Source of the DNA: a virus
Strand: one strand, 5' to 3'
DNA: 56,209 bases
Virus record (IMG/VR): IMGVR_UViG_3300029998_000037
Span: 1-56,209 of that record
Part shown: in pieces, positions 1 through 56,209 of the stretch
Numbering within the stretch: position 1 is the stretch's first letter
How the letters are laid out: each line of letters starts with the position of its first letter
The notes under the pieces: generated by a model
Told to the model about the DNA's origin: nothing
The model's database searches: none
Seen by the model: only the letters and a program-made list of their open reading frames with translations
Position numbers and translations under genes: made by a program

Positions 1-1825
1 TTCCCAATTGACCATTATTATTATACCCCCATCCCCATACTTGACCTCTATTATTTATTCCCATTGTGTGATTGTTACCTGCAGCAATAATACAAAAAGT
101 TTTTTTAGCGCCTAATATTGATACTGGTGTGCATTTATTTATTATTGAATTAATTCCTAATTTGCCATTATTATTATAACCCCAGCCCCATACTTGACCT
201 TTATTATCTATTCCCATTACATTATTTCCATTATGTGCAGAAATATTGCAAAAAGTTTTTTTAGCGCCTAAAATTGACACGGGTGTGCATCTATTTATTC
301 CTGTGTTGTCACCTAATTGACTAGCACCATTACTGCCCCAGCCCCAAACTAATCCATTTTTATCTATTACTATTGTATAATTTTGACCACTCATAATTTT
401 ACAAAACGTCTTTTTTATGCCTTGTATTGATATTGGAGTATATATATTAGTTTGATCTGAATTATTTCCTATTTGACCATATTGATTATTACCCCAACCC
501 CAAACTAATCCATTTTTATCTATTCCTATTGTATGATAAGATCCGGATGATATATTGCAAAATGTTTTTTTAACACCTAATATTGATACTGGGGTACAAA
601 AACAACTCAATGCAGTAATACCCAATAGACCTAATTGACCATATTGATTATACCCCCAACTCCATATATAACGATTATTATCTATTCCTATTGTAAAATT
701 TTGACCAGCTGCAATATTGCAAAATGTTTTTTTATTACCTAATATTGATACTGGTGTACGTTTATCATCTCCTCCTTGAATAAGGTATACTTTATTTCCT
801 AATTGACCATATTGATCACTTCCCCACCCCCATACTAATCCATTTTTATCTATTCCCATTGTATGAATATCCCCTCCAGTGATTTTACAAAAAGTCTTTT
901 TAGTGCCTAAAATTGATACTGGTGTACATCTATTTATTGTACTATTATCTCCTAATTGACCATGATTATTGTACCCCCAACCCCACACTAATCCATTTTT
1001 ATCTATTCCAATTGTATGAGAAATACCAGCTGCAATATTGCAAAATGTTTTTTTAGTACCTAATATTGATACTGGTGTACATTTACTAGTTAAACTATTA
1101 TCTCCTAATTGACCAGAATAATTATTACCCCACCCCCATACTTGACCATTTTTATCTAATCCAGTTGTGTAAGATACACCGACACTAATATTACAAAATG
1201 TTTTTTTAGCACCTAATATTGATACTGGTGTACATCTGAATAATCTTGAATTATTTCCTATTTCACCTTTATTATTATAACCCCAGCCCCATATTTGACC
1301 ATTTTTATCTATTCCAATTGTATGTGAGCCTCCAGTCGAAATATTACAGAAGGTTTTTTTTGCACCTAATATTGATACTGGCGAATATTTATCTATTACT
1401 GTATTATCTCCTAATTGTCCTCTATCATTATACCCCCAGCACCATACTTGGCCATTTTTATCTATTCCTCCAGCATTATTAGAACCTGCAAAAATTTTAC
1501 AAAAAGTCTTATTTGTGCCTAATATTGATACTGGTGTTAATCTTGATGTTGTTGTATTATCTCCTAATTGTCCAAAAGTATTATAGCCCCAACCCCATAC
1601 TGCACCATTATTATCATAAAAAGATTTTTGAGATCCAGCGGAAATTAAAAAAGGAAGAATAGGAGGAATAATATAATTAAAATTTGTATAATATCCCATT
1701 GAATCAAGCCAAGTTTTAGCAGATAACGCTGTTGGTAAATTAGTATGAAATGCTTTATTAACAATTGTTAAAAACGAATCATCAGTTTTACCACTAGAAC
1801 GCCAGAAAGATGGATTAATAGACAT
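1..1825 (-). CDS. RCC1-repeat beta-propeller protein, probable tail or fibre component (C-terminus beyond window)
   Basis: Reading the minus strand from ATG at 1825 gives about 608 codons open to the window edge. Residues 1-60 form a non-repetitive head, then roughly ten tandem repeats of about 50 residues follow. Each has a V-W-G-W-G-Y-N core, then G-Q-L-G-D-N, T-P-V-S-I-L-G and K-T-F-C-x-I. This is the RCC1 (alpha-tubulin suppressor) pattern that folds into seven-bladed propellers. Such proteins occur in Bacteroidota phages as suspected virion or host-recognition proteins. The next minus-strand gene upstream looks structural too, which supports a tail role. Exact function and full length cannot be seen. 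Confidence 0.85.
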   Translation of the reverse strand, partial: MSINPSFWRSSGKTDDSFLTIVNKAFHTNLPTALSAKTWLDSMGYYTNFNYIIPPILPFLISAGSQKSFYDNNGAVWGWGYNTFGQLGDNTTTSRLTPVSILGTNKTFCKIFAGSNNAGGIDKNGQVWCWGYNDRGQLGDNTVIDKYSPVSILGAKKTFCNISTGGSHTIGIDKNGQIWGWGYNNKGEIGNNSRLFRCTPVSILGAKKTFCNISVGVSYTTGLDKNGQVWGWGNNYSGQLGDNSLTSKCTPVSILGTKKTFCNIAAGISHTIGIDKNGLVWGWGYNNHGQLGDNSTINRCTPVSILGTKKTFCKITGGDIHTMGIDKNGLVWGWGSDQYGQLGNKVYLIQGGDDKRTPVSILGNKKTFCNIAAGQNFTIGIDNNRYIWSWGYNQYGQLGLLGITALSCFCTPVSILGVKKTFCNISSGSYHTIGIDKNGLVWGWGNNQYGQIGNNSDQTNIYTPISIQGIKKTFCKIMSGQNYTIVIDKNGLVWGWGSNGASQLGDNTGINRCTPVSILGAKKTFCNISAHNGNNVMGIDNKGQVWGWGYNNNGKLGINSIINKCTPVSILGAKKTFCIIAAGNNHTMGINNRGQVWGWGYNNNGQLG

Positions 1826-1893
1826 TAATTTATATATATTTTTTATTATATATAAAAAATATAAACTCTATTAGGTATAGAAATTTATTTAAA

Positions 1894-2091
1894 CTATGGC
1901 CAAGGTATAATTTGATGGGTAATTGAGTCCCGGGGAACAGCAATTATATAGCCTGGATCTTCGTCTGGACCCATCCACCAAGAAGCAGCATTTAAATTTG
2001 TTACACCAGTTAAAACTGCAATATATCCAACTTGTAATGTGCCTGGAATTGTTGTACCAGAATTAAATGTAAATGGTCTAGATGTAGTCAT
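1894..2091 (-). CDS. Small phage structural-type protein
   Basis: A 65-residue protein with the pattern T-F-N-S-G-T-T-I-P-G-T-x-Q-V-G near the start and W-W-M-G-P-D-E-D-P-G-Y-I-I-A in the middle. I recognise this pattern as a short module repeated in or near fibre and neck proteins of large Bacteroidota phages, where it often occurs as N-terminal part of longer fibre proteins. Here it stands alone, directly upstream of the RCC1 gene on the same strand (68 bases apart), so both are probably co-transcribed. It could be a detached fibre module. No catalytic motif is visible. Confidence 0.7.
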   Translation of the reverse strand: MTTSRPFTFNSGTTIPGTLQVGYIAVLTGVTNLNAASWWMGPDEDPGYIIAVPRDSITHQIIPWP

Positions 2092-2153
2092 AAAAAAGAA
2101 ATTATTTTTTTATAATATATATAAAAATATTTTTTTAATTCAAATAAATTTAT

Positions 2154-2161
2154 TATCTTTG
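2154..2161 (+). promoter_or_regulatory. Bacteroidota-type promoter -7 box for the tRNA-like RNA
   Basis: TATCTTTG fits the TAnnTTTG consensus of Bacteroidota primary sigma factor promoters. The tRNA 5' end begins five bases downstream, so the transcript would start at or next to the mature tRNA end. No convincing -33 TTTG is seen in the A+T-rich upstream DNA. Confidence 0.65.
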
Positions 2162-2165
2162 TGAT

Positions 2166-2356
2166 GCCGATGTAGCTCAGTTGGATTAGAGCGCCACTAT
2201 TTAAAGTGGAACATTGAAGTAAATAAATATACGTTGCAAAGGATATAAAATTTATGAATATGTAGAGGTTGAAACTAAAACATTGTGGATGATGCATAAT
2301 AAGCAATGGAGTAAGAAAATACTGATGGGTCGTAGGTTCGAGTCCTACCATTGGTT
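2166..2356 (+). tRNA. Interrupted tRNA (about 115 extra bases between anticodon arm and T arm)
   Basis: The acceptor strands GCCGATG (2166-2172) and CATTGGT (2349-2355) pair over seven positions with two G-U pairs. A canonical D arm is present: GCTC 2175-2178 with GAGC 2189-2192. The T arm is also canonical: GTAGG, loop TTCGAGT, CCTAC (2332-2348). Between them lies CCACT-ATTTAA-AGTGG (2194-2209), which folds as an anticodon-like hairpin with a six-base loop, followed by about 120 bases before the T arm. A normal tRNA has 4-20 there. CCA is not encoded. Either an intron-like insertion splits the gene, or it is a tRNA-like RNA with a giant variable region. Identity cannot be assigned: the loop offers UUA if seven bases are read as ATTTAAA, but the stem pairing does not support this firmly. 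Confidence 0.7.
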
Positions 2357-2358
2357 CT

Positions 2359-2480
2359 AAAATGTAATCAATTTAAGAATGTTGTCAAAAGGCATCACAG
2401 CCTTGTAATTCAGTATAACAACGTGAATTTAGGTACCGCGCACTGAAATATACCTACACTCTTAATTGATTACATTTTTT
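2359..2480 (+). ncRNA. Structured RNA candidate (three-way junction closed by a long stem)
   Basis: AATGTAATCAATT (from 2361) pairs perfectly with AATTGATTACATT (ends 2476), and the stem extends past one bulged base through TAAGA and TCTTA. Inside, GTTGT 2381-2385 pairs with ACAAC 2418-2422 and encloses hairpin AAGGC-ATCACA-GCCTT (2389-2404). A third arm pairs GTG and TAGGTA (2430-2435) with TACCTA (2451-2456) and CAC. The closing stem is followed by T6. No start-to-stop reading frame of note lies here. It sits directly behind the interrupted tRNA and was probably made in the same transcript. I do not recognise it as a known riboswitch or ribozyme class. Confidence 0.55.
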
Positions 2481-2502
2481 GTTGTAAAAATAAATATATA
2501 AA

Positions 2503-2691
2503 ATGATAATATTATGTTGGTTAATTTGGTTTAAATTAGGTATATTAGGTGCTATTATTTATAATTCTTTTATGAATTATGATAATAATATATTAAAATA
2601 TATTTGGTGTACACTTGTTATACTTTGTGGTGGATTTGGATTTATCATATCCTGTTTATCATATATTATTCATCGAAATTTTAATTTATAA
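2503..2691 (+). CDS. Small two-helix membrane protein
   Basis: A 62-residue protein with hydrophobic stretches at about residues 2-22 and 33-55, separated by a short polar loop (M-N-Y-D-N-N), ending in a basic tail. This predicts two membrane helices with both ends on one side. It starts 23 bases after the structured RNA and could be its downstream cargo. No family is recognised. Small phage membrane proteins of this kind can be holins or superinfection factors, but nothing here shows that. Confidence 0.5.
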   Translation: MIILCWLIWFKLGILGAIIYNSFMNYDNNILKYIWCTLVILCGGFGFIISCLSYIIHRNFNL

Positions 2692-2777
2692 AATAAAAAA
2701 CAATTCGTTAAAATTATCAACTTGATGATTTTATATATATATATAATATAAAAAATCATTTTTAATAAAAAAATATT

Positions 2778-3512
2778 ATGAGACTTATTTGTATATCTGA
2801 CACACATTCATTGCATATGGAAATGATATACAATGTAAATAGTTTACTTGATCCAAATCAAGATAATATTTTAATACACTCTGGTGATTTTACAAATATC
2901 GGAAAAGAACACGACGTTAGAGAATTTATATACTGGTTCAAAAATTTACAAGGTTTTTCTAATAAAATTTTCATTGCTGGAAACCACGATATTTCATTCG
3001 AATCAAAACCAAATTGGCTATATCAATATATTAACGAAGAAAATCTTTCTCAATGCAATTGTACTTATTTGGAAGATTCAGAATTTATAATTAAAACATC
3101 AGAATTTTCACAACCAATTAAATTTTATGGATCACCTTGGCAACCAAGATTTTTTGATTGGGCTTTCAATGTTGATAGGGATAAAATTCAAATTTATTGG
3201 GAAAAAATTCCAGAAGACGTACAGATTTTAATAACTCATGGTCCGCCATTTGGCGTGTTAGATAACGTGATTGGACAAAAAGCCTCGTTAGGTTGTGAAA
3301 GTTTACTTGATCATGTCAATAGAATTAAGCCAGTACTTCATATATTTGGCCATATTCATTCTGGTCATAATGTTATCGAAAAAAATGGCACAACATTTAT
3401 TAATGCTTCTATTTGTACAGAAAAATATAAACCAATATATAAACCAATTATAATTGATCTTATTGAAAAAGATAACAAACTTATACCAAAAATAATAAGT
3501 TTTAGTGAATAA
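2778..3512 (+). CDS. Calcineurin-like metallophosphoesterase
   Basis: A 244-residue protein with the full metal-binding motif set of the calcineurin-like superfamily: D8-x-H10 in I-S-D-T-H, G-D-F-T-N (36-40), G-N-H-D (68-71), I-T-H-G-P-P and a final G-H-I-H-S-G-H. Y-G-S-P-W-Q-P before the third motif and the overall layout resemble the MPPED1/2 branch of class III phosphodiesterases. The protein is predicted to be cytosolic and to cleave phosphodiester or phosphomonoester bonds with two bound metals; the substrate is unknown. The following endonuclease gene overlaps its end by eight bases. Confidence 0.88.
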   Translation: MRLICISDTHSLHMEMIYNVNSLLDPNQDNILIHSGDFTNIGKEHDVREFIYWFKNLQGFSNKIFIAGNHDISFESKPNWLYQYINEENLSQCNCTYLEDSEFIIKTSEFSQPIKFYGSPWQPRFFDWAFNVDRDKIQIYWEKIPEDVQILITHGPPFGVLDNVIGQKASLGCESLLDHVNRIKPVLHIFGHIHSGHNVIEKNGTTFINASICTEKYKPIYKPIIIDLIEKDNKLIPKIISFSE

Positions 3513-4149
3513 TAAAAAATATATAGATGATATTATTGGATTACCTAATAATAATGTAATATATTGTTTATGTGATCCAATAACTGAACAAATAAGATAT
3601 ATAGGCAAAACAGTTAATCTATATGACAGAATTAAAAAACATTACAAAAACTCTGAATTAAAAAATAAAACACATAAAAACATGTGGATATTATCTTTGC
3701 TAAAAAATAATTTTAGAGCAAAGGTCTTGGTTTTAGAAGAATGTAATAATTTAGAACAATTGAATAATGCAGAAATAAAATGGATCAAGTTTTATAAAGA
3801 AATAGGTTCTGATTTAACAAATGGCACTAATGGTGGAACAGGTGGAAAAATGTCATTAGAATCTATAGAAAAAATGAGAAACAGTAAAAGAGGAAAAAAA
3901 TTATCAGAAGAACATAAAAAACAAATTAGTGAAGGAAATAAAGGAAGACAATTTTCAGAAGAAACAAAACGAAAAATAGGAAATAGTAATAAAGGAAAAA
4001 TAATATCAGAAGAAACTAAAATAAAATTATCAATATCACATATGGGTAAAGTTTCTTGTAATAAAGGAAAATCACTTTCTTCTGAAACAAAAATAAAAAT
4101 GAGAGAATCCCGTTTTAGATTTTTAAATAATAAAAAAATAAATAAATAA
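3505..4149 (+). CDS. GIY-YIG homing-type endonuclease with NUMOD3 repeats
   Basis: A 214-residue protein. The GIY-YIG nuclease core begins at V-I-Y (18-20) and R-Y-I-G-K-T (31-36). From about residue 120 on, copies of the NUMOD3 DNA-binding motif follow (S-x-E-x-K-x-K-I-x-x-x-N-K-G-K), as in T4 Seg-type enzymes. The start is the GTG at 3505, because the nuclease fold begins too early for an internal ATG. The gene overlaps the phosphoesterase end by eight bases, typical of a free-standing mobile endonuclease. It probably cuts a related phage genome to spread itself. Confidence 0.88.
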   Translation: MNNKKYIDDIIGLPNNNVIYCLCDPITEQIRYIGKTVNLYDRIKKHYKNSELKNKTHKNMWILSLLKNNFRAKVLVLEECNNLEQLNNAEIKWIKFYKEIGSDLTNGTNGGTGGKMSLESIEKMRNSKRGKKLSEEHKKQISEGNKGRQFSEETKRKIGNSNKGKIISEETKIKLSISHMGKVSCNKGKSLSSETKIKMRESRFRFLNNKKINK

Positions 4150-4310
4150 AATGAGCACAAAAACAAAACAAGGAACAAGTTTATCGGTAACTATATTCCT
4201 AATATTTTTAATTTTAAAATTCTTTCTGTGCAATAGTATTAGCTTTAATATTTGGTGCAAAATAAAAATTAAAAGATTTAAAAATATTTGTTTGTTCAAA
4301 AATATATTTC

Positions 4311-4318
4311 TATCTTTG
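4311..4318 (+). promoter_or_regulatory. Bacteroidota-type promoter upstream of a 36-residue gene
   Basis: TATCTTTG at 4311-4318 with TTTG at 4287-4290, twenty bases upstream, matches the -7 and -33 elements. The ATG at 4346 lies about 20 bases beyond the expected start of transcription. Confidence 0.65.
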
Positions 4319-4345
4319 TATTTGTTAAACTTAAAAACAATTATT

Positions 4346-4456
4346 ATGAGACGTATTGGTGATAAATTAGTAATTTTGGATGAAAATGGTAGTTATTTAG
4401 TTATTGGAACATTTAAAATGGGTTCGACTGGCGAATATATTGATTATTCTATTTAA
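4346..4456 (+). CDS. Very small protein of unknown function
   Basis: The ATG at 4346 begins a 36-residue protein (starts M-R-R-I-G-D-K-L-V-I-L-D) with beta-rich spacing and no cysteines or membrane helix. The same frame is open upstream to 4151, but the promoter box at 4311 falls inside that extension and the extension reads as low-complexity hydrophobic sequence. The short form is therefore preferred. It heads a run of small plus-strand genes to 5.9 kb. No family is recognised. Confidence 0.55.
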   Translation: MRRIGDKLVILDENGSYLVIGTFKMGSTGEYIDYSI

Positions 4457-4480
4457 TTTATTTGATGTGAGTATTTTTAT

Positions 4481-4768
4481 ATGAAACGCAAGTTTGAACA
4501 AACTGTTATTGATGAAGTTGATGATTACATCATAGTTAAAAATATAGTTAAAAATTGTAACAACTTTAAGTATATTGAATTACATAAAGTTATAGATACT
4601 GAAGTTGATTATATAAATACTTTTGTAATTAGATATTACTTTAATGATAAATTAATAATTGGTGATGATATAAAAGATAAATTATATAAACCAAATATTT
4701 TATATCAATCTGATAATATTAATGATGCTATTAAAATGCTAGATAAAATACATAACGAAAAATTGTAA
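4481..4768 (+). CDS. Hypothetical small acidic protein
   Basis: A 95-residue protein, rich in Asp, Ile and Lys, with no recognised motif. It alternates short beta-like stretches (F-V-I-R-Y-Y-F) and ends in a helix (N-D-A-I-K-M-L-D-K-I-H). It begins 24 bases after the preceding small gene and is followed four bases later by the next, so it is probably in one operon. Typical of an early-expressed phage protein acting on the host, but this is only inference. Confidence 0.6.
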   Translation: MKRKFEQTVIDEVDDYIIVKNIVKNCNNFKYIELHKVIDTEVDYINTFVIRYYFNDKLIIGDDIKDKLYKPNILYQSDNINDAIKMLDKIHNEKL

Positions 4769-4772
4769 AATC

Positions 4773-5015
4773 ATGGACAATACAACTAAATGGTATAATT
4801 CAAAATATGACTCTTATGGAAATTTGATTAATGAAATAAGAGATGAAATTAAGCCTGGAGACTTGGTTGAATATTGCTATGCATGTACTGATATAGTCAC
4901 AAAGAAAAATATTAAAATAAAAATACAAGGTATTTGGGACGGTTCAAAAGTAAAATTTAATGATAAAAAAAAGACTGTTGTAAAATGTAAAGAATGGCTA
5001 ACTCTAGTTAAATGA
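4773..5015 (+). CDS. Hypothetical small protein, SH3-like beta pattern
   Basis: An 80-residue protein. I-K-P-G-D-L-V-E-Y-C in the middle followed by I-x-G-I-W-D-G-S-K-V-K-F resembles the small SH3-like beta barrels common in large phages, where a G-D-x-V turn precedes several strands. It ends with a basic tail. Its stop overlaps the next start (ATGA at 5012). Function unknown. Confidence 0.6.
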   Translation: MDNTTKWYNSKYDSYGNLINEIRDEIKPGDLVEYCYACTDIVTKKNIKIKIQGIWDGSKVKFNDKKKTVVKCKEWLTLVK

Positions 5016-5410
5016 AAAACATTCTGAAAAAAATAATATGTGGTGCTGAAATTACAACAATTGACGGTTTGGTAGAATGTTGTTTAAATAAATATAATTC
5101 AAAACCTTATGAAATTATTGATCGTGAATTGATTAAGACTTTAATTGAAATGGATATAATTGAATTTGAAAGTGGAAATTTTGAAACTCATGAGCGACAT
5201 TATAGACTAAATGATAAATTTGTATCCAGAGAAAATAATGTAAAAACTATTAAAATAGGTGCAATTTGGAAAGCAATATTAACAAATAATTGTCAATATA
5301 TTTCTTTACCAAAGCACAGTATGCAAATGGAAATTCAAAATTCTTTTTCAGAATTAAAAAATCAATTATTAAGAAAAGAAAAATTAAAAAAAATTAATGA
5401 AAACTTGTGA
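5012..5410 (+). CDS. Hypothetical protein with basic C-tail (R-K-x-K-L-K-K-I)
   Basis: A 132-residue protein with no recognised domain. The last residues R-K-E-K-L-K-K-I-N-E-N-L match a C-terminal tail seen in many otherwise unrelated small proteins of this window. The start overlaps the previous gene by ATGA; the end overlaps the next gene by 14 bases. The tight coupling suggests translation of the whole group as one unit. Confidence 0.65.
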   Translation: MKNILKKIICGAEITTIDGLVECCLNKYNSKPYEIIDRELIKTLIEMDIIEFESGNFETHERHYRLNDKFVSRENNVKTIKIGAIWKAILTNNCQYISLPKHSMQMEIQNSFSELKNQLLRKEKLKKINENL

Positions 5411-5702
5411 TGATTATTTAAAAGATAACGGTCTTAATATTTCTACTGGATTACTTTTTACCTGTAAAGATTATGATTTTATAATTAAAATAAATGATAC
5501 AAGCATTATTATCAATAAAGGTAGATTCAATAGAGAAGAATTATTAACAAAAAAAGATATTATAAATAGAATTTATGATCTACTTCAACTTTATAAAAAA
5601 AATAATCTTAAAGATATGAATATAAAAGAAATAGAAAATAAAATCCTTAGAAAAGAAAAATTAAAAAAAATACAAGAATATGGGTGTAATGAGTTGTCAT
5701 AG
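5397..5702 (+). CDS. Hypothetical protein with basic C-tail
   Basis: A 101-residue lysine- and isoleucine-rich protein. Near its end it carries L-R-K-E-K-L-K-K-I-Q-E, almost identical to the tail of the preceding protein although the rest of the two proteins differs. It begins 14 bases before the previous stop, and the following zinc protein begins before its own stop. No function can be assigned. Confidence 0.6.
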   Translation: MKTCDDYLKDNGLNISTGLLFTCKDYDFIIKINDTSIIINKGRFNREELLTKKDIINRIYDLLQLYKKNNLKDMNIKEIENKILRKEKLKKIQEYGCNELS

Positions 5703-5934
5703 AAAATGTTGCGAAAATATAATGTGTGATACATATATTGACGGTATTGGTTATGTGTGTAATGATTGTCAAACAGAATTTAAAGATTATTTAACTTCAA
5801 ATGGCATTATTCTTGAAACTGAAGGTACAATAAAGAGAGAATTAAAAAAATTTATGAAGTCTGAAAAAGATGAATATACTGAAGGTAAAAATATTAATGT
5901 TGATGCATTTTTTAAAGAATATAAAAAATATTAA
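5689..5934 (+). CDS. Small cysteine-rich (zinc-finger-like) protein
   Basis: Begins M-S-C-H-R-K-C-C-E-N-I-M-C and continues with Y-V-C-N-D-C, giving enough paired cysteines for one zinc site of the C4 type. The rest is a charged helix-rich tail. I chose ATG 5689 (14-base overlap with the preceding gene, a spacing seen elsewhere here); ATG 5680 in the same frame is possible. Zinc ribbons of this size in phages usually bind nucleic acid or a host protein. Substrate unknown. Confidence 0.6.
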   Translation: MSCHRKCCENIMCDTYIDGIGYVCNDCQTEFKDYLTSNGIILETEGTIKRELKKFMKSEKDEYTEGKNINVDAFFKEYKKY

Positions 5935-5948
5935 AGTTGAATATGGAC

Positions 5949-5979
5949 ACACATTATATAGTTATACTATATAATGTGT
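5949..5979. repeat. Perfect inverted repeat (14-bp stem, 3-base loop)
   Basis: ACACATTATATAGT (5949-5962) and its exact complement (5966-5979) are separated by TAT. There is no G+C-rich base and no T run after it, so it is a poor Rho-independent terminator. It is the first of two adjacent hairpins filling the gap between the zinc protein and the nucleotidyltransferase. Confidence 0.8.
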
Positions 5980-6021
5980 ATTTTGCATCATTATCATCAA
6001 CATTGATAATGATGCAAAATA
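5979..6021. repeat. Perfect inverted repeat (18-bp stem, 7-base loop)
   Basis: The arms 5979-5996 and 6004-6021 (core TTTTGCATCATTATCA and its complement) match without error around the loop TCAACAT. It directly abuts the previous inverted repeat. It may act as a processing site, transcription pause site or protein operator. Confidence 0.8.
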
Positions 6022-6042
6022 TCGTGATAATAATAAATAAAA

Positions 6043-6654
6043 ATGAATAACGCAGAACACATTTGTAATGAATTAGGATTAGATTATTCTAAAGTATTGA
6101 ACATTTATCCATATGGATCAAAAATATATGGTACCGCAGATGAATTTTCTGATAGTGATTATATTATTATTTTTAAATCTTCGTTGCTTCCAAGCGGTGC
6201 ATTTAGAGATAATGCTATATCATCAGATGATAGAGAAATTCAAGGTGTTTGTTACTCAAGATCAGGGTTTATTGATGCAATAAACAACTATGAAATTGGC
6301 GCATTAGAATGCATTTTCTTACCAGAAGATAAGATTATTCAAAAGAAAATGAATTTTGGAATCACAAAATATAATGATAAAGAACTATCAAAAAAAATTA
6401 TACAAAAAGCATCAGCTAGTTGGCATTTTGCAAATTTAGCATATAAAGATGAAAATATGGAATCTTGTGCTAAAAATGTTTTTCATGCGCTAAGAATTTT
6501 AGATTTTGGTATTCAGATCAAAAAAAATAAAACAATTGTTGATTATTCTAGTATGAATGAAACAAAAAGCGAAATAATGAATAATTTTAATTATTTCAAT
6601 CCATATGATTATTATAATTTATTCTTAAAATTAAGTGAAGAAATTAAAAAATGA
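6043..6654 (+). CDS. Nucleotidyltransferase (RlaP-like, DNA polymerase beta superfamily)
   Basis: A 203-residue protein. Residues 24-43 read Y-G-S-K-I-Y-G-T, then S-D-S-D-Y-I-I-I-F. These are the G-S and D-x-D metal-binding motifs of polymerase-beta-type nucleotidyltransferases. The arrangement and the helical C-terminal half resemble the phage and RNA-repair RlaP group. It likely transfers a nucleotide to an RNA or small molecule using two metals. An RNA ligase lies 1.5 kb downstream on the same strand, which fits a role in repairing RNAs cut by host defences. Its stop overlaps the next gene (ATGA). Confidence 0.8.
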   Translation: MNNAEHICNELGLDYSKVLNIYPYGSKIYGTADEFSDSDYIIIFKSSLLPSGAFRDNAISSDDREIQGVCYSRSGFIDAINNYEIGALECIFLPEDKIIQKKMNFGITKYNDKELSKKIIQKASASWHFANLAYKDENMESCAKNVFHALRILDFGIQIKKNKTIVDYSSMNETKSEIMNNFNYFNPYDYYNLFLKLSEEIKK

Positions 6655-6872
6655 AAAGTAATAAAGTTGGCCCATTTGTGTTAAAACATAAAGAAACTGG
6701 ATTATATTTTACTCATGAAAATGACGTTGAAAATATTGAACATGCTGACAAATTTAAAATAACAACTTATGCTTATTTCTTTTTCGGTAAAAGGGTTTTA
6801 GAGTATAAGGACGTACCTTTTAATGAAGAAAAACTGAAAATTATAAGGAAAAATAAATTGAAAGAATTATGA
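6651..6872 (+). CDS. Hypothetical small protein with short basic C-tail
   Basis: A 73-residue protein ending I-R-K-N-K-L-K-E-L, a shortened form of the common C-terminal tail. The first half (F-V-L-K-H-K-E-T-G-L-Y-F) resembles a beta hairpin. ATGA overlaps exist at both ends, placing it in an operon between the nucleotidyltransferase and the cysteine-rich protein. No known family is recognised. Confidence 0.6.
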   Translation: MKSNKVGPFVLKHKETGLYFTHENDVENIEHADKFKITTYAYFFFGKRVLEYKDVPFNEEKLKIIRKNKLKEL

Positions 6873-7201
6873 AAGAATTATGTGATTGCGGGAAAGTTGC
6901 ATCTTGGTGTTATCTTCCTGGATTTTCTGATGGGTCTCCTTATTTTTGTGATGACTGTGTGCATCGTGGATGTTCTTGTAATCATAGATATGTTAATGTC
7001 AATGCTTATCATCCGCCATTAGATGAGCCAGAACTACCAACTGAAGAAGATCACCCAATAAAATGGAAGATGGCTGGGATATTGAGTAACAATTTATATT
7101 ATTTTCATAGAATAAAAAAACCTCAAGTTGAGGTTTTTTTATTTATTTTCTCTATTCTTACCAAGATGATATCCATCACAATATATGCATTTATATACTG
7201 A
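6869..7201 (+). CDS. Cysteine-rich zinc-binding phage protein, probably shortened by a real stop at 7089
   Basis: Begins with C-D-C-G-K-V-A-S-W and later F-C-D-D-C-V-H-R-G-C-S-C, a zinc-binding pattern I recognise from small conserved phage proteins. As read, the frame runs through the terminator at 7114-7140 and into antisense of the next gene, which is implausible. One more A in the run at about 7060-7063 would switch the end to I-K-M-E-D-G-W-D-I-E and stop just before the terminator. The given C-terminus (from about residue 66) is therefore doubtful. Confidence 0.6.
   Translation: MKELCDCGKVASWCYLPGFSDGSPYFCDDCVHRGCSCNHRYVNVNAYHPPLDEPELPTEEDHPIKWKMAGILSNNLYYFHRIKKPQVEVFLFIFSILTKMISITIYAFIY
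7114..7140. terminator. Bidirectional Rho-independent terminator
   Basis: AAAAAACCTCAA-GTTGAGGTTTTTTT forms a short stem with A and T runs on both sides. It separates converging genes that end near 7089 or 7201 (plus) and 7139 (minus). Confidence 0.85.
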
Positions 7202-7417
7202 GAAATGTTTATTCATTTTTTTAGCCATACTTTCTGCAGCTTTATTTGCAGTCTCCTTAGTATTATACATCACCTTTAACTTACCATCTTCTCTCTGGTG
7301 ACTTCTAATACTAAATAGTCCCATAGCGTTACCTGTAATAAAGAAGTTCTTAAAAGCTCTATTTAATGGTAATTGTTCTTTAAGAGCAAGATATAAATTT
7401 TTAAGTTTTATTTTCAT
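7139..7417 (-). CDS. Small conserved phage protein with C-x-x-C-x-x-x-H-x-G ending
   Basis: A 92-residue basic protein. It ends with C-I-Y-C-D-G-Y-H-L-G-K, a small zinc-knuckle-like motif familiar from phage proteins of this length, and its centre contains S-I-R-S-H-Q-R-E-D-G-K. It is a lone minus-strand gene that converges on the terminator. Probably nucleic-acid binding; no experimental function is known to me. Confidence 0.65.
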   Translation of the reverse strand: MKIKLKNLYLALKEQLPLNRAFKNFFITGNAMGLFSIRSHQREDGKLKVMYNTKETANKAAESMAKKMNKHFSVYKCIYCDGYHLGKNRENK

Positions 7418-7501
7418 TTTTCATTTTTAACAAAAATAATAAAAATATTTTATAATTCAAATTATTTCAAATTTATTATTTGTTTATATTAAATTTTTTT
7501 G

Positions 7502-7509
7502 TACTTTTG
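7502..7509 (+). promoter_or_regulatory. Bacteroidota-type promoter
   Basis: TACTTTTG at 7502-7509 with TTTG at 7479-7482, nineteen bases upstream. It drives the operon that starts at 7545. Confidence 0.65.
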
Positions 7510-7544
7510 TCTCATCATTAAATGAATTTTAATTTTTTATAATT

Positions 7545-7793
7545 ATGGAACTTAAATACGAACTTGATAAAGAAAGATTAAATTTACTCACGTCTAAAGT
7601 AAATAGAAGCAAGAATCAAGAGCAATTTCTTTTTAATTTAGTTAATGGCGATTTTGAAAAATTGCTACAACTTGAAATGCAATTATATAATTGCTTTTTT
7701 TTCTATTGTCCTGGTGATATCAATGATGTCGAAAAGATTATAAATATGGTTCCTAAAAAGAATTATTTAGTTCTTAAAAAGTCTGATTTTTAA
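7545..7793 (+). CDS. Hypothetical helical protein
   Basis: An 82-residue protein, predicted mostly helical in the first half (L-N-L-L-T-S-K-V-N-R-S-K-N-Q-E-Q), with an aromatic patch (C-F-F-F-Y-C). It is the first gene after the promoter at 7502. No family is recognised and no catalytic motif seen. Confidence 0.6.
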   Translation: MELKYELDKERLNLLTSKVNRSKNQEQFLFNLVNGDFEKLLQLEMQLYNCFFFYCPGDINDVEKIINMVPKKNYLVLKKSDF

Positions 7794-7808
7794 TAAAACA
7801 ACTCAAAA

Positions 7809-8168
7809 ATGAACGAACATATACTATGTGCAGCTATTTGGGTAAATGACCAAATTAAGCATAAACAACAGCCAATTAATATTGAAATTGGATTTGTTAT
7901 TTGTGGTAGAAGGCATAATAATTGTTATCAAACTATTACAGATTTAAAAGGTGATTCAAATGAATATTTCAAAAGCATCAATATGTCTGATGATGAATAT
8001 AGAAAGCATCAAGGCTTTATAACTTCATTAGATAGATTTGTTGGTAGACAAGAAGCCTGGGAAATTGCTAAAAAAAATAACCAAATTAAATTTGGTTTAC
8101 TATCATCCGAAAATGATGAAGATTCAATTTTAATAAGTGAAAACTTATATATGGATTATGATGATTAA
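7809..8168 (+). CDS. Conserved phage protein of unknown function (G-R-R-H-N-N-C motif)
   Basis: A 119-residue protein. It contains C-A-A-I-W-V-N-D, then N-I-E-I-G-F-V-I-C-G-R-R-H-N-N-C, then T-S-L-D-R-F-V-G-R-Q-E-A, and ends with I-S-E-N-L-Y. I recognise this order of motifs from many phage and prophage proteins annotated only as hypothetical. The conserved Cys, Arg and His residues suggest an active site or metal site. It lies 15 bases behind the preceding gene and 17 before the RNA ligase. Confidence 0.65.
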   Translation: MNEHILCAAIWVNDQIKHKQQPINIEIGFVICGRRHNNCYQTITDLKGDSNEYFKSINMSDDEYRKHQGFITSLDRFVGRQEAWEIAKKNNQIKFGLLSSENDEDSILISENLYMDYDD

Positions 8169-8185
8169 ATTATTAAAATTTTAAT

Positions 8186-8860
8186 ATGAAACATTACGAT
8201 AGTTTCGAAAATATAAAATATGACCAACTTTTGTTAGGCGAAGAAATCTGGGCATCAAATAAAATTGATGGTCAGAATTTTTGCGCTAAATATTCACCAA
8301 AGCAAAAAGAATTCACAATGTTTGGTTCTAAAACACAAAATGTGGATGAAACAAGTGAGCAGTTTGGTAAAGCAGTGCAATATTTCAAACTAAATATGAC
8401 AGCAACAATCAAAAAAATTATAATAGATAATTCAAAAAAAGGTGGAGTATTTACTGGCATTGAAGAAATTACAATATTTTGTGAATGGTACGGTGAAAAT
8501 ACTTTTAGTGGATTTCATATTCCTGGTGAAGAATTAAAATTGTGCTTGATTGATATATTTCTTAAAAAGAAAGGTTACATTGAACCAAAAATATTTTATA
8601 AACTCTTTGATGGATACAGTAATATTGAAGTGCCAGAACTCATATATAGTGGCAAACTAACAAAAGATTTCATCAATTCTATTGTAAATAATGACTGGAC
8701 TAAGCCAAATTGTTTATATCCTAATGTTAAAGAAGGTGTCGTTTGTAAACGTTCAACTTTAATGAAGGGTCAAAGAATGCCTAAAGCAAAAATAAAAACA
8801 GGATGGTGGTTAAATAAATTAACTGAACTTTATCCTGATAGATGGAAGGAATTAGAATAA
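8186..8860 (+). CDS. RNA ligase (Rnl2-like)
   Basis: A 224-residue protein with the nucleotidyltransferase motifs of ATP-dependent RNA ligases: motif I K-I-D-G-Q-N-F with predicted adenylated Lys26, a central I-F-C-E-W-Y-G-E-N (motif III region), E-G-V-V-C-K-R (motif IV), and K-A-K-I-K-T near the end (motif V). The length fits a ligase catalytic domain without a large C-terminal module. It likely seals RNA breaks, for example tRNA cut by host anticodon nucleases. The nucleotidyltransferase at 6043 may belong to the same repair route. The stop overlaps the next start as TAATG. Confidence 0.85.
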   Translation: MKHYDSFENIKYDQLLLGEEIWASNKIDGQNFCAKYSPKQKEFTMFGSKTQNVDETSEQFGKAVQYFKLNMTATIKKIIIDNSKKGGVFTGIEEITIFCEWYGENTFSGFHIPGEELKLCLIDIFLKKKGYIEPKIFYKLFDGYSNIEVPELIYSGKLTKDFINSIVNNDWTKPNCLYPNVKEGVVCKRSTLMKGQRMPKAKIKTGWWLNKLTELYPDRWKELE

Positions 8861-9153
8861 TGGAAATTATAAATATTATATTTGAATTAAAAAGTTTTAG
8901 TTGGGCTAATGGTCTATATATAATTGTCAGTTATGATGATGATGGTACTACATATAATTTATGTAAAATTAATGATGGAATACCAGAACTTTATGATGAT
9001 GGTAGATTTATTATAAGTTGTACTGGCACAAAAAATCCAGGAATAACAAAAACAAATTTAATATATGATACTAAAAGAAAAATGGTAGTAGAAAATAAAA
9101 AATATAGAAGACTTGAAAAATTAATAAAAATAAAAGAAAAATATGAAAAATAA
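8860..9153 (+). CDS. Hypothetical protein with basic C-tail
   Basis: A 97-residue protein starting M-E-I-I-N-I-I-F at ATG 8860, which overlaps the RNA ligase stop by one base; an upstream in-frame ATG at 8842 would overlap more and is less likely. The centre is beta-rich (Y-I-I-V-S-Y-D-D-D-G-T-T-Y). It ends R-R-L-E-K-L-I-K-I-K-E-K-Y, the window's common C-tail. The next small gene starts directly at its stop. Unknown function. Confidence 0.6.
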   Translation: MEIINIIFELKSFSWANGLYIIVSYDDDGTTYNLCKINDGIPELYDDGRFIISCTGTKNPGITKTNLIYDTKRKMVVENKKYRRLEKLIKIKEKYEK

Positions 9154-9279
9154 ATGTTAGATTTGAAAGAACTCGAAATATTATTAGATAATGCTCTTGA
9201 AAAAGAAACTTTTGAAAGTTTGCTTGCTTGGTTGTTAAGTCAAAGAAAAACTGATGATAAGAAAAAAACTGACGAATGA
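9154..9279 (+). CDS. Very small helical acidic-basic protein
   Basis: A 41-residue frame beginning M-L-D-L-K-E-L-E-I-L-L at 9154, immediately after the previous stop, and ending in a charged K-K-K-T-D-E. It is predicted to be a single amphipathic helix (L-E-K-E-T-F-E-S-L-L-A-W-L-L). The tight spacing and coding-like composition support it, but it is short and unrecognised. Confidence 0.5.
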   Translation: MLDLKELEILLDNALEKETFESLLAWLLSQRKTDDKKKTDE

Positions 9280-9313
9280 ATGAATAATTACAAAATTTAT
9301 ATATAAAAATATT

Positions 9314-10210
9314 ATGGATAGAAAAATATTTATATATGGATTAAAAAATTTAGGCTCAGATGAATTTAGATATATTGGTAAAACTTGTCGTCCTTTGAAT
9401 AGATTAAAAGAACATTTAAAAGAAAAAATAAGATTATTTTCATATCATAAACTTAATTGGATTCGTTTGTCACAAGAACAAAATATAGAAATTGTTTTTG
9501 AAATTATTGAAGAATGCACCATATATAATTGGGAAGAAAGGGAAATATATTGGATTAATTTTTATAAAGAAAATGGTCATAGATTAACTAATTTATTGAT
9601 TGGTGGGCGTAGTCCACAAATGATTTTATATAAATTAACATATGATGAAGCAAAGATTATTTCAAGAAGTTTAAATATAAAAACAACATTAAATTGGAGA
9701 TTATTATCAAAATATAAAAAAATGCCGAATGAATTACCAAAAAGACCAGATGAATATTATAAATATAGCGGATGGGTTAGTTGGTCAGATTGGTTAGGTA
9801 CGGAAATTGTTTCAAATAAGAATAAAATATTTTTACAATATGAAGATGCTAAAAATTTTGTAAAAAAATTAAATTTAGGTAGTAATTTGGAATGGACTAT
9901 ATATTGTAATTCAGGCGAAAAACCAAATAACATACCTTCAGCACCAAATATTGAATATAAAAATATAGGATGGATAAATTGGCAAGATTGGCTAGGTTAT
10001 GATAAAAATAGAAAAAGAAAAAATAATAAAGTTAATTATTTCACATACGATCAATCAAAATTATATTTAAAAGATAAAAACTTAAAAACATATAGAGATT
10101 GGGTAAAATTTTGTAAAAATGATAAACCAAATGAAATACCAAGTAATCCTTGGATTTTTTATAAAGAATGGAAAAATATTAAAGATTTTTTAAATTACGA
10201 AAATGAATAA
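9314..10210 (+). CDS. GIY-YIG endonuclease fused to three integrase-type repeats
   Basis: A 298-residue protein. The GIY-YIG core is at the start (F-I-Y-G-L, R-Y-I-G-K-T near residue 20). Three copies of a roughly 60-residue unit follow: Y-x-x-A-K or Y-x-x-S-K, then L-x-W or Y-R-D-W, then P-N-E-L-P or N-I-P-S, and G-W-x-x-W-x-D-W-L-G, the last copy degenerate. The unit matches the phage-integrase repeat (INT_rpt) pattern, thought to bind DNA. It is most likely a mobile homing endonuclease. It sits alone between two unrelated small genes. Confidence 0.82.
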   Translation: MDRKIFIYGLKNLGSDEFRYIGKTCRPLNRLKEHLKEKIRLFSYHKLNWIRLSQEQNIEIVFEIIEECTIYNWEEREIYWINFYKENGHRLTNLLIGGRSPQMILYKLTYDEAKIISRSLNIKTTLNWRLLSKYKKMPNELPKRPDEYYKYSGWVSWSDWLGTEIVSNKNKIFLQYEDAKNFVKKLNLGSNLEWTIYCNSGEKPNNIPSAPNIEYKNIGWINWQDWLGYDKNRKRKNNKVNYFTYDQSKLYLKDKNLKTYRDWVKFCKNDKPNEIPSNPWIFYKEWKNIKDFLNYENE

Positions 10211-10228
10211 AAAATAATTATAATTATT

Positions 10229-10570
10229 ATGAAAGAAAAAAAATTACCAATTGAATTGTTAATATGCTCATGTCATAATACAGAGCATCAACTCATTCTA
10301 TTACATGAATATGAAGAAGAAATTAAAAAGGATGCTAATGGAAATGAAATGAGAGACGAATCTGGTAAATTAATATTTGATAAAAAGTATCCAATGTGTT
10401 ATGTACATATTCATCTTAATAAACATTCTTTTTTAGATAGACTTAAATATGGCATCAAATATATTTTAGGATATCAATGCCGTTATGGTGCCTTTGATGA
10501 ATTTATTTTTAATCCAGAAGATGCACAAAAATTGCAACAATTAGTTGATCATTTAAATGAACAAATTTAA
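10229..10570 (+). CDS. Conserved hypothetical phage protein
   Basis: A 113-residue protein. Its start L-L-I-C-S-C-H-N-T-E-H-Q-L, the insert M-C-Y-V-H-I-H-L-N and F-D-E-F-I-F-N-P-E-D-A-Q-K-L form a pattern I associate with small conserved proteins of Bacteroidota and gut phages. It has Cys and His pairs that could bind a metal. It is the last gene before the promoter at 10604. No function is established. Confidence 0.65.
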   Translation: MKEKKLPIELLICSCHNTEHQLILLHEYEEEIKKDANGNEMRDESGKLIFDKKYPMCYVHIHLNKHSFLDRLKYGIKYILGYQCRYGAFDEFIFNPEDAQKLQQLVDHLNEQI

Positions 10571-10603
10571 TAAAATAAATTTGTTGGTCTCGTATAAAAA
10601 TAG

Positions 10604-10611
10604 TATCTTTG
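10604..10611 (+). promoter_or_regulatory. Bacteroidota-type promoter
   Basis: TATCTTTG at 10604-10611 with TTG at 10581-10583, twenty bases upstream; the gene starts at 10634. One of the clearest promoters in the window. Confidence 0.75.
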
Positions 10612-10633
10612 TTGTACACTTAAAAAGAATAAT

Positions 10634-10984
10634 ATGAACTATACAGAAATTAAAATGTTAGAGGGAAGTATCAAAAAAGAGCTTCAAAAGAGGTTTCCTT
10701 ATTCATCTACTAAAGTATCAACATTAGGCGGTGAAAATAAAGCAACCATTTTTTTAACTTTTAGTCTTGATAAGTCAAGCACTTGGTCTAATGGAATAAT
10801 GGAAAATAGCAGATATTTCATTATGAGTGTAACATATAAAGGGGAAGTTGAATGTGTTACAAAATCTATTAAAGAAGTAAATATTAGAAAATTCACTATT
10901 GAAAATTCTGAAAAATGCTTAACAAAAATTGCAAAAATTTTAGACGATATTAAAACAAAAGCAAATAAAAAAGTTTTAGCTTAA
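10634..10984 (+). CDS. Hypothetical protein
   Basis: A 116-residue protein, first gene after the promoter at 10604. It seems to be a helix (E-I-K-M-L-E-G-S-I-K-K-E-L-Q-K-R-F) followed by beta strands (I-F-L-T-F-S-L-D, F-I-M-S-V-T-Y-K) and a final helix ending K-A-N-K-K-V-L-A. No known domain is recognised. The cytochrome gene follows 17 bases later and may be co-transcribed. Confidence 0.65.
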   Translation: MNYTEIKMLEGSIKKELQKRFPYSSTKVSTLGGENKATIFLTFSLDKSSTWSNGIMENSRYFIMSVTYKGEVECVTKSIKEVNIRKFTIENSEKCLTKIAKILDDIKTKANKKVLA

Positions 10985-11001
10985 AAATAAAAAATCATAT
11001 T

Positions 11002-11460
11002 ATGAAAAAAGTTGTTTTCTTTTCTTTATTTTTTCTTTTCATTTGGATATCTTGGTTTGCTATATTTAAGAAACAGGAACAAGATATTAAAAAATCAAGC
11101 ACAATAGTATTAAAGGATAGTATTTACGAAATGCTTCCAATTACTCATGTAGAAATAAATGATACAAATCCTGATAAAATTTATTTGAGCCAAATTGTGA
11201 CTCTTAAAGAACTTAAAGATAAAAATTTATATAAAACAAATTGTAAATTTTGTCATGGTGAAGATGGTAAAGGTGACGGTGTTAAAGCAAGATTAAATCC
11301 AACTATTTGCCCATTTGATTTAACAAAAGAAACTCACAATGATAAATATATTTATTATGTATTATTAAATGGTGAAAATAATATGCCATCTTATAATAAA
11401 AAATTGGACGACAATAAAATAAAAATATTAATAGTTTATATCAAGAAATTTAAAAGATGA
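11002..11460 (+). CDS. Membrane-anchored monoheme c-type cytochrome
   Basis: A 152-residue protein. Residues 4-22 are a hydrophobic N-terminal signal or anchor. Residues 81-85 are C-K-F-C-H, the heme c attachment motif, followed by G-E-D-G-K-G-D-G as in class I cytochromes. Met128 in N-N-M-P-S-Y is a good candidate for the distal heme ligand. The domain of about 80 residues is a normal size. It would act on the periplasmic face and depend on the host heme attachment machinery. Codon use is as A+T rich as neighbours, so it is not a fresh arrival. The next gene overlaps by ATGA. Confidence 0.85.
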   Translation: MKKVVFFSLFFLFIWISWFAIFKKQEQDIKKSSTIVLKDSIYEMLPITHVEINDTNPDKIYLSQIVTLKELKDKNLYKTNCKFCHGEDGKGDGVKARLNPTICPFDLTKETHNDKYIYYVLLNGENNMPSYNKKLDDNKIKILIVYIKKFKR

Positions 11461-11780
11461 AAAATAAAACAATAGTAGTTTTTGATTGGTCAGATATTAA
11501 ATCTGAGATATGTAAAGAAATGGGCATTAAAGAAAACCTTTTCAGAGATTATCATAACGTGATTGGTGGTGATTATAAAGATTTATGGCATGAATGGCTA
11601 AACTATTTTAATTCAGAATTAACCAATGATTCAATTCAGTCTGTTGATTTGGGCGAAAGTGCTGAATGTAAAATTGAATGGGTTAAGGAAGATGGTAAAG
11701 ATTGGCTTGAGCCATTTATTAATGCGGTATATAAAGTTTGGGAAGATAATGAAATTGAATATGTAAGTTACTCATGGTAA
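11457..11780 (+). CDS. Conserved hypothetical phage protein
   Basis: A 107-residue acidic protein with many aromatics: I-V-V-F-D-W-S-D near the start, R-D-Y-H-N-V-I-G-G-D-Y-K-D-L-W-H-E-W-L-N-Y in the middle, and a C-terminal Y-V-S-Y-S-W. ATGA overlap with the cytochrome gene. I do not recognise a family or active site. Its conservation-like, ordered composition supports a real folded protein. Confidence 0.65.
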   Translation: MKNKTIVVFDWSDIKSEICKEMGIKENLFRDYHNVIGGDYKDLWHEWLNYFNSELTNDSIQSVDLGESAECKIEWVKEDGKDWLEPFINAVYKVWEDNEIEYVSYSW

Positions 11781-11791
11781 TATAAAAAATA

Positions 11792-12260
11792 ATGGATATA
11801 GGATCAGGGAAAGAGTACCCATCAAATGCTCTAAGTAATTTTGCACCACATCCATTTATTTTTGATGGGGTTGAGATTAATTCAATGGAAGGATTTTTAC
11901 AAAGCTTGAAATTTAAAAACTTTGATATGCAGAAAGAAGTCTGTAAATTGGTTGGGCTCAAAGCAAAATTTCGTGGTAAACCTAAAAAATGGTACACAGA
12001 TCAAAAATTATATTGGAATAGTGTATGATAGGTCATCACAAGAATATCAGGATCTATTGGATAGAGCATTTGATGCACTATCAGAAAATAAGTCATTTCA
12101 AAAAGCACTTATTGCATCTGGCAAATCTGTTTTAACACATGAAATAGGCAAGTCAAAAGAAAGCGAAACAGTTTTAACAAAAAGAGAATTTATTTCTAGA
12201 TTAAACAAAATTCGTGAAAGATTATTAAAAGAAAAAAGTGGATTTAAATTTGCAGAATAA
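11792..12260 (+). pseudogene. NADAR (YbiA-like) domain protein split by a frameshift
   Basis: The first part (11792-12028, 78 residues) contains Y-P-S-N-A-L-S-N-F-A-P-H-P-F and S-M-E-G-F-L-Q-S-L-K-F, the start of the NADAR/YbiA fold. It stops at TGA-TAG after L-Y-W-N-S-V. The matching second half continues in the +1 frame to 12260, with D-R-S-S-Q-E-Y-Q, L-L-D-R-A-F-D-A-L and T-H-E-I-G-K-S. NADAR enzymes remove ADP-ribose adducts from guanine or process ADP-ribose derivatives. Either the gene is broken, or an indel error is present, or a +1 frameshift before TGA restores it. Confidence 0.75.
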
Positions 12261-12272
12261 AACAAAATAAAA

Positions 12273-12506
12273 ATGGAAATATTTGAAACAACATATAAAA
12301 TAAAACTCATTAGTTCTAAAAATGTACGGGCGCATTTTAATAAATGTGTGCAAGAATTATGCGATAAGAATGATTGTAAATGTGAAATACAAATTAATGC
12401 AAAATGGTTTTGGGTTTTCGATCATTTTATTATCAAAATTATTGGCAATAAAATTAATATAGAAATAATTGAAACTCAATTAAAACTTTTAACTACTTTA
12501 ATTTAA
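12273..12506 (+). CDS. Hypothetical small protein
   Basis: A 77-residue protein with C-V-Q-E-L-C-D-K-N-D-C-K-C (four cysteines close together) in the first half and beta-like strands after it. It follows the NADAR frame by 12 bases and ends before the converging HD gene. The cysteines could form a metal site, but the spacing does not match a family I know. Confidence 0.55.
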   Translation: MEIFETTYKIKLISSKNVRAHFNKCVQELCDKNDCKCEIQINAKWFWVFDHFIIKIIGNKINIEIIETQLKLLTTLI

Positions 12507-12538
12507 TCCAAGTTTTAGTTTTTCTTCTTTTAACCATT

Positions 12539-13243
12539 TCATTCTATTAATTGGTTTAATACTGAATAATCATTTCTATTTTTCTCAAGAATATCAATCA
12601 TTGTATATAGATGATTATTTTCATTATTATTAAATAACTGTTTATTATCTTCAGTATATTTTATAAATTTCCAGCTGTCCTCTATTAAATTGTTTCTAAC
12701 ATCAATTACTCGTTTAACATGGTCTTCCAAATAACGAACATTAGCAGGTTTCTTAGACCAGGTTGAAGTTAAAAATTTAAGTCTATCCGGCATAAAGCCA
12801 TCTCTACCGCCATGATAGCAACAAGGTCTCATTATTTCTAATACATCAGCATCTTGTACAATTTGCTTATCTACATCCATCCATCCAGTTTTTTCTATAA
12901 AATGTGACACATAATCTGAATAGTTATCATCGTAACCTTTTGATAATAAATAATTATAACAATTTTTTGAACTGTCACTTTCCCAAATATCCATACCATT
13001 GCCTTGTCTACCAGAATCATGAAATGCTATAGCATATCTTATTCCTGTGAATTCTATATCTCTATCAAATTCATTAAAATAGAATCTGGACATAAATTCG
13101 GCAAATAAGACTGCACGTGAGATATGAAGTCTACCATGAATACCATATTTATCAAATGTGTTCTCATGATGCTGATAAAGTGGAAGTATATTTTCCGATA
13201 AATCTTTTGTAAATTTATCCCAATCTTCAATGTTTTTAATCAT
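12539..13243 (-). CDS. HD-domain phosphohydrolase
   Basis: A 234-residue protein. H36/H40 (I-H-G-R-L-H-I-S-R), H75-D76 (A-F-H-D-S-G-R-Q) and a later Q-D-A-D-V-L-E-I form the metal-binding H...HD...D pattern of HD-superfamily phosphohydrolases. The family hydrolyses nucleotides or cyclic nucleotides; the substrate here is unknown. The start overlaps the stop of the small upstream gene by ATGA. Immediately after its stop a 14-codon fragment (M-K-W-L-K-E-E-K) follows in another frame, possibly a former C-terminus. Confidence 0.82.
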   Translation of the reverse strand: MIKNIEDWDKFTKDLSENILPLYQHHENTFDKYGIHGRLHISRAVLFAEFMSRFYFNEFDRDIEFTGIRYAIAFHDSGRQGNGMDIWESDSSKNCYNYLLSKGYDDNYSDYVSHFIEKTGWMDVDKQIVQDADVLEIMRPCCYHGGRDGFMPDRLKFLTSTWSKKPANVRYLEDHVKRVIDVRNNLIEDSWKFIKYTEDNKQLFNNNENNHLYTMIDILEKNRNDYSVLNQLIE

Positions 13244-13407
13244 AATGTGTTATATTTTTTTACAAGTAATTCAATTTCTTTTAATTCGTCTGGTGATAAT
13301 TTACTTAATTCCAAATCAATAATACTTTTAATTTCATCAATTTTTTCTTTGCTCCATATATATTCAGGATCTGTTAAAACTTCGTTTTTACATTTATTAT
13401 TCTTCAT
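13240..13407 (-). CDS. Small helical protein upstream of HD gene
   Basis: A 55-residue protein, M-K-N-N-K-C-K-N-E-V-L to K-K-Y-N-T-L, acidic and predicted helical (I-D-E-I-K-S-I-I-D-L-E-L-S-K-L). Start at 13407 overlaps the previous gene end by 11 bases; stop overlaps the HD start as ATGA. The bases before the HD start, AAATATAACACATTATG, again resemble the AAATATAA element seen before minus-strand starts. Confidence 0.6.
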   Translation of the reverse strand: MKNNKCKNEVLTDPEYIWSKEKIDEIKSIIDLELSKLSPDELKEIELLVKKYNTL

Positions 13408-14149
13408 CTTCAATCTCTATTTTAATATTATTTTCATAATTACAACATTTCTTAAAATCATCATTGCTTATCTGACCTTTAATATTATACGACACATCCC
13501 TTATCCAAATAGGGGTTAGCATATTTTTTAAAAATTTATCTAATGTTTTTAGCGCATAACGTGTATATGAATTTTGATATAAATTACCATATTTTGATTC
13601 TATTTCTTTATAATCAATATTAAGTATTTCTTTATTTCTCTTACATATAAATTCATACCATTTATAGCTAAACTTTTCATTAAATTCTTCTTGAGTTATT
13701 TCATTTGGAATTTTAAATTCTAAACAGAAATCTTTAAACCAAATATTTGATAATTTTTTTTCATTTTCGTTCCATTCACCATATTCTGAAAGTAAGTTAT
13801 TTCTCTTTTTTTTCCATTCCCTTCTTAATTTCACAATGTAAGGACTATGAATTTCAGGATTACCAATTTTTCCAAAAATCATAAATTCGACCCAGCAACT
13901 ATTAAGTCTAATACCAATTTCAAAATTTTTAACTTTAAAATTCCACGTACCAGCCTCTTTACCGTCATCAAACATAGTTGGCGGACCAAAACGTTTTGAG
14001 AGATAAAAAAAAGTTGAAAAAAATATATCTTCCGTAAATGATGCTCCTATATAATTCTTTGAAATATTATAACCAAGATTTTTCGCTATCACCTGTTTTA
14101 TCAAATCATTTCCTTGAAAAATATTTGTCATTGAATTGTTTTCTTTCAT
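13397..14149 (-). CDS. Hypothetical protein, 250 residues
   Basis: A well-formed coding region without a recognised domain. Residues around 50-100 contain F-G-P-P-T-M-F-D-D-G-K-E-A-G-T-W-N-F and E-I-G-I-R-L-N-S-C-W-V-E-F-M, a beta-rich section, followed by a highly charged helical region. The C-terminus is acidic (E-I-E-D-E-E). It is the largest gene in this minus-strand operon of HD-type genes. Function unknown. Confidence 0.65.
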   Translation of the reverse strand: MKENNSMTNIFQGNDLIKQVIAKNLGYNISKNYIGASFTEDIFFSTFFYLSKRFGPPTMFDDGKEAGTWNFKVKNFEIGIRLNSCWVEFMIFGKIGNPEIHSPYIVKLRREWKKKRNNLLSEYGEWNENEKKLSNIWFKDFCLEFKIPNEITQEEFNEKFSYKWYEFICKRNKEILNIDYKEIESKYGNLYQNSYTRYALKTLDKFLKNMLTPIWIRDVSYNIKGQISNDDFKKCCNYENNIKIEIEDEE

Positions 14150-14151
14150 TT

Positions 14152-14310
14152 TTAATTATTTTCTATTCTATTTAAATATAATTCGCCAAGATTCCAAATT
14201 AATGTAAATATACTGATAAATAAAAGTAAATTTGAAAGTATTCCATTTGCAAAAATACTAAGTATTAAAAATACCAATACTATAATCCACCAAAGTTTTA
14301 TTTTATTCAT
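14152..14310 (-). CDS. Small two-helix membrane protein
   Basis: A 52-residue protein beginning M-N-K-I-K-L-W-W-I-I at ATG 14310. Hydrophobic stretches cover about residues 6-25 and 27-43, with a short acidic tail (R-I-E-N-N). The frame is open further upstream to 14463, but that part crosses the plus-strand promoter at 14388 and is low complexity, so the short form is preferred. It lies two bases from the next minus-strand gene. Confidence 0.55.
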   Translation of the reverse strand: MNKIKLWWIIVLVFLILSIFANGILSNLLLFISIFTLIWNLGELYLNRIENN

Positions 14311-14387
14311 CTTATTTATATTTAAAACAAATATACATAAAAGTTTTAGATAAAAAAAAATAATTTTTTTTATTAAATTTTTTTTAA

Positions 14388-14395
14388 TACTTTTG
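14388..14395 (+). promoter_or_regulatory. Bacteroidota-type promoter
   Basis: TACTTTTG at 14388-14395, 22 bases before the ATG at 14418; TATAAATA also lies between (about 14408), which resembles a T4-type late promoter. Either could drive the operon to 16.5 kb. Confidence 0.55.
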
Positions 14396-14417
14396 ATTAA
14401 ATTATTATATAAATAGT

Positions 14418-15005
14418 ATGGCAAACAGATATTATAACGATGTATGGGAAATTGAAGATTCATATCGTAAGAAAAAATATGAAGAGTTATTTATATTATC
14501 TTTACAAAATGATATGACAAAATGGACAGAAGAATTAAAAATAGATAGAACTATATATAAAAGTCCAGATTATAATGGTTATAAATTTACTATAGAATTT
14601 AGAATAAATTTTGCATTTTCTTATATATCATATGGCACAAATATACCACCAATTGCAAATCATCTTTCTGAATTAATAACTGATAATTTTTCTGTGGAAA
14701 TAAAAACATTAACTACTAAATTGAGAGAAACTATATATAGTCCTGATATTTACGAAATTGAAAAATTAATAGGCAAACAACATGATAGAAAAGAAAAACT
14801 TGTTTTTCTTGATCTTGAACAAATGAAAGAGATTATCGAAGATACATATCAAGATTGGTTAAAAAATGATACTGAAATTGTCGCTAAAATGATTTCTAGA
14901 ATTATATATTCTTATCGTAAAAAAGAAGAATTTTTCAAATTATGGACAGATAAATTTGAAAATGTTAAATTAATTAATAATGAATTAAAAAAATTAAAAG
15001 GATAA
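14418..15005 (+). CDS. Hypothetical helical protein, 195 residues
   Basis: Mostly helical by composition, with no recognised catalytic motif. Contains Y-K-F-T-I-E-F-R-I-N-F-A-F-S-Y-I-S-Y-G-T in the middle and ends in N-N-E-L-K-K-L-K-G. First gene of a four- or five-gene plus-strand operon including the deoxyribonucleotidase. No assignment possible. Confidence 0.65.
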   Translation: MANRYYNDVWEIEDSYRKKKYEELFILSLQNDMTKWTEELKIDRTIYKSPDYNGYKFTIEFRINFAFSYISYGTNIPPIANHLSELITDNFSVEIKTLTTKLRETIYSPDIYEIEKLIGKQHDRKEKLVFLDLEQMKEIIEDTYQDWLKNDTEIVAKMISRIIYSYRKKEEFFKLWTDKFENVKLINNELKKLKG

Positions 15006-15010
15006 ATTTT

Positions 15011-15217
15011 ATGAATGATGATAAAGATTGGATTGATTTAAATTATGATGGTGCTAAATTTTTACCATATAATTATAGTAGTTATACACAATTATATAAT
15101 AAATACTATATAAGAAAAAATGTAACAAACGAAGATACCTTAGAACGAATACCTATTGCTGAAATTGAAAAATTTTTACGTAGAAAAAAACTAGAAAAAT
15201 TAAAAGATATCGAATGA
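15011..15217 (+). CDS. Small protein with basic C-tail
   Basis: A 68-residue protein. The first part is tyrosine-rich (Y-N-Y-S-S-Y-T-Q-L-Y-N-K-Y-Y), and the end is L-R-R-K-K-L-E-K-L-K-D-I-E, the common C-tail of plus-strand small proteins. It is followed by the nucleotidase with an ATGA overlap at 15214. No family is recognised. Confidence 0.6.
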   Translation: MNDDKDWIDLNYDGAKFLPYNYSSYTQLYNKYYIRKNVTNEDTLERIPIAEIEKFLRRKKLEKLKDIE

Positions 15218-15687
15218 GAACACTATTTATTGATATGGACGGTGTTATAGTTGACCTAAAAAAACACATAGAAGAATTTTTTGAAAAATATCCATATTTA
15301 TTTGACAAATATGAACATTGTCCAGATCATATACATGGCATATTTAGAAATCCTAAACCATATCCAGGTGCGATAGATGCAATTAATAAATTATATCTAT
15401 CTGGAAAATATGATATGTATATTGCAACAGCCGCGCCTTGGGGTAATCCTGATGCTGCAACAGATAAACGATATTGGATTGAAACATATTTTGGAAATAT
15501 GTTTCATAAAAGATTAATTCTAACTCATAGAAAAGATATGTTAAAAGGAGACATATTAATTGATGATAGAGAAAAAAATGGTGCCGGTGAATTTGAAGGT
15601 GAATTAATAAAATTTGGATATAATCATATTACAGATAGTATGAATGAATATCAAGACTGGAATGCTGTTTTAGAACATTTATTATGA
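15214..15687 (+). CDS. 5'(3')-deoxyribonucleotidase-like HAD phosphatase
   Basis: A 157-residue protein. The start F-I-D-M-D-G-V-I-V-D-L holds catalytic Asp7 and Asp9 of the HAD superfamily. I-A-T-A-A-P-W-G-N-P supplies the motif II Thr region, and I-L-I-D-D-R-E-K-N-G-A-G provides the motif IV acidic pair. Size and pattern match the NT5C family, which removes phosphate from deoxynucleoside monophosphates; phages use it in nucleotide metabolism. ATGA overlaps on both sides tie it into the operon. Confidence 0.85.
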   Translation: MRTLFIDMDGVIVDLKKHIEEFFEKYPYLFDKYEHCPDHIHGIFRNPKPYPGAIDAINKLYLSGKYDMYIATAAPWGNPDAATDKRYWIETYFGNMFHKRLILTHRKDMLKGDILIDDREKNGAGEFEGELIKFGYNHITDSMNEYQDWNAVLEHLL

Positions 15688-16316
15688 ACAAACCAAGAAA
15701 CCCAAAAATAACAAAAGAAGAAATAATAAATTGGTTTTGTAATTTATATAATTCATGTTATCCTGTTACACACAAAGATTATCCACAATCCATATTTATG
15801 TTTTATGATACACAATTTATTAGGAAAATAAAATTGTGTAAAATATCAGGATTACCAATTACTTTACCATCAAAGGTTACAGGGATTTGTTTATTTGAGC
15901 AAGATTGGAAAAACAATCGTTTTTATTATAAATACGATGAGGTGTATTATTTTTTATATAAAAATTATTCAACTACGCATAATAATATCAGCACATTTAT
16001 TAAAGATAGACTGAATGAATATGATAAATTAAATGTATTAGTACCTATTTATTGCGGTAACACAGTGAAATTAATATTAACAATACCTTGGCTGAGTGAA
16101 TATTATAAATTAAATGAATTGATGGTCATGGAAAGCACATTAATAGATTCAAATGAAGATGGTAAATTGGGTGTCTTAATACATAAATTGGCACCACATT
16201 ATAGATATAATATAAGAAATCATAAAATAAAAGAAATTTATAATATGAAAGTATTAACATTTGATTTTTTTAAAAAATTAAAGAATAAAATCTTAAAAAA
16301 ATTATATATAATATAA
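15684..16316 (+). CDS. Hypothetical protein, 210 residues
   Basis: Overlaps the nucleotidase by ATGA. Contains W-F-C-N-L-Y-N-S-C-Y-P-V-T-H near the start and a C-terminal basic segment F-D-F-F-K-K-L-K-N-K-I. Cys and aromatic residues are frequent. No motif of a known enzyme class is evident. Confidence 0.65.
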   Translation: MNKPRNPKITKEEIINWFCNLYNSCYPVTHKDYPQSIFMFYDTQFIRKIKLCKISGLPITLPSKVTGICLFEQDWKNNRFYYKYDEVYYFLYKNYSTTHNNISTFIKDRLNEYDKLNVLVPIYCGNTVKLILTIPWLSEYYKLNELMVMESTLIDSNEDGKLGVLIHKLAPHYRYNIRNHKIKEIYNMKVLTFDFFKKLKNKILKKLYII

Positions 16317-16324
16317 AAACTAAT

Positions 16325-16477
16325 ATGAATATAAATTTAGAAATTGAAAAATTAAAAAATAAAATAAAATTATTAGAAAAGGAAAATAAAAAATTAAAAG
16401 AAAAAATAGAAGGTTATATAATATATGAAGGAGAGTTAAAATCACAATTAACTACTGAAAAATGTAATAAATATTAA
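16325..16477 (+). CDS. Short coiled-coil protein
   Basis: A 50-residue frame from ATG 16325. Residues 4-30 show clean heptad spacing (L-E-I-E-K-L-K-N-K-I-K-L-L-E-K-E), predicting a coiled coil, followed by G-Y-I-I-Y-E-G. It sits eight bases after the previous gene and converges on the minus-strand zinc protein, overlapping by four bases. Confidence 0.5.
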   Translation: MNINLEIEKLKNKIKLLEKENKKLKEKIEGYIIYEGELKSQLTTEKCNKY

Positions 16478-16620
16478 TCTTTATCATCTTTTTTATCATC
16501 TTTTTTAATTATTGGAAATATTTCAATTCCCTTACCTTTACATTTTTGACATGTTATTTTAGTATTACTATCATATCCTCTAGCATCACATAAATTACAA
16601 ATTTTATAAGTATAATCCAT
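16474..16620 (-). CDS. Small DnaJ-type zinc-finger protein
   Basis: A 48-residue protein. C-N-L-C-D-A-R-G-Y and C-Q-K-C-K-G-K-G are two C-x-x-C-x-x-x-G repeats, as in one zinc site of the DnaJ cysteine-rich domain. An acidic-basic tail follows (K-K-D-D-K-K-D-D-K-D). Start ATG 16620 overlaps the previous stop as TAATG. It is the last gene of the first packaging-head cluster but lacks the head peptide. Likely a small scaffold or nucleic-acid binder. Confidence 0.65.
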   Translation of the reverse strand: MDYTYKICNLCDARGYDSNTKITCQKCKGKGIEIFPIIKKDDKKDDKD

Positions 16621-17129
16621 TATATATTATATTTTTCCATATTTTTTAGCATTTCTAATTTTTTAATTAATATTCCTTCTGTATAATTATATATTCTAAC
16701 GCTAAACTTAGGTTGAGATTTAGGGTTATTAAACCTTACAAATAATGTGTGCCACTTATCATCATTATCAATTTTAACTAAAAGATCAGAATCATGATAT
16801 CTTGGATTTTCAAATATAACATCTTTACACACACCAATAATACTATGAGGTTTAGAATGTGGAAAATCCTCAAAAAAATCTGAACTATAGCACCAAGTGC
16901 ATTGAAATGCTATTTTTTTATTTATAATTAATTCTTTAACTAAATTATAAAAATCAATACCATATGTTTGACAATCTTCTTTTAAACTTTTTAAATTAAA
17001 TGATTTATATAATTCATCTTTAACCTTAGCAAATTCATCTCTAATTGGTTGCTCACGATGTATAAATGATGGTCCAACCCAACCTACAAGATGCTTTTTA
17101 AATGCCTCATATAATTGTATATGTTTCAT
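16620..17129 (-). CDS. Head-peptide protein (M-K-H-I-Q-L-Y-E start, K-Y-N-I end)
   Basis: A 169-residue protein. It starts with the M-K-x-I-x-x-[FY]-E peptide and ends E-K-Y-N-I, both shared by other minus-strand proteins here. In between, L-V-K-E-L-I-I-N-K-K-I-A-F-Q and a beta-rich section to I-G-V-C-K-D-V-I-F resemble the next gene and two other cluster members, so they form a paralogous family. The N-terminal peptide resembles the T4 capsid-targeting sequence. No enzyme motif is visible. Confidence 0.7.
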   Translation of the reverse strand: MKHIQLYEAFKKHLVGWVGPSFIHREQPIRDEFAKVKDELYKSFNLKSLKEDCQTYGIDFYNLVKELIINKKIAFQCTWCYSSDFFEDFPHSKPHSIIGVCKDVIFENPRYHDSDLLVKIDNDDKWHTLFVRFNNPKSQPKFSVRIYNYTEGILIKKLEMLKNMEKYNI

Positions 17130-17647
17130 ATATTATATTTTTCAGTTTCCTTTTTTAATTTAACTAATTTATGTAATGGTTTATTATCAGCATCATAATC
17201 ATAAATTGTAACTATACTATTATTTTTTATTAAAAAATCACCACAACCATTTAACGTTCCTTGGTACTCCACAAATTTTTTATCTATTAAAATTTGTGGA
17301 GTTTTTAAATTGACATGAAGCCAAAAATCATCTTTATAAAAAAAAATATTAACATTAATAACTTTACCTTTTCTAATTGGATTTTTTTGAATTCTATTCT
17401 CATTTTGAAATATAATAGTTTTATTTAATAGAATTTCTTTAATAAAATCAATAACATCTATATTATATTTACTTTTAAGTTCAGTTTTTTCATCCATGAT
17501 CATCGTATCAACATCAATATCTAAATATTTCATAACATCATTAATAAAGAATTGATCCTTACCAAGCATATAATCATTTTTTACATTTTCAAATATCTGA
17601 TTATTCAGATTTGAACTTTGTTCAAAGATTTTAAATTTTGTTATCAT
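17126..17647 (-). CDS. Head-peptide protein (M-I-T-K-F-K-I-F-E start, K-Y-N-I end)
   Basis: A 173-residue paralogue of the preceding protein. F-I-K-E-I-L-L-N-K-T-I-I-F-Q aligns with its L-V-K-E-L-I-I-N-K segment, followed by G-K-V-I-N-V-N-I-F-F. It ends E-K-Y-N-I, and its stop overlaps the next start in AATATATGAAA. Probably delivered or sorted with the others; function unknown. Confidence 0.7.
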   Translation of the reverse strand: MITKFKIFEQSSNLNNQIFENVKNDYMLGKDQFFINDVMKYLDIDVDTMIMDEKTELKSKYNIDVIDFIKEILLNKTIIFQNENRIQKNPIRKGKVINVNIFFYKDDFWLHVNLKTPQILIDKKFVEYQGTLNGCGDFLIKNNSIVTIYDYDADNKPLHKLVKLKKETEKYNI

Positions 17648-17871
17648 TTTTTCTTTTTTGTATCTTTAATCGCCTCATCTTTAGCATATAATAAATATTC
17701 ACCATTAGTTGTTGTAAGGTTATAAACATATAATCCTTCATTAATAGCTGTTATTATTTCAAGATATTCATCTATTTCATCTTTAGATAAATCATTATTA
17801 GATAATTCATATAATGCCATATCTTTTGTAATTTTTTCACTCTTTATAATTTCCGTTTTAGTTTTTTTCAT
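17644..17871 (-). CDS. Small hypothetical protein inside head-peptide cluster
   Basis: Start taken at ATG 17871 (M-K-K-T-K-T-E-I-I-K-S), giving 75 residues; the frame is open to 17925 with an extra 18 residues. It is acidic and helical and ends in D-T-K-K-K-K, so it has neither the head peptide nor the K-Y-N-I end. The element AAATATAATTTATG at 17907-17920 leads only to M-K-stop, so the original start of this gene may have been damaged. Confidence 0.5.
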   Translation of the reverse strand: MKKTKTEIIKSEKITKDMALYELSNNDLSKDEIDEYLEIITAINEGLYVYNLTTTNGEYLLYAKDEAIKDTKKKK

Positions 17872-17905
17872 AATAAACTTATATTTTTTAAACCATATGG
17901 TTATT

Positions 17906-18001
17906 TCATAAATTATATTTATCAATTTCTTTTTTAATTAGATATTTTTTAAATTTTTCTGGATATTTTGTTTTCAATTCTTCAACTATAGATTTATCAA
18001 C
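17906..18001 (-). other. In-frame continuation of the ankyrin gene after TAA
   Basis: Directly after the TAA at 18002-18004 the same frame stays open for 31 codons and ends K-E-I-D-K-Y-N-L, the terminal motif of the neighbouring cluster proteins. This strongly suggests it is the genuine C-terminus, separated by a nonsense mutation, sequence error or readthrough stop. Confidence 0.65.
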
Positions 18002-18697
18002 TTACATCAATATATCTATAAAATCTTTATTATCTAATGTTTTAATATTCCAATTTGCACCAAGTTCTATTAATTCATACATTATTGGATAAGATACTAT
18101 ATATTTAGCACCAGATGCTGCCATTAATGCAGTACATCCGTTGTAATCCTGAATGTCTAAATCTACACCATATTTAACTAATATTTTAATCATTTTAATT
18201 ATTTTTTCCGCGTTATGACTATATCCTAATATAAGTTTGATTAATGGTGTCCTTCCAAAATTTTTATCTTGAATATTTACATCTGCACCTTGTTTTAATA
18301 AATTTTTAGTTTTTATAATATCAAGAGTTCTAATATAAATAAATAAATCCCTACTATCAATAGGTGTAGTTGGTAAATAATATTTTTTACTTGTCATTCC
18401 ACTAGTTGTAAATGTGTATGACATTAATGATTCAGACATATTATCGTTTTTATGTATAAAATTTTTATGAACTAAATATTTAACATAATTATATATTTCT
18501 TTAGAGTTAGGCAAATCTACACCATAGTTATTATAAATATAATGGTTTATAAATTCAAGAATATGATCCTCTGATAATGATTGATGTATATTAATAATAT
18601 TTTTTATTGCCTTTTTATATAATATTGGAAATAAACTTGTTATAAGTTTTAAATTAAAATTTATACTTTCATTATATAATTCGAATTTAGTTATCAT
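18002..18697 (-). CDS. Ankyrin-repeat protein with head peptide
   Basis: A 231-residue protein starting M-I-T-K-F-E-L-Y-N-E-S. The C-terminal half holds two to three ankyrin repeats: L-L-K-Q-G-A-D-V-N-I-Q-D-K-N-F-G-R-T-P-L, V-K-Y-G-V-D-L-D-I-Q-D-Y-N-G-C-T-A-L and L-I-E-L-G-A-N-W-N-I. Ankyrin repeats bind other proteins. Together with the head peptide this suggests a phage protein carried into the cell to bind a host target. N-E-S near the start looks like a T4-type protease cleavage site. It overlaps the upstream gene by ATGA, and the coding continuation beyond its stop is listed separately. Confidence 0.78.
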   Translation of the reverse strand: MITKFELYNESINFNLKLITSLFPILYKKAIKNIINIHQSLSEDHILEFINHYIYNNYGVDLPNSKEIYNYVKYLVHKNFIHKNDNMSESLMSYTFTTSGMTSKKYYLPTTPIDSRDLFIYIRTLDIIKTKNLLKQGADVNIQDKNFGRTPLIKLILGYSHNAEKIIKMIKILVKYGVDLDIQDYNGCTALMAASGAKYIVSYPIMYELIELGANWNIKTLDNKDFIDILM

Positions 18698-19176
18698 ATA
18701 TTAAATTTTATATTATTTTTATATATTTCAGGATCTATATTTAAATGTACTATAACATCTTTATTTCCTGCGCCTACATTATACCATTCATCTTCTTCAT
18801 ATATTCTTATACTTATATATTCAAATTGAAATGTATATTGAATTTCTTTAACGAATCCGCTTGGCCCTGATTCAAACGAAATTCTATCACATATACCAAA
18901 ATGTGAATTAGAATTTTCATCTTCAAATGATATAACTTTGTCAATTAATAACTTAAAAATTAAATTCCTATATTCACATTCCTGATTTGATATAATTTCT
19001 ATATCAGAAGGTGTAGAATAATGTCCTCTTCTTAATTTTTTAAATTCTCTTTCATTATTAGCAGAATATTCCATTTCACGTGCTAATTGATATAAATTAA
19101 TATATAATTTGTCATTTTTTTCAACTATATTTTTCCATTTATAACCATAGCCTTCATATGTTTTTATAAATTTCAT
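18694..19176 (-). CDS. Head-peptide protein (M-K-F-I-K-T-Y-E start, K-F-N-I end)
   Basis: A 160-residue protein. It begins M-K-F-I-K-T-Y-E-G-Y-G-Y and ends N-N-I-K-F-N-I. Internal L-I-F-K-L-L-I-D-K-V-I-S-F-E and F-G-I-C-D-R-I-S-F-E align with the paralogues at 16620 and 17126. A beta-rich region then follows. No catalytic motif is seen. Likely the same fold and the same targeting as its neighbours. Confidence 0.7.
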   Translation of the reverse strand: MKFIKTYEGYGYKWKNIVEKNDKLYINLYQLAREMEYSANNEREFKKLRRGHYSTPSDIEIISNQECEYRNLIFKLLIDKVISFEDENSNSHFGICDRISFESGPSGFVKEIQYTFQFEYISIRIYEEDEWYNVGAGNKDVIVHLNIDPEIYKNNIKFNI

Positions 19177-19490
19177 ACGTTATATTTTTTAATTATTTCT
19201 ACTTGTTTATCAAATTCTTTCTCATCTTCAATAACATTACCGTTACCATCAACTAATATCCAAGAAAATTCACTTTCACCGCGTTCAGCAGCATATTCTT
19301 CTATACCATACCATATTGCAGAATAATAATCTTGCCTATAGCCTTTATTTATAATTTTATAATAAGCTTCAGTTTCTTTTATTTTACTTAATGGAACTAA
19401 AAATTCACCACTAATTTGTACCTTTAATAATTTTTCAGTATGATCATATTTTGGTCTGCTTAATGATTCATTAAATCTTTTAATTTTCAT
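19173..19490 (-). CDS. Head-peptide protein (M-K-I-K-R-F-N-E-S start, K-K-Y-N-V end)
   Basis: A 105-residue protein, first gene of the cluster. N-E-S-L after the head peptide again resembles a (I/L)-x-E prohead-protease site. The centre, V-P-L-S-K-I-K-E-T-E-A-Y-Y-K-I-I-N-K-G-Y, looks like a folded alpha-beta domain. Upstream lies the divergent region to the coiled-coil gene at 19576, which should hold the cluster promoter; none fits TAnnTTTG, so a phage-specific promoter may be used. Confidence 0.7.
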   Translation of the reverse strand: MKIKRFNESLSRPKYDHTEKLLKVQISGEFLVPLSKIKETEAYYKIINKGYRQDYYSAIWYGIEEYAAERGESEFSWILVDGNGNVIEDEKEFDKQVEIIKKYNV

Positions 19491-19541
19491 ATTCTATATA
19501 TAATTTTTCAAAACTAAAATAAATATTTATCTATAATTGAA

Positions 19542-20000
19542 TAGATAGAATTCTACAAAAAAAATAATAAAAAAAATGAATATAATTTTAGCAACAATTT
19601 TATTGACATTGTTAGGTGCTGGTTTAGTTGTACTTTTAGTATGGTTAAGTGTGGTGTCTTGTAGATCAATAAAATTTAAGAAGAAAGTCAAAGCTCAACT
19701 TGACGGAATAAGAAAAAGAATGGATGAAAATGATCAATCATTATCATCTTCGATAAATGATCTTTATAAAAATATACAAGAAATCTCTGATTTACACTTG
19801 AAAAATTTAGAAGAGTATAAAAAACAAACAAATTTAGATTTTGAAGAATTGCATAGAGGTTTTTTAAGTGATATTCAAATAGAATTAAATGAATGGGTAA
19901 AATCACACAAAAAATTAGAAAAAAGCACAGATTCTCGTTTTGATAAACTCTATAACACAATAAAAGAAAAAGAACAATAATAAATAAAGAATTCTATCTA
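19542..20000. repeat. 13-bp inverted repeats flanking one gene
   Basis: TAGATAGAATTCT at 19542-19554 is repeated as its exact complement AGAATTCTATCTA at 19988-20000. The pair brackets the single gene 19576-19980. Confidence 0.75.
19576..19980 (+). CDS. Membrane-anchored coiled-coil protein
   Basis: A 134-residue protein. Residues 3-27 form one membrane helix; a basic stretch (K-F-K-K-K-V-K) follows, then about 100 residues of heptad-rich helix. The N-terminus out, C-terminus in arrangement fits the positive-inside rule. It is monocistronic, followed by a strong terminator and flanked by inverted repeats. Spanin- or Rz-like roles are imaginable, but the lysis gene is 12 kb away and no lipobox partner is seen. 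Confidence 0.6.
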   Translation: MNIILATILLTLLGAGLVVLLVWLSVVSCRSIKFKKKVKAQLDGIRKRMDENDQSLSSSINDLYKNIQEISDLHLKNLEEYKKQTNLDFEELHRGFLSDIQIELNEWVKSHKKLEKSTDSRFDKLYNTIKEKEQ

Positions 20001-20002
20001 CT

Positions 20003-20027
20003 AAACCTCTATTTAAGAGGTTTTTTT
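20003..20027 (+). terminator. Rho-independent terminator
   Basis: AACCTCT-ATTT-AAGAGGTT followed by a T run; ends the 19576 transcript. Confidence 0.85.
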
Positions 20028-20117
20028 ATTTGCTTTTAAATATATCTAAAACTTAGTTATTTTTATTACTATATAGTATGCGGAATTTTCCGCAAATAAA
20101 AAATAAATAAATAAAAA

Positions 20118-20318
20118 ATGAGTAAATTGAATGGAACCTGCAAATTTTATAACAGCGCGAAAGGGTTTGGATTTTTAATTGAAAATCAGACAGGTAACGA
20201 GGTTTTCGTACACGCTACAGGTTTAATTGATGAAATTAGAGAAAATGACGAAGTTGAGTATGAAGTTGTACCAGGTAAAAAAGGTCAGAATGCAGTAAAT
20301 GTTAGAGTTTTAAACTAA
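20118..20318 (+). CDS. Cold-shock domain protein (CspA family)
   Basis: A 66-residue single-domain protein. K-G-F-G-F-L (15-20) is the RNP1 motif and V-F-V-H-A-T (29-34) the RNP2 motif of cold-shock proteins. Length and layout match bacterial CspA. It binds single-stranded nucleic acid and may act as an RNA chaperone. Its G+C content is a little above that of the neighbours, which suggests transfer from a bacterial host. Confidence 0.92.
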   Translation: MSKLNGTCKFYNSAKGFGFLIENQTGNEVFVHATGLIDEIRENDEVEYEVVPGKKGQNAVNVRVLN

Positions 20319-20439
20319 GATATTTTTAAACATTTTCTAAACAAACTTTTTTAATATTCTTATCCTAGTTCACTTCTATCGATCCTTTAATTTTTTTCAA
20401 AATTCATTCAATTGCGATACAATTTTCAAAAAACAAGTG

Positions 20440-20447
20440 TATATTTG
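20440..20447 (+). promoter_or_regulatory. Promoter of the small GC-rich RNA
   Basis: TATATTTG at 20440-20447 fits TAnnTTTG. It lies just upstream of a compact RNA with its own terminator. Confidence 0.6.
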
Positions 20448-20453
20448 TAGTCT

Positions 20454-20523
20454 CTAGACCAAAGAGGTTGTACGACCTCGGAAGGCCCGGAACAAATCCT
20501 CGGTTTGGAACCGGGGTTTTTTT
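20454..20523 (+). ncRNA. Small structured RNA, about 70 bases
   Basis: Between the promoter at 20440 and the T7 run at 20517-20523 lies a short stretch that is clearly richer in G and C than its surroundings. It contains hairpin GAGGT...ACCTC (20464-20479), a linker GGAAGGCCCGGAACAAA, and terminator stem CCTCGGTT-TGG-AACCGGGG (20498-20516). No reading frame fits. It may be a trans-acting RNA, a sponge, or a leader for the region behind. I do not recognise a known family. Confidence 0.65.
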
Positions 20524-20556
20524 ATGTCCTGATAATTCCATCCTCCAGTGAAAAGA

Positions 20557-20706
20557 ATGGAACAAAAAACTATTACTTTAAAAAAATTTCTCATGTTGGT
20601 TTTTGATTTAAAATTGTTCACAAATATCAACTTTAAAAAAATTAAGAAAACTGATTTTATTGGTAAAGTAGTTGTGCTTAATTTTTGGGGGCCTTTTTTT
20701 ATTTAA
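20557..20706 (+). CDS. Doubtful 49-residue frame, possible thioredoxin-fold remnant
   Basis: ATG 20557 opens a frame ending G-K-V-V-V-L-N-F-W-G-P-F-F-I. The segment G-K-V-V-V-L-N-F-W is typical of TlpA and AhpC-type thioredoxin-like proteins just before their C-x-x-C site, but the frame ends there and no cysteine follows. It may be a remnant or a chance frame. Its end overlaps the converging minus gene by eight bases. Confidence 0.3.
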   Translation: MEQKTITLKKFLMLVFDLKLFTNINFKKIKKTDFIGKVVVLNFWGPFFI

Positions 20707-20887
20707 CAAACATCCAGCCATCAATAATTTCAACTTCACACTTACAATTGATGCCTCTAATACCATTGTTTACCTTAAATGGCACAGATACTATACCCGG
20801 TAATATAACTTGCACCGTGTAACCTGACCATAATCCTTTGTAAGTACCATCTGGCACACTTACTTTTTCTAATGACTTAGTTTTCAT
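20699..20887 (-). CDS. Small conserved phage protein
   Basis: A 62-residue beta-rich protein: P-D-G-T-Y-K-G-L-W-S-G-Y-T-V, P-F-K-V-N-N-G-I-R-G-I-N-C and V-E-I-I-D-G-W-M-F-V. I have seen this layout in small phage hypotheticals, with no function. It overlaps its upstream neighbour by 11 bases and is the end of a minus-strand run from 22.7 kb. Confidence 0.6.
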   Translation of the reverse strand: MKTKSLEKVSVPDGTYKGLWSGYTVQVILPGIVSVPFKVNNGIRGINCKCEVEIIDGWMFVK

Positions 20888-21152
20888 CTTTTATTTTATT
20901 TATGTTTATTAATTTATTTTTTCTTTCTATTTTAACTGTAGTAAACCTGCTTGCAAATAATCCAGATAAAAATCCATTTTCACCTATTATGTCAATCTGA
21001 TTAGCACCAAATTTCACATATGTTGATGTTATTACTTTATATTTTTTACCTAATATTAAATCGTGACTAAATCCACTATTTTGTTTACATATTACAAAAT
21101 CTCCTTCTTTAAAAGAATAATCACAAAACCTATTAAAATATTTTTCTTTCAT
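20877..21152 (-). CDS. SH3-like hypothetical protein with C-tail
   Basis: A 91-residue protein read from ATG 21152 (a TTG start two codons earlier is less likely). F-K-E-G-D-F-V-I-C-K-Q and I-L-G-K-K-Y-K-V-I form the strand-turn-strand pattern of small SH3-like barrels. It ends R-K-N-K-L-I-N-I-N-K-I-K, the common C-tail, here on the minus strand. It overlaps the Nudix gene by 20 bases. Confidence 0.6.
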   Translation of the reverse strand: MKEKYFNRFCDYSFKEGDFVICKQNSGFSHDLILGKKYKVITSTYVKFGANQIDIIGENGFLSGLFASRFTTVKIERKNKLININKIKDEN

Positions 21153-21561
21153 ACACAAAATTTTTCAATGGCAAAAATAGATTTTCTGGAAATTCTTTAA
21201 AATTAAAGAATTTCCATTCTTCACATTTGTCTGGCTCAACAATTGTTAAATTATTAAGTTCATTTTTATTAATATATTTTACAACTTCATATATAACTGT
21301 AATATAATGAGTTTCTTTATCAAAAATAGCATTAGTAACACCAGCAAGTACAAGATTATTATAATCCACAGTTAAATTTGTTTCTTCTTTTAATTCTCTT
21401 ATAGCACAATCTTTTAGGTCTTCACCAAAATCAAGTTTACCCCCAGGTAATCCCCAAGTATGATAACCTAAATTAATATTTTTTCTATAGCCAAGTAATA
21501 TTTCGTTTTTTTTATTTCTTATTATTACTGCTACTCCTACTCTAGGATTGATATTATTCAT
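21133..21561 (-). CDS. Nudix hydrolase
   Basis: A 142-residue protein with a complete Nudix box from Gly41: G-x5-E47-x7-R55-E56-L-x-E-E-T. W-G-L-P-G-G precedes it. The pattern V-A-V-I-I-R-N-K-K-N-E-I-L-L-G-Y-R is typical of MutT and ADP-ribose or nucleotide-sugar pyrophosphatases of bacteria and phages. It hydrolyses a nucleoside diphosphate linked to another group; the exact substrate is open. Coupled to the following SH3-like gene by overlap. Confidence 0.88.
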   Translation of the reverse strand: MNNINPRVGVAVIIRNKKNEILLGYRKNINLGYHTWGLPGGKLDFGEDLKDCAIRELKEETNLTVDYNNLVLAGVTNAIFDKETHYITVIYEVVKYINKNELNNLTIVEPDKCEEWKFFNFKEFPENLFLPLKNFVYERKIF

Positions 21562-21688
21562 AATATTTAATTTTTATTTAATAGTTTTCAATTTCAAATG
21601 ATGGAATTGTTGATTGATTATCAGACCACAGTTTGACAATATCAAGTCTCATTTTTTCTAATCGTTCTTTATTTACTGAAAATATTTC

Positions 21689-21931
21689 TTACCGTGAATC
21701 AGCAATTTTTATTTTATCTTCTTCAGAATATGTTGGACCTTTTTCGTTTAAAAATTTAGAAAGTTCTATCTGTTTTTCAATATTAACTTTATTTATCATA
21801 ACTGTTTTACGACCGAGATCATTATAATATATAATATCAAAACAAAATTTTCCATTATTATCACCATAAATTTTTTCAATAGCATAAATTTTTTCTGTGT
21901 CAATAAATGTACCTTGAACTGTAATTTTCAT
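21689..21931 (-). CDS. Small conserved phage protein, possibly cut by TAA (continuation 21578-21688)
   Basis: An 80-residue protein starting M-K-I-T-V-Q-G-T-F-I-D-T-E and ending I-A-D-S-R before TAA. The same frame continues for 36 codons: E-I-F-S-V-N-K-E-R-L-E-K-M-R-L-D-I, then V-K-L-W-S-D-N-Q-S-T-I-P and a stop at 21578. That continuation looks like normal protein and fits the style of phage proteins of this type. So TAA may be a recent 3-base insertion, a readthrough stop or an error. Confidence 0.65.
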   Translation of the reverse strand: MKITVQGTFIDTEKIYAIEKIYGDNNGKFCFDIIYYNDLGRKTVMINKVNIEKQIELSKFLNEKGPTYSEEDKIKIADSR

Positions 21932-21937
21932 AATTTT

Positions 21938-22648
21938 TTATTTTTTTGTAAGATTATTTTTATATTCATTGATTAAACTAATTTCTTGCCTATGAAACAT
22001 TATATTATATTGATATTTACCACATGTAAATTTTTTTGAAAATTTATATGAAAATGTGACTTTGCCAAATACACCGTCTTTTTCAAATTTCCATTTTGCA
22101 CATTTCTTTAACATCTTCTTTCTTTTTCTTGGAACACGGTTATCAAATTTTGGTTCCCATTTTGATGGATTTGGATTTTTTGGTTTTGATTGATTATGCT
22201 TTTCGCAATAATATTTATCTTTATAATCTTTACTAAATGCTGTTGGCTTATTACATTTACAGCATTTTGTCAGTGGTTCAAATACCATAGATGAATAAGA
22301 ACAATGTTTACAATATCCGTAACCATCAGTTCTATCCCTACGTTCCATTTCATGGTTACAATTTAAAACCTTTTGATATTTTATCCAGCAAGATTCTTCT
22401 GCATCTTCTATTGTTTTACCTTCACCACGAAGAAAACAAGATGGTTCTTTTGGAAATGCTTCAAAAAATGCAGTAGTATAAGACTCTTTATTGGCTATAC
22501 CTTCAGATAAACCTTTAATTGGATCAGAACCAAATATTTTATCAATACTGCCGCTTGGTAAAACAATTCCATTACTACCGCCTTGACAGAAACAATTCCA
22601 ATCATATTTAGAATCATATTCAGGTCCACATGATATTTTTACTTTCAT
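21938..22648 (-). CDS. Cysteine-rich zinc-ribbon protein
   Basis: A 236-residue protein. Many paired cysteines: C-N-H-E...Y-C-K-H-C, C-C-K-C-N-K-P, Y-Y-C-E-K-H and C-F-C-Q-G-G. These suggest two or three zinc sites in the middle third. Residues 10-90 include F-L-R-G-E-G-K-T-I-E-D-A-E-E-S-C-W, and the C-terminus (K-V-T-F-S-Y-K-F-S-K-K-F-T-C-G) is basic. It probably binds nucleic acid or serves as a scaffold. No known family is assigned. Confidence 0.65.
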   Translation of the reverse strand: MKVKISCGPEYDSKYDWNCFCQGGSNGIVLPSGSIDKIFGSDPIKGLSEGIANKESYTTAFFEAFPKEPSCFLRGEGKTIEDAEESCWIKYQKVLNCNHEMERRDRTDGYGYCKHCSYSSMVFEPLTKCCKCNKPTAFSKDYKDKYYCEKHNQSKPKNPNPSKWEPKFDNRVPRKRKKMLKKCAKWKFEKDGVFGKVTFSYKFSKKFTCGKYQYNIMFHRQEISLINEYKNNLTKK

Positions 22649-22654
22649 ATCGTT

Positions 22655-22750
22655 TTAATTAAAATCTTCGACAACATCAATATTACTAGATTTACGAAAT
22701 ATATTCACTATTTCAAGTGTTAATTTTCTAACTTCATCAGAGTTTTTCAT
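22655..22750 (-). CDS. Very small helical protein
   Basis: A 31-residue frame M-K-N-S-D-E-V-R-K-L-T-L-E-I-V-N-I-F-R-K ending D-V-V-E-D-F-N. It is an amphipathic helix by composition and lies six bases ahead of the zinc-ribbon gene on the same strand. Its coding quality is fair, but it is short. Confidence 0.4.
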   Translation of the reverse strand: MKNSDEVRKLTLEIVNIFRKSSNIDVVEDFN

Positions 22751-22825
22751 TATTTTTAAATTATTTACAAATATATAAAAAATAATTTAAATAATCAAGA
22801 AAGGAACAATATTTTTTAATATATA

Positions 22826-22946
22826 ATATCGTATCGAAAGATACACATTTTGGGTTATGTTAGTTCAGAGTCATCATGAGGGCTTTGAAATTGTTGAAAG
22901 GCAATAAATGAATTAGCAAACTAAAAACAAAAATAAAAAATGTATT
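22826..22946 (+). promoter_or_regulatory. Structured 5' leader of the vWA operon
   Basis: About 120 bases before ATG 22947 hold hairpin GTATC-GAAA-GATAC with a GNRA loop (around 22832-22845), then a moderately G+C-rich stretch, GAGGGCTTTG and TTGAAAGGC, with no reading frame. The GNRA hairpin suggests a structured leader or riboswitch-like element. No known class is recognised. Confidence 0.4.
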
Positions 22947-23846
22947 ATGACACACAACAGAATGCTAGATCGCGCACCCAGCGTTGTAATCACTAGCAAA
23001 AAAAATGAATTAAAAGTTTATCAAGGAAACACCGTTTACTTAAACGATGGTGATAATTTTGAGTTGAGATTTTTTAATCCTATGAATTTCAAAGTAGGAG
23101 TAGAAATAAATTTCAACGGAATAAAAAAAGGAGATGGTTATTTAGTTTTAAATCCAGGACAAGATATAATTCTCGATAGGTTTTTAGATGAACAACGAAA
23201 AATGTTGTTTGAAACTTATATTATAAATGGTAATAGCAAAGAAGCTGTTGAAGCAATTGCTAAAAATGGTATAATTACATTTAACTTTTATAAAGAACAC
23301 GGCTCTTATGTGCCTGAAGATGTAAATATCAATTATGCGTTTCCACCTAAACCTTTTAAGCATACTAGACATGTTAAAGGTATGAATGGAAATTCAGGCA
23401 CAGTTGGAAATTCAGGCACAGCTGGAACACCTTATTTTACAAATTCAGTTACCACTAGCGTAAATTATAATAGCACATTTACTTCACCTGGAGTTTCTTT
23501 CTTTGAAAGTGATATATCTTATTCTACAGGATCACTATCAAGGGGAATAAGTACAGAAAATCTTGATTTAGATGAAGACTATTGCTTTACATCTAGTTCT
23601 ATTCCAGTAATAGATAATTTAGAAACTGGAAGAATTGAAATGGGGGAAATATCAAATCAGCAATTAAAAACTGTTAATGCGCAATTTTCATCAACACCAA
23701 TTCATACTGTTACATATCAATTACTTCCTTATTCAGCAATGAATCGTACAATTGGTGAAATAAGAGAATATTGCACTTCTTGCGGATACAGATTAAGAAA
23801 AAACACATGGGATTTTTGTCCTAAATGTGGATCAAAAATTAATTAA
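22947..23846 (+). CDS. Beta-rich protein with C-terminal zinc ribbon
   Basis: A 299-residue protein. Residues 15-130 form a beta-rich domain (S-V-V-I-T-S-K-K-N-E-L-K-V-Y-Q-G, F-E-L-R-F-F-N-P), the middle is a Gly/Ser/Thr linker with G-N-S-G-T repeats near 150, and residues 272-295 hold C-T-S-C-G-Y-R-L...F-C-P-K-C-G-S-K-I, a classic zinc ribbon. It is transcribed with the vWA gene seven bases downstream. The pairing recalls two-gene systems where a vWA protein works with a zinc-ribbon partner, but no function is known. Confidence 0.7.
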   Translation: MTHNRMLDRAPSVVITSKKNELKVYQGNTVYLNDGDNFELRFFNPMNFKVGVEINFNGIKKGDGYLVLNPGQDIILDRFLDEQRKMLFETYIINGNSKEAVEAIAKNGIITFNFYKEHGSYVPEDVNINYAFPPKPFKHTRHVKGMNGNSGTVGNSGTAGTPYFTNSVTTSVNYNSTFTSPGVSFFESDISYSTGSLSRGISTENLDLDEDYCFTSSSIPVIDNLETGRIEMGEISNQQLKTVNAQFSSTPIHTVTYQLLPYSAMNRTIGEIREYCTSCGYRLRKNTWDFCPKCGSKIN

Positions 23847-23853
23847 TAGAACT

Positions 23854-24462
23854 ATGAAAAAGATAGATATAATATGTATATTAGATATGTCAGGCTCTAT
23901 GGAATCTATTATAGACAAGGCAAGAGAAGGATTTAATCAATTCTTAAAAGAGCAACAAGAAAGTAAAAATAAAATAAAATTTTCATTGTTATTTTTTGAT
24001 ACAAATTTTTATATGCCATATAAAAATATTAATATTAAAAAAGTAAAACCTGTTAATGAAGATACTTATTATGCTCATGGCGGAACTTCACTTCTGGATG
24101 CTGTAGGATTTTCAATAAATTCTTATTTAGATGATTTAGCATTAATTCCAAAAAATAAAAGGTCTGATAAAACTTTATTTGTTATTTTAACAGATGGATT
24201 TGAAAATAGTTCTAAAGTTTATCATCGCGAATTAATAAAAAATATGGTAACTGAAATACAAGAAGAATTTAAAGCGTCTTTTATCTATTTAGGCGCAAAC
24301 CAAGATGCGTGTTTTGAAGCAGAATCAATGGGCATAAATAAAACTAATGCATTTAATTATGATGCAACTAATAATGGTATAACAGTTGCTTATGCAAATA
24401 TATCAAAATCTGTAAATTATTATGCTAATAATGATGTAAAGGAAAACTTATTTCAGCAATAA
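23854..24462 (+). CDS. von Willebrand factor A domain protein
   Basis: A 202-residue cytosolic vWA domain, start at ATG 23854. D-M-S-G-S-M-E-S (11-18) is the MIDAS D-x-S-x-S motif; A-H-G-G-T-S-L-L-D-A-V supplies the threonine, and L-T-D-G-F-E-N-S the last acidic residue. vWA domains bind protein partners through a metal. Bacterial homologues appear in tellurite-type stress systems and defence islands. It lies behind the zinc-ribbon protein and before a terminator. Confidence 0.85.
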   Translation: MKKIDIICILDMSGSMESIIDKAREGFNQFLKEQQESKNKIKFSLLFFDTNFYMPYKNINIKKVKPVNEDTYYAHGGTSLLDAVGFSINSYLDDLALIPKNKRSDKTLFVILTDGFENSSKVYHRELIKNMVTEIQEEFKASFIYLGANQDACFEAESMGINKTNAFNYDATNNGITVAYANISKSVNYYANNDVKENLFQQ

Positions 24463-24794
24463 CAAAAAAGTTTAAAAATGGAATCAAATTGATTCCATTT
24501 TTTTATAAAATTCATAAAATTTATCTTTTTTTCTTGATATCCATTTTTATTTTCATTATAATCATGCGACCCCCAACTATTCCAAACATTTAAATTTATA
24601 TTTGCATCAGGAATATAAATATATTCATATTTACCAGATGATATAACCTCATTATTAAGGATATATTTAATCTGTTTATCTGGCAAATTAAGTTTATATA
24701 AGCTTGTTTCTAAATATGGACTATCTGCTCTAATTTTCCAATATGTTTGTTTAGCGTTGGGCTGAATAGAGTCAAATGTTTTAATATATTTCAT
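24453..24794 (-). CDS. Head-peptide protein with likely frameshifted end
   Basis: A 113-residue protein beginning M-K-Y-I-K-T-F-D-S-I-Q-P. As read, the last 20 residues pass through the terminator and end in F-C-Y-C. In the A7 run at about 24523-24529, one extra A would change the end to E-K-K-D-K-F-Y-E-F-Y-K-K-M-E-S-I and stop inside the terminator arm. That looks far more natural. The body is beta-rich (Y-E-Y-I-Y-I-P-D-A-N-I-N). Function unknown. Confidence 0.6.
   Translation of the reverse strand: MKYIKTFDSIQPNAKQTYWKIRADSPYLETSLYKLNLPDKQIKYILNNEVISSGKYEYIYIPDANINLNVWNSWGSHDYNENKNGYQEKKINFMNFIKKWNQFDSIFKLFCYC
24474..24505. terminator. Rho-independent terminator between converging genes
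   Basis: AATGGAATCAA and TTGATTCCATT pair and are flanked by A and T runs, so it can work in both directions. Confidence 0.8.
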
Positions 24795-25612
24795 TTTTTA
24801 TTAGTATTTTCAATAATCATTTGTAGGTGAGTATTTTCTTTCAGTTCAATATCAAAATCTTGTTTAATTTGATTTTTCAAATACTCATAAGTATAATGGT
24901 TTTCATAAATTATTTTCCAATTACTTGGAATTTTTTTCTTTATTGTTTCTAATGAAACTGGTAAATAATTTTCTTTTGATTCTCTATCCCAGTTTGTTGT
25001 ATATTTATACTTCAATAGCCAATGTAATAATACTCTAAAATTTGTTGAGATATCACCCCATTTGCTTTCAAAATCATGTAAATATTTAGGATCTGATTTT
25101 TCTTTTATTTTTTTAATATCTATCATATTCATTTTATCAAAAGATGTCGATGGTATCATATCTCTAATAATAATATACTTAAATTTATTATTAAAAACTT
25201 GTTCATTCCAAAATTGCCTAATTTCACTTGAAGTGCCATAACTATAAACTTCGTGTATAACAGATGACAATAATATTGCAGCATTATAACTATTAACATT
25301 TTGTATTACTTCATTCCAATTAGAATAAAAATCAATGTCTGGGTATTGATTTTTAGATATATTAATCATATCATCATCAATATCATAACCAATTAAATTA
25401 ATATCTGGTTTCATTTTGTATATTTCTTTTAATAATGATCCATCAGCACATCCAAAATCTACTAATGTGTCCATATCTATTTTATTAAAAAAGAATAATT
25501 TATCAGCCAATCCTTTATTCATTTTTCCGATATATTCATTAATATCAGATATTGGATTTGATGTTAATTTAAACTCAAATAAAAAATCTTCAAATAGTTT
25601 TATCTTTTTCAT
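24791..25612 (-). CDS. SAM-dependent methyltransferase with head peptide
   Basis: A 273-residue protein. It starts M-K-K-I-K-L-F-E-D-F-L-F-E, the shared N-terminal peptide. Around residue 52, V-D-F-G-C-A-D-G-S-L-L is motif I of class I methyltransferases. G-Y-D-I-D-D-D-M is motif II, and A-I-L-L-S-S-V-I-H-E-V is the motif IV region. The acceptor is unknown; a small molecule, RNA cap or protein are all possible. The head peptide suggests the enzyme is carried in the virion. ATGA-type overlap with the next gene. Confidence 0.82.
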   Translation of the reverse strand: MKKIKLFEDFLFEFKLTSNPISDINEYIGKMNKGLADKLFFFNKIDMDTLVDFGCADGSLLKEIYKMKPDINLIGYDIDDDMINISKNQYPDIDFYSNWNEVIQNVNSYNAAILLSSVIHEVYSYGTSSEIRQFWNEQVFNNKFKYIIIRDMIPSTSFDKMNMIDIKKIKEKSDPKYLHDFESKWGDISTNFRVLLHWLLKYKYTTNWDRESKENYLPVSLETIKKKIPSNWKIIYENHYTYEYLKNQIKQDFDIELKENTHLQMIIENTNKK

Positions 25613-25941
25613 ATGTTATATTTTGCTATAATATTTTTTTCATCTTGTAGCATTATTTCTTTTTTAGTTGCAAATCTAAAATATTTCTTATCGCTACATA
25701 TCATGTTATAATAGTCTGTTATATATCCATTTTCTGGACAATTAGGGTTAATATCATATAAAATTCTAATCATCTCTTTACTACAAGATATTACTTTACC
25801 AACATTAGTAGTCACAAAAAGTTTTTTGGCTTGTCCTTGATGTCCAGAATTATATTCAATTGGAAAATTTGGTAAAGCAATTACAAAATCTTCTGATTCA
25901 AAATTTTGATAAAAATCTTCAAATAGTTTTATTCTTTTCAT
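25609..25941 (-). CDS. Head-peptide protein (M-K-R-I-K-L-F-E start, K-Y-N-I end)
   Basis: A 110-residue protein with both shared ends. In between, E-D-F-V-I-A-L-P-N-F-P and F-V-T-T-N-V-G-K-V-I-S-C resemble an SH3-like barrel; C-P-E-N-G-Y-I-T-D-Y-Y and R-F-A-T-K-K-E-I precede the final helix, as in other members that end with [RF]-x-A-T-x-x-E-I and K-Y-N-I. Confidence 0.68.
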   Translation of the reverse strand: MKRIKLFEDFYQNFESEDFVIALPNFPIEYNSGHQGQAKKLFVTTNVGKVISCSKEMIRILYDINPNCPENGYITDYYNMICSDKKYFRFATKKEIMLQDEKNIIAKYNI

Positions 25942-26279
25942 ATGTTAAATTTTTTAGATTTTGGTAATAATTCTGCGGTATTTATACAATCTTGTAAATT
26001 ATCTGATTCATATAGTATTTCATATTTATTATACGGTGTATCCACTATTAAAAAATTATCTAAATCTAACCATTTTCCTTCTAATCCATCATAAACAGCA
26101 AGTCTTCTAACTTCTAAAAATATTCTTTCATGAATATTTTTTCTTGTTGGATCTCTATATATTTGCAATATTTCACATACAACATATGTATCATGAATTC
26201 TAGCATTTAGTTGCCAAATTATATATTTTTTAAGTTTTGGCAATTCTTCTAATTCTTCGTATAATTTTATATATTTCAT
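25938..26279 (-). CDS. Head-peptide protein (M-K-Y-I-K-L-Y-E start, K-F-N-I end)
   Basis: A 113-residue protein. Between the shared ends it is beta-rich: I-I-W-Q-L-N-A-R-I-H-D-T-Y-V-V-C-E-I-L and F-L-E-V-R-R-L-A-V-Y. The final helix is L-Q-D-C-I-N-T-A-E-L-L-P. It overlaps the gene downstream by four bases in AACATATGAAA. No family is assigned. Confidence 0.68.
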   Translation of the reverse strand: MKYIKLYEELEELPKLKKYIIWQLNARIHDTYVVCEILQIYRDPTRKNIHERIFLEVRRLAVYDGLEGKWLDLDNFLIVDTPYNKYEILYESDNLQDCINTAELLPKSKKFNI

Positions 26280-26281
26280 AT

Positions 26282-27598
26282 TTACATATTAAATTTTGAG
26301 ACTGTTTCTTTGAATATAAATTGTTCATAAGCTTCAATTTCTTCTGCTGTTTTTTCTTCTTTTAATTTATTTTCAAATTCTGGTGTTAAAATCCATTGTA
26401 AAATTTTACCATTATAATGTTTAGACAATTTAAATAAATTTAAATACACTCTATTATAATCTATCCAAATATTATAATTATAATCAAAAACAGCATATTC
26501 AAAATTATCTTTAAATGCTTCTAAATTATCAATTGCTATTATTTTTTCAAAAATTTCTTCTGGTGAATTAATATAATTAACAATAGTATCTTTTATTTCT
26601 TTTTTTAAATCCTTAAAATCGCCCAAATTTTCATAATGTTCAGATTCAATATCATATGAAAAATCATTAAATTCAGAAACATTTTCTAAAAATTCTGCGA
26701 TTGTTTTAACATCTAATTTATGTTTTTTCATATATTCTATTATTGTATCATAATCAAAATTTAATTCTAAATCAAATCCATTAGAATACTGTGAACTTAA
26801 TTCAAATGGTAAACTTTTTATTGAATCTTTTGCTGTTTTTGATACTGCACGTTCATTTTCATAACTTATTTCTGTTATAAAATCATCTAATTTATCTTTT
26901 AATCCTAAATAATTAAATAATTTATTAATTTCACCATCTTCTATATTACCATCATCTTCTAATTTTAAATTAAATTTGAATAATTCTGCGAATTCTTTAA
27001 TTTTAATTGTTATCTCTGGATTTAAATAACGTTCAATATAATTTAATTCGTCTTCATCTACATAATATTCATAACCACTATAATAACCATTAAATTGTAA
27101 ATAATATTCTAAAATATTTGATTCTATATTTACTAATTTTTCTAATTTACTAGATTTCATAAAAAGTGTGAGACTATCTTTATCATATTCTGGTTCATAT
27201 CTATAATAACCAGAACTTTTTAATTTATAATCTTTTTCATCTAGCCCTATATAATTTGCAATATTTTCTGGTTTAAAATCTGGTGATTCTAATACCTGTA
27301 TTAAATTTTCTTTTTCATCAACATTTGAATTTTCTTTAATAGGATTATTTCGAAAATATTCAGCTTGTTTTAATGTCTTAAAACTTATATCTCTAAGTTT
27401 TTTAATCTTAGAATTTTTATCATTATTTAATTTAGTTCTCTTATGTGGATCTTTTTCTTTACCCAATCTTTTTCTATCACTTTTAATACCTTTTTGTAAA
27501 TATACAGCATTCTTAAGTAATCCGTTCTTAACTTTAAAAGGTTTAGCGGAATTTATTGTTATTGGCTTGAAATTTTCGTAACTCTTAATATATTTCAT
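26282..27598 (-). CDS. Large head-peptide protein, 438 residues (K-F-N-M end)
   Basis: The largest member of the cluster. It starts M-K-Y-I-K-S-Y-E-N-F-K-P and ends V-S-K-F-N-M. Residues 20-75 are highly basic (K-S-D-R-K-R-L-G-K-E-K-D-P-H-K-R), which would suit DNA or RNA binding or a protease-processed pro-region. The remainder is acidic and helical with no recognised catalytic motif. If packaged, it would be a candidate injected effector. Confidence 0.7.
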   Translation of the reverse strand: MKYIKSYENFKPITINSAKPFKVKNGLLKNAVYLQKGIKSDRKRLGKEKDPHKRTKLNNDKNSKIKKLRDISFKTLKQAEYFRNNPIKENSNVDEKENLIQVLESPDFKPENIANYIGLDEKDYKLKSSGYYRYEPEYDKDSLTLFMKSSKLEKLVNIESNILEYYLQFNGYYSGYEYYVDEDELNYIERYLNPEITIKIKEFAELFKFNLKLEDDGNIEDGEINKLFNYLGLKDKLDDFITEISYENERAVSKTAKDSIKSLPFELSSQYSNGFDLELNFDYDTIIEYMKKHKLDVKTIAEFLENVSEFNDFSYDIESEHYENLGDFKDLKKEIKDTIVNYINSPEEIFEKIIAIDNLEAFKDNFEYAVFDYNYNIWIDYNRVYLNLFKLSKHYNGKILQWILTPEFENKLKEEKTAEEIEAYEQFIFKETVSKFNM

Positions 27599-27900
27599 AT
27601 GTTAAATTTATCTAATCTATCTTTTAATTTTTGTTTTTCTATTTCTTCTGGCGTTGCTAATCTTAATCTCCAATTTAGAAACCAAGTAGGACCAGGGCCA
27701 ATAATAGGTATGCCCTTTAATTCTGCACAATTTTGTCCAATATTTGATATTATACAAACATTATCTTCAAAGTATTTTTTAAGGATTTCACTCCATTCAA
27801 AATCTGGACTTAGTTTAATATAATCACCAACTTTAAAATTATATTTATTAGATTCAAATATTCTACTTTCATTTATAAAATCACAAAAATTAATAATCAT
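27595..27900 (-). CDS. Head-peptide protein, SH3-like (starts M-I-I-N-F-C-D-F-I-N-E-S)
   Basis: A 101-residue protein, first of the cluster. F-I-N-E-S near the N-terminus matches the (I/L)-x-E-S cleavage pattern of T4-type prohead proteases. The body has V-G-D-Y-I-K-L and N-W-R-L-R-L-A-T-P-E-E-I-E-K, then the final helix and K-F-N-I. This barrel-plus-helix layout is shared by 25609, 40144 and 40438. Confidence 0.68.
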   Translation of the reverse strand: MIINFCDFINESRIFESNKYNFKVGDYIKLSPDFEWSEILKKYFEDNVCIISNIGQNCAELKGIPIIGPGPTWFLNWRLRLATPEEIEKQKLKDRLDKFNI

Positions 27901-27950
27901 ACATTATATATAAAAATAATTGAGTAATTTTTTTATTAAAAATATAAACT

Positions 27951-27958
27951 TATATTTG
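27951..27958 (+). promoter_or_regulatory. Bacteroidota-type promoter
   Basis: TATATTTG at 27951-27958, 26 bases ahead of ATG 27985; it lies in the divergent gap between the head-peptide cluster and the next plus-strand genes. Confidence 0.5.
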
Positions 27959-27984
27959 AATATAAAATAAAAAGAATAAAAAAA

Positions 27985-28407
27985 ATGAAAATTAGATCAG
28001 GTTTTGTTAGCAACTCATCTTCAAGCAGTTTTGTTATATTTAGAGATGCAATACCTAATAATCAATTGGATATGATATTAAATATTGATCATTGGGTTAA
28101 AATATTTATTGAAAAAGATAAAGAAAATGGTGGTGTAGATAATTTAGAAGATAAATTTTCTTACTATGATTCTGACCCTTGGAGAATTGTTGTATATGAT
28201 GATTTTATCTTTGGTGAAACATCTATGGATAATTTTTCCATGGATGAGTACCTTAATTATTTAAAAATTGATAATAAATATATCTGTTGGGACGAAGGAT
28301 ATACAGATGAACCATATCAAAATCAACTTAAATTTATTAAAAAAATGAAACAAAAATATCGTAAAAAAAAGATTGATAAAATAAATAATACCGACAATGA
28401 ATTATGA
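27985..28407 (+). CDS. M-K-I-R-S-G-F-V-S-N-S-S-S-S-S-F family protein
   Basis: A 140-residue protein with the striking start M-K-I-R-S-G-F-V-S-N-S-S-S-S-S-F-V-I, which I recognise as a conserved N-terminus in phage and Firmicute proteins of unknown role. The rest is acidic (Y-Y-D-S-D-P-W, F-S-M-D-E-Y-L). It ends Y-R-K-K-K-I-D-K-I-N-N, a form of the common C-tail. ATGA overlap with the next gene. Confidence 0.7.
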   Translation: MKIRSGFVSNSSSSSFVIFRDAIPNNQLDMILNIDHWVKIFIEKDKENGGVDNLEDKFSYYDSDPWRIVVYDDFIFGETSMDNFSMDEYLNYLKIDNKYICWDEGYTDEPYQNQLKFIKKMKQKYRKKKIDKINNTDNEL

Positions 28408-28799
28408 TAACACAAATTATTTTATTATGTATAATTTTTCTTTTAATTTTATGTAATACGTTATTTGTATATAAATATTTAAAATTAAAAAAAGGATTAA
28501 AGAGTTATTCTAATATAGGTACAGGTAGATATGGTTATTATAAATATGTTGATAATAGTTATTCATTTTATAATGGTTGGGTATATGTATTTGAAATAGA
28601 CAAATATACAAATGGATTATCAAAAATAAAAATTGATAAAATAGAAGCTACTAATAAAAATTATATTAAAGATTGTGATGAAAAAGCTAGAAATAAATTT
28701 CTTTCTATGAAATTATCATCTGAAATAGAATGGTTAGAAAGTGAAGACCACATAAAAAAACTTCGTAGAGAAAAACTGGAAAAAATTAATAAAATATAA
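28404..28799 (+). CDS. Membrane-anchored protein with S-E-I-E-W-L-E-S-E-D motif
   Basis: A 131-residue protein with one membrane helix (residues 3-25). It has Y-V-F-E-I-D-K-Y-T-N-G-L-S-K-I-K-I and then E-I-E-W-L-E-S-E-D-H-I-K-K-L-R-R-E-K-L-E-K-I. The same blocks recur in the protein at 36632, so the two are paralogues. The cytosolic domain ends with the C-tail. No function is known. Confidence 0.65.
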   Translation: MITQIILLCIIFLLILCNTLFVYKYLKLKKGLKSYSNIGTGRYGYYKYVDNSYSFYNGWVYVFEIDKYTNGLSKIKIDKIEATNKNYIKDCDEKARNKFLSMKLSSEIEWLESEDHIKKLRREKLEKINKI

Positions 28800-28811
28800 A
28801 AAACCTAAATT

Positions 28812-28834
28812 AAGTCGTATTGGACGACTTTTTT
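28812..28834 (+). terminator. Rho-independent terminator
   Basis: AAGTCGT-ATTGG-ACGACTT followed by TTTT; it isolates the upstream pair from the vault-like gene. Confidence 0.8.
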
Positions 28835-28916
28835 ATTTTAAATTTATTAAACAAATTAAAAAATTTTATCTATAGTTTTTACAGAATATTAAAATTATAA
28901 ATCAAAAAAATTAATT

Positions 28917-31328
28917 ATGGCTTACGAAAACAAAAGAGGAGACTTGATTCTCCCACAAGGCACATTTGTATATATACAAGATGGCGCATCTGGCACAGTA
29001 CAAGTTGCTGTTGGTCCATACAAAGAATCAATAGGTGAGATTGACAAAATCGTTATCTTTGATGAACGAACAAAGAAATTTGTTCAAGCAAATGAATTTT
29101 CAGATGCTATACAAGTCGCTAGATCAGCAGACGAAGGTCAATATATAGTATTAATTAATCCAGCTGAGCCTAAAGATAATGAACAAAAATTTCCTCAAAG
29201 AGGGAAAAACTCACAAACAATTACTCTTAAAACAGGGAGTAAAGTAAATATTCCAGGACCTGCAACTTTTCCACTTTGGCCAGGTCAAATCGGTAATGTA
29301 TTAGATGGACATAACCTTAAATATAATGAATACCTTATTGTAAGGGTATATAATGAAGAGGAAGCTAAGAAAAATTTATCTAATGCAATCGTTAAAACAG
29401 CTGCGACTGATGATAAACAATCTAAATCTTTAATTGCAAAAGAAGATTTAGTAACAGGTAAACTTCTTGTTATAAAAGGTACAGATGTATCTTTTTATAT
29501 TCCGCCTACAGGTATTGAAGTTGTTTCAGAGAATGGACATTATGTTCGTAAATCTGTAACATTAGAGAGATTAGAATATTGTATCTTATTAGATCAGAAT
29601 GGTGACAAAAGGTATGAAAAAGGACCTGCAGTTGTATTTCCTAAGCCAACTGAGGAATATCTTGAACAAGATGGTAAGAAAAAATTTAAAGCTCTTGAGT
29701 TAAATGATAATATGGGTATTTATTTAAAAGTTATTGCTGATTATGAAGAAAATGGCCGTCAATATAAAACTGGCGAAGAACTTTTCATTACAGGAAAAGA
29801 ACAAAAAATATATTTTCCAAGAGAAGAACACGCAATTATCAAATATGATGATAGAGCGATGCACTATGCAGTAGCAATTACTGGTGGCGAAGCACGATAC
29901 GTTCTTAATAAAGACACAGGTAATATTTCATTATTTGTTGGACCAAAAATGTTCATTCCTGATCCACGGAAAGAAGTTATTGTAAAAAGAATTCTTGATG
30001 AAAAAACAATAAAATTATGGTTTCCTGATAGTACTGATGCTATTCAGCATAATAAATTATTAGAAGCTGAAATGAATCAGAATGATTTTTCTGATCTTGG
30101 ATATAGAAGTAATGCATATGTTACTGATAGAGGATTTTCTAAGCAAGTTAAAAGTTCATCTTTGAATATGGCAGATGAAATGGCCAGAAAAAATACTTTT
30201 ACAAAACCAAGAACATTAACAATGGATAACAAGTATGAAGGTGCTGTAACAATAAATGTTTGGCCAGGCTTTGCTATTCAAATAGTTAAAAAAACTGGAG
30301 AAAGGGAAGTTGTTGTTGGTCCAAAAGTTAGATTACTTGAATTTGACGAAACACTTGAAGTTCTAGAACTTTCAACTGGTAAACCAAAGACAGATAATGT
30401 TTTAATGAAGACTGTGTATCTTCAAACTGAAAATAATGTTGTATCTGATATCATAGACGCTGAAACTAAAGATTTAGTAAATGTGAAAATTAGATTATCT
30501 TATAGAGTTAATTTCACAGGAGATAATAAGAAATGGTTTAATGTTTCTAATTATGTAAAATTAATGACTCAACACCTTCGTTCACTTGTTCGTAATAGAG
30601 TTAAAAAGATTAATATTGAAGATTTCAACAATGATCCTGCTGATATTCTTAGAGATACAATTTTAGGAACAGCAGAAGAAGGTAAAAAACGAAATGGAAA
30701 AACATTCTCAGAAAATGGAATGCAAGTTTATGATATTGAAGTTCTTGATATAGTTATTGGTGACCAAGAAATTTCATATTTCCTTAAGGATTATCAAAAA
30801 CACATTGTAAGACAAAATTTGGAAATGAACAAACTTCAAAAAGATTTGGATAATGTTAAAAAAGAAGAAGATATCAAAAGACAAAATTTGTTAGAAGTAG
30901 CTAAAACAGATGAAATTCGTTTAACAATAAATACAAATAAAATTGCAAACGCAAATGCCGCAGAATTGTTAAAAGTAAATGCTGAAAAAGAAAGACAAGC
31001 TATTCTTGATGAAATTTCAAAAATGATTTTTGAAATTTCAAAACTGAAAGATGAACATAAACTTGAAGTTGAAAAAGAAAGTTCTGAAATTCGTACAGCA
31101 GAATATGAAAAACAGATGTTAGCTATTCAGCCTAAGTTAATTGAAGCCATGATTACTCTTGGTGGTGTTAAAACAACTGAAATCCTTGCAAAAAATCTTA
31201 AAGAGCAAGGAAACGATTGGACAAATCTTTTCAAAAAAGGTGGAATTGAAGGATTATTAGATACAGTTAAAGGTACACCTTTATATGATAATTTAGTAGC
31301 AGTTCTAAATCCAAAAAAAGCAGAATAA
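28917..31328 (+). CDS. Vault/SPFH-like protein, 803 residues
   Basis: Several repeats of a beta unit with G-P-x-x-F-x-P occur in the first two thirds: I-P-G-P-A-T-F-P-L-W-P-G-Q, V-G-P-K-M-F-I-P-D-P-R and V-V-G-P-K-V-R-L-L-E-F-D-E. This pattern and order resemble the repeat domains of major vault protein. An SPFH-like domain follows (V-N-V-K-I-R-L-S-Y-R-V-N-F, around 520-620), then a long helical region (about 630-760), as in vaults and stomatins. It probably forms a large cytosolic ring or shell. Terminators lie on both sides, so it is transcribed alone. Its G+C content is slightly raised. Confidence 0.62.
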   Translation: MAYENKRGDLILPQGTFVYIQDGASGTVQVAVGPYKESIGEIDKIVIFDERTKKFVQANEFSDAIQVARSADEGQYIVLINPAEPKDNEQKFPQRGKNSQTITLKTGSKVNIPGPATFPLWPGQIGNVLDGHNLKYNEYLIVRVYNEEEAKKNLSNAIVKTAATDDKQSKSLIAKEDLVTGKLLVIKGTDVSFYIPPTGIEVVSENGHYVRKSVTLERLEYCILLDQNGDKRYEKGPAVVFPKPTEEYLEQDGKKKFKALELNDNMGIYLKVIADYEENGRQYKTGEELFITGKEQKIYFPREEHAIIKYDDRAMHYAVAITGGEARYVLNKDTGNISLFVGPKMFIPDPRKEVIVKRILDEKTIKLWFPDSTDAIQHNKLLEAEMNQNDFSDLGYRSNAYVTDRGFSKQVKSSSLNMADEMARKNTFTKPRTLTMDNKYEGAVTINVWPGFAIQIVKKTGEREVVVGPKVRLLEFDETLEVLELSTGKPKTDNVLMKTVYLQTENNVVSDIIDAETKDLVNVKIRLSYRVNFTGDNKKWFNVSNYVKLMTQHLRSLVRNRVKKINIEDFNNDPADILRDTILGTAEEGKKRNGKTFSENGMQVYDIEVLDIVIGDQEISYFLKDYQKHIVRQNLEMNKLQKDLDNVKKEEDIKRQNLLEVAKTDEIRLTINTNKIANANAAELLKVNAEKERQAILDEISKMIFEISKLKDEHKLEVEKESSEIRTAEYEKQMLAIQPKLIEAMITLGGVKTTEILAKNLKEQGNDWTNLFKKGGIEGLLDTVKGTPLYDNLVAVLNPKKAE

Positions 31329-31346
31329 GAACAATAGTTCTGAGAT

Positions 31347-31385
31347 AAAAAAATGAGAAATATTTTAATATTTCTCATTTTTTTT
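31347..31385. terminator. Strong Rho-independent terminator
   Basis: TGAGAAATATT and AATATTTCTCA pair, with A7 before and T9 after. It ends the vault-like transcript. Confidence 0.9.
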
Positions 31386-31387
31386 AC

Positions 31388-31395
31388 TATCTTTG
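31388..31395 (+). promoter_or_regulatory. Promoter box only five bases before a start codon
   Basis: TATCTTTG at 31388-31395 begins right after the terminator T run; ATG is at 31400. If used, the transcript would be leaderless or nearly so. Confidence 0.55.
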
Positions 31396-31399
31396 TGAT

Positions 31400-31765
31400 A
31401 TGAAAAATTTAAAATATATTTATCTTGATGATTTAAGAACACCAGTTTGTGATATTTGGACAATTGTTAGGAACTATGTGGAATTTACTAAAACAATTGA
31501 ATCAATTGGATTGGAGAATATTGAAACAATTTCATTAGATCATGATCTTGGATTAAGTGAATTTGAAGATGAAAAAACTGGATATGATTGTGCTAAATAT
31601 TTAGTAGAGATATCTATAAATACAAAAATTAAACTTCCACAAATTTTTGTACATTCTTCTAATCCAGTAGGAAGCTTAAATATTATAAAATATGTAAATA
31701 ATTATTTACATTTTTGTAAACTTCCTGAAACTTGTGATATTATTAATATTAAATTTAAATTATGA
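31400..31765 (+). CDS. Receiver-like protein (cyclic-phosphate-processing receiver family)
   Basis: A 121-residue protein: Y-I-Y-L-D-D-L-R-T-P at the start, I-S-L-D-H-D-L-G in the middle and I-F-V-H-S-S-N-P-V-G near the end. These match the cPRR family, predicted to act on RNA ends or cyclic phosphates in RNA repair contexts. It is monocistronic. The LDDLR and LDHDLG acidic residues would form the metal site. Confidence 0.75.
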   Translation: MKNLKYIYLDDLRTPVCDIWTIVRNYVEFTKTIESIGLENIETISLDHDLGLSEFEDEKTGYDCAKYLVEISINTKIKLPQIFVHSSNPVGSLNIIKYVNNYLHFCKLPETCDIINIKFKL

Positions 31766-31793
31766 AAAAAAAGCGACATATGTCGCTTTTTTT
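31765..31793. terminator. Bidirectional terminator
   Basis: AAAAAAAGCGACA-TA-TGTCGCTTTTTTT separates the receiver-like gene and the lysin gene, which converge. Confidence 0.9.
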
Positions 31794-32346
31794 ATGAATT
31801 AAGAATTCCGGAATCAAGTATCCCACTTATTCTGTTACAGATTGATGTAAGAGTTTGCGCATAATTTGGGTCTGTAGCATAGCCCGCTAAGGAAATTTCT
31901 GTTACAAATGCAATAGGATCATCTTTAACTTCTAATGCTTTTGAATATCTTGGATTTCTAATGAGAAAATTCGCATGATCAGTGAAACATTCCTCAGGTG
32001 ATTCATATTTCATAAAATAATCTTTTACTTTATATTTAAAGTAATTTTGTCCATTTCTTATTACTGATTCCACAGAAATTATTTCAGGAAATGTTAAATC
32101 TGATCTATGACTATACTCAGTGGTGGTTAACAACTGTTTATTTTCATTAAGAGTTCCAGCTGGTGCTTTTACACCGAAATAAGACCAACCGGCGCAAGAA
32201 GAATTCCAGCCACTTTCTAATGCGGCTTGTGCTAATATTGCAATTGCTGACATGCCAGTTTCATTTTGTGTTGCTTCAGCATAAGGATAAAGTAATGCAA
32301 CAAAATCTTCTGGTTTTAATTTTACATTTTGTTCAAGTTCATTCAT
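31792..32346 (-). CDS. Cell-wall glucosaminidase (endolysin or virion lysin)
   Basis: A 184-residue protein. A-I-L-A-Q-A-A-L-E-S-G-W-N-S with Glu44 as catalytic candidate, followed by Y-F-G-V-K-A and later Y-E-S-P-E-E-C-F-T-D-H-A-N-F-L, is the FlgJ/glucosaminidase pattern (glycoside hydrolase 73). It cuts N-acetylglucosaminyl bonds in peptidoglycan. There is no signal peptide, so a holin or a tail location is needed. The HNH gene upstream overlaps its start by eight bases. Confidence 0.9.
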   Translation of the reverse strand: MNELEQNVKLKPEDFVALLYPYAEATQNETGMSAIAILAQAALESGWNSSCAGWSYFGVKAPAGTLNENKQLLTTTEYSHRSDLTFPEIISVESVIRNGQNYFKYKVKDYFMKYESPEECFTDHANFLIRNPRYSKALEVKDDPIAFVTEISLAGYATDPNYAQTLTSICNRISGILDSGILNS

Positions 32347-33076
32347 TTTCTATACGATTTATTTTTATTTGACGAATAGCATCGCCAATAATGAAAAATT
32401 CCTCATGTGAAAAATTATCCATTCTTCCATTATTACATTCTGTACAACATGGTACACAATTATTAATTGTATGCCCGATTGAATTATCTTTTCTATCAAA
32501 GCCATTACTTTCAAATCCACAATAAATACACGGCTTTGGTAAATTTTCTTTTACCCAATCTAATGTTAAATTAAAATCTGTTTTATATCTATCGAGTTTT
32601 TTATATCGTCTAAATACATGTTCTGATTGTTTTTCAAAATTTTTACTACGCTCTTCTTTATTTTTTATATAATTTTTTTTACTACGTTTAGATACACATT
32701 CTTTACATTGCCTTTTAAGAGATTCTTTTTTATAAATAGAATGCCTACCTTGATGAAAAAATTCGTTAGTTAGTGGTAATTCTTTTTTACAAGAATAACA
32801 AATTCTTATTTCTGGCATTTCATTTTTTCTATTATCTAACATATTTCTTTTTTCTTTAAACTTTACAATATCACATTTTAATTGATCATCATCTCTATAA
32901 AAAACAGCAGTTTTACCTTTATAACAATTAAGATTTTTAGTATTTATCATAGCTGATATTGTTTTAGCAGATGTATTTAATTTTTTTGAACATTCTGATA
33001 ATGAATTAAAAATTTCAAATTCAAATGTTTTTGAATCAATTGTAGCAACAGGTTTTTTTTGGTTCTCTCCTATCAT
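32339..33076 (-). CDS. HNH homing-type endonuclease with N-terminal DNA-binding module
   Basis: A 245-residue protein. The start (F-E-I-F-N-S-L-S-E-C-S-K-K-L-N-T-S) looks like a NUMOD-type helix-turn-helix. C-Y-S-C-K-K-E-L and C-K-E-C-V-S are zinc pairs; C-I-Y-C-G-F...D-R-K-D-N...N-N-C-V-P-C-C-T-E-C-N is the HNH core with structural zinc. A mobile endonuclease inserted directly before, and overlapping, the lysin gene. Confidence 0.85.
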   Translation of the reverse strand: MIGENQKKPVATIDSKTFEFEIFNSLSECSKKLNTSAKTISAMINTKNLNCYKGKTAVFYRDDDQLKCDIVKFKEKRNMLDNRKNEMPEIRICYSCKKELPLTNEFFHQGRHSIYKKESLKRQCKECVSKRSKKNYIKNKEERSKNFEKQSEHVFRRYKKLDRYKTDFNLTLDWVKENLPKPCIYCGFESNGFDRKDNSIGHTINNCVPCCTECNNGRMDNFSHEEFFIIGDAIRQIKINRIENE

Positions 33077-33181
33077 AATTTATTTTTTTAAGTATATATA
33101 AAATATTTTAGGTGCTAAAATGCTCCAAGCGATTTTTATTTTTTTAATTATATATTAATTTTTTATTCTGAATAAAAGCCG

Positions 33182-33189
33182 TATCTTTG
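33182..33189 (+). promoter_or_regulatory. Bacteroidota-type promoter
   Basis: TATCTTTG at 33182-33189, divergent from the HNH gene; ATG 33213 lies 24 bases on. It drives the run to 35.3 kb. Confidence 0.7.
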
Positions 33190-33212
33190 TGCTTCACTTA
33201 AAAACAATAAAA

Positions 33213-33599
33213 ATGTATCCTAAAAAAGTAGTATCAAAAAAAACAAAATGTACAACTCATATTTGCTCAGAATGTATTGGAGATTTTGATGCAAAAAATT
33301 TATTTGTTGCACAAGTACCTGATCGTGATTATACTACGATTTATTGTGAAAAATGTTTAAATGAATTAGGAATTACAGAATTTCGTCCTTATCATAAAGT
33401 TTCTGAAAAGAAACCTAAAATAATAACTGAAAAGAAACCTAAAATCATAACTGAAAAGAAAACTACAACTAAAAAGAAACCTACCATATTAAAATCTGAA
33501 AAAGACGCAAAAGTTTTTTTTAATGAATTATCAAATCCATCAAAGCCTAATAGTGCGTTAATATTAGCAAAAAGAAAATATACAAAGAAAATAAAATGA
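33213..33599 (+). CDS. Zinc-finger protein with lysine-rich repeats
   Basis: A 128-residue protein read from ATG 33213; the in-frame GTG at 33189 lies inside the promoter box and is rejected. C-S-E-C-I-G and Y-C-E-K-C-L form one C4 zinc site. A linker repeats K-K-P-K-I-I-T-E, then K-K-T-T-T-K-K-K, ending in a basic region. It probably binds nucleic acid. ATGA overlap with the next gene. Confidence 0.65.
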   Translation: MYPKKVVSKKTKCTTHICSECIGDFDAKNLFVAQVPDRDYTTIYCEKCLNELGITEFRPYHKVSEKKPKIITEKKPKIITEKKTTTKKKPTILKSEKDAKVFFNELSNPSKPNSALILAKRKYTKKIK

Positions 33600-33778
33600 C
33601 AAAAGAAGAAATTAAGCAAGATGTTATTAAAAAATTGGATGATTTTTGTAAAAGTAATTTTGTAGAAATTGAATTAAATACAGAAGGAAGTTTAACTGAA
33701 TCAAATAAATATTTATCATTAAACAATGTTAAATTAGCATTAGAAATGTGTTTTGAAGAAACATATAGATCAAAATGA
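33596..33778 (+). CDS. Hypothetical small protein
   Basis: A 60-residue protein, helical at both ends (E-I-K-Q-D-V-I-K-K-L-D-D-F, V-K-L-A-L-E-M-C-F-E-E), overlapping both neighbours by four bases. No assignment. Confidence 0.6.
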   Translation: MTKEEIKQDVIKKLDDFCKSNFVEIELNTEGSLTESNKYLSLNNVKLALEMCFEETYRSK

Positions 33779-34338
33779 GACTTTTAAGATATATTGATGA
33801 TAAATGGACGTTTAGAGAACAATATGATTATATAAAACGTGCAAGTATTATTTTGCCTTTTATCATAATTATTATCGAAATAATTAAATATTTCATAATC
33901 AAAAATTATAAATTTAGTCCTTTATATATTATTTTCTCAGTTTTTTTTAATTTTATATTTTATATTCCATTTATTATAAATTCTATTAAGTATAATAAAA
34001 AATTCAAAAAAATAGAAAAACAGATATTAGAAAATTATACTACTAAATTAAAAACTGTTAAAGCAAAAATAAATTATTGTAGTTTTATTAAAAATGAAGT
34101 TTACGAATTAATGGTGTTAAAAGATACAACAACATTAACCCCTTCTAAATGGAATATTATTTTTCAATTATTAAGAAATAGTAAAACTAATACAAGTTAC
34201 ATTAATAAAATAATTGTATTTGATAGTAATGATAATGCATATTTATTAAAAAATATCATAAACAAATTTGAATTGAATGATATAAAAGAAGAGAGATTAA
34301 AAAAATTAAAAAGACTCAATAAATTATGGAAGAATTAA
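33775..34338 (+). CDS. Two-helix membrane protein with C-tail
   Basis: A 187-residue protein. Membrane helices at about 24-45 and 50-72, then a cytosolic domain with a K-T-x-K-A-K-I-N-Y-C and beta segment, ending E-R-L-K-K-L-K-R-L-N-K-L, a variant of the common tail. Both ends are likely cytosolic. Function unknown; it could alter the host membrane. Confidence 0.65.
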   Translation: MRLLRYIDDKWTFREQYDYIKRASIILPFIIIIIEIIKYFIIKNYKFSPLYIIFSVFFNFIFYIPFIINSIKYNKKFKKIEKQILENYTTKLKTVKAKINYCSFIKNEVYELMVLKDTTTLTPSKWNIIFQLLRNSKTNTSYINKIIVFDSNDNAYLLKNIINKFELNDIKEERLKKLKRLNKLWKN

Positions 34339-34454
34339 ATCATATATATGTAGTTGATTGGTATTTACCAAAAATTAATAATTTTCAGCAAGAACAAGAA
34401 TATGTAGAAAATGAAGATGTTGCTGATAAAGATATTGTTAATAAAAATAAATAA
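34326..34454 (+). CDS. Very small acidic protein
   Basis: A 42-residue frame beginning M-E-E-L-N-H-I-Y-V-V-D-W-Y-L-P at ATG 34326, overlapping the previous gene by 13 bases, a spacing used by other gene pairs here. It is acidic and ends K-N-K. The next gene starts four bases after its stop. Fair support, but short. Confidence 0.5.
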   Translation: MEELNHIYVVDWYLPKINNFQQEQEYVENEDVADKDIVNKNK

Positions 34455-34457
34455 TAT

Positions 34458-34766
34458 ATGACTGAAGATAAAAAATATTGGTTAAATGAATTTGGTGAAA
34501 GATATTGGTACAAAAAATCAGATATAACGATAACTGCTCATAGATCATATCATTGGTTAAATAGAATCACCTTTATAAAAGAAGGTTCGGTACATTATGT
34601 TGAAGATAAAGGAATTTGGTCAACTGGAGATAGACGACATATTGGTGAAACTACCTATACAAAATTTAAAGAAGAAGAAGATAATTGGGTGCCAATAGAA
34701 AGTTTTTGGAAATATGCTGAAGAATTAAAATATGAATATGATTATATAAGAAAATATAATTTATAA
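34458..34766 (+). CDS. Hypothetical protein ending R-K-Y-N-L
   Basis: A 102-residue protein rich in Trp and Tyr (Y-W-L-N-E-F-G-E-R-Y-W-Y, S-F-W-K-Y-A-E). It ends R-K-Y-N-L although it lies on the plus strand and lacks the head peptide. Its last codons AAATATAATTTATAA are directly followed by ATG of gmhA. This shows that the K-Y-N-x end is linked to the start of the next gene. Confidence 0.62.
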   Translation: MTEDKKYWLNEFGERYWYKKSDITITAHRSYHWLNRITFIKEGSVHYVEDKGIWSTGDRRHIGETTYTKFKEEEDNWVPIESFWKYAEELKYEYDYIRKYNL

Positions 34767-35339
34767 ATGCAAAAAAAGATTAAAAATATAATACGGCACT
34801 CAATAAGTGTCAAAGAAACAATTTATAGTGATGATAAATTACTTAAAACTATTGAAAATATAGTAGAAATAATTGTTAATTGCTATCAAAATGGTGGGAA
34901 AGTTCTTTTTTGTGGAAATGGTGGTAGTGCTTCTGATGCACAACATATTGCAGCAGAATTGTCTGGTAGATTTTATTTTGATAGACCACCATTATTTGCT
35001 GAAGCATTACATGTAAATTCTTCCTATGTAACTGCTGTTGCAAATGACTATTCATTTGATGTAATATATTCACGTCTTGTACAGGCGATGGGAACGAAGA
35101 ATGATATATTAGTAGGAATATCTACATCTGGCAATTCTACAAACATCATTAAAGCCTTTGAAATTGCAAAAGAAAGAGGTATGCTAACTATAGCATTTAC
35201 TGGAATTGGTGGTAATATTGAAAAATTAAGTGATTATATAATTAATGTGCCATCAACTGATACACCAAGAATTCAGGAGTCTCATATCATGATAGGTCAT
35301 ATTATTTGTGAATTAGTTGAAGAAAAAATGTTCAAATAA
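34767..35339 (+). CDS. gmhA: Phosphoheptose isomerase-like SIS-domain protein
   Basis: A 190-residue protein. F-C-G-N-G-G-S-A-S-D-A-Q-H-I-A-A-E-L-S-G-R-F and I-S-T-S-G-N-S-T-N-I are the SIS-fold phosphosugar-binding segments of GmhA, and the length matches. GmhA converts sedoheptulose 7-phosphate to D-glycero-manno-heptose 7-phosphate, the first step to ADP- or GDP-heptose used in LPS and S-layer glycans. It stands away from the sugar operon at 51 kb but may feed the same pathway. It could also make a small signalling heptose. Confidence 0.88.
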   Translation: MQKKIKNIIRHSISVKETIYSDDKLLKTIENIVEIIVNCYQNGGKVLFCGNGGSASDAQHIAAELSGRFYFDRPPLFAEALHVNSSYVTAVANDYSFDVIYSRLVQAMGTKNDILVGISTSGNSTNIIKAFEIAKERGMLTIAFTGIGGNIEKLSDYIINVPSTDTPRIQESHIMIGHIICELVEEKMFK

Positions 35340-35362
35340 TTTGTCATATCAAAATTTTTCCT

Positions 35363-35370
35363 TATCTTTG
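35363..35370 (+). promoter_or_regulatory. Bacteroidota-type promoter
   Basis: TATCTTTG at 35363-35370 with TTG at 35341-35343. ATG follows at 35397. Confidence 0.75.
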
Positions 35371-35396
35371 TACTATTAAACAATTAAACACATACT

Positions 35397-35786
35397 ATGT
35401 CATTTGATAAAAACTTAGCCAAGAAAATCTCAGAAGAATCACAAATTGCATTAGAAAATATCGCAAAAAAGTACGGTGTATCCATTAAAAATAACGGTGG
35501 TATTCTAGGAGAAAATGATTTTACAATGAAAATGAAAGTTGAAGTTGTAAATGCAGTTAAAAAGTACAGTTCTTATATTTATCAAATGCTTAATTTGCCA
35601 GAAGACATAATCGGAAAAACTTTCACAAACAGAGGTGTCAATTTCACAATCACCGAACTTAATACAAAAGCTCCAAAATTCCCAGTAAATGCTGTTGATG
35701 AAAATGGTAAAGGTTTCAAATTTGCAGCAGAATCAATACGATCAGTACTTAATATTACTACTGATTATAGGTTTGGTGGCTTGTAA
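35397..35786 (+). CDS. Conserved phage protein of unknown function
   Basis: A 129-residue protein. S-F-D-K-N-L-A-K-K-I and G-V-S-I-K-N-N-G-G-I-L-G-E-N-D-F-T-M-K-M-K begin it; Y-R-F-G-G-L ends it, after F-T-N-R-G-V-N-F-T-I-T-E-L. I know this layout from conserved hypotheticals of large phages. No enzymatic motif. It leads an operon with the MutH-like gene. Confidence 0.65.
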   Translation: MSFDKNLAKKISEESQIALENIAKKYGVSIKNNGGILGENDFTMKMKVEVVNAVKKYSSYIYQMLNLPEDIIGKTFTNRGVNFTITELNTKAPKFPVNAVDENGKGFKFAAESIRSVLNITTDYRFGGL

Positions 35787-35802
35787 AATACAAAGAAATA
35801 TT

Positions 35803-36564
35803 ATGAAAATTGCAAACGAAATTATTGAAAAACTTCAGTTACTCAAAGGTATCAATCTTGATGTTGCTTTCCGTATTTTTAGAGAAAATAAACTTGATGT
35901 TAAAGCATCAGGATTTGTTGAAAATATTATAGCTCTATTGCTTGATAGAGAATTACCTAAAAATGAACGTGGTATGGATTTCAAAGGTCTATTTGAAGTC
36001 AAAGAAATAAAAGTACATTTTAATAAGAAAAACGCTCAAATGAGGACTGGTGGTGACACAAATATTAGTTCATATTTGAATTCGGAACCAAATTTCTTTG
36101 AATCAAATATTTGGGATAAAACAAAAAAGATATTAATTGTTTGTGTTGATGAAAATAGAATAATTGTTGATGTTCGTATTTTTGATGGTGAGTCTTATGC
36201 AGACCAAATGAAACAAGATTATGATGCAATTAAAACCGCAAAAAATCTTTGTCGTCAAAATAATAAAATACTAGTTTTTAAAACTGGCTTCAATTCAATT
36301 ATGATCAAAGGTAATTGTGCTATTGATATGAGTGAAAGTATTATATTGAATGAAAACGAAATTGATAATCAAGATTCTTATATTCGTGGTCTTTTTGATC
36401 ATAAATTTCAATCTTATCAAGAAAAATTGAAAACTATTGTAGAAAGTATTTGTGCTCTAATGAACAAAGCATCACTTTCAGATTTACAATTAATTATGAA
36501 AATGGCTGAAGTAAGGATGAAAGAGAGCGTTGGATTTGATGTGAATGTTGAAATGAATTTTTAA
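35803..36564 (+). CDS. MutH/Sau3AI-like endonuclease
   Basis: A 253-residue protein from ATG 35803. M-D-F-K-G-L-F-E-V-K-E-I-K-V holds D59-x5-E65-x-K67, the catalytic pattern of the MutH and Sau3AI nuclease group. Later I-L-I-V-C-V-D-E-N-R-I-I-V is a central strand. It could nick or cut DNA in repair, genome segmentation or restriction of rival phages. No recognition site is inferable; the GATC preference of the family is only a guess. Confidence 0.7.
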   Translation: MKIANEIIEKLQLLKGINLDVAFRIFRENKLDVKASGFVENIIALLLDRELPKNERGMDFKGLFEVKEIKVHFNKKNAQMRTGGDTNISSYLNSEPNFFESNIWDKTKKILIVCVDENRIIVDVRIFDGESYADQMKQDYDAIKTAKNLCRQNNKILVFKTGFNSIMIKGNCAIDMSESIILNENEIDNQDSYIRGLFDHKFQSYQEKLKTIVESICALMNKASLSDLQLIMKMAEVRMKESVGFDVNVEMNF

Positions 36565-36631
36565 AATAAAAAATAAAATTAAACTTGAATAGAAATTTTT
36601 AATATAAAAGATGAATTAAAAAATATAATAT

Positions 36632-37141
36632 ATGTCAGTTTTGATCTTAATAGCTTTAGGAGTATGTTTTTCAACAAGCATACTCTTTCTTGTTTTATAT
36701 ATAAAAATTATAAAAAAATGTTCACAAACTAATTCAAATTTACAAAAAACCGAATTAAACTACTCAACACTATTAGAAAATTTTAATAACTTAAAAAAAG
36801 AATTAACTATGTCTAATAGAAAAGGTTATTATGATAACACCGTCAATCTTATGTCTCCTGAAGATTATAAAAATAATTCGCCAGGTGAACTATATAGATG
36901 TATTTTATATGTTAAAGAATTAGATAGATACACTAATGGTATGTCTAAAATTGAACTAACTGATGTTGAATTAATATCTGGATTTGATAATACTCAATTT
37001 GATTATGTAAAAAGAACTATGAGAACTAAATTTTCATCTCTAAGAAAGACTTCTGACATAGAATGGCTTGAAAGTGAGGATAGTATAAAAGAAGTTAGAA
37101 AACAAAAACTTAAAAAAATATTAGAAATTGGTCAAAATTGA
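36632..37141 (+). CDS. Membrane-anchored protein, paralogue of 28404
   Basis: A 169-residue protein. One membrane helix (3-27), a coiled region, then L-D-R-Y-T-N-G-M-S-K-I-E-L and D-I-E-W-L-E-S-E-D-S-I-K. It ends V-R-K-Q-K-L-K-K-I-L-E-I. The two blocks and the C-tail are shared with the smaller protein at 28404. Upstream, AAATATAATATATG is its translation start. Function unknown. Confidence 0.66.
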   Translation: MSVLILIALGVCFSTSILFLVLYIKIIKKCSQTNSNLQKTELNYSTLLENFNNLKKELTMSNRKGYYDNTVNLMSPEDYKNNSPGELYRCILYVKELDRYTNGMSKIELTDVELISGFDNTQFDYVKRTMRTKFSSLRKTSDIEWLESEDSIKEVRKQKLKKILEIGQN

Positions 37142-37457
37142 TTTTAATATTGGAGATAAAGTTTTATGTAAGAAAAATTACAAAGTAAAAAATACTAACA
37201 TACTTTTTCTTAAAAATAAAACATATAATATAGAAAAAATCACACACTGGAATAAAGAAAATAACATTACTAATGTTATTATGTATAATATTATTAATTT
37301 GGTATTTCGTGGAAAAGAAACACCACATGAAGGATGGTCATTTATCTCAACTAACGAAATTCACAATTTATATCTTCCAAATTTTGAAGATTATTTTTAT
37401 ACAAAAAAAGAAATTAGAAAAATAAAATTAAATAAAATAGATAATGAAAGAAATTGA
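37128..37457 (+). CDS. Hypothetical SH3-like protein with C-tail
   Basis: A 109-residue protein. F-N-I-G-D-K-V-L-C-K-K-N-Y and T-Y-N-I-E-K-I-T-H-W form the strand pattern of small beta barrels; it ends I-R-K-I-K-L-N-K-I-D. It starts 14 bases before the previous stop and itself overlaps the CYTH gene by 14 bases. Confidence 0.6.
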   Translation: MVKIDFNIGDKVLCKKNYKVKNTNILFLKNKTYNIEKITHWNKENNITNVIMYNIINLVFRGKETPHEGWSFISTNEIHNLYLPNFEDYFYTKKEIRKIKLNKIDNERN

Positions 37458-37917
37458 AAGAAAATTTATAGTTGATAAATATAAACTTATGTCCGAAATT
37501 CGTTCTATTGAAATAGTTGATAAATATCAAATAGAACAAGGCTATTTGTGTAATAATGGAATAACAGTCAGAATAAGAATACAAGATACAACTGGATTTG
37601 TTACAATCAAAGGTAAAACTGAAAATATTTCTAGAGATGAATTTGAATATGAAATACCTATTCAAGATGCTAAGGATCTACTTAAAATGTGTGATAAAAC
37701 AATAATTAAAGAACGGACAGTTATTGAATATGGTAAAAAACATTGGGATGTTGATATTTTCTCTGGTGAAAATAAAGGACTTGTAGTTGCTGAAATTGAA
37801 TTAAAAGAAGAAAATGAATTTTTTTTATCACCATCTTGGCTAATAAAAGAAGTTAGCAATGATTCAAAATATTATAATTGTAATTTAATTAAATTTCCTT
37901 ATAATACTTGGGAATGA
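37444..37917 (+). CDS. CYTH-domain triphosphatase
   Basis: A 157-residue protein starting M-K-E-I-E-R-K-F-I-V, the E-x-E-x-K signature of CYTH triphosphate tunnel enzymes. V-R-I-R-I-Q-D, F-V-T-I-K-G-K and E-F-E-Y-E-I-P supply the tunnel strands, and V-A-E-I-E-L closes the barrel. Members hydrolyse inorganic triphosphate, thiamine triphosphate or RNA 5' triphosphates, or make cAMP. A role at RNA 5' ends would fit the other RNA genes here. ATGA overlap with the next gene. Confidence 0.88.
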   Translation: MKEIERKFIVDKYKLMSEIRSIEIVDKYQIEQGYLCNNGITVRIRIQDTTGFVTIKGKTENISRDEFEYEIPIQDAKDLLKMCDKTIIKERTVIEYGKKHWDVDIFSGENKGLVVAEIELKEENEFFLSPSWLIKEVSNDSKYYNCNLIKFPYNTWE

Positions 37918-38180
37918 TAGTTCCGGTTAATAATGCTAAATATAATTTTATTCAATATAAATCTACACATTTTTATAAATATCATGATGAAGATAATGCA
38001 GTATCTTTAACTATTTTTAAATCTGGATGGAATGATAATTATCATTGTATTGAAGAATGGGGGGAATATGAAGCAACAGAGCATCATTTATATAAATCAG
38101 AAGAAATATTTAAAATATATAGAATTAAATCTTTCTCAAGAAAAGAAAAATTAATTAAAATTAATGAAAGTATTTTGTAA
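37914..38180 (+). CDS. Hypothetical protein with C-tail
   Basis: An 88-residue protein starting at ATG 37914, which overlaps the CYTH stop as ATGA. It holds F-I-Q-Y-K-S-T-H-F-Y-K-Y-H-D-E-D and ends F-S-R-K-E-K-L-I-K-I-N-E, the common tail. Its end overlaps the next gene by 17 bases. No family is known. Confidence 0.62.
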   Translation: MIVPVNNAKYNFIQYKSTHFYKYHDEDNAVSLTIFKSGWNDNYHCIEEWGEYEATEHHLYKSEEIFKIYRIKSFSRKEKLIKINESIL

Positions 38181-38442
38181 AAAAACATATTTTGGATTTA
38201 TCGAAGGTAAATTATATGAAGTTATTAGAATAAGCTCTGTGTTTGAGCCAAATGACTTTATAACAATAAATGATAATGAAGATATACCTTTTAGTGATTA
38301 TAGGTTTAGACTAAATAAATCAACTGAATATGTAGAAGGATATATCGGAGAAAATGAAATATATTTCCATGATTATTTTATTAATATTAAAGAAGAAAGA
38401 AAATTAAAATTAGAAAATATATTAAAAGTAACTGGAGTGTAA
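38164..38442 (+). CDS. Hypothetical SH3-like protein
   Basis: A 92-residue protein with F-G-F-I-E-G-K-L-Y-E-V-I-R-I and F-I-T-I-N-D-N-E-D-I-P, then a C-terminal helix E-E-R-K-L-K-L-E-N-I-L-K-V. Barrel plus helix, like the proteins at 4773, 20877 and 37128. It ends the operon. Confidence 0.6.
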   Translation: MKVFCKKTYFGFIEGKLYEVIRISSVFEPNDFITINDNEDIPFSDYRFRLNKSTEYVEGYIGENEIYFHDYFINIKEERKLKLENILKVTGV

Positions 38443-38508
38443 CCAAATTGTAACCAAAACTTAACTGATTTTCAAGTATATTTTATGTATTTCCCATATA
38501 TATAATAT

Positions 38509-39198
38509 ATGATTTTGTCCATTGTAATTCCAGTAAAAAATGAAGAAAATAATATAGTAAGTCTATTAGATTGTTTAAAACAACAATCTTTTCAAGATTT
38601 TGATATAATTATAGCAGATGCAGATTCTACTGATTTTACTATACTTAATATTTTATCACACAAAATATCACACAAAATAAAAATAGTTAAAGGTGGTTTG
38701 CCTGGAGTTGGCAGAAATAATGGTGCAAAAAAAAGTAAATCTAAATTTATACTATTTATAGATGCTGATATAACTATAAAGGATAATAATTTATTACAAA
38801 AATCAATAACCCTAATAAATAATAATAATTTAGATTTAATAACTACTAACATATCATGTAGAAATAATAAAATAGCAAATCTCATTTATATTATTAATAA
38901 TAAATTTCAATTTTTATCAAAATTTGACAAACCATTTGCAACTGGTATGTACTTTTTTATTAGAAAAAGTAAATTTGATGAATTGGAAGGATTTAATAAA
39001 TATGATCAATACGCTGAGGATTACAATTTAAGCAGGAAAATAAATAAAAAAAAGTTTAATATAGTAAATTCATTTGTGTATTCTGATGATAGAAGATTTA
39101 AAAAAATAGGATATTTTGGTGTTATAAAATTATTTTATAAGACACTAGTAAATAAAAATAATGAGAATTATTATAAAGAAAAAATAAATTATTTTTAA
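38509..39198 (+). CDS. Family 2 glycosyltransferase
   Basis: A 229-residue protein. L-S-I-V-I-P-V-K-N-E-E-N-N-I is the GT-A nucleotide-sugar start; I-A-D-A-D-S-T-D and F-I-D-A-D-I-T (D-x-D) follow, and F-A-T-G-M-Y-F-F-I-R with F-D-E-L-E-G-F near the acceptor side. It transfers a sugar onto a lipid or glycan at the inner face of the membrane; it lacks obvious membrane helices. Its stop touches the LpxH-like gene start. Confidence 0.85.
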   Translation: MILSIVIPVKNEENNIVSLLDCLKQQSFQDFDIIIADADSTDFTILNILSHKISHKIKIVKGGLPGVGRNNGAKKSKSKFILFIDADITIKDNNLLQKSITLINNNNLDLITTNISCRNNKIANLIYIINNKFQFLSKFDKPFATGMYFFIRKSKFDELEGFNKYDQYAEDYNLSRKINKKKFNIVNSFVYSDDRRFKKIGYFGVIKLFYKTLVNKNNENYYKEKINYF

Positions 39199-39932
39199 TG
39201 AAACAAGAAAAAATAAAAATAAAATCACTATTTATAAGTGATTTACATTTAGGAAATAAAAACTCTCAGGCAGATAAAATATTAGAAGTATTTAAAAAAT
39301 ATGAATTTAAAAATCTTTTTTTAATAGGTGATATTATAGATATGACCTATATGAAAAGGAAAAAATTTAGTTGGAATGAAACGCACTTAGAAGTTATACA
39401 AAAAATTTTAAAATATTCTAAAGATGTTAATATATATTATATAATTGGTAATCATGATATGTATATAAGAAATATAATAGACAGTACTAACATTTATCTT
39501 GGCAATATATTAATTTGTGATGACTATATATATGAAACTGAAACTGAAAAAATATACATAACTCATGGTGATCAATTTGATGGATTTATTAGAATGCATA
39601 CATTTATATATTGGTTAGGTGATACCGCATATGAATTATCAATAAAAATAAATAAAGTATATAATTTTTTTAGAAAAATATTTGGACTTAATTATTGGAG
39701 TCTTTCATCCTATCTAAAATCAAAAGTTAAAAATGCTATTAAATATATTAATGAATATGAAAAAATTTCTAAACTAAAACTTAAAGAAGTAAATTGCAAT
39801 TCTATATTAATGGGGCATACACATTCACCTAAAATAATAAAACATGAATATTATAACACTGGTGATTTTATTGAAAACTGTAGTTATATAATAGAAGATT
39901 ATAATGGTAATTTAAAATTAAATTATATATAG
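39198..39932 (+). CDS. LpxH-like UDP-diacylglucosamine phosphatase
   Basis: A 244-residue metallophosphoesterase: F-I-S-D-L-H-L-G-N (near 14), I-G-D-I-I-D, I-G-N-H-D-M, Y-I-T-H-G-D-Q-F-D and M-G-H-T-H-S-P. H-G-D-Q-F-D and the Y-L-x-S-x-V-K-x-A-I helical insertion resemble LpxH/LpxH2, which cleave UDP-2,3-diacylglucosamine in lipid A synthesis. It could instead act on another lipid-linked diphosphate. Directly behind a glycosyltransferase, so envelope modification is likely. Confidence 0.78.
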   Translation: MKQEKIKIKSLFISDLHLGNKNSQADKILEVFKKYEFKNLFLIGDIIDMTYMKRKKFSWNETHLEVIQKILKYSKDVNIYYIIGNHDMYIRNIIDSTNIYLGNILICDDYIYETETEKIYITHGDQFDGFIRMHTFIYWLGDTAYELSIKINKVYNFFRKIFGLNYWSLSSYLKSKVKNAIKYINEYEKISKLKLKEVNCNSILMGHTHSPKIIKHEYYNTGDFIENCSYIIEDYNGNLKLNYI

Positions 39933-39945
39933 TTTTTTATTATAT

Positions 39946-40140
39946 TTAAGGCTTTCCTTTAAATGAAATAACATCTTTTGTGTGATTAGGCGGCATCATA
40001 ACTGGCTCAATTTCACCAATTTTTTTTCTTTTTTTCTTTCTTTCTTCATTTTTATATGATGGATGCTCTCTTGTAGGTGCAACAAATTCTATTGGATTAA
40101 TCTCAGGAAATAAATTTTCAAATGTTTTTAAGTGTTTCAT
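39946..40140 (-). CDS. Short head-peptide protein (M-K-H-L-K-T-F-E-N)
   Basis: A 64-residue protein. After the head peptide it contains P-E-I-N-P-I-E-F-V-A-P-T, a very basic E-E-R-K-K-K-R-K-K and ends S-F-K-G-K-P without K-Y-N-I. It is the last gene of its cluster, so nothing follows that would need the linked start element. Possibly a DNA-associated internal peptide. Confidence 0.62.
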   Translation of the reverse strand: MKHLKTFENLFPEINPIEFVAPTREHPSYKNEERKKKRKKIGEIEPVMMPPNHTKDVISFKGKP

Positions 40141-40143
40141 ATT

Positions 40144-40434
40144 CTATATATTATATTTTAATGCATTTAATTCTAATTCTGTTAATAATCGTAAATTTTT
40201 TAATAAAATCCAATGATGATTATTTGTTTCAAGTGACTTTACCCAGACTTGCAAAGTTGGTTCAGAAATTGAATCTATTCTAAAAATCTCATCATAATCA
40301 TCCAAATTAAACTTAATATTAGCATTAAATTTAACATATTTACCTTCTTTAAAATCTTTATATTTATTTTTGAAAATAGATAAGTTATCTTTTTTTATGG
40401 AATACACATTTTCAAATTTTTTTATATGTTTCAT
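40144..40434 (-). CDS. Head-peptide protein, SH3-like (M-K-H-I-K-K-F-E start, K-Y-N-I end)
   Basis: A 96-residue protein with E-G-K-Y-V-K-F-N-A-N and W-I-L-L-K-N-L-R-L-L-T-E-L-E between the shared ends. The pattern matches 27595 and 40438: barrel, a [RK]-x-L-R-L element and a short helix. Stop and next start are separated by GAAT. Confidence 0.65.
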   Translation of the reverse strand: MKHIKKFENVYSIKKDNLSIFKNKYKDFKEGKYVKFNANIKFNLDDYDEIFRIDSISEPTLQVWVKSLETNNHHWILLKNLRLLTELELNALKYNI

Positions 40435-40437
40435 ATT

Positions 40438-40743
40438 TTATAAATTATATTTATCAACATCAAATTCAAGGGTCGTCTTAAATCTTGTTGACTCCCAACC
40501 CTTTGTAATTTCATTAGTTTCTAAATTTACAACATCAACTCTCATATAATCTTTTTTTAAAAATTTATCTTCTGGCAATTTATATATTTTTAGAACTTTG
40601 TATTTATCACCTTTATCTATTGCGAAATATTTACCTGTCGGATTGTATTTATCATCAGAACAAATCACAATATCACCTTCTTCATAATCTAATGCTTGCC
40701 CTGTTTCAGTTGAAAAAAATTCAAATGTTTTTATATATCTCAT
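40438..40743 (-). CDS. Head-peptide protein, SH3-like (M-R-Y-I-K-T-F-E start, K-Y-N-L end)
   Basis: A 101-residue protein. Y-E-E-G-D-I-V-I-C-S-D-D and Y-K-V-L-K-I-Y form the first strands; W-E-S-T-R-F-K-T precedes D-V-D-K-Y-N-L. Same architecture as its downstream neighbour. Confidence 0.65.
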   Translation of the reverse strand: MRYIKTFEFFSTETGQALDYEEGDIVICSDDKYNPTGKYFAIDKGDKYKVLKIYKLPEDKFLKKDYMRVDVVNLETNEITKGWESTRFKTTLEFDVDKYNL

Positions 40744-40746
40744 ATT

Positions 40747-41010
40747 TTATACATTATATTTTTTAGAATTTATTATCATTTCTACATCTTCTATATTTTC
40801 TGATAAAGACCAGTTAAGATTCTCCCAATCATCATCTTCAATATAATTAGACGTTATATTATATCCTAATTTTTTTAATACCTCATCCCAACGAATAGAA
40901 TGTCCTTGATATAATAATTTACCATTATAATAAACTCCTTCCCAATCATCACCTCTCATAATGATAAGTTTTTTATCATCTATATTTTCAAATAATTTTA
41001 TATGTTTCAT
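40747..41010 (-). CDS. Head-peptide protein (M-K-H-I-K-L-F-E start, K-Y-N-V end)
   Basis: An 87-residue acidic protein: L-I-I-M-R-G-D-D-W-E-G-V-Y-Y-N-G, then W-D-E-V-L-K-K-L-G-Y and an acidic D-D-W-E-N-L-N-W segment. It starts inside the 3' end of the upstream gene (23-base overlap), which still preserves the AATATATGAAA element out of frame. Confidence 0.65.
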   Translation of the reverse strand: MKHIKLFENIDDKKLIIMRGDDWEGVYYNGKLLYQGHSIRWDEVLKKLGYNITSNYIEDDDWENLNWSLSENIEDVEMIINSKKYNV

Positions 41011-41476
41011 ATATTATATTTTTTAATTGTAATTTTTGTTTAAAATCTTCTATTGATATTTTATTTATTATATTATCAACATTATCAACAACTTCAAAAT
41101 TTACCTGAAAAAACATATTATCTTCACTATGTAATTTTAATCCTTTTATAGTTTTAAAATATTCAGGAATAAAATTTGCTAAATCATCATTTGTACTTCC
41201 AATTCTTTCTGTAATTGATAAAAATATTAATGAATTAGAAAACTCACCATTAATATCAAAGCAATTATGTCCAGGATGTCCACGGTCTAAATGACTAAAT
41301 AAACCTATTTTATTACTAAAAAAATTATTAACATATTCAAATTCATCATATTTTGGCAAATGATAATATCCTAATTCTTTAAACATTTCTACTAAATGAC
41401 TTAATAACTTTTTAAGATCATCTAATCTTGGATTTGGATTTGTAGCAAATATTTCAAATTTTTTTAAATATTTCAT
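40988..41476 (-). CDS. Head-peptide protein (M-K-Y-L-K-K-F-E start, K-I-I end)
   Basis: A 162-residue protein. L-D-D-L-K-K-L-L-S-H-L-V-E-M-F-K helix, then R-G-H-P-G-H-N-C-F-D-I-N-G, a His-rich loop. It does not end in K-Y-N-I, but the bases AAAAATATAATATATG still sit near its end in another frame, ahead of the next ATG. Important for judging why the motif is conserved. Confidence 0.65.
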   Translation of the reverse strand: MKYLKKFEIFATNPNPRLDDLKKLLSHLVEMFKELGYYHLPKYDEFEYVNNFFSNKIGLFSHLDRGHPGHNCFDINGEFSNSLIFLSITERIGSTNDDLANFIPEYFKTIKGLKLHSEDNMFFQVNFEVVDNVDNIINKISIEDFKQKLQLKNIIYETYKII

Positions 41477-41928
41477 ATATTATATTTATTTGTATTTGAA
41501 TATAAATCAACAATATTTTCTATTTCTGTTGGTTCTCCATATATCTTAACTGGTTTAGTAAAATCAACATCAATAAACTTATTTTTTTCATCTAATATTA
41601 TTGAATAAGTAATTTTTTTAAAAAAAACCGAATAAAAAAATTTAACATATGTAACTTTACCATCATATAAATCACCATTTAAACCAACAAATACAACTTT
41701 TCTATTTTTTATAAGTATATCTTGAATTAATTTCTCAACTGTATCATCTAATGGAACTGTTAACCAGTTAGGTACTAACTTGTCTAAATTTTTAAAAAAA
41801 TCAGTAGACCTAAAATTGTTATCTCTTTCATTATGAAATATTTTTTTGAAATCATTATAAAATTTAATAGCATCAAACTCATAATAAGTGGTCTTATTAA
41901 AATTTTCATATTTTTTTAAATACTTCAT
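41473..41928 (-). CDS. Head-peptide protein (M-K-Y-L-K-K-Y-E start, K-Y-N-I end)
   Basis: A 151-residue protein. V-E-K-L-I-Q-D-I-L-I-K-N-R-K-V-V-F and G-K-V-T-Y-V-K-F-F-Y align with the paralogues at 16620, 17126 and 18694. It is the first gene of the cluster's tagged set and lies three bases from the Nudix gene. Confidence 0.68.
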   Translation of the reverse strand: MKYLKKYENFNKTTYYEFDAIKFYNDFKKIFHNERDNNFRSTDFFKNLDKLVPNWLTVPLDDTVEKLIQDILIKNRKVVFVGLNGDLYDGKVTYVKFFYSVFFKKITYSIILDEKNKFIDVDFTKPVKIYGEPTEIENIVDLYSNTNKYNI

Positions 41929-41930
41929 TA

Positions 41931-42536
41931 TTAGTTATAATATTCATTATCATTTTTTGTGGCAATTCTATTTATTAATTTTGTAATTAAATATTTACTA
42001 ATCAAATCGTTATTAACTATACTATTAATATCGCCTATTGAAACTCTAATACATTTTGATAATTTTTCTATTTTAGAACCATCGGTAGGAGGCTTAATTT
42101 GACGATAAGTATTAACTGGTAATTCTAATAAGCAAATCCAAACTTGACTTGTGCTATATTTATCTAGAAAATATGGGCCTTCAATTTCAAATTGAAATAA
42201 ATTGTTTATAAGTACTCCACCTTCTTCATATAATTCTCTTCTAATAGATTTTTCTGGAGTTTCACCTTCTTCCATTGTTCCAGTGATCATAGTTAAATAA
42301 TTTGTAATTCTTTTAAGATTAGATTTATCTATATTTTTATATTGATAGGCAGGAAGATATTCTAATCTCATTAAAAATGTTGCTTCGTCTCTAAAATATG
42401 GTAATATTGCAATCTTATCTTTAACTTGTAGAATTTCTGTTTCTTTATATTTAATAACATCTAAAAATTTTCCATTAAATAAAATCTCTTCATCAGGTAT
42501 AATTGGTTTATCTTCTATTTGCGTAAATTTTTCCAT
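41931..42536 (-). CDS. Nudix hydrolase (ADP-sugar pyrophosphatase-like)
   Basis: A 201-residue protein from ATG 42536; an upstream in-frame start at 42578 would add a Cys- and Phe-rich stretch and is less likely. The Nudix box reads G-T-M-E-E-G-E-T-P, then S-I-R-R-E-L-Y-E-E-G-G-V, complete. Y-F-R-D-E-A-T-F-L-M-R-L-E-Y-L-P-A before the box fits the ADP-ribose/ADP-sugar pyrophosphatase branch. Function may be to limit ADP-ribose-based host defence, by inference only. Confidence 0.85.
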   Translation of the reverse strand: MEKFTQIEDKPIIPDEEILFNGKFLDVIKYKETEILQVKDKIAILPYFRDEATFLMRLEYLPAYQYKNIDKSNLKRITNYLTMITGTMEEGETPEKSIRRELYEEGGVLINNLFQFEIEGPYFLDKYSTSQVWICLLELPVNTYRQIKPPTDGSKIEKLSKCIRVSIGDINSIVNNDLISKYLITKLINRIATKNDNEYYN

Positions 42537-42612
42537 TGTCGCACTTTTTTCTTTATATATTAAAAAACAAAAACACATTTTTAGTATATGTTATTAAAAA
42601 TAATTCTAAATA

Positions 42613-42999
42613 ATGATTCAAGCTGGAACAGGACCATTTAAAACTTACAAATTAAATGAAGAAATAAAAATAGATTGTACATATACTAGTAACACATATT
42701 CTGGTGTATATATATCAAGTGTAAAAAGAGTAGTTGATGATGAACATATTTTTATAGATAACGCTATTGAAATATGCAATAAAATTACATATAATGAACC
42801 ATATCAACTCATAAAAAAATATCAAGAAGAATACCCAACAGTATTAAAAACTAGATTATGCATAGCATCATTGACTACTATGAATATGAAAATATTAGGC
42901 ATTATATGGTTTGATGATGGTAATATTGATATTTATAAATCTTTAGAAAATATTATAAATGATATTGATTGGACAATAGCTAGAGATTTTGAATATTAA
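42613..42999 (+). CDS. Hypothetical protein, 128 residues
   Basis: Alpha-beta composition without recognised motif: G-T-G-P-F-K-T-Y near the start, I-L-G-I-I-W-F-D-D-G-N-I-D-I-Y near the end. First gene of the plus-strand run to 45.7 kb, after a divergent gap that shows no clear TAnnTTTG box. Confidence 0.6.
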   Translation: MIQAGTGPFKTYKLNEEIKIDCTYTSNTYSGVYISSVKRVVDDEHIFIDNAIEICNKITYNEPYQLIKKYQEEYPTVLKTRLCIASLTTMNMKILGIIWFDDGNIDIYKSLENIINDIDWTIARDFEY

Positions 43000-43018
43000 A
43001 AAAAAAAAATAAATAATC

Positions 43019-43846
43019 ATGCAAAAAATAAAAGCAGAACTTTTTGATAATAAATTTTATATAGTAAAAGGAGTTAATAAACATAAAATAAATGTGAAAT
43101 TTATTGATCTTCAAAGAAGTTCATTTTCAATTTCACCGCAAATATTTTCAAAAAATATTAATTTACATAATTTGGACATTATTATTGAAGAAAACGTATT
43201 ATTAGATAGAACAAATGATATACAAAAAACATATTTTTTATATAATTATATTAAAAATGAAATAAATAAGGCATATTTTAAAATAATAACAGAATTAGGT
43301 GAAAAAAATAGAATAAATGCACCTATGAATAAATTAGATATTATTAATATACAAAATATAAACGACGATTCATCATCAATTTCAAAAAAAGTATATTCTA
43401 AACTTATATCAGCAAGTAACTATATTGCGTCTGAAGGTAGACTAGGTCCAGCGCAATGGTTAGTATCAAATAATAATACATATAAATATATTCTAAATTA
43501 TTTATTAGATATGAATTTATCATATGACACCAATGATAATCTTTTAATTGGTAATATTCCATATATTATTGATGATTTAATTGATGATGATATAATTTTA
43601 ATTGGTCGTAAAAATAATATAGATCAACCTGGAGTAATTTGTACTATTTTAACTGATGAAAATGATAATATAATAACACAAGAATATTCTAATATAAGTT
43701 TTTATCAAAAAACCTTATCTATATTTTTTTCTGTTGATGATATAGGAATAAATCAAAAACATCAATTTTTAAAAATAAATACTAGAAGTATAGGATATTA
43801 TAGAGCTAAAAAACTTCAAAGAATAAAAGAATTATATGGAGAATGA
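43019..43846 (+). CDS. Hypothetical protein, possibly virion-related (275 residues)
   Basis: Residues 115-235 contain A-S-E-G-R-L-G-P-A-Q-W-L-V-S, then I-L-I-G-R-K-N-N-I-D-Q-P-G-V. These phrases vaguely recall T4-type capsid or vertex proteins, but the similarity is weak and unverified. It ends Y-R-A-K-K-L-Q-R-I-K-E-L, a C-tail variant. The start of the next small gene overlaps its stop (ATGA). Confidence 0.55.
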   Translation: MQKIKAELFDNKFYIVKGVNKHKINVKFIDLQRSSFSISPQIFSKNINLHNLDIIIEENVLLDRTNDIQKTYFLYNYIKNEINKAYFKIITELGEKNRINAPMNKLDIINIQNINDDSSSISKKVYSKLISASNYIASEGRLGPAQWLVSNNNTYKYILNYLLDMNLSYDTNDNLLIGNIPYIIDDLIDDDIILIGRKNNIDQPGVICTILTDENDNIITQEYSNISFYQKTLSIFFSVDDIGINQKHQFLKINTRSIGYYRAKKLQRIKELYGE

Positions 43847-43968
43847 AAATAAAATTTATATTCAAATGGTATGATTTTTGGATTGGGATTTTCTATGATA
43901 AGCAAAAAAATTGGATATCCAATTTTTCAATTCCAATGTTTGGATTAATTATAAAAATAAAAAAATAA
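43843..43968 (+). CDS. Small F-K-W-Y-D-F-W-I-G protein
   Basis: A 41-residue protein beginning M-K-I-K-F-I-F-K-W-Y-D-F-W-I-G and ending I-P-M-F-G-L-I-I-K-I-K-K. I recognise this as a conserved tiny phage protein (sometimes longer), function unknown. ATGA overlap upstream; the glycosyltransferase starts three bases after it. Confidence 0.7.
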   Translation: MKIKFIFKWYDFWIGIFYDKQKNWISNFSIPMFGLIIKIKK

Positions 43969-43970
43969 AA

Positions 43971-45185
43971 ATGAATGATTTTTTTATACAAGGGCATACA
44001 AGTTTTATTGGTCAAACAGGTTATAATGCACACGCTAGAGATTTCTTTACCGCATTAAGTTATAAAACACCATTAAAAATTAGAAATTTTACAGTAGGAA
44101 AAACTTGGAATGGACTAGGATCAATTAACTCAAATGGTAGATATAATGATCCTCACTCAAAAGAAACATATATTACTGATTATCAGAGAAAACTAATAAA
44201 TATACAAACTTTATATTGTAATCAAGGATCAAAAAATAGTTATGGATCTGGATTATGTGATTATGAAGTTAATGAAGAAGCAAAATATTCAAATTTATCA
44301 AAAATAGATTTACTTTTAAGTGAAACTAATCACCATTATTATTATTGCCTTGATAAATATACTGGATTTAAAATAGCATATAATGTTTGGGAATCAACAA
44401 AATATGATAACACTTTCTTTGAAATACTTAAAAAATTTGATCAATTTTGGTGTCCATCAAAATGGCAAAAACAATGTGCTATAGAACAAGGTTATCCAAC
44501 AGATAAAATTTTTATTGTTCCTGAAGCTGTTGATGATTCTATATTTAATCCAGATTTTTTTAATTATAATTTAGATATGTATAAAGATAATAGATTCAAA
44601 TTTGTATTATTTGGAAGATGGGAATATAGAAAAGCCACAACAGAAATTATTTCAACATTTCTAAAAACATTCAAGCCAGAAGAACCAGTTGATTTAATAT
44701 TAGCAGTAGATAATGCTGATTATAGTAATGATGGTTTAAAAACAACAGAAGAAAGATTAAATCATTATAATTTTAAAGATAATAGATTAAAAATTTTACA
44801 TTTTGTAAATAGACAAGATTATGTTAATTATTTAAAAAATGGTCATGTATTTTTATCTTGTTCAAGATCAGAAGGCTGGAATCTTCCATTGTGTGAATCT
44901 ATGGCTTGTGGCACACCATCAATATATTCTAACTGTAGTGCTCAATTAGAATTTGCAAAAGGAAAAGGTCATCCAATTAAAATATTAGATGAAAAACCTA
45001 TACCAAATGGTGTAGGAAATTATTATGAACCAGATTTTGATGATTTGTCTAAAGTGATGAGAGATGTTTATGTTAATTATTGGAAATATAAAAAGAAAGC
45101 TTTAGAAGATTCAGAATTAATTAGAACTGAATTTTCTTGGAAGAATTCTGCTAATAAAGCACTTGAAATAATAAAAAATATCTAA
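43971..45185 (+). CDS. Family 4-type glycosyltransferase
   Basis: A 404-residue GT-B enzyme from ATG 43971; the frame is open for 20 codons upstream but that overlaps the small gene. The C-terminal half has F-V-L-F-G-R-W-E-Y-R-K, then H-V-F-L-S-C-S-R-S-E-G-W-N-L-P-L-C-E-S-M-A-C-G-T-P, the E-x7-E donor motif of GT4. It likely adds a sugar from a nucleotide donor to a phage or host glycan. Confidence 0.87.
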   Translation: MNDFFIQGHTSFIGQTGYNAHARDFFTALSYKTPLKIRNFTVGKTWNGLGSINSNGRYNDPHSKETYITDYQRKLINIQTLYCNQGSKNSYGSGLCDYEVNEEAKYSNLSKIDLLLSETNHHYYYCLDKYTGFKIAYNVWESTKYDNTFFEILKKFDQFWCPSKWQKQCAIEQGYPTDKIFIVPEAVDDSIFNPDFFNYNLDMYKDNRFKFVLFGRWEYRKATTEIISTFLKTFKPEEPVDLILAVDNADYSNDGLKTTEERLNHYNFKDNRLKILHFVNRQDYVNYLKNGHVFLSCSRSEGWNLPLCESMACGTPSIYSNCSAQLEFAKGKGHPIKILDEKPIPNGVGNYYEPDFDDLSKVMRDVYVNYWKYKKKALEDSELIRTEFSWKNSANKALEIIKNI

Positions 45186-45452
45186 ATGAAAGGACCAATA
45201 TTAATAAAAATTTTTTCTTGCAAAGATTGTATTCATTTAGTAGATACTACAGGACTTAATTTTTCAATCCAAAAACCACCATATCTATGTAATCATAAAG
45301 ATATAGTTATACAAGAAGATGAACTAAAATTAGAATATCCAGATTGTAGTACATTTTTTGTATGCCCAATAAGGTATGATAAAATAACACCTGACATTTG
45401 TCCTCTTTTATTTAAAAGAAATAGAGTTGAAAAATTAAAAAAATTAAAATGA
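45186..45452 (+). CDS. Cysteine-rich small protein, duplicate A
   Basis: An 88-residue protein: M-K-G-P-I-L-I-K-I-F-S-C-K-D-C-I-H-L, Y-L-C-N-H-K, D-I-C-P-L-L-F-K-R-N and final R-V-E-K-L-K-K-L-K. The next gene is a diverged copy. The Cys and His residues suggest one zinc site. It carries the common C-tail. Directly behind the glycosyltransferase. Confidence 0.68.
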   Translation: MKGPILIKIFSCKDCIHLVDTTGLNFSIQKPPYLCNHKDIVIQEDELKLEYPDCSTFFVCPIRYDKITPDICPLLFKRNRVEKLKKLK

Positions 45453-45688
45453 AAGGCCCAATTTTAATAAAAGTTTTTTCTTGCAAAGATTGTGAGCATT
45501 TAAAAAAAGTCAATCTTTATATAAAAAATCCATATTCTTGCTATCATAAAAATATAATTATAACGAAAAATGGTCCACAATTAATGTTAGGTAATATCGG
45601 ACCTGATAAAATAACTCCTGATTTTTGTCCTCTTTTATTTAAAAAAAATAGAGTTGAAAAATTAAAAATGTTACAATCTTATAAATGA
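45449..45688 (+). CDS. Cysteine-rich small protein, duplicate B
   Basis: A 79-residue copy of the preceding gene: the start M-K-G-P-I-L-I-K-V-F-S-C-K-D-C and the end D-F-C-P-L-L-F-K-K-N-R-V-E-K-L-K are nearly identical, while the middle is shorter and changed. ATGA overlap with copy A. The spacing of Cys and His is retained. Confidence 0.68.
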   Translation: MKGPILIKVFSCKDCEHLKKVNLYIKNPYSCYHKNIIITKNGPQLMLGNIGPDKITPDFCPLLFKKNRVEKLKMLQSYK

Positions 45689-45777
45689 AAATGTTAAAAA
45701 ATAAATAAAAATTATAATAATATTAAACATTTAAAAAAATTAAAGATAAAATAATCAGAGAAAATTCTTCAAAAATG

Positions 45778-45811
45778 AAAAATGTAGTTTAAACTACAAC
45801 ATTTTTTTTAT
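45778..45811 (+). terminator. Rho-independent terminator
   Basis: TGTAGTTTAAACTACA palindrome inside AAATG...CATTT, followed by T8. It closes the upstream operon and isolates the receptor gene. Confidence 0.82.
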
Positions 45812-45859
45812 ATAAAAATCAAATTAAAATTAATTAACAAAAAAAATCAAAAATTAAGT

Positions 45860-48800
45860 ATGAGAAAATTAAAAAGAGTGATGTTAGTGATAATGCTTAT
45901 ATTGTTTTCAATAATAGCAAAATCACAAGAAACCACTTCTGAAATTTCAGGAACAATTTTAGAAGGCAAGTCGCCATTACAAGATGTTGTAGTAATGGCA
46001 GTTCATGTTCCAACAGGCACTAAGTATATGACAACGACTAGAACTGATGGTCGTTATAACTTACCAAATTTAAAAATTGGTGGGCCATATACTTTAACAA
46101 CAGCTTTTGTTGGACTTAAATCAGAAAAAATAAACAATATCTTTCTGAATTTAGGTCAAACATTTAAACAAAATTTTGAACTTACTGATGAAGCGATCCA
46201 AGTAGGAGAAGTTATTGTAAAAGGCGTTCAAGACAAGACATTTAGTAGTTCAAGAACTGGTTCTCAGGAGTTAATAACAAGAGCTCAAGTTGATCGTTTA
46301 CCAACAATAAATCGTTCAATTCAAGATTTTGTAAAATTAGAACCTACCTCCCAAGGATTGAATATTGGCGGCAGAAGTAGTCAATATAATAATATGACAG
46401 TTGATGGAGCTAATTTTAATAACTCATTTGGTCTATCATCTATCTTAGGTGGACAAACATCCGCACAACCAATTTCATTAGAAGCTATTGAACAAATTCA
46501 AGTTAACGTATCACCATATGATGTTAAGCAAGGTGGATTTGCTGGAACAGGCGTTAACACCGTAACTAAAAGTGGAACAAATACTTTCAAAGGAACTATT
46601 TATCAATATTCTAGGAATGAAAATTATTTAGGTTACAATGTTGGTCCAACAACAGTTGTAAAAACTCCTTTTGATTATTCTATCAAAGGATTTAGTTTAG
46701 GAGGTCCAATTATCAAAGACAAATTATTTTTCTTCGTAAGTGGAGAACAAGTTAGACAAGATGCACCAGCGACTTCCATGCTGCCTTCAGACGCATCTCA
46801 TGCTGCTGGTGGAAACTATTCTCAAGCAAACGCTGACACTTTATCAGCTTTATCTAGTTTCTTAAAGACCAAGTTTGGATATGATCCAGGTGCTTTTCAA
46901 GGTTATACTTTCAAAACCTATTCTGATAAAATTACTGCAAAATTAGACTGGAACATTAATAGTAAGAATACTTTTACATTAAAATACAACTACTTAAAAT
47001 CATCATCCGATCAATTTGCATCTACTTCAAGACCAGGCTCTGGTCAAACAACTGGTGGGCAGCCAGGTACCTATTCAATGCCTTTCTATGGTAGTGGTTA
47101 TGTAATCAATAATAACTTTAATATTTTTATTGCTGAATTGAATACTCATTTCAATAATAGGCTATCAAATAAATTACAAATTGGTTATACTGCATTGAGA
47201 GATTTCCGTTCTCCTCATTCTAGTAGTGGAACTTTCCCATTAGTTGATATTTTAAACAATGGTAATATTTATACAACCTTTGGTTACGAAATGTACACTT
47301 ACAATAACGTATTGAATACAGACGTTTATCAATTAAATGACATCTTAACTTATTATAAAGGTGCGCATGAACTCACAGTAGGTACTCAAAACTCAATTAA
47401 AAAATATCAAAACGCATTTGCGCCTGGTTATCAAGGTGTTTATCAATTCAATAGCTTGACAGACTTTTATAATTCAGCAAAAAACGGAAAGTTAAATGCT
47501 AAATCATACTACTTGCAATATTCAGCTTTACCTAATGGTGAATTTCCTTGGGCTAATGCCGGATCAACAGAATTATCTCAGTTCATACAGGATAAGTGGA
47601 AAGTATCAAATGATTTCACCTTAACTTTTGGCTTGAGACTTGATGAAACCTTCTACAAACAGTCAATGACAGATAATCCAACATTTGATGCATTAAAATT
47701 CAAAGATGGATCGACTTATAACATTGGTAAAGCTCCAATGAATAATATTATTGTTTCACCAAGATTAGGTTTCAACTGGAATCCTAAAGGTGATAAAACA
47801 TTACAAGTCAGAGGAGGTACTGGTATCTTCGCAGGACCTCCACCATTCGTTTGGATTTCTAACCAGGCTTCAAACAATGGTATTCAATTTGGTTCATTCA
47901 CCAATGCAGCTAACAAAACAGCGTTTAATGTTGATCCTAATGCTTTAAGACCAACAGCTGGATCTGCTAATGCTTCTTATAGTACTGCTTTGGTTTCTAG
48001 CAACTTTAAATATCCAACAGCTTGGAAGTCATCTTTAGCTATTGATAAGAGATTGGAAGATGGCTGGATGATTGGCGCTGAATACAATTATACACAAGAC
48101 ATTAATGCAGTTTATTACTCTAACATAAATTTAAATGAGTCCAACGGATTTGCATTAGGTGGTGTTGATAACAGAACCCGTTACTTAACTTCGGTTGCAA
48201 ATACTAACAAATATTATGCAGGAACGCCAACAGCGACCTTAGAAAATCCTAATATAGGTAATGCAATTTTAATGAGTAATTCAAGTAAAGGCTATGTTTA
48301 CACTTTGACTGCAAAAATTCAAAGAACTACTGAAAATTTAGCCTATGGTATAGCATACACACGTTCAGTATCCAAGAACACCGCAGAATATGGATCAACA
48401 GCCTCGTCATTATGGAGTGCAGTACCTGTTTCTAATCAGGATCCTAATGCGGCTAATTTGGGTTATGCGTCATATTATCAGCCAAACAGACTTATTGCCA
48501 ACTTCGCTTACAAACTAAATGAAGGAAAATATCTTGCTACAACATTTGGAGCAATTTACGAATTAACTAATAACGGTGTAAATTCATATGTTTATAATGG
48601 TGACTTAAATGGTGATGGTAATTCAGGTAATGACTTGATGTATATTCCAAAAACAATTGCTGACATCAACCTAGTTAAAGTCGGCTCTGGAGGTTTAGGT
48701 ACAATTACAACAGGTGTTACTGACACAAGAACATCTGCACAAATTTGGTCACAATTAGACGCTTTTATTTCTAATTCAACCTATCTTAATACTCACAGGG

Positions 48801-49135
48801 GTCAATACTCTAAAAGAAATGCAACTGTAGCGCCATACTTTAGTCACTTAGATTTAAATATTACACAAGATATTAAATTTAAGACACACACACTTAAGTT
48901 TTCAGTGGATATGATTAATGCTGGAAACTTAATTAACAGAGATTGGGGTGTTGTTAAAATTCCTACAGCTACTAACATATTAAAATATGAAGGTCTCGCT
49001 GCAGATGGAAAAACTCCTTCATTTTCGCTTCCATTCCAGACAGGAACAACTCCATTTACTCAACCATACCAAAATTCAACAGGTATTAGTTCAAGATGGC
49101 AAATGATGTTTGGTATTAAATACCTATTTAATTAA
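45860..49135 (+). CDS. TonB-dependent outer-membrane receptor, 1091 residues
   Basis: Residues 1-22 form a signal peptide. Residues 28-110 are a carboxypeptidase-regulatory-like domain (G-T-I-L-E-G-K-S-P-L-Q-D-V-V-V, T-D-G-R-Y-N-L-P-N-L). The plug follows (N-I-G-G-R-S-S-Q-Y-N, M-T-V-D-G-A-N-F) and then the long beta barrel, with N-x-K-N-T-F-T-L-K-Y strands and a C-terminal F-N. No SusD partner is next to it. It is G+C richer with more varied codons than the neighbours, which signals recent transfer from a Bacteroidota chromosome. Terminators on both sides make it an independent unit. It would be placed in the host outer membrane, possibly blocking a rival receptor. Confidence 0.9.
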   Translation: MRKLKRVMLVIMLILFSIIAKSQETTSEISGTILEGKSPLQDVVVMAVHVPTGTKYMTTTRTDGRYNLPNLKIGGPYTLTTAFVGLKSEKINNIFLNLGQTFKQNFELTDEAIQVGEVIVKGVQDKTFSSSRTGSQELITRAQVDRLPTINRSIQDFVKLEPTSQGLNIGGRSSQYNNMTVDGANFNNSFGLSSILGGQTSAQPISLEAIEQIQVNVSPYDVKQGGFAGTGVNTVTKSGTNTFKGTIYQYSRNENYLGYNVGPTTVVKTPFDYSIKGFSLGGPIIKDKLFFFVSGEQVRQDAPATSMLPSDASHAAGGNYSQANADTLSALSSFLKTKFGYDPGAFQGYTFKTYSDKITAKLDWNINSKNTFTLKYNYLKSSSDQFASTSRPGSGQTTGGQPGTYSMPFYGSGYVINNNFNIFIAELNTHFNNRLSNKLQIGYTALRDFRSPHSSSGTFPLVDILNNGNIYTTFGYEMYTYNNVLNTDVYQLNDILTYYKGAHELTVGTQNSIKKYQNAFAPGYQGVYQFNSLTDFYNSAKNGKLNAKSYYLQYSALPNGEFPWANAGSTELSQFIQDKWKVSNDFTLTFGLRLDETFYKQSMTDNPTFDALKFKDGSTYNIGKAPMNNIIVSPRLGFNWNPKGDKTLQVRGGTGIFAGPPPFVWISNQASNNGIQFGSFTNAANKTAFNVDPNALRPTAGSANASYSTALVSSNFKYPTAWKSSLAIDKRLEDGWMIGAEYNYTQDINAVYYSNINLNESNGFALGGVDNRTRYLTSVANTNKYYAGTPTATLENPNIGNAILMSNSSKGYVYTLTAKIQRTTENLAYGIAYTRSVSKNTAEYGSTASSLWSAVPVSNQDPNAANLGYASYYQPNRLIANFAYKLNEGKYLATTFGAIYELTNNGVNSYVYNGDLNGDGNSGNDLMYIPKTIADINLVKVGSGGLGTITTGVTDTRTSAQIWSQLDAFISNSTYLNTHRGQYSKRNATVAPYFSHLDLNITQDIKFKTHTLKFSVDMINAGNLINRDWGVVKIPTATNILKYEGLAADGKTPSFSLPFQTGTTPFTQPYQNSTGISSRWQMMFGIKYLFN

Positions 49136-49150
49136 TAAATTAATAATATA

Positions 49151-49186
49151 AAAAAAGAGATTATTTTCAAAATAGTCTCTTTTTTA
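49151..49186. terminator. Terminator after the receptor gene
   Basis: AAAAAGAGA and TCTCTTTTT pair around a loop with ATTTT/AAAAT. It also serves the converging endonuclease gene. Confidence 0.82.
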
Positions 49187-50311
49187 TTTTAAACAATTTT
49201 CAAATTCTGTATAATGTTTATCTATAATAAATATAAAATTAAATCCACTTCTTATAGATTCTGCTTGTTTTTCTAAATTCATTTCTAAAAACTTATTATA
49301 GGTGTATGTAGATTTTATTTCAATTATCAAATTTAAACTTTCAATAAAAAAATCAGGATAATATTTTCTTTTTTTATTATTAAAAATATAATATAATGAT
49401 TTACAATTATTAATATCTATTTTATTATAGTATTTATCTAAAAAATTAAGTTCATATGTTCCTCTATAATATAATTCTGTATCTTTATATTTTTTCAGCC
49501 AATATCCAGATATATGATTTTTTAAAACAACTGAATCAAGATGCATAGGATGGTCTACGCCATATCTCTCTACGCATGTTTTTTTAGATTTTTGTTTAAA
49601 TTTATCAGATGCCATCCATATTTTTCGTTTTATACGTTCCTCTGGATTATTTTTAAACCATTCCTTAATATTATTTATTCTATCTTCTTTATTTATAAGT
49701 GATAATGTGTTATCCACATTATATTTCTCTAAACAGGTTTCAACATATTTTTCATGATTATTATAATTTTCATCATTATATTTTTCTTTTTTTGTTAATT
49801 TAATTTTATTATAATTATTATAGCTTTCGTTATCATATTTCTCCTTTTTTGTTATTCTTAACTTTTCTTTAACTTCATCTGTTTGAAAAACATTAATGCA
49901 ATTATATTTTTTTTCACATGTTTCAATATATTTCTCTCTATTTGTATAACCTTCATCGTTATATTTTTCTAATTTTGTTTTCTTAGATTTAATTTTAAAA
50001 TTATCAGTTTCAACTTGATATTTCTTACCATATTTTTTAATATTTGTTTTTTCACGTTTAATATTTGCACATTTTTCACAACAACAATAAATATTAGTTT
50101 TTTTAATATTCATATTATACATGGCATAAGATAACATTTTTTCATCATCACATATATCGCACTTAACTTTTATTTTTCTACAACTACCTTTTTGTAAATC
50201 TATTATGGGTATTTCTATTTCAACACATGAATTTATATTATAACCTAAATTATTGTAATATTTTATATCTTTACTATTTACTTTAAATTTTATCGTTTTC
50301 TGAATTATCAT
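49184..50311 (-). CDS. Repeat-containing PD-(D/E)xK-type homing endonuclease
   Basis: A 375-residue protein. Zinc pairs C-D-I-C and C-C-C-E-K-C near the start; then five or more degenerate repeats of about 20 residues with K-K-x-K-x-E-K-Y and E-K-Y-x-E-T; then C-V-E-R-Y-G-V-D-H-P. Near the end, Y-Y-P-D-F-F-I-E-S...I-I-E-I-K-S is the D...ExK catalytic core. This arrangement occurs in phage homing-type endonucleases. It overlaps the RHH protein by 29 bases, so the two are probably one cassette. Confidence 0.78.
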   Translation of the reverse strand: MIIQKTIKFKVNSKDIKYYNNLGYNINSCVEIEIPIIDLQKGSCRKIKVKCDICDDEKMLSYAMYNMNIKKTNIYCCCEKCANIKREKTNIKKYGKKYQVETDNFKIKSKKTKLEKYNDEGYTNREKYIETCEKKYNCINVFQTDEVKEKLRITKKEKYDNESYNNYNKIKLTKKEKYNDENYNNHEKYVETCLEKYNVDNTLSLINKEDRINNIKEWFKNNPEERIKRKIWMASDKFKQKSKKTCVERYGVDHPMHLDSVVLKNHISGYWLKKYKDTELYYRGTYELNFLDKYYNKIDINNCKSLYYIFNNKKRKYYPDFFIESLNLIIEIKSTYTYNKFLEMNLEKQAESIRSGFNFIFIIDKHYTEFENCLK

Positions 50312-50438
50312 TTTCCTTTATTAATTTTTTTATACAATTTTCAAAATATAATGATTTATTGATAGACAATTTATTAGAAATAATTTCAAATTTTTTCCAA
50401 AGTTTTTCATCTATTGTGAATGTTTTTTTTGTTTTCAT
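50283..50438 (-). CDS. Ribbon-helix-helix-like small protein
   Basis: A 51-residue protein: K-K-T-F-T-I-D-E-K-L-W-K-K-F-E-I-I, then L-S-I-N-K-S-L-Y-F-E-N-C-I-K-K-L-I. This is the strand-helix-helix layout of Arc/MetJ-type regulators. It overlaps the endonuclease start and may repress the cassette. Not a confirmed match to a named family. Confidence 0.62.
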   Translation of the reverse strand: MKTKKTFTIDEKLWKKFEIISNKLSINKSLYFENCIKKLIKENDNSENDKI

Positions 50439-50511
50439 ATTTATTATTCTTTATTTATAAGTATATATAAAACTTTTTTATTCATTTTTTATATATAAAC
50501 ATAAAATATTA

Positions 50512-51263
50512 ATGATAGAAATAAATAAAATTTATAATGAAGATAATTTAACTACCATGAATAGAATGCCAGATAAATTTATATCTGGAATTATAACATC
50601 TCCACCTTATTCAATATGTAGTAAAAGAAATGATTGTTATTATAATAATGGATATTCTGAAACAGATGGCTTACCAGAAGATGAATATTTATCAATAAGA
50701 TTAAACGAATTTAAAGAATTTGAAAGGATCTTAAAAGATGATGGTGTGATATGTTACAATATTTCATATCACAATGAAAATCCAATATTGCCTCAACTAC
50801 TTATCTCAGAGGTACATAAACAAACCAACTTAACACTAGCAGATGTGATAAGCTGGAAAAAAAAAAAACCAGTATACCATTCCAGACCTCTCCAACAAAA
50901 TTGAGTAGAATTTGCGAATTAATATATATTATTGTTAAAAAAAACCATTTACATGATTTTATAACAAATAAAGAAATCAGTACAATTAATGAAAAAACAG
51001 GTCAAAATTTCTATAAAAACTATACTAATTTAATAGAAGCTAAAAATAATGATGGCTTTAAAACTAAACTAAAAGCAACATACTCAAGTGAATTAGTTGA
51101 AAAATTAATTCATATCTATTTTCCTGAAAAATCTTTAATATATGATCCATTTTCTGGCATCTCCACAACGGCAAAAGCTTGCATAAACAAAAAGTGTTGT
51201 TATATTGGTAGTGAGAGAGTTGAAGAATTTTATAATGATGCATTAAAAAATATAAAAAATTAA
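50512..51263 (+). CDS. DNA methyltransferase (N6/N4 type), split at an A12 run
   Basis: The first part, 50512-50904, holds motif IV I-T-S-P-P-Y-S and runs into S-W-K-K-K-K and then off-frame sequence. The second part, 50901-51263, holds L-S-R-I-C-E-L-I and motif I, Y-D-P-F-S-G-I-S-T-T-A-K-A-C. Adding one A to the run at 50857-50868 would join them as K-K-T-S-I-P-F-Q-T-S-P-T-K-L-S-R-I-C-E. The order motif IV then I fits the beta class. A12 is a slippery homopolymer, so the gene may be phase variable, or the base count is wrong. No restriction partner is seen. Confidence 0.78.
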
Positions 51264-51267
51264 ATAA

Positions 51268-52488
51268 ATGAATTTTAATGTAAGATGTAATTTAGATGAA
51301 AACAAAACATATATCTCTTGTGATTATACTTTAAAAGCTAAAATTAATTTATATGATTGGAATTCTTATAATAATAGTACAATATTATTATATAGTACAT
51401 TATCTTTTTTTGATCATAATGAATTATGGTATTCAACAACACAATTAAGTGAATTAAAGGGGTTAAAGGTTGAGATTATATATAACAATAATATAATTAA
51501 GGATCAATTTTTTAATTTTAAAACTATTTATAATCAAAAAATAAAAAAGCAAGTTTTAGTTTTACATTCAGAAGTTGGTATTGGTGATAATTTAGCAGCA
51601 ACGCCAACAATAAAAAAAATGTCAGAAATATATAATCAAAAGATTATAATATTAACCTATATATCATCAGCATTTATTAATAATCCATATATTGAGAAAA
51701 TTATACAAATAAATAATAATTTAAATCAATTATTAGATTCATTTGATACTAATTTTGATATACATCACTTATTTAATCTTATGAATACAAATTGGAGATT
51801 GATAGATCATAAACAAATTTGTGCATATAATTGTGGATTTCAATTAAAATCAAATGAACTTGATATGGAATTTTATCCAGATCCTTTTGAGAATATTAAA
51901 AATTTACCTGAAAATTTTATTTGTATAAATCCATCTGAAACAGAACCTGAAAGAACTTGGGGTCACAACAATTGGCAAAAATTTATAGAATTAATACAAG
52001 AGCATATTCCAATAGTTGCAATAGGAAAAGAAACATATTTAGATTCTAATCTAACAAAAAAATTTTCTAATATTCAAATTAAAAATGGATTAAATTTATT
52101 AAATAATCCTTGTCAAAATACAATTTCACAAGCTTATCATATAATAAATAAAAGTAAAACATTTGTAACTATGAATAATGGATTATATATATTATCACTT
52201 TGTAATTTAGATAATCATATTACAGAATTGTCAACATCTTGGGACACAAGTTATTATAGAAAAAGGAAAGGAATAGAAAATTATAATTTAAGTTATGTTA
52301 GAGGTATATGTCAAGCTGAATGCCTAGCAAATCCAAAAATATCAATTGATCAAACCAATAGTACTCAAATATTAAAATCTGGTATTTGTTATTTAAATAA
52401 ATTAACGTATGAATGCCATCCAACGCCAGATCAAGTTTATAAATCTATATTAAAAACATTAAATATAAATGAAAATACTTTATTTTAA
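51268..52488 (+). CDS. Family 9-like glycosyltransferase (heptosyltransferase-like)
   Basis: A 406-residue protein. The first 90 residues form an N-terminal beta domain not usual for the family. Then V-L-V-L-H-S-E-V-G-I-G-D-N-L-A-A-T-P-T-I, typical of ADP-heptose LPS transferases (G-x-G-D...P), and F-I-C-I-N-P-S-E-T-E-P-E-R-T-W followed by F-V-T-M-N-N-G in the donor domain. It could add heptose or another sugar. The end overlaps the next start by 20 bases. Confidence 0.75.
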   Translation: MNFNVRCNLDENKTYISCDYTLKAKINLYDWNSYNNSTILLYSTLSFFDHNELWYSTTQLSELKGLKVEIIYNNNIIKDQFFNFKTIYNQKIKKQVLVLHSEVGIGDNLAATPTIKKMSEIYNQKIIILTYISSAFINNPYIEKIIQINNNLNQLLDSFDTNFDIHHLFNLMNTNWRLIDHKQICAYNCGFQLKSNELDMEFYPDPFENIKNLPENFICINPSETEPERTWGHNNWQKFIELIQEHIPIVAIGKETYLDSNLTKKFSNIQIKNGLNLLNNPCQNTISQAYHIINKSKTFVTMNNGLYILSLCNLDNHITELSTSWDTSYYRKRKGIENYNLSYVRGICQAECLANPKISIDQTNSTQILKSGICYLNKLTYECHPTPDQVYKSILKTLNINENTLF

Positions 52489-53629
52489 TAATTTCAATTG
52501 TCACAATGGTGATTTACATTATTATAGAGAATTTATGAAAGATATAATATATAAAACTGATTTTGATGAATATTATATATTAGAAAAAAAATCATCGTCA
52601 AAATTATTATCTGATATACAAAATCTTAAATTTGGAAAATTAAATGAAAATTGTTTTATAGATCAAACATATTATAAGATAAATCAAGATGTTTATATAA
52701 ACATTCACTTTATGAGAACAAATATTCTTTATTATTTCGCATTAAAAGATAATGAATGGTTAGCATATAAATCCTTACTTGATGCATATTATAAATATTA
52801 TTCTTTTATTTACAATAAACTCACTATACAATTAAATGAAAAAAATTCTTACATTCCAGAAATAGATTATTCAAAATTCGAAATAGAAAATGTAGATAAA
52901 TATATTAAAAATAATGAAAAATTTAAAATTCTAATTTGCAATGGTGATGTGTTGTCAGCTCAATCAAATATTTTACTTGATTCTATAATTAACAAATTAT
53001 CAGATATATATCCAAATATTGATTTTATATTAACTAAAAAAATAGATATAGTAAAAGATAATATTTTATTTACTAACAATCTTATAAATTGTAATTTACC
53101 AGATTTGAATGAAATATCTTATTTATCAACGTTTTGTAATATAATAATTGGTAGAGCATCTGGTCCATATTGTTATACATTAACAAAACATAATTTCAAC
53201 GATTTTAATAAAACATTTATTGCAATAACATCAAGTTATATTATAGCTTTTTACTCTGAATTTAGTAAATCTGACAGAATATTAATTACTAATAATGATA
53301 GTGATAATATATTTGATATTATTAATGATGAAATTATTAAAAAATATAATTTATTTTTTAATAAAAAATATATTAAAGAATTAAATATATTAAGAACAAA
53401 TAACCAAGTTAATTTTCAATGTTATAAAGATTTATATAATATTACCATTAATTCTTATATAGATTTAAATAATGATGGCAATTTTGATATATCATATGGT
53501 GCATTATATCCTCATATAGCAAAAAACGTAAATTATTTTTTTATTATAAATAGAATAATTGTAGATGAAAGTAAAGTAAAATTAAAATTTAGTTATTTTA
53601 ATGAAACTATACATGAAATAATATTATAA
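52469..53629 (+). CDS. Probable glycosyltransferase-like protein
   Basis: A 386-residue protein. The start M-K-I-L-Y-F-N-N-F-N-C-H-N-G-D-L-H-Y-Y-R-E-F and the centre F-K-I-L-I-C-N-G-D, then N-I-I-I-G-R-A-S-G-P-Y-C-Y-T, look like a GT-B fold. No firm family motif. Its position between a GT9-like enzyme and sugar-nucleotide genes supports a role in glycan assembly. Confidence 0.6.
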   Translation: MKILYFNNFNCHNGDLHYYREFMKDIIYKTDFDEYYILEKKSSSKLLSDIQNLKFGKLNENCFIDQTYYKINQDVYINIHFMRTNILYYFALKDNEWLAYKSLLDAYYKYYSFIYNKLTIQLNEKNSYIPEIDYSKFEIENVDKYIKNNEKFKILICNGDVLSAQSNILLDSIINKLSDIYPNIDFILTKKIDIVKDNILFTNNLINCNLPDLNEISYLSTFCNIIIGRASGPYCYTLTKHNFNDFNKTFIAITSSYIIAFYSEFSKSDRILITNNDSDNIFDIINDEIIKKYNLFFNKKYIKELNILRTNNQVNFQCYKDLYNITINSYIDLNNDGNFDISYGALYPHIAKNVNYFFIINRIIVDESKVKLKFSYFNETIHEIIL

Positions 53630-53646
53630 ATAAAAATTAAATAAAA

Positions 53647-54435
53647 ATGAAAAATTTAGTAATAGGTAACACATCACAATTATCATATTATTTTCCAGAT
53701 AATTATGAAAAAATATCGTCAAGGAATATTCAATTTACAAATAAAAGATATGATAGAGTTTATATTTGCTTAGCAGAACAAAGAACATTTATACAAAATA
53801 ATAAACAATTATTTTTAGATACTAATGTAGATTATATTATTAATATAATAAGGCATTTTAGTAAGACATCAAATAATATTATAATATACGGTACAAGTGA
53901 ACTATGGAATAATTATGATGGTGCTATTGATATAAGTACACCTTACGATTACAGATCTACAGATTATATTGATTCTAAAAGATTGTTAATTAATATAATA
54001 AGTAAATTATTTTCAAATATTATAATTCTTCATCCTTTTAATTTTAATTCTATTTATCGGAAAGAAGGGTTTTTATTTTCTAAAATTTTTGATTCCATTA
54101 TTAATGAAAAGAAAATAACGATTGGTAATACTTATTTTTATAGAGAATTATTACATCCTAAATTTATTGTAGATCAATCTATAAAAGCCACTTCAGATAA
54201 TATAATTGGTTCAGGTAGATTAATTTTTGTTAATGATTTTATTAGAACTTTATATTCACATTTTAATATGAAATATGATGAATTTGTAACCGAAGATTAT
54301 AAAGAAAATATTACTTCAAATGAACATATTTTTTACTTAAAATCTAAACAAATTCTATATAATAATCTATATGAAGATACTATCTCTGAGATAGAAAAAA
54401 TTAAGACAAGAAATGAATCGAATAACTTTAGTTAA
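53647..54435 (+). CDS. Short NAD-dependent epimerase/dehydratase-like protein
   Basis: A 262-residue protein. N-L-V-I-G-N-T-S-Q-L at the start resembles a degenerate dinucleotide-binding turn; I-I-I-Y-G-T-S-E-L-W and Y-I-D-S-K-R (Y-x3-K) recall the SDR catalytic region, and I-I-L-H-P-F-N-F-N-S follows. The glycine pattern is weak, so the cofactor is uncertain. In an operon with sugar-nucleotide enzymes; overlaps the ColD-like gene by 23 bases. Confidence 0.62.
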   Translation: MKNLVIGNTSQLSYYFPDNYEKISSRNIQFTNKRYDRVYICLAEQRTFIQNNKQLFLDTNVDYIINIIRHFSKTSNNIIIYGTSELWNNYDGAIDISTPYDYRSTDYIDSKRLLINIISKLFSNIIILHPFNFNSIYRKEGFLFSKIFDSIINEKKITIGNTYFYRELLHPKFIVDQSIKATSDNIIGSGRLIFVNDFIRTLYSHFNMKYDEFVTEDYKENITSNEHIFYLKSKQILYNNLYEDTISEIEKIKTRNESNNFS

Positions 54436-55567
54436 GGATACTATTGATGCTAATGATATTAATCTTTTAATAGAATGGTTAAAAACAAATCCAATTCTTA
54501 CCAAGAATAAACTTACTATAGAATTTGAAGAAAAATTTTCTAAATATCAAAATAGAAAATATTCAGTATATGTTAATTCTGGTTCATCAGCAAATCTTGC
54601 TATGATTTATAGTTTATTAATTTCTGGTAAATTGAAAAATAATAATATTATAGTACCAGCAGTATCATGGACAACAACAGTAACTCCAATTATTCAATTT
54701 GGACTAACGCCTATTCTTTGTGAATGTGATAAAGAAACACTTGGTTTAGATATTAATGATTTAAAAAGATTAATCAAAGAATACAATCCTTCTGTTGTAA
54801 TATTGGTTCATGTGCTAGGATTTCCAAATAAAATGAACGAAATAATAGAATTATGTGATCAAAATAATATTATTTTGTTAGAAGATTCTTGTGAAAGTAT
54901 TGGTTCAACTTATAATGGAATAAAAACTGGATCATTTGGTTTAATGAGTTCATTTTCATTCTATTTTGGCCATCATTTATCAACAATAGAAGGCGGAATG
55001 ATCACAACAGATGACTATGAATTATATAACATTTTAAAATCTATTAGGGCTCACGGATGGAATAGGGATTTAGATGATTCGTTTAAATCAAAATTAAAAA
55101 AAGGATTTGAAATAGATGAATTTAAAGATTTATATACATTCTATTATCCTGGATTTAATCTAAGATCAACTGATTTGCAGGCATTCATAGGTATAAATCA
55201 AATAGATAAAGTTGATAAAATTGTAAATATAAGACAATATAATTATTACTATTATAATGCATTAATTAAAAATGATTACTGGAAGATAACTGATCTTCCA
55301 AATACATACATTTCAAATTTTGCTTATCCTATAATTCATCCAAATAGAAAAAAAATTGCAGAAGAATTAAATAAAGGTGGAGTTGATTGTAGACCATTAA
55401 TCTGTGGATCTATTGGAAATCAACCTTATTGGATAAAAATATATGGAAAGCAATCTTTTAACTTTGCAGATATAGTAGATAAATATGGTCTATATGTACC
55501 AAATAATCCAGATATAGGTCTAAAAGAAGTAGAGTATATTTGTGATATAATAAATAAAAATATGTAA
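54413..55567 (+). CDS. ColD-like PLP-dependent sugar 3-dehydratase (DegT/AHBA family)
   Basis: A 384-residue protein of the DegT/DnrJ/EryC1 fold. N-S-G-S-S-A-N-L binds PLP phosphate; L-E-D-S-C-E-S-I-G holds the PLP Asp. At the place of the usual lysine stands histidine: F-Y-F-G-H-H-L-S-T-I-E-G-G, with His188. His here is the hallmark of GDP-4-keto-6-deoxymannose 3-dehydratase (ColD), which is nearly the same length. It therefore likely removes the 3-hydroxyl on the way to colitose, rather than aminating. The gene ahead and the synthase behind support GDP-sugar chemistry. Confidence 0.82.
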   Translation: MNRITLVKDTIDANDINLLIEWLKTNPILTKNKLTIEFEEKFSKYQNRKYSVYVNSGSSANLAMIYSLLISGKLKNNNIIVPAVSWTTTVTPIIQFGLTPILCECDKETLGLDINDLKRLIKEYNPSVVILVHVLGFPNKMNEIIELCDQNNIILLEDSCESIGSTYNGIKTGSFGLMSSFSFYFGHHLSTIEGGMITTDDYELYNILKSIRAHGWNRDLDDSFKSKLKKGFEIDEFKDLYTFYYPGFNLRSTDLQAFIGINQIDKVDKIVNIRQYNYYYYNALIKNDYWKITDLPNTYISNFAYPIIHPNRKKIAEELNKGGVDCRPLICGSIGNQPYWIKIYGKQSFNFADIVDKYGLYVPNNPDIGLKEVEYICDIINKNM

Positions 55568-55568
55568 C

Positions 55569-55913
55569 ATGATAGGAGAACGAATAGAAGATATTATTAA
55601 AGAAACAATTAATAATACATTAAATAAATCAATAAAAGTAGATATGCCGTCAGATATTATTGAGACTGATAATATTGGTGAAGTTATAGAAAAATTATCT
55701 ATATTACATTGTAGAATGTGGTATTTAGAAGATGCAATTGGATCATCAACATCAGATATAGAAATTGCAGACTTAAAAAGAAAAATTGACATTTGTTTTA
55801 AACAAAAAAGGCCAAAATATGTAGAGGCTATTAATAGAATGATGGAAAAATCAATTATAGAAGGAAAATCACTAATTGAAGACTCTGTAAAACTTTATAA
55901 AGGACACAAATAA
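55569..55913 (+). CDS. DUF4254-like small helical protein
   Basis: A 114-residue helical protein with I-E-K-L-S-I-L-H-C-R-M-W-Y-L-E-D and L-K-R-K-I-D-I-C-F-K-Q-K-R. The S-I-L-x-x-x-x-W/Y-x-x-E-D pattern resembles DUF4254 proteins of Bacteroidota envelope glycan clusters. It sits between two sugar-nucleotide genes. The match is from memory and modest. Confidence 0.55.
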   Translation: MIGERIEDIIKETINNTLNKSIKVDMPSDIIETDNIGEVIEKLSILHCRMWYLEDAIGSSTSDIEIADLKRKIDICFKQKRPKYVEAINRMMEKSIIEGKSLIEDSVKLYKGHK

Positions 55914-55925
55914 AAGAAATTAAAT

Positions 55926-56209
55926 ATGGAATTAAATAGTAAAATTTTTGTAGCTGGTCATAATGGAATGGTCGGTAGTGCAATATTAAGAGAATTATTA
56001 AATCAGGGATACACAAATATAATTACTGTAAGTCATAAAGAGGTTGATCTCACAAATCAAAAAAAAACTTATAATTTTTTTAAAAATGAAAAACCAGAGT
56101 ATGTATTTTTAGCTGCTGCTAAAGTTGGAGGAATTATGGCAAATAATCTTTATCCAGCCGAATTTATTTATCAAAATTTAATGGTTGAAGCAAATGTAAT
56201 AAACGCTTG
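55926..56209 (+). CDS. GDP-L-fucose synthase-like (or GDP-colitose synthase), cut by window end
   Basis: The frame from ATG 55926 is open to the end (94 codons). [14 protein letters not shown] is the G-x-x-G-x-x-G NADP-binding motif typical of GDP-fucose synthase; [12 protein letters not shown] and P-A-E-F-I-Y-Q-N-L also match the family. The enzyme epimerises and reduces GDP-4-keto-6-deoxymannose. Next to a ColD-like enzyme it could instead be ColC, which is homologous. The catalytic Y-x3-K lies outside the window. Confidence 0.85.

What the first reader, a model, noticed from the sequence alone, without database searches (positions are those of the whole stretch)
11002..11460. Phage-encoded membrane c-type cytochrome
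C-K-F-C-H, G-E-D-G-K-G-D-G, a distal Met128 candidate and an N-terminal anchor make a clear monoheme cytochrome c. Phages carrying cytochrome c genes are very rare. It needs the host heme ligation system and so must act in the periplasm. Its codon use is like that of the phage, so it is long resident. It might reroute respiration during infection.
Basis: partly seen in the sequence, partly recalled or inferred. Interest (0 to 1): 0.78.

Follow-up and report, generated by a model that had tools for sequence, protein, structure and literature searches.

The report
Huge-phage membrane-anchored cytochrome c
This stretch of a very large bacterial virus carries a real gene for cytochrome c, the small heme protein that cells use to pass electrons when they respire, and related huge viruses carry the same phage type of it, which suggests that they help run or redirect the infected cell's respiration.

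Summary
Window 11002-11460 (+) encodes a 152-residue monoheme c-type cytochrome: Pfam Cytochrome_CBB3 E 1.6e-11, heme motif CKFCH, Met128, predicted cytochrome c fold matching solved cytochromes at Z about 12, and an N-terminal hydrophobic anchor. It is phage DNA, not a host join. A second IMG/VR contig from another dataset repeats window 2042-20112 at 99.9%. A T4-type gene (GP30.3) lies 0.3 kb downstream. 21 window ORFs, on both sides of the gene, have homologues in LR756501, the 735-kb phage predicted to infect Bacteroidetes. LR756501 and a 155-kb IMG/VR phage contig carry the same cytochrome (51-52% identical). The three form a tight phage-only clade (100/99), closer to each other than to any bacterial relative found (at most 46%). 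Among 50,697 deposited phage records only LR756501/LR756503 has one, but IMG/VR holds other phage cytochromes c. No heme-ligation or oxidase genes were found in the phage records checked, so the protein should mature and work with host partners. Best reading: a membrane-tethered periplasmic electron carrier, an auxiliary metabolic gene for host respiration. That function is inferred, not shown. Viral electron-transport genes are known; this huge-phage family appears undescribed in the papers searched.

The parts
11002..11460 (+). Monoheme c-type cytochrome, 152 aa, phage-specific subfamily
   Evidence: Pfam PF13442 1.6e-11; AF2 model matches cytochromes c at Z 12; clade with LR756501 and a 155-kb phage contig 100/99
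11014..11067 (+). N-terminal hydrophobic segment (about residues 5-22), probable uncleaved inner-membrane anchor; no lipobox Cys
   Evidence: sequence; helix in model. The two phage homologues have lipobox-like N termini instead (..LGSC....GFSC..)
11242..11256 (+). Heme c attachment motif C-K-F-C-H (C81-H85)
   Evidence: sequence; Cys, Cys, His invariant in A3; only CXXCH in the window's ORFs of at least 60 aa
11308..11310 (+). Cys103 codon, in the clade signature [IL]-C-P-[FHY]-D-L; present in all three phage-clade members, not at this place in the Bacteroidota relatives aligned
11383..11385 (+). Met128 codon, probable distal axial heme ligand (motif MP)
   Evidence: invariant in A3; aligns with the Met of the solved cytochrome 7o38
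10634..10984 (+). Upstream ORF, 116 aa, no Pfam family; 17 bases before the cytochrome, probably the same transcript
   Evidence: spacing; no Pfam match
10581..10611 (+). Bacteroidota-type promoter-like site (TTG..TATCTTTG) 23 bases before ORF 10634
   Evidence: the motif is not enriched across the window, so suggestive only
11457..11780 (+). Downstream ORF, 107 aa, overlapping the cytochrome stop by 4 bases; unknown function
11792..12260 (+). T4-family GP30.3 gene (PF08010) in two frames, a phage marker 0.3 kb downstream of the cytochrome
   Evidence: Pfam 2.3e-26 and 1.6e-22 for the two halves; about 65% nt identity to Tevenvirinae

Best explanation
The gene is an auxiliary metabolic gene of a huge, probably Bacteroidota-infecting phage. 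The host Sec pathway is expected to insert the protein by its N-terminal anchor and the host cytochrome c maturation system to attach one heme to C81/C84 (inferred). The His85/Met128 cytochrome would then sit on the periplasmic face of the inner membrane and shuttle single electrons between host respiratory complexes, most likely from the quinol-oxidising complex (alternative complex III in many Bacteroidota) to a terminal oxidase or a periplasmic reductase. The benefit would be continued proton-motive force and ATP, or controlled electron flow, through a costly infection. Shown: the gene, its phage location, the predicted fold and heme-binding residues, and conservation in related huge phages. 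Inferred: heme loading, topology, partners, direction of electron flow and benefit.
For: Family and fold. Heme ligands invariant in three phages whose other domain residues differ at roughly half of positions, so function is probably kept. All three members start with a membrane anchor or lipobox-like N terminus. Phage location: contig repeated in an independent assembly, GP30.3 gene close by, 21 window ORFs with homologues in LR756501. No Ccm/CcsA or COX1 family in the phage records checked, so host partners would be needed. Electron-transport AMGs are a recognised phage strategy (PMC5082946, PMC8115048, PMC8190135). Other phage lineages carry similar small exported cytochromes. The LR756501 size class is predicted to infect Bacteroidetes, the window carries a TonB-dependent receptor 57% identical to a Bacteroidota one, and the nearest bacterial cytochrome relatives are mostly Bacteroidota.
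Against: No expression, heme or redox data. No neighbouring gene in the window points to respiration; the flanking ORFs are of unknown function. The anchor differs from the lipoprotein-like form of its relatives. The Pfam family name (cbb3 subunit III) does not tell the partner. Host assignment of this contig is indirect.
Confidence: 0.6

Rival explanations
1. The phage cytochrome is an electron diverter: it binds a host donor or acceptor but passes electrons elsewhere, or blocks them, to throttle host respiration or limit oxidative stress.
For: The phage clade has its own signature (CKFCHG, KAR, [IL]CP-x-DL, YYV) and a long stem, as if adapted to a particular partner; anchoring would hold it at one complex.
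Against: All canonical electron-transfer residues are kept, and nothing indicates an inhibitory partner.
Confidence: 0.17
2. A heme protein kept for a non-respiratory envelope role: peroxide defence with a host peroxidase, superinfection exclusion, or another surface function.
For: Al-Shayeb et al. note huge-phage proteins predicted at the bacterial membrane or surface that may affect infection by other phages (PMC7162821). In LR756501 the gene stands alone on the strand opposite to its neighbours, close to a terminase-like gene.
Against: A cytochrome c fold with intact His/Met ligation is most simply an electron carrier, and no peroxidase-like neighbour was seen.
Confidence: 0.15
3. A recently captured host gene carried by chance, without function for the phage.
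For: Bacteroidota have many similar small cytochromes.
Against: Closest relatives are in other huge phages (51-52%), not bacteria (at most 46%); the clade is 100/99 on a long stem; composition is phage-like; the reading frame is intact in two assemblies.
Confidence: 0.05
4. Assembly artefact: host DNA joined to phage DNA near 11 kb.
For: None found.
Against: An 18-kb contig from another dataset is co-linear at 99.9% through the site; phage homologues lie on both sides; the gene family is also in LR756501.
Confidence: 0.01

Closest known systems
Cytochrome c homologue in the 735-kb phage LR756501 (Al-Shayeb et al. 2020, PMC7162821)
   Same: Same subfamily: 50.6% identity over residues 63-151, same CKFCHG..KAR..CPxDL..YYV..MP signature, exported-type N terminus
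   Different: Lipobox-like N terminus instead of a transmembrane anchor; different gene neighbourhood; the record has no annotation and the paper's main text does not mention a cytochrome
Small periplasmic monoheme cytochromes of Bacteroidota (for example L005, L006, L009)
   Same: One CXXCH, GKGDG, conserved Met, C-terminal helix; up to 43-46% identity in the domain
   Different: Several examples stand beside a roughly 400-aa exported protein and a second small cytochrome (the 400-aa protein has no Pfam match); they lack the phage signature and Cys103
ActE, monoheme cytochrome subunit of alternative complex III (6lod_E, 6btm_E)
   Same: Fold (Z 11.9 and 9.6) and membrane attachment
   Different: ActE works as a subunit of a complex (established knowledge); about 21-22% identity
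Viral electron-transport AMGs: SoxD with cytochrome c motifs (PMC8190135), ccoP and cydAB listed as viral AMGs (PMC12713726), cbb3 subunit I sequences from the Indian Ocean viral fraction (PMC3474794)
   Same: Phage- or virus-linked respiratory or electron-carrying genes
   Different: SoxD is a sulfur-oxidation subunit; the oxidase genes are not small carriers; the ccoP entry was not traced to a sequence (no mention in the main text of the paper opened)
Other phage cytochromes c found here: T4-like group (L086 and relatives), a second set of contigs (L089, L090, L126, L133), tandem pair on a 303-kb contig (L213)
   Same: Small exported-type monoheme cytochromes on phage contigs
   Different: Separate from the window's clade in the trees; one shared origin is not excluded (p-AU 0.318)

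Membership tests
Monoheme class I c-type cytochrome (PF13442/PF00034) | Profile match above the curated cut-off | tested here: met
   44.8 bits vs 27 and 26.5 vs 21.3
Monoheme class I c-type cytochrome (PF13442/PF00034) | Single CXXCH heme motif and distal Met | tested here: met
   C81, C84, H85 and M128 invariant in 23 sequences
Monoheme class I c-type cytochrome (PF13442/PF00034) | Cytochrome c fold | tested here: met
   AF2 model, Z 12.0 and rmsd 1.7 over 77 residues to 7o38
Monoheme class I c-type cytochrome (PF13442/PF00034) | Export to the periplasm | tested here: inconclusive
   Hydrophobic N terminus seen in sequence and model; no signal-peptide predictor at hand
Monoheme class I c-type cytochrome (PF13442/PF00034) | Covalently bound heme c | not testable with these tools
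   needs expression and heme stain
CcoP (cbb3 oxidase subunit III) | NCBIfam equivalog TIGR00782 cut-off | tested here: not met
   35.6 bits vs 179.95
CcoP (cbb3 oxidase subunit III) | Two heme c sites; oxidase subunit I nearby | tested here: not met
   one CXXCH; no COX1 family match in the window
ActE of alternative complex III | Lipoprotein subunit encoded with the other act genes | tested here: not met
   no lipobox Cys in the N terminus; the neighbours scanned carry no act-like family
Huge phage related to LR756501 | Shared gene content | tested here: met
   21 of 119 ORFs of at least 60 aa hit LR756501, including an MVP-like protein at 50% over 816 columns
Huge phage related to LR756501 (Mahaphage clade) | Placement in the terminase tree | not testable with these tools
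   no terminase match in the 56-kb fragment
Phage auxiliary metabolic gene | Phage-encoded, with a host metabolic function that acts in infection | tested here: inconclusive
   phage location met; function in infection untested

The most novel reading that the evidence does not exclude
Huge phages keep their own, phage-adapted, membrane-tethered cytochrome c that plugs into a specific host respiratory complex and reroutes periplasmic electron flow in infection, a strategy reached more than once in unrelated large phages.
Probability: 0.3. Interest if true: 0.8.

Novelty: new variant of a known kind. Interest (0 to 1): 0.6.

Why it matters
The best-known phage electron-transfer genes are the photosynthetic ones of cyanophages. 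A dedicated respiratory-type electron carrier kept by huge phages related to the 735-kb phage, with similar genes in T4-like and other large phages, would extend that idea to heterotrophic, respiring hosts. It makes a direct test possible: does a phage protein change oxygen use or proton-motive force in infected Bacteroidota?

Tried and rejected
Chimera at 11 kb: rejected. CcoP identity: rejected as an equivalog. Plasmid relatives: no match at 1e-3. PHROGs match for the cytochrome: none, nor for the LR756501 homologue; L086 gives a weak hit to phrog_16981, unknown function. Structural match among BFVD viral proteins: none significant. More members of the same subfamily in IMG/VR: further scans gave only the window's twin and the 155-kb contig. 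One origin of the phage cytochromes: neither shown nor rejected (p-AU 0.318). Bacteroidota-type promoter motif: not enriched in the window, so only weak evidence. Prior reports of a huge-phage cytochrome c: none found in the open-access library; Al-Shayeb's main text has no 'cytochrome'; supplements could not be read. Two early scripts failed on a file name.

Full report
OBSERVATION. Window 11002-11460 (+) is an intact 152-aa ORF. It matches Pfam Cytochrome_CBB3 at 1.6e-11 and Cytochrom_C at 1.7e-5, both above the curated cut-offs, and solved cytochromes c by sequence (best 7o38, 9.5e-10). C81, C84, H85 (in C-K-F-C-H) and Met128 are invariant in a 23-sequence alignment. It is the only window ORF of at least 60 aa with a CXXCH. 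The AlphaFold2 model has a confident domain (block means of pLDDT 83-93 over residues 71-150) and an N-terminal helix. VIA-align puts it at Z 12.1 to 9vr0, 12.0 to 7o38 and 11.9 to the ActE chain 6lod_E. Z near 12 alone could be modest for a helical protein, but here fold, sequence and ligands agree.

IT IS PHAGE DNA. The window is a whole IMG/VR virus record of 56,209 bases, classed linear, probably a fragment. Contig IMGVR_UViG_3300030943_000236 (L002) is co-linear with window 2042-20112 at 99.9%; it differs at about 16 aligned positions, none in the cytochrome, which is identical. A T4-family GP30.3 gene begins 0.3 kb downstream. An endolysin-type protein, an RNA ligase, an endonuclease VII-like protein and others match phage families. 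Of 119 window ORFs of at least 60 aa, 21 have tblastn matches in LR756501 and 7 in the 155-kb contig IMGVR_UViG_3300020048_000026, on both sides of 11 kb. Both genomes were searched as 20-kb pieces.

RELATIVES. LR756501 is taken to be the 735-kb genome of Al-Shayeb et al. from its length and origin; the paper calls the 735-kb genome complete, manually curated and circularized and predicts Bacteroidetes hosts for its genomes over 634 kb. The record carries the homologue at 614041-614457 (50.6% over 89 residues). The 155-kb contig carries another (52% over 88 residues), placed just before a phage-type DNA helicase gene, on a contig with a terminase match. The three share CKFCHG-x2-G-[KQ]-GDG-[VI]-KAR, [IL]-CP-[FHY]-DL and YYV motifs and form one clade at 100/99 on a stem of 1.08 changes per column. 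The best bacterial relatives found reach 43-46%. The genome scan was pattern-based and capped, and the Bacteroidota sample was 395 genomes, so a closer bacterial gene may exist.

OTHER PHAGE CYTOCHROMES. Tblastn with several cytochrome queries against 50,697 deposited phage records hit only LR756501 and its twin LR756503 (none for L126). A pattern scan of IMG/VR gave 68 stretches; about half hold a plausible cytochrome ORF, some of which look bacterial or were not examined. Clear phage cases: a group around L086, with TerL 69-80% identical, FtsZ-like 91-95% and portal beside it, whose TerL resembles T4-like TerLs; contigs such as L133, with a PhoH-like gene, and L126, with an endolysin; and a 303-kb contig with a terminase match and two cytochrome genes in tandem beside ORFs that read as NAMPT and PRPP synthetase (by eye). 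The L086/L126-type sequences form a separate clade (100/98) from the window's; a single phage origin is not rejected (p-AU 0.318).

MECHANISM. Absence of a Ccm/CcsA-type family and of COX1 in the records checked implies host maturation and host partners; most of these records are fragments, LR756501 is not. The N-terminal anchor here and the lipobox-like N termini in the relatives imply tethering in the periplasm (inference from sequence). The simplest function is a one-electron carrier between host complexes. Direction, partner and benefit are not shown; a diverter role fits the same sequence facts less simply. In the window the gene lies 17 bases after ORF 10634-10984 and overlaps ORF 11457-11780 by 4 bases, so co-transcription is likely. 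A Bacteroidota-type promoter-like site stands before ORF 10634, but that motif is not enriched overall.

NOVELTY. Phage- or virus-linked electron-transport genes are known: SoxD with cytochrome c motifs (PMC8190135), cbb3 oxidase sequences in a viral fraction (PMC3474794), ccoP and cydAB in a review's AMG table (PMC12713726). No description of a monoheme cytochrome c family in huge phages was found, within an open-access library and without supplements. Hence: new variant of a known kind.

Noticed in passing
28917-31328 (+): 803-aa major-vault-protein-like protein (PF11978 3.3e-27; PDB vault proteins 1.9e-12 over residues 441-722); LR756501 carries a 50% identical copy over 816 columns. No report of a phage vault protein turned up in two library searches.
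   Followed up: partly
16620-19490, 25609-27900, 40144-41928 (-) and elsewhere: Many small minus-strand proteins begin MKxIKxFE-like and end KYNI/KFNI/KYNV; a second set, mostly plus-strand, ends in RxEKLxKI-like motifs. Both occur in the 155-kb contig; the two C-terminal ones were not found in LR756501. They look like shared targeting tags.
   Followed up: partly
11792-12260 (+): GP30.3 (PF08010) split by a +1 shift at a UGA, the same in the second assembly; one ORF covers the match in the Tevenvirinae looked at. Pseudogene or programmed frameshift.
   Followed up: partly
45860-49135 (+): Full-length TonB-dependent receptor-like protein (OMP_b-brl_4, CarboxypepD_reg, Plug), 57% identical to one in a Bacteroidota genome.
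   Followed up: partly
2-1825 (-): RCC1-repeat protein (WGWGYNNxGQLGDN repeats) running off the contig end; matches phage RCC1 families.
   Followed up: no
L126 5089-5724 (-), L089 9976-10728 (-): Thioredoxin/AhpC-like proteins with lipobox-like N termini near the phage cytochrome c on both contigs; possible thiol reductase for cytochrome maturation.
   Followed up: partly
L213 2715-7625: 303-kb phage contig: two tandem cytochrome c genes next to ORFs that read as NAMPT and PRPP synthetase.
   Followed up: partly
34767-35339, 43911-45185, 51268-56209 (+): SIS-domain, glycosyltransferase, DegT aminotransferase and epimerase-like genes, as for surface sugar synthesis.
   Followed up: no

What the first reader, a model, noticed from the sequence alone, without database searches (positions are those of the whole stretch)
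28917..31328. Vault/SPFH-like giant-ring candidate encoded by the phage
Repeated G-P-x-x-F-x-P beta units, an SPFH-like domain and a long C-terminal helix follow the order of major vault protein. It stands alone between strong terminators, suggesting tight control and high amount. A vault-like compartment in phage infection would be new to me.
Basis: partly seen in the sequence, partly recalled or inferred. Interest (0 to 1): 0.72.

Follow-up and report, generated by a model that had tools for sequence, protein, structure and literature searches.

The report
Vault protein encoded by huge phage
A very large bacterial virus carries a gene for the shell protein of the vault, a giant barrel-shaped particle best known from animal cells, and related genes sit in many other huge phages and in scattered bacteria, which gives a new way to study an organelle whose function is still unknown.

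Summary
The finding holds. ORF 28917-31328 (+, 803 aa, 91 kDa) is a major vault protein (MVP) homologue, not a loose look-alike. It hits Pfam MVP_shoulder (E 3e-27) and Vault_3 (3e-9). A family profile aligns with mammalian MVP from the last repeat into the start of the cap (E ~1e-40). The AlphaFold2 model matches solved vaults over nearly its whole length (Foldseek 1.8e-33; VIA Z 22.8, against about 12 for other SPFH proteins). It has about seven N-terminal repeats where animal MVP has nine. The family is in about 50 IMG/VR contigs, in the 735-kb and 462-kb Al-Shayeb phage records, and in scattered bacterial chromosomes. Each of 26 phage records searched holds one copy. The gene is under strong purifying selection (dN/dS 0.06-0.19), and phage sequences form several deep clades. 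Most likely it assembles a shortened vault-like cage in the infected cell. Cargo is unproven; RNA repair is the best lead: cREC lies just downstream here, RtcB in one other phage, TROVE in another, with weak statistics. It is not a first: a 2023 preprint title reports viral MVPs in gut phages and a 2019 one bacterial MVPs. Novelty: new member of a known kind.

The parts
28917..31328 (+). Phage major vault protein gene (803 aa)
   Evidence: ORF; Pfam MVP_shoulder and Vault_3; profile vs mammalian MVP E ~1e-40; AF2 model matches solved vaults; dN/dS 0.06-0.19
28932..29996 (+). N-terminal stack of about six vault-type beta repeats (aa 6-360)
29997..30236 (+). Helix plus poorly conserved, low-confidence linker (aa 361-440), at the place of the flexible loop 429-449 of human MVP
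   Evidence: pLDDT 30-48 and low conservation in aa 391-440; human loop in PMC13347060
30237..30428 (+). Last vault repeat, equivalent to R9 (aa 441-504)
   Evidence: Pfam Vault_3 E 3.4e-9; aligned to mammalian MVP from residue 458
30429..30767 (+). Shoulder (SPFH-type) domain (aa 505-617)
   Evidence: Pfam MVP_shoulder E 3.3e-27; pLDDT about 90-96 in the second model
30768..31121 (+). Cap helix (aa 618-735)
   Evidence: Continuous helix in both models
31122..31325 (+). Cap region (aa 736-803)
   Evidence: Family profile aligns into human MVP residues up to 823
28812..28830 (+). Hairpin plus T-run upstream, probable terminator of the preceding operon
31347..31384 (+). Long A+T-rich hairpin plus T-run downstream, probable terminator
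31400..31765 (+). cREC domain protein (cyclic-phosphate processing receiver), next gene downstream; possible functional partner, not shown
   Evidence: Pfam PF20274 E 1.7e-23; present in 14 of 27 MVP phage records

Best explanation
The gene encodes a true major vault protein of a huge phage. Shown by computation: vault repeats, shoulder, cap helix and cap in MVP order, with about two repeats fewer than animal MVP. Inferred from homology: chains pair through the N-terminal repeat and pack side by side, cap helices forming the bundle, into a hollow vault-like cage (or half-cage) shorter than the animal one, in the infected cell. Inferred and weakly supported: the cage encloses RNA or RNA-end processing enzymes and helps the phage survive host tRNA or RNA cleavage (about 0.25 for this cargo; cage formation about 0.75).
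For: Pfam MVP_shoulder 3.3e-27 and Vault_3 3.4e-9. Phage-family profile hits mammalian MVP at about 1e-40 from the last repeat into the start of the cap. Foldseek against PDB: the first 16 places are all MVP, top 1.8e-33 over about 900 columns. VIA Z 22.8, against about 12 for prohibitin and other SPFH proteins, repeated with a deeper alignment. The murine R1-R7 crystal aligns from its residue 5 to phage residue 7, so the N-terminal repeat used for half-vault pairing appears kept (pairing by R1 in PMC13347060). No transmembrane segment. Purifying selection. One copy in each of 26 MVP phage records. Cargo lead: cREC 72 bp downstream here, RtcB 116 bp downstream in phage L029, TROVE 4.4 kb downstream in phage L015, all on the same strand. 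PMC13404743 states that bacterial MVP homologues share operons with RtcB and ncRNAs. PMC7824862 proposes that cREC clears cyclic RNA ends.
Against: No assembly, expression or infection data. Global pTM is only 0.48-0.50, so the whole-chain shape is uncertain; long-range rmsd values are large. Cap-helix sequence is poorly conserved. Closeness of RNA-repair genes to MVP is only mildly above chance (P 0.013-0.09 by distance cut-off, chosen after seeing the data; 0.02-0.34 without the window). TROVE phages do not in turn carry MVP (0 of 7 fragments), and in Bacteroidia MVP and TROVE genomes do not overlap (6 and 13 of 247). A terminator separates MVP from cREC here.
Confidence: 0.72

Rival explanations
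1. It is an SPFH-type membrane scaffold: the shoulder and helix form a ring or half-cage on the host inner membrane, in the manner of flotillin, HflK/C or prohibitin, and shape a membrane patch or shield phage proteins from FtsH. The vault repeats only extend the wall.
For: The SPFH core matches prohibitin, erlin and stomatin at Z 10-12. In one phage clade the next gene is a membrane-anchored Band_7 protein. Animal vaults have been seen bound to membranes at the shoulder (PMC13100048).
Against: No transmembrane or strongly hydrophobic segment. The Band_7 Pfam score is below cut-off while MVP_shoulder is far above. About seven MVP-type repeats and a cap region are kept, which SPFH membrane proteins lack.
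Confidence: 0.13
2. It is a nucleotide sink: the shoulder pocket binds NAD+ or ADP-ribose and the cage counters NAD+-depleting or cyclic-ADP-ribose defences, with cREC opening the cyclic product.
For: Human vault shoulders bind NAD+, ADP and ADP-ribose (PMC13174449). PMC7824862 proposes that cREC acts on cyclic ADP-ribose or 2'-3' cyclic ends. cREC is the next gene.
Against: Conservation of the pocket residues could not be tested here (the structure paper is not held). A stoichiometric sink is an unusual way to counter an enzyme.
Confidence: 0.07
3. It is a virion or assembly protein, for example an inner-body component of the large head.
For: It is a large, probably self-assembling protein in phages with very large genomes.
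Against: In most records that hold both, MVP and terminase lie tens to hundreds of kb apart. Bacteria carry close relatives among ordinary chromosomal genes. No structural genes were recognised around it in the window.
Confidence: 0.05
4. It is a passenger gene recently picked up from a host, with no role for the phage.
For: Relatives occur in bacteria, and a Cytophagales chromosome contig carries a copy that falls inside the phage clade, so genes have moved between them.
Against: dN/dS 0.06-0.19; several deep phage-only clades; a copy in each of the 26 records searched, though these were picked for carrying it.
Confidence: 0.03

Closest known systems
Eukaryotic major vault protein (vault particle; PDB 4v60, 4hl8, 9bw5, 9z4w)
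   Same: Order of domains: N-terminal beta repeats, last repeat (Vault_3), shoulder, long cap helix, cap; alignable from the last repeat into the cap; whole-chain fold match
   Different: About seven repeats instead of nine; about 20% identity; no TEP1, PARP4 or vault RNA partner identified; found in phages
Viral MVPs from human-gut bacteriophages (Santos et al., bioRxiv 10.1101/2023.11.10.566534; title only)
   Same: Phage-encoded major vault protein
   Different: Preprint could not be read, so identity with this family is not tested; the phages here come from many metagenomes, with records up to 735 kb
Bacterial MVP homologues (Sokolskyi, bioRxiv 872010; title only), here Nannocystis, Saprospira, Plesiocystis, Riflebacteria and others
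   Same: About 42-50% identity over the full length, similar length and domain order
   Different: Most bacterial sequences form one clade separate from the phage clades
Borg 'predicted vault protein' (PMC12660748)
   Same: Vault-like protein on a huge extrachromosomal element
   Different: Archaeal element; sequence not compared here
SPFH / Band 7 proteins (prohibitin, flotillin, HflK/C, stomatin)
   Same: Shoulder domain fold followed by a long helix
   Different: They lack the stacked vault repeats and have membrane anchors, which this lacks

Membership tests
Major vault protein | MVP shoulder domain (Pfam PF11978 above its cut-off) | tested here: met
   95.3 bits, cut-off 25
Major vault protein | Vault repeat domains N-terminal to the shoulder | tested here: met
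   Vault_3 37.2 bits, cut-off 28.8; repeat stack in the models matches murine R1-R7, Z 11-14
Major vault protein | Nine repeats, as in animal MVP | tested here: not met
   About seven, counted from strands and alignment registers; bacterial relatives have about the same length. This concerns the animal form; it is treated as variation within the family
Major vault protein | Long C-terminal cap helix followed by a cap segment | tested here: met
   Helix 617-729/747 in models; profile alignment reaches human residue 823
Major vault protein | Self-assembly into a barrel of two 39-mer halves | not testable with these tools
   Needs expression and electron microscopy
Major vault protein | Vault partners TEP1 (TROVE), PARP4, vault RNA | tested here: inconclusive
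   TROVE in 3 of 26 MVP phage records, no reciprocal link; no Rfam hit in the window; PARP4 not searched
Canonical SPFH membrane protein | Membrane anchor upstream of the SPFH domain | tested here: not met
   Highest 19-residue hydropathy mean is 1.0
Canonical SPFH membrane protein | Band_7 Pfam model above its cut-off | tested here: not met
   20.9 bits, cut-off 23.6; some relatives pass

The most novel reading that the evidence does not exclude
Huge phages build a shortened vault as a cytoplasmic RNA-repair or RNA-protection compartment against tRNA-cleaving host defences, and vaults are an old piece of the phage-bacterium conflict that also reached eukaryotes.
Probability: 0.15. Interest if true: 0.92.

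Novelty: new member of a known kind. Interest (0 to 1): 0.62.

Why it matters
Vault function has been an open question for forty years, and reviews still call vaults exclusively eukaryotic or absent from prokaryotes (PMC11855390, PMC9778704). A phage and bacterial family of full-length MVPs, with a compact seven-repeat form and possible RNA-repair neighbours, offers a simpler system in which the particle can be made in E. coli and its role tested by gene removal. It also bears on the idea, so far dismissed, that vaults derive from an early virus (discussed in PMC7916137).

Tried and rejected
Plain Band_7/SPFH protein: below Pfam cut-off, no membrane anchor. PHROGs and NCBIfam: no match. Viral structure library: only SPFH proteins and one giant-virus 802-aa protein, no phage MVP listed. 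Conserved neighbour genes: none shared across phage clades or across bacteria. TROVE partnership: 3 of 26 phages, no reciprocal link, no overlap in Bacteroidia; 9 of 20 MVP-bearing bacterial genomes have TROVE, but no matched background was made. Plasmids: no match. Root and place of eukaryotic MVP: not resolvable, path lengths above 10. NAD-pocket residues: source paper not held. The two key preprints and Burroughs and Aravind 2016 are not held. Repeats by profile self-comparison: weak. Rfam: nothing in the window.

Full report
What is there. The ORF at 28917-31328 (+) encodes 803 aa. Pfam gives MVP_shoulder at 3.3e-27 (aa 506-616) and Vault_3 at 3.4e-9 (aa 445-502); Band_7 stays below its cut-off. 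PHROGs and NCBIfam give nothing. A single-sequence search of the PDB returns only major vault proteins (2e-12). A profile from 37 phage homologues reaches mammalian MVP at about 1e-40, aligned from the last repeat through shoulder and cap helix into the start of the cap.

Structure. Two AlphaFold2 models, from 37 phage sequences and from 101 phage and bacterial sequences, have mean pLDDT 76-77 and pTM 0.48-0.50. The shoulder reaches about 95 in the second. Both show a stack of beta repeats, a low-confidence linker at the place of human MVP's own flexible loop, one more repeat, the shoulder, a helix of over 110 residues and a short helical cap. Foldseek's first 16 PDB hits are all MVP (1.8e-33 over about 900 columns). 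VIA gives Z 22.8 for vaults and about 12 for the best other SPFH proteins (repeated). I count about seven repeats against nine in animals, from strand pattern, length and alignment register. The count was set by eye and the repeats are weakly alike in sequence.

Controls on the observation. The GP-type motif occurs three times against 0.01 expected, and five GP sites are invariant or nearly so among 101 relatives. The flanking hairpins fold far better than shuffles. The gene is under purifying selection against its nearest relatives (dN/dS 0.06-0.19).

Distribution. Two scans of IMG/VR gave about 50 loci. INPHARED holds it only in metagenomic huge-phage records LR756500 (462 kb) and LR756501/503 (735 kb). 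Plasmids hold none. Each of 26 phage records searched has exactly one copy; 11 of the 26 also have a terminase match, 8 of them above cut-off. Bacterial genomes hold at least 216 relatives, 80 fetched, including named isolates such as Nannocystis, Saprospira grandis, Plesiocystis and Thermoflexibacter. In one class search it occurs in 6 of 247 genomes.

History. In trees of the full-length protein most bacterial sequences form one group that broadly follows phyla, while phage sequences form several deep clades. A Cytophagales contig with ordinary chromosomal genes carries a copy inside the window's phage clade, so the gene has crossed between phage and bacterium; holding all cellular rows together is rejected (AU p 1.6e-16). 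Two 'cellular' loci, one labelled Lokiarchaeota, are phage contigs by their neighbours. Eukaryotic MVP could not be placed.

Function. Neighbourhoods are not conserved between clades. A lead came from reading: PMC13404743 says bacterial MVP homologues share operons with RtcB RNA ligase and ncRNAs. In the window the next gene, 72 bp on and past a terminator, is a cREC domain protein, proposed to process 2'-3' cyclic ends or cyclic ADP-ribose (PMC7824862). In phage L029 RtcB follows MVP by 116 bp, and in phage L015 TROVE follows within 4.4 kb, both on the same strand. Across 15 phage records the closeness of these families to MVP is mildly above chance (P 0.013-0.09; 0.02-0.34 without the window), a post-hoc test. 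TROVE showed no reciprocal association. I therefore commit to a cage with moderate-high confidence and to an RNA-repair cargo only with low confidence.

Comparison with what is known. The protein meets the sequence and fold criteria of MVP. It fails the animal repeat count, which I read as variation since bacterial relatives share the length. Assembly was not testable. Phage MVPs are not new in principle: a preprint of 2023 is titled as the first viral MVPs, from human-gut phages, and one of 2019 reports bacterial homologues. Neither could be opened. In the papers that could be searched, the three huge- or jumbo-phage papers checked do not mention vaults; Borgs are said to carry a predicted vault protein.

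Noticed in passing
window 45860-49135 (+): A 1091-aa TonB-dependent receptor-like outer-membrane protein (Plug, OMP barrel, CarboxypepD_reg) in a phage; 86% identical copy in the sister record behind L005. Possibly receptor masking or nutrient uptake during infection.
   Followed up: partly
window 16620-19176, 24791-27598, 39946-41928 (-): Over ten minus-strand ORFs begin with much the same tag, roughly MK(H/Y)(I/L)K(x)(F/Y)E(N/D), perhaps a shared targeting or cleavage signal.
   Followed up: no
L022:9515-12691, L050:9485-12637: These phage MVPs carry an N-terminal extension of about 170 aa with CxxCxGxG zinc-finger-like motifs; N-terminal fusions to animal MVP lie inside the particle at the waist, so this may be a built-in cargo binder. 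The next gene is a membrane-anchored Band_7 protein.
   Followed up: partly
L029:12639-13820: RtcB RNA ligase gene 116 bp downstream of the phage MVP on the same strand.
   Followed up: yes
L054: A contig filed under a Lokiarchaeota genome is a phage contig: many genes match the window's phage relatives.
   Followed up: partly
L055:7911-10376: A Cytophagales contig with ordinary chromosomal genes carries an MVP that groups inside the phage clade.
   Followed up: partly
BFVD A0A3G5A4K1 (Harvfovirus): An 802-aa 'prohibitin domain' protein of a giant virus is the best viral-library match over the full length (2.4e-12), perhaps another viral vault-like protein.
   Followed up: no
L043, L044 around 10400: The MVP reading frame is broken in these two records (one genome, up to 392 kb), apparently by a frameshift; real or a sequencing error is unknown.
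   Followed up: no
window 23827-24462 (+): Von Willebrand factor A domain protein (PF00092; phrog_7371) about 4.5 kb upstream of the MVP gene.
   Followed up: no

What the first reader, a model, noticed from the sequence alone, without database searches (positions are those of the whole stretch)
45860..49135. Complete TonB-dependent receptor in a phage genome
A full-length receptor with signal peptide, regulatory-like domain, plug and barrel lies between two terminators in phage context. It is visibly richer in G and C than neighbours, so it is a recent gain. Such receptors are common phage entry sites. A phage-made copy could mask or replace the host receptor, serve as decoy, or import a nutrient.
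Basis: partly seen in the sequence, partly recalled or inferred. Interest (0 to 1): 0.82.

Follow-up and report, generated by a model that had tools for sequence, protein, structure and literature searches.

The report
Exchangeable outer-membrane receptor carried by phages
Large phages of Bacteroidota bacteria carry a complete, apparently working bacterial outer-membrane transporter at fixed places in their genomes, and swap one version for another, so the finding is a real and recurrent part of these viruses rather than a one-off or an assembly error.

Summary
Confirmed: 45860-49135 (+) encodes an intact 1091-aa TonB-dependent transporter of the Oar subclass (signal peptide, CarboxypepD_reg domain, TonB box, plug, barrel) between two hairpin terminators. 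It is not an assembly join: related phage contigs from other samples carry it at the same site. It is not shown to be a recent gain. About 70% of its G+C excess is amino-acid composition, its nearest relatives are only 84-87% identical, and it evolves under purifying selection. New here: (1) Oar-type receptors occur in about 125 IMG/VR contigs (not dereplicated), many of 100-320 kb and several with a terminase, but in no named INPHARED phage. (2) They sit in at least three conserved genomic slots. (3) Slot occupants are exchanged: two phages with 83% and 88% nt-identical flanks have receptors only 39.5% alike; the window's own slot holds a 35%-identical receptor in another phage and is empty in a third. 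(4) The window's receptor is itself a mosaic. (5) One receptor type is a phage-only clade in the sample that has moved between slots at least five times. Function is inferred: most likely TonB-powered import during infection, with superinfection control the main rival. Phage TonB receptors had been noted once in the papers searched (Mar_Mega_1, PMC9723777).

The parts
45860..49135 (+). Oar-type TonB-dependent transporter gene, 1091 aa
   Evidence: ORF; Pfam domains; AF2 model pLDDT 85.7
45860..45925 (+). signal peptide (residues 1-22), inferred
   Evidence: sequence MRKLKRVMLVIMLILFSIIAKSQ; helix 2-15 in the model; no signal-peptide predictor was available
45944..46186 (+). CarboxypepD_reg N-terminal extension (residues 29-109)
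   Evidence: PF13620, E 6e-13
46208..46225 (+). candidate TonB box EVIVKG (residues 117-122) in a disordered linker
   Evidence: E-[VI]-[VIT]-V pattern kept in the close phage and cell copies and most viral copies; linker pLDDT below 50
46190..46200 (+). approximate recombination boundary (near residue 112; chosen after seeing the identity profile)
   Evidence: identity profile; AU tests on the two parts
46265..46555 (+). plug domain (residues 136-232)
   Evidence: PF07715
46589..49129 (+). beta-barrel (residues 244-1090)
   Evidence: PF25183 E 3e-53; strands in the model
45775..45811 (+). upstream hairpin followed by T run, terminator-like
   Evidence: dG -7.0, z -2.35
49151..49185 (+). downstream hairpin with U tail, terminator-like
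   Evidence: dG -14.3, z -5.7
43911..45185 (+). left border of the receptor slot: group 1 glycosyltransferase
   Evidence: Pfam; also beside the slot in L002, L004, L203 and empty-slot phage G007
49184..50311 (-). right border of the slot: DUF7487 protein
   Evidence: PF24308; 72% identical on the right of the slot in L203; absent from G003
50512..51263 (+). right border: DNA methylase, split over two ORFs in the window
   Evidence: PF01555; homologues right of the slot in L203 and G003

Best explanation
The gene is a functional Oar-subclass TonB-dependent transporter that is a regular, exchangeable accessory gene of large T4-related phages of Bacteroidota. SHOWN: full domain anatomy; purifying selection; conserved genomic slots; exchange of receptor types inside slots; mosaic origin of the window's copy. 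INFERRED: during infection the protein is secreted by its signal peptide, folded into the host outer membrane and powered by the host TonB/ExbBD through its TonB box. It then imports a substrate (peptide, protein, metal complex or glycan) that supports a long infection by a large phage. Different occupants of the slot would match different hosts or substrates. Confidence about 0.93 for the identity, 0.85 for slots and exchange, 0.45 for import as the benefit.
For: Domains and model. dN/dS 0.09-0.15 between phage copies. Phage and cellular copies have the same variability profile (r 0.89; plug 8.6% different in both groups; TonB box kept), as expected if the transport function is kept. Slot A: type I in window, L002, L004; type II in L203 with flanks 72-75% and receptor 35% identical; empty in G007. 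Slot B: L227 and L233 have 83% and 88% nt-identical flanks and receptors 39.5% alike. All 11 intact loci carrying the slot-B kinase, and the one cut at its contig end, have a receptor upstream. Slot C: types II, III and IV. AU tests: residues 1-112 reject window+L002 (p 7e-5), the rest reject window+L004 (p 7e-5), although core genes join window with G003, the contig of L004 (100/100). About 125 viral contigs; terminase in contigs up to 274 kb.
Against: No expression, localisation or substrate data. No nutrient-pathway partner (for example SusD) stood out beside the receptor; this was judged by reading ORF lists plus Pfam on selected neighbours only. Exchange of types in a slot is also what receptor competition between phages would give. 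Viral hallmark genes were shown only in a subset of contigs; the window has no virion gene.
Confidence: 0.5

Rival explanations
1. Superinfection control: the phage receptor competes for TonB, crowds or replaces the host's own receptors, or acts as a decoy, so that competing TonB-dependent phages or bacteriocins fail on the infected cell.
For: TonB-dependent transporters are known phage receptors and targets of exclusion proteins (Cor against FhuA, PMC11436027). Slot occupants are exchanged as for host-interaction genes. The region also holds glycosyltransferase, SIS-domain (GmhA-like) and DegT aminotransferase genes that could alter the cell surface.
Against: A pure decoy would not need the plug and TonB box, which are kept; the barrel is not more variable in phage copies than in cell copies (0.156 against 0.179).
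Confidence: 0.3
2. Oar-type export: the receptor works outwards, as Oar does for protease PopC in Myxococcus xanthus, to release a phage-coded protein.
For: Same subclass: CarboxypepD_reg extension, plug and TonB box (PMC6434023).
Against: No constant cargo gene was seen beside the receptor; neighbours differ between slots.
Confidence: 0.08
3. Passive cargo: phages pick up and shuttle host receptor genes without benefit.
For: Type I phage and cell alleles are interleaved in the tree. A Bacteroidales MAG contig (NadA 74% to other Bacteroidales) carries an 87%-identical copy while the other sampled Bacteroidales have at most 44%, so this gene has moved between orders.
Against: dN/dS about 0.1, intact frames, fixed slots, repeated replacement and a viral clade of type II receptors.
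Confidence: 0.07
4. Artefact: bacterial contigs or chimeras filed as viral.
For: IMG/VR holds some cellular or prophage-edge sequence; hits such as L007 and L213 (same contig, from an isolate genome) may be of that kind.
Against: Same junction in independent contigs; terminase on many receptor contigs; gp32-like gene on G001.
Confidence: 0.03

Closest known systems
Oar of Myxococcus xanthus (Oar subclass of TonB-dependent transporters), PMC6434023
   Same: signal peptide, CarboxypepD_reg extension, TonB box, plug, large barrel
   Different: encoded by a phage, in a phage-specific slot; Oar serves PopC secretion, substrate here unknown; direct sequence comparison with Oar was not made
Oar-like transporters of Chitinophagales and other Bacteroidota
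   Same: up to 77% identical full length in Chitinophagales genomes and 84-87% in three Bacteroidota MAG contigs
   Different: chromosomal; higher third-position G+C in the three MAG copies (0.29-0.59 against 0.21)
Putative SusC-type TonB receptor of megaphage Mar_Mega_1 and LR745206, PMC9723777
   Same: a TonB-dependent receptor in a large phage, proposed to raise carbohydrate uptake
   Different: single mention; no slot, exchange or mosaic described; no NCBIfam SusC model matches the window protein; its sequence was not compared here
Phage exclusion proteins acting on TonB receptors (Cor of phi80 and N15, PMC11436027)
   Same: phage genes concerned with TonB-dependent receptors
   Different: Cor inactivates the host receptor; this is a whole receptor

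Membership tests
Oar-subclass TonB-dependent transporter | CarboxypepD_reg N-terminal extension | tested here: met
   PF13620 29-109, E 6e-13
Oar-subclass TonB-dependent transporter | TonB-dependent receptor plug | tested here: met
   PF07715 136-232, 25.7 bits against cut-off 23.9
Oar-subclass TonB-dependent transporter | TonB box before the plug | tested here: met
   EVIVKG 117-122; V118 and V120 invariant in the 7-sequence alignment, V118 in at least 90% of the 40-sequence one
Oar-subclass TonB-dependent transporter | full outer-membrane beta-barrel | tested here: met
   PF25183 over 810 of 838 positions; barrel in the model; best Foldseek hits FusA and YddB. Strand number was not counted
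Oar-subclass TonB-dependent transporter | transport activity | not testable with these tools
   needs expression
SusC/RagA transporter | matches a curated SusC/RagA model | tested here: not met
   no NCBIfam match
SusC/RagA transporter | adjacent SusD partner | tested here: inconclusive
   none apparent among the neighbours; Pfam was run on selected neighbours only
Phage moron / auxiliary gene | own transcription unit, absent from some relatives at the same site | tested here: met
   terminators; empty site in G007
Phage moron / auxiliary gene | expressed during infection, not needed for basic growth | not testable with these tools
   needs a culture
Superinfection-exclusion protein | protects the cell from other phages | not testable with these tools
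   needs plating assays

The most novel reading that the evidence does not exclude
Large Bacteroidota phages share a pool of complete outer-membrane receptors kept in fixed genomic slots and exchanged as cassettes. With it they rewrite the receptor set of the infected cell (and, through shed vesicles, perhaps of neighbours), which decides which phages and bacteriocins can enter next.
Probability: 0.25. Interest if true: 0.88.

Novelty: new variant of a known kind. Interest (0 to 1): 0.7.

Why it matters
Phages are thought to use receptors, not to make them. A common, maintained and exchanged receptor gene in phages means either that they re-supply nutrient uptake during long infections or that they control who can enter the cell next. 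Either answer changes how infected-cell physiology and phage competition are modelled, and it can be tested with single genes. It also shows phages as candidate carriers of transporter genes between bacterial orders.

Tried and rejected
Assembly join: rejected, same junction in independent contigs. Recent gain from G+C: not supported. One origin of all lineage-A phage copies: rejected in both parts of the gene. MAG mis-binning of the closest cellular copy L012: less likely, its neighbour NadA is nearest to Bacteroidales (74% against 66% in Chitinophagales). Promoter and T4-late-promoter motif scans gave nothing above chance. INPHARED holds only two unnamed faecal fragments. PHROGs has no family for the window receptor. 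NG86 dS is inflated between genes of different base make-up (pS up to 0.95 with L014), so only comparisons among AT-rich copies are used. Terminase_6N was not found in the lineage-A contigs; these are fragments and the family may not fit.

Full report
OBSERVATION. The window is an IMG/VR virus record of 56,209 bases. ORF 45860-49135 (+) encodes 1091 aa with CarboxypepD_reg, Plug and an outer-membrane barrel domain. The AlphaFold model (pLDDT 85.7, pTM 0.82) shows an N-terminal beta domain, a disordered linker that holds the candidate TonB box EVIVKG, a plug and a barrel; the best solved-structure matches are TonB-dependent transporters such as FusA and YddB. Hairpins on both sides make it look like its own transcription unit. 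The domain set is that of the Oar subclass (PMC6434023); no SusC model matches and no SusD neighbour was apparent.

NOT A JOIN, NOT CLEARLY RECENT. Contig L004 (G003) aligns with the window across the receptor and its upstream junction, and L002 (G001) has the receptor next to the same glycosyltransferase. Given its amino acids and the phage's own codon use, the protein would have G+C 0.311 (observed 0.339, window about 0.24), so about 70% of the excess is composition of the protein. A codon deviation remains (z -9.3, next gene -3.8). Divergence from the closest homologues (87% aa, NG86 dS 0.66) and from the phage copies (dS 0.62-0.97, within or slightly above core genes) is large; dN/dS is 0.09-0.15. 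dS values are rough because NG86 ignores base bias.

PHAGE CONTEXT. The window lacks virion genes, but it is co-linear with G003 over most of its length and shares many genes with the 308-kb contig G007, which has T4-type UvsW, gp46 and primase genes. Receptor-bearing G001 encodes a gp32-like protein; receptor-bearing G004 (170 kb) has a terminase.

A WIDESPREAD FAMILY. A profile search of IMG/VR returned 49 loci with an Oar-type receptor, and a second profile (type II) returned 80 loci, the cap, out of 107; four contigs are in both lists, so about 125 contigs, not dereplicated. Contigs reach 321 kb. Terminase_6N is found in 10 of 27 tested, including the 274, 270, 195, 166, 133 and 111 kb contigs. 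The virus/cell label changes at least 11 times on a 75-row receptor tree.

SLOTS AND EXCHANGE. Slot A (glycosyltransferase / DUF7487-methylase): type I receptor in window, L002 and L004; type II in L203, with flanks 72-75% and receptor 35% identical; no receptor in G007. Slot B (helicase / AAA kinase): type I in L003, the L181 type, and type II. L227 and L233 have 83% and 88% nt-identical flanks that end at the receptor gene, and receptors 39.5% alike, while L233's receptor is 66.6% identical to that of the slot-A phage L203. All kinase loci have a receptor upstream, one of them cut at the contig end. Slot C (ClpB-peptidase / DUF2061-M23 peptidase): types II, III and IV. Type II viral receptors form one clade (98) apart from the sampled cellular ones and need at least 5 moves between slots (quick tree, some rows dropped by a filter, outgroup not clean; an earlier run gave 6). 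The best cellular type II match in 395 Bacteroidota genomes was 63%.

MOSAIC. In residues 1-112 the window groups with L004 and L014; in the rest with L002 and the Prolixibacteraceae copy L012. AU tests reject the crossed pairings (p 7e-5 each) and reject one clade of the three phage copies in both parts. Core proteins unite window and G003 (100/100; window+G001 rejected, p 8e-5). The boundary was chosen after inspecting the identity profile, so the p-values are optimistic. Type I genes belong to a Chitinophagales family (51-77% in 32 of 398 genomes). Among 295 Bacteroidales genomes only L012's has a close copy, and its contig looks genuinely Bacteroidales, so the gene has crossed orders; phages are candidate vehicles.

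MECHANISM. Shown: intact anatomy, purifying selection, and the same constraint profile as cellular copies (r 0.89, equal plug divergence, TonB box kept). Inferred: insertion into the host outer membrane and energisation by host TonB. Import during infection is my first choice (0.45), because every part needed for transport is kept and the barrel is no more variable than in cells. Superinfection control by TonB competition or receptor replacement is second (0.30), because slot exchange looks like a host-interaction gene and TonB-dependent receptors are classic phage receptors (PMC11436027). Export as for Oar/PopC, passive cargo and artefact are minor.

KNOWN AND NEW. A SusC-like receptor was noted in megaphage Mar_Mega_1 and LR745206 with a carbohydrate-uptake suggestion (PMC9723777). 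In the papers searched (10 searches, open-licence library only) I found no report of the slots, the exchange, the mosaicism or the extent. No named INPHARED phage carries one at the thresholds used, and PHROGs has no family for the window protein.

Noticed in passing
28917-31328 (+): 803-aa protein with the major vault protein shoulder and vault repeat domains (PF11978 E 3e-27, PF17795). It is conserved in related phage contigs at 40-91% identity, in contigs of up to 308 kb. A vault-like protein in jumbo phages deserves its own study.
   Followed up: partly
16620-19490, 24453-27900, 40438-41928 (- strand): A dozen or so small proteins that share a start like M-K-Y-I-K-x-Y/F-E-x-F and an end like K-Y/F-N-I. 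The start recalls the capsid-targeting and prohead-protease sites of T4 internal proteins (recalled from memory, untested), so they could be proteins packed in the head and ejected.
   Followed up: no
2-1867 (-): RCC1-repeat protein (10 or more repeats, open at the window edge), of PHROGs RCC1 families; a 56%-identical relative is in G003.
   Followed up: no
45186-45688 (+): Two small genes side by side that are tandem copies of each other (DNA repeats 88-94%), just before the receptor; the related phages G003 and G007 have one.
   Followed up: no
34767-55567: Group of surface-sugar genes: SIS-domain (GmhA-like) isomerase, two glycosyltransferases, DegT aminotransferase, around the receptor slot.
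   Followed up: partly
L012 4001-7285 (Prolixibacteraceae MAG): 87%-identical chromosomal receptor next to nadA, an outlier among Bacteroidales: a candidate phage-borne gene transfer between orders.
   Followed up: partly
L233 5399-6004: A secreted-looking CpeT-domain protein (PF06206) sits between the type II receptor and the kinase in slot B of this phage, but not in L227.
   Followed up: no
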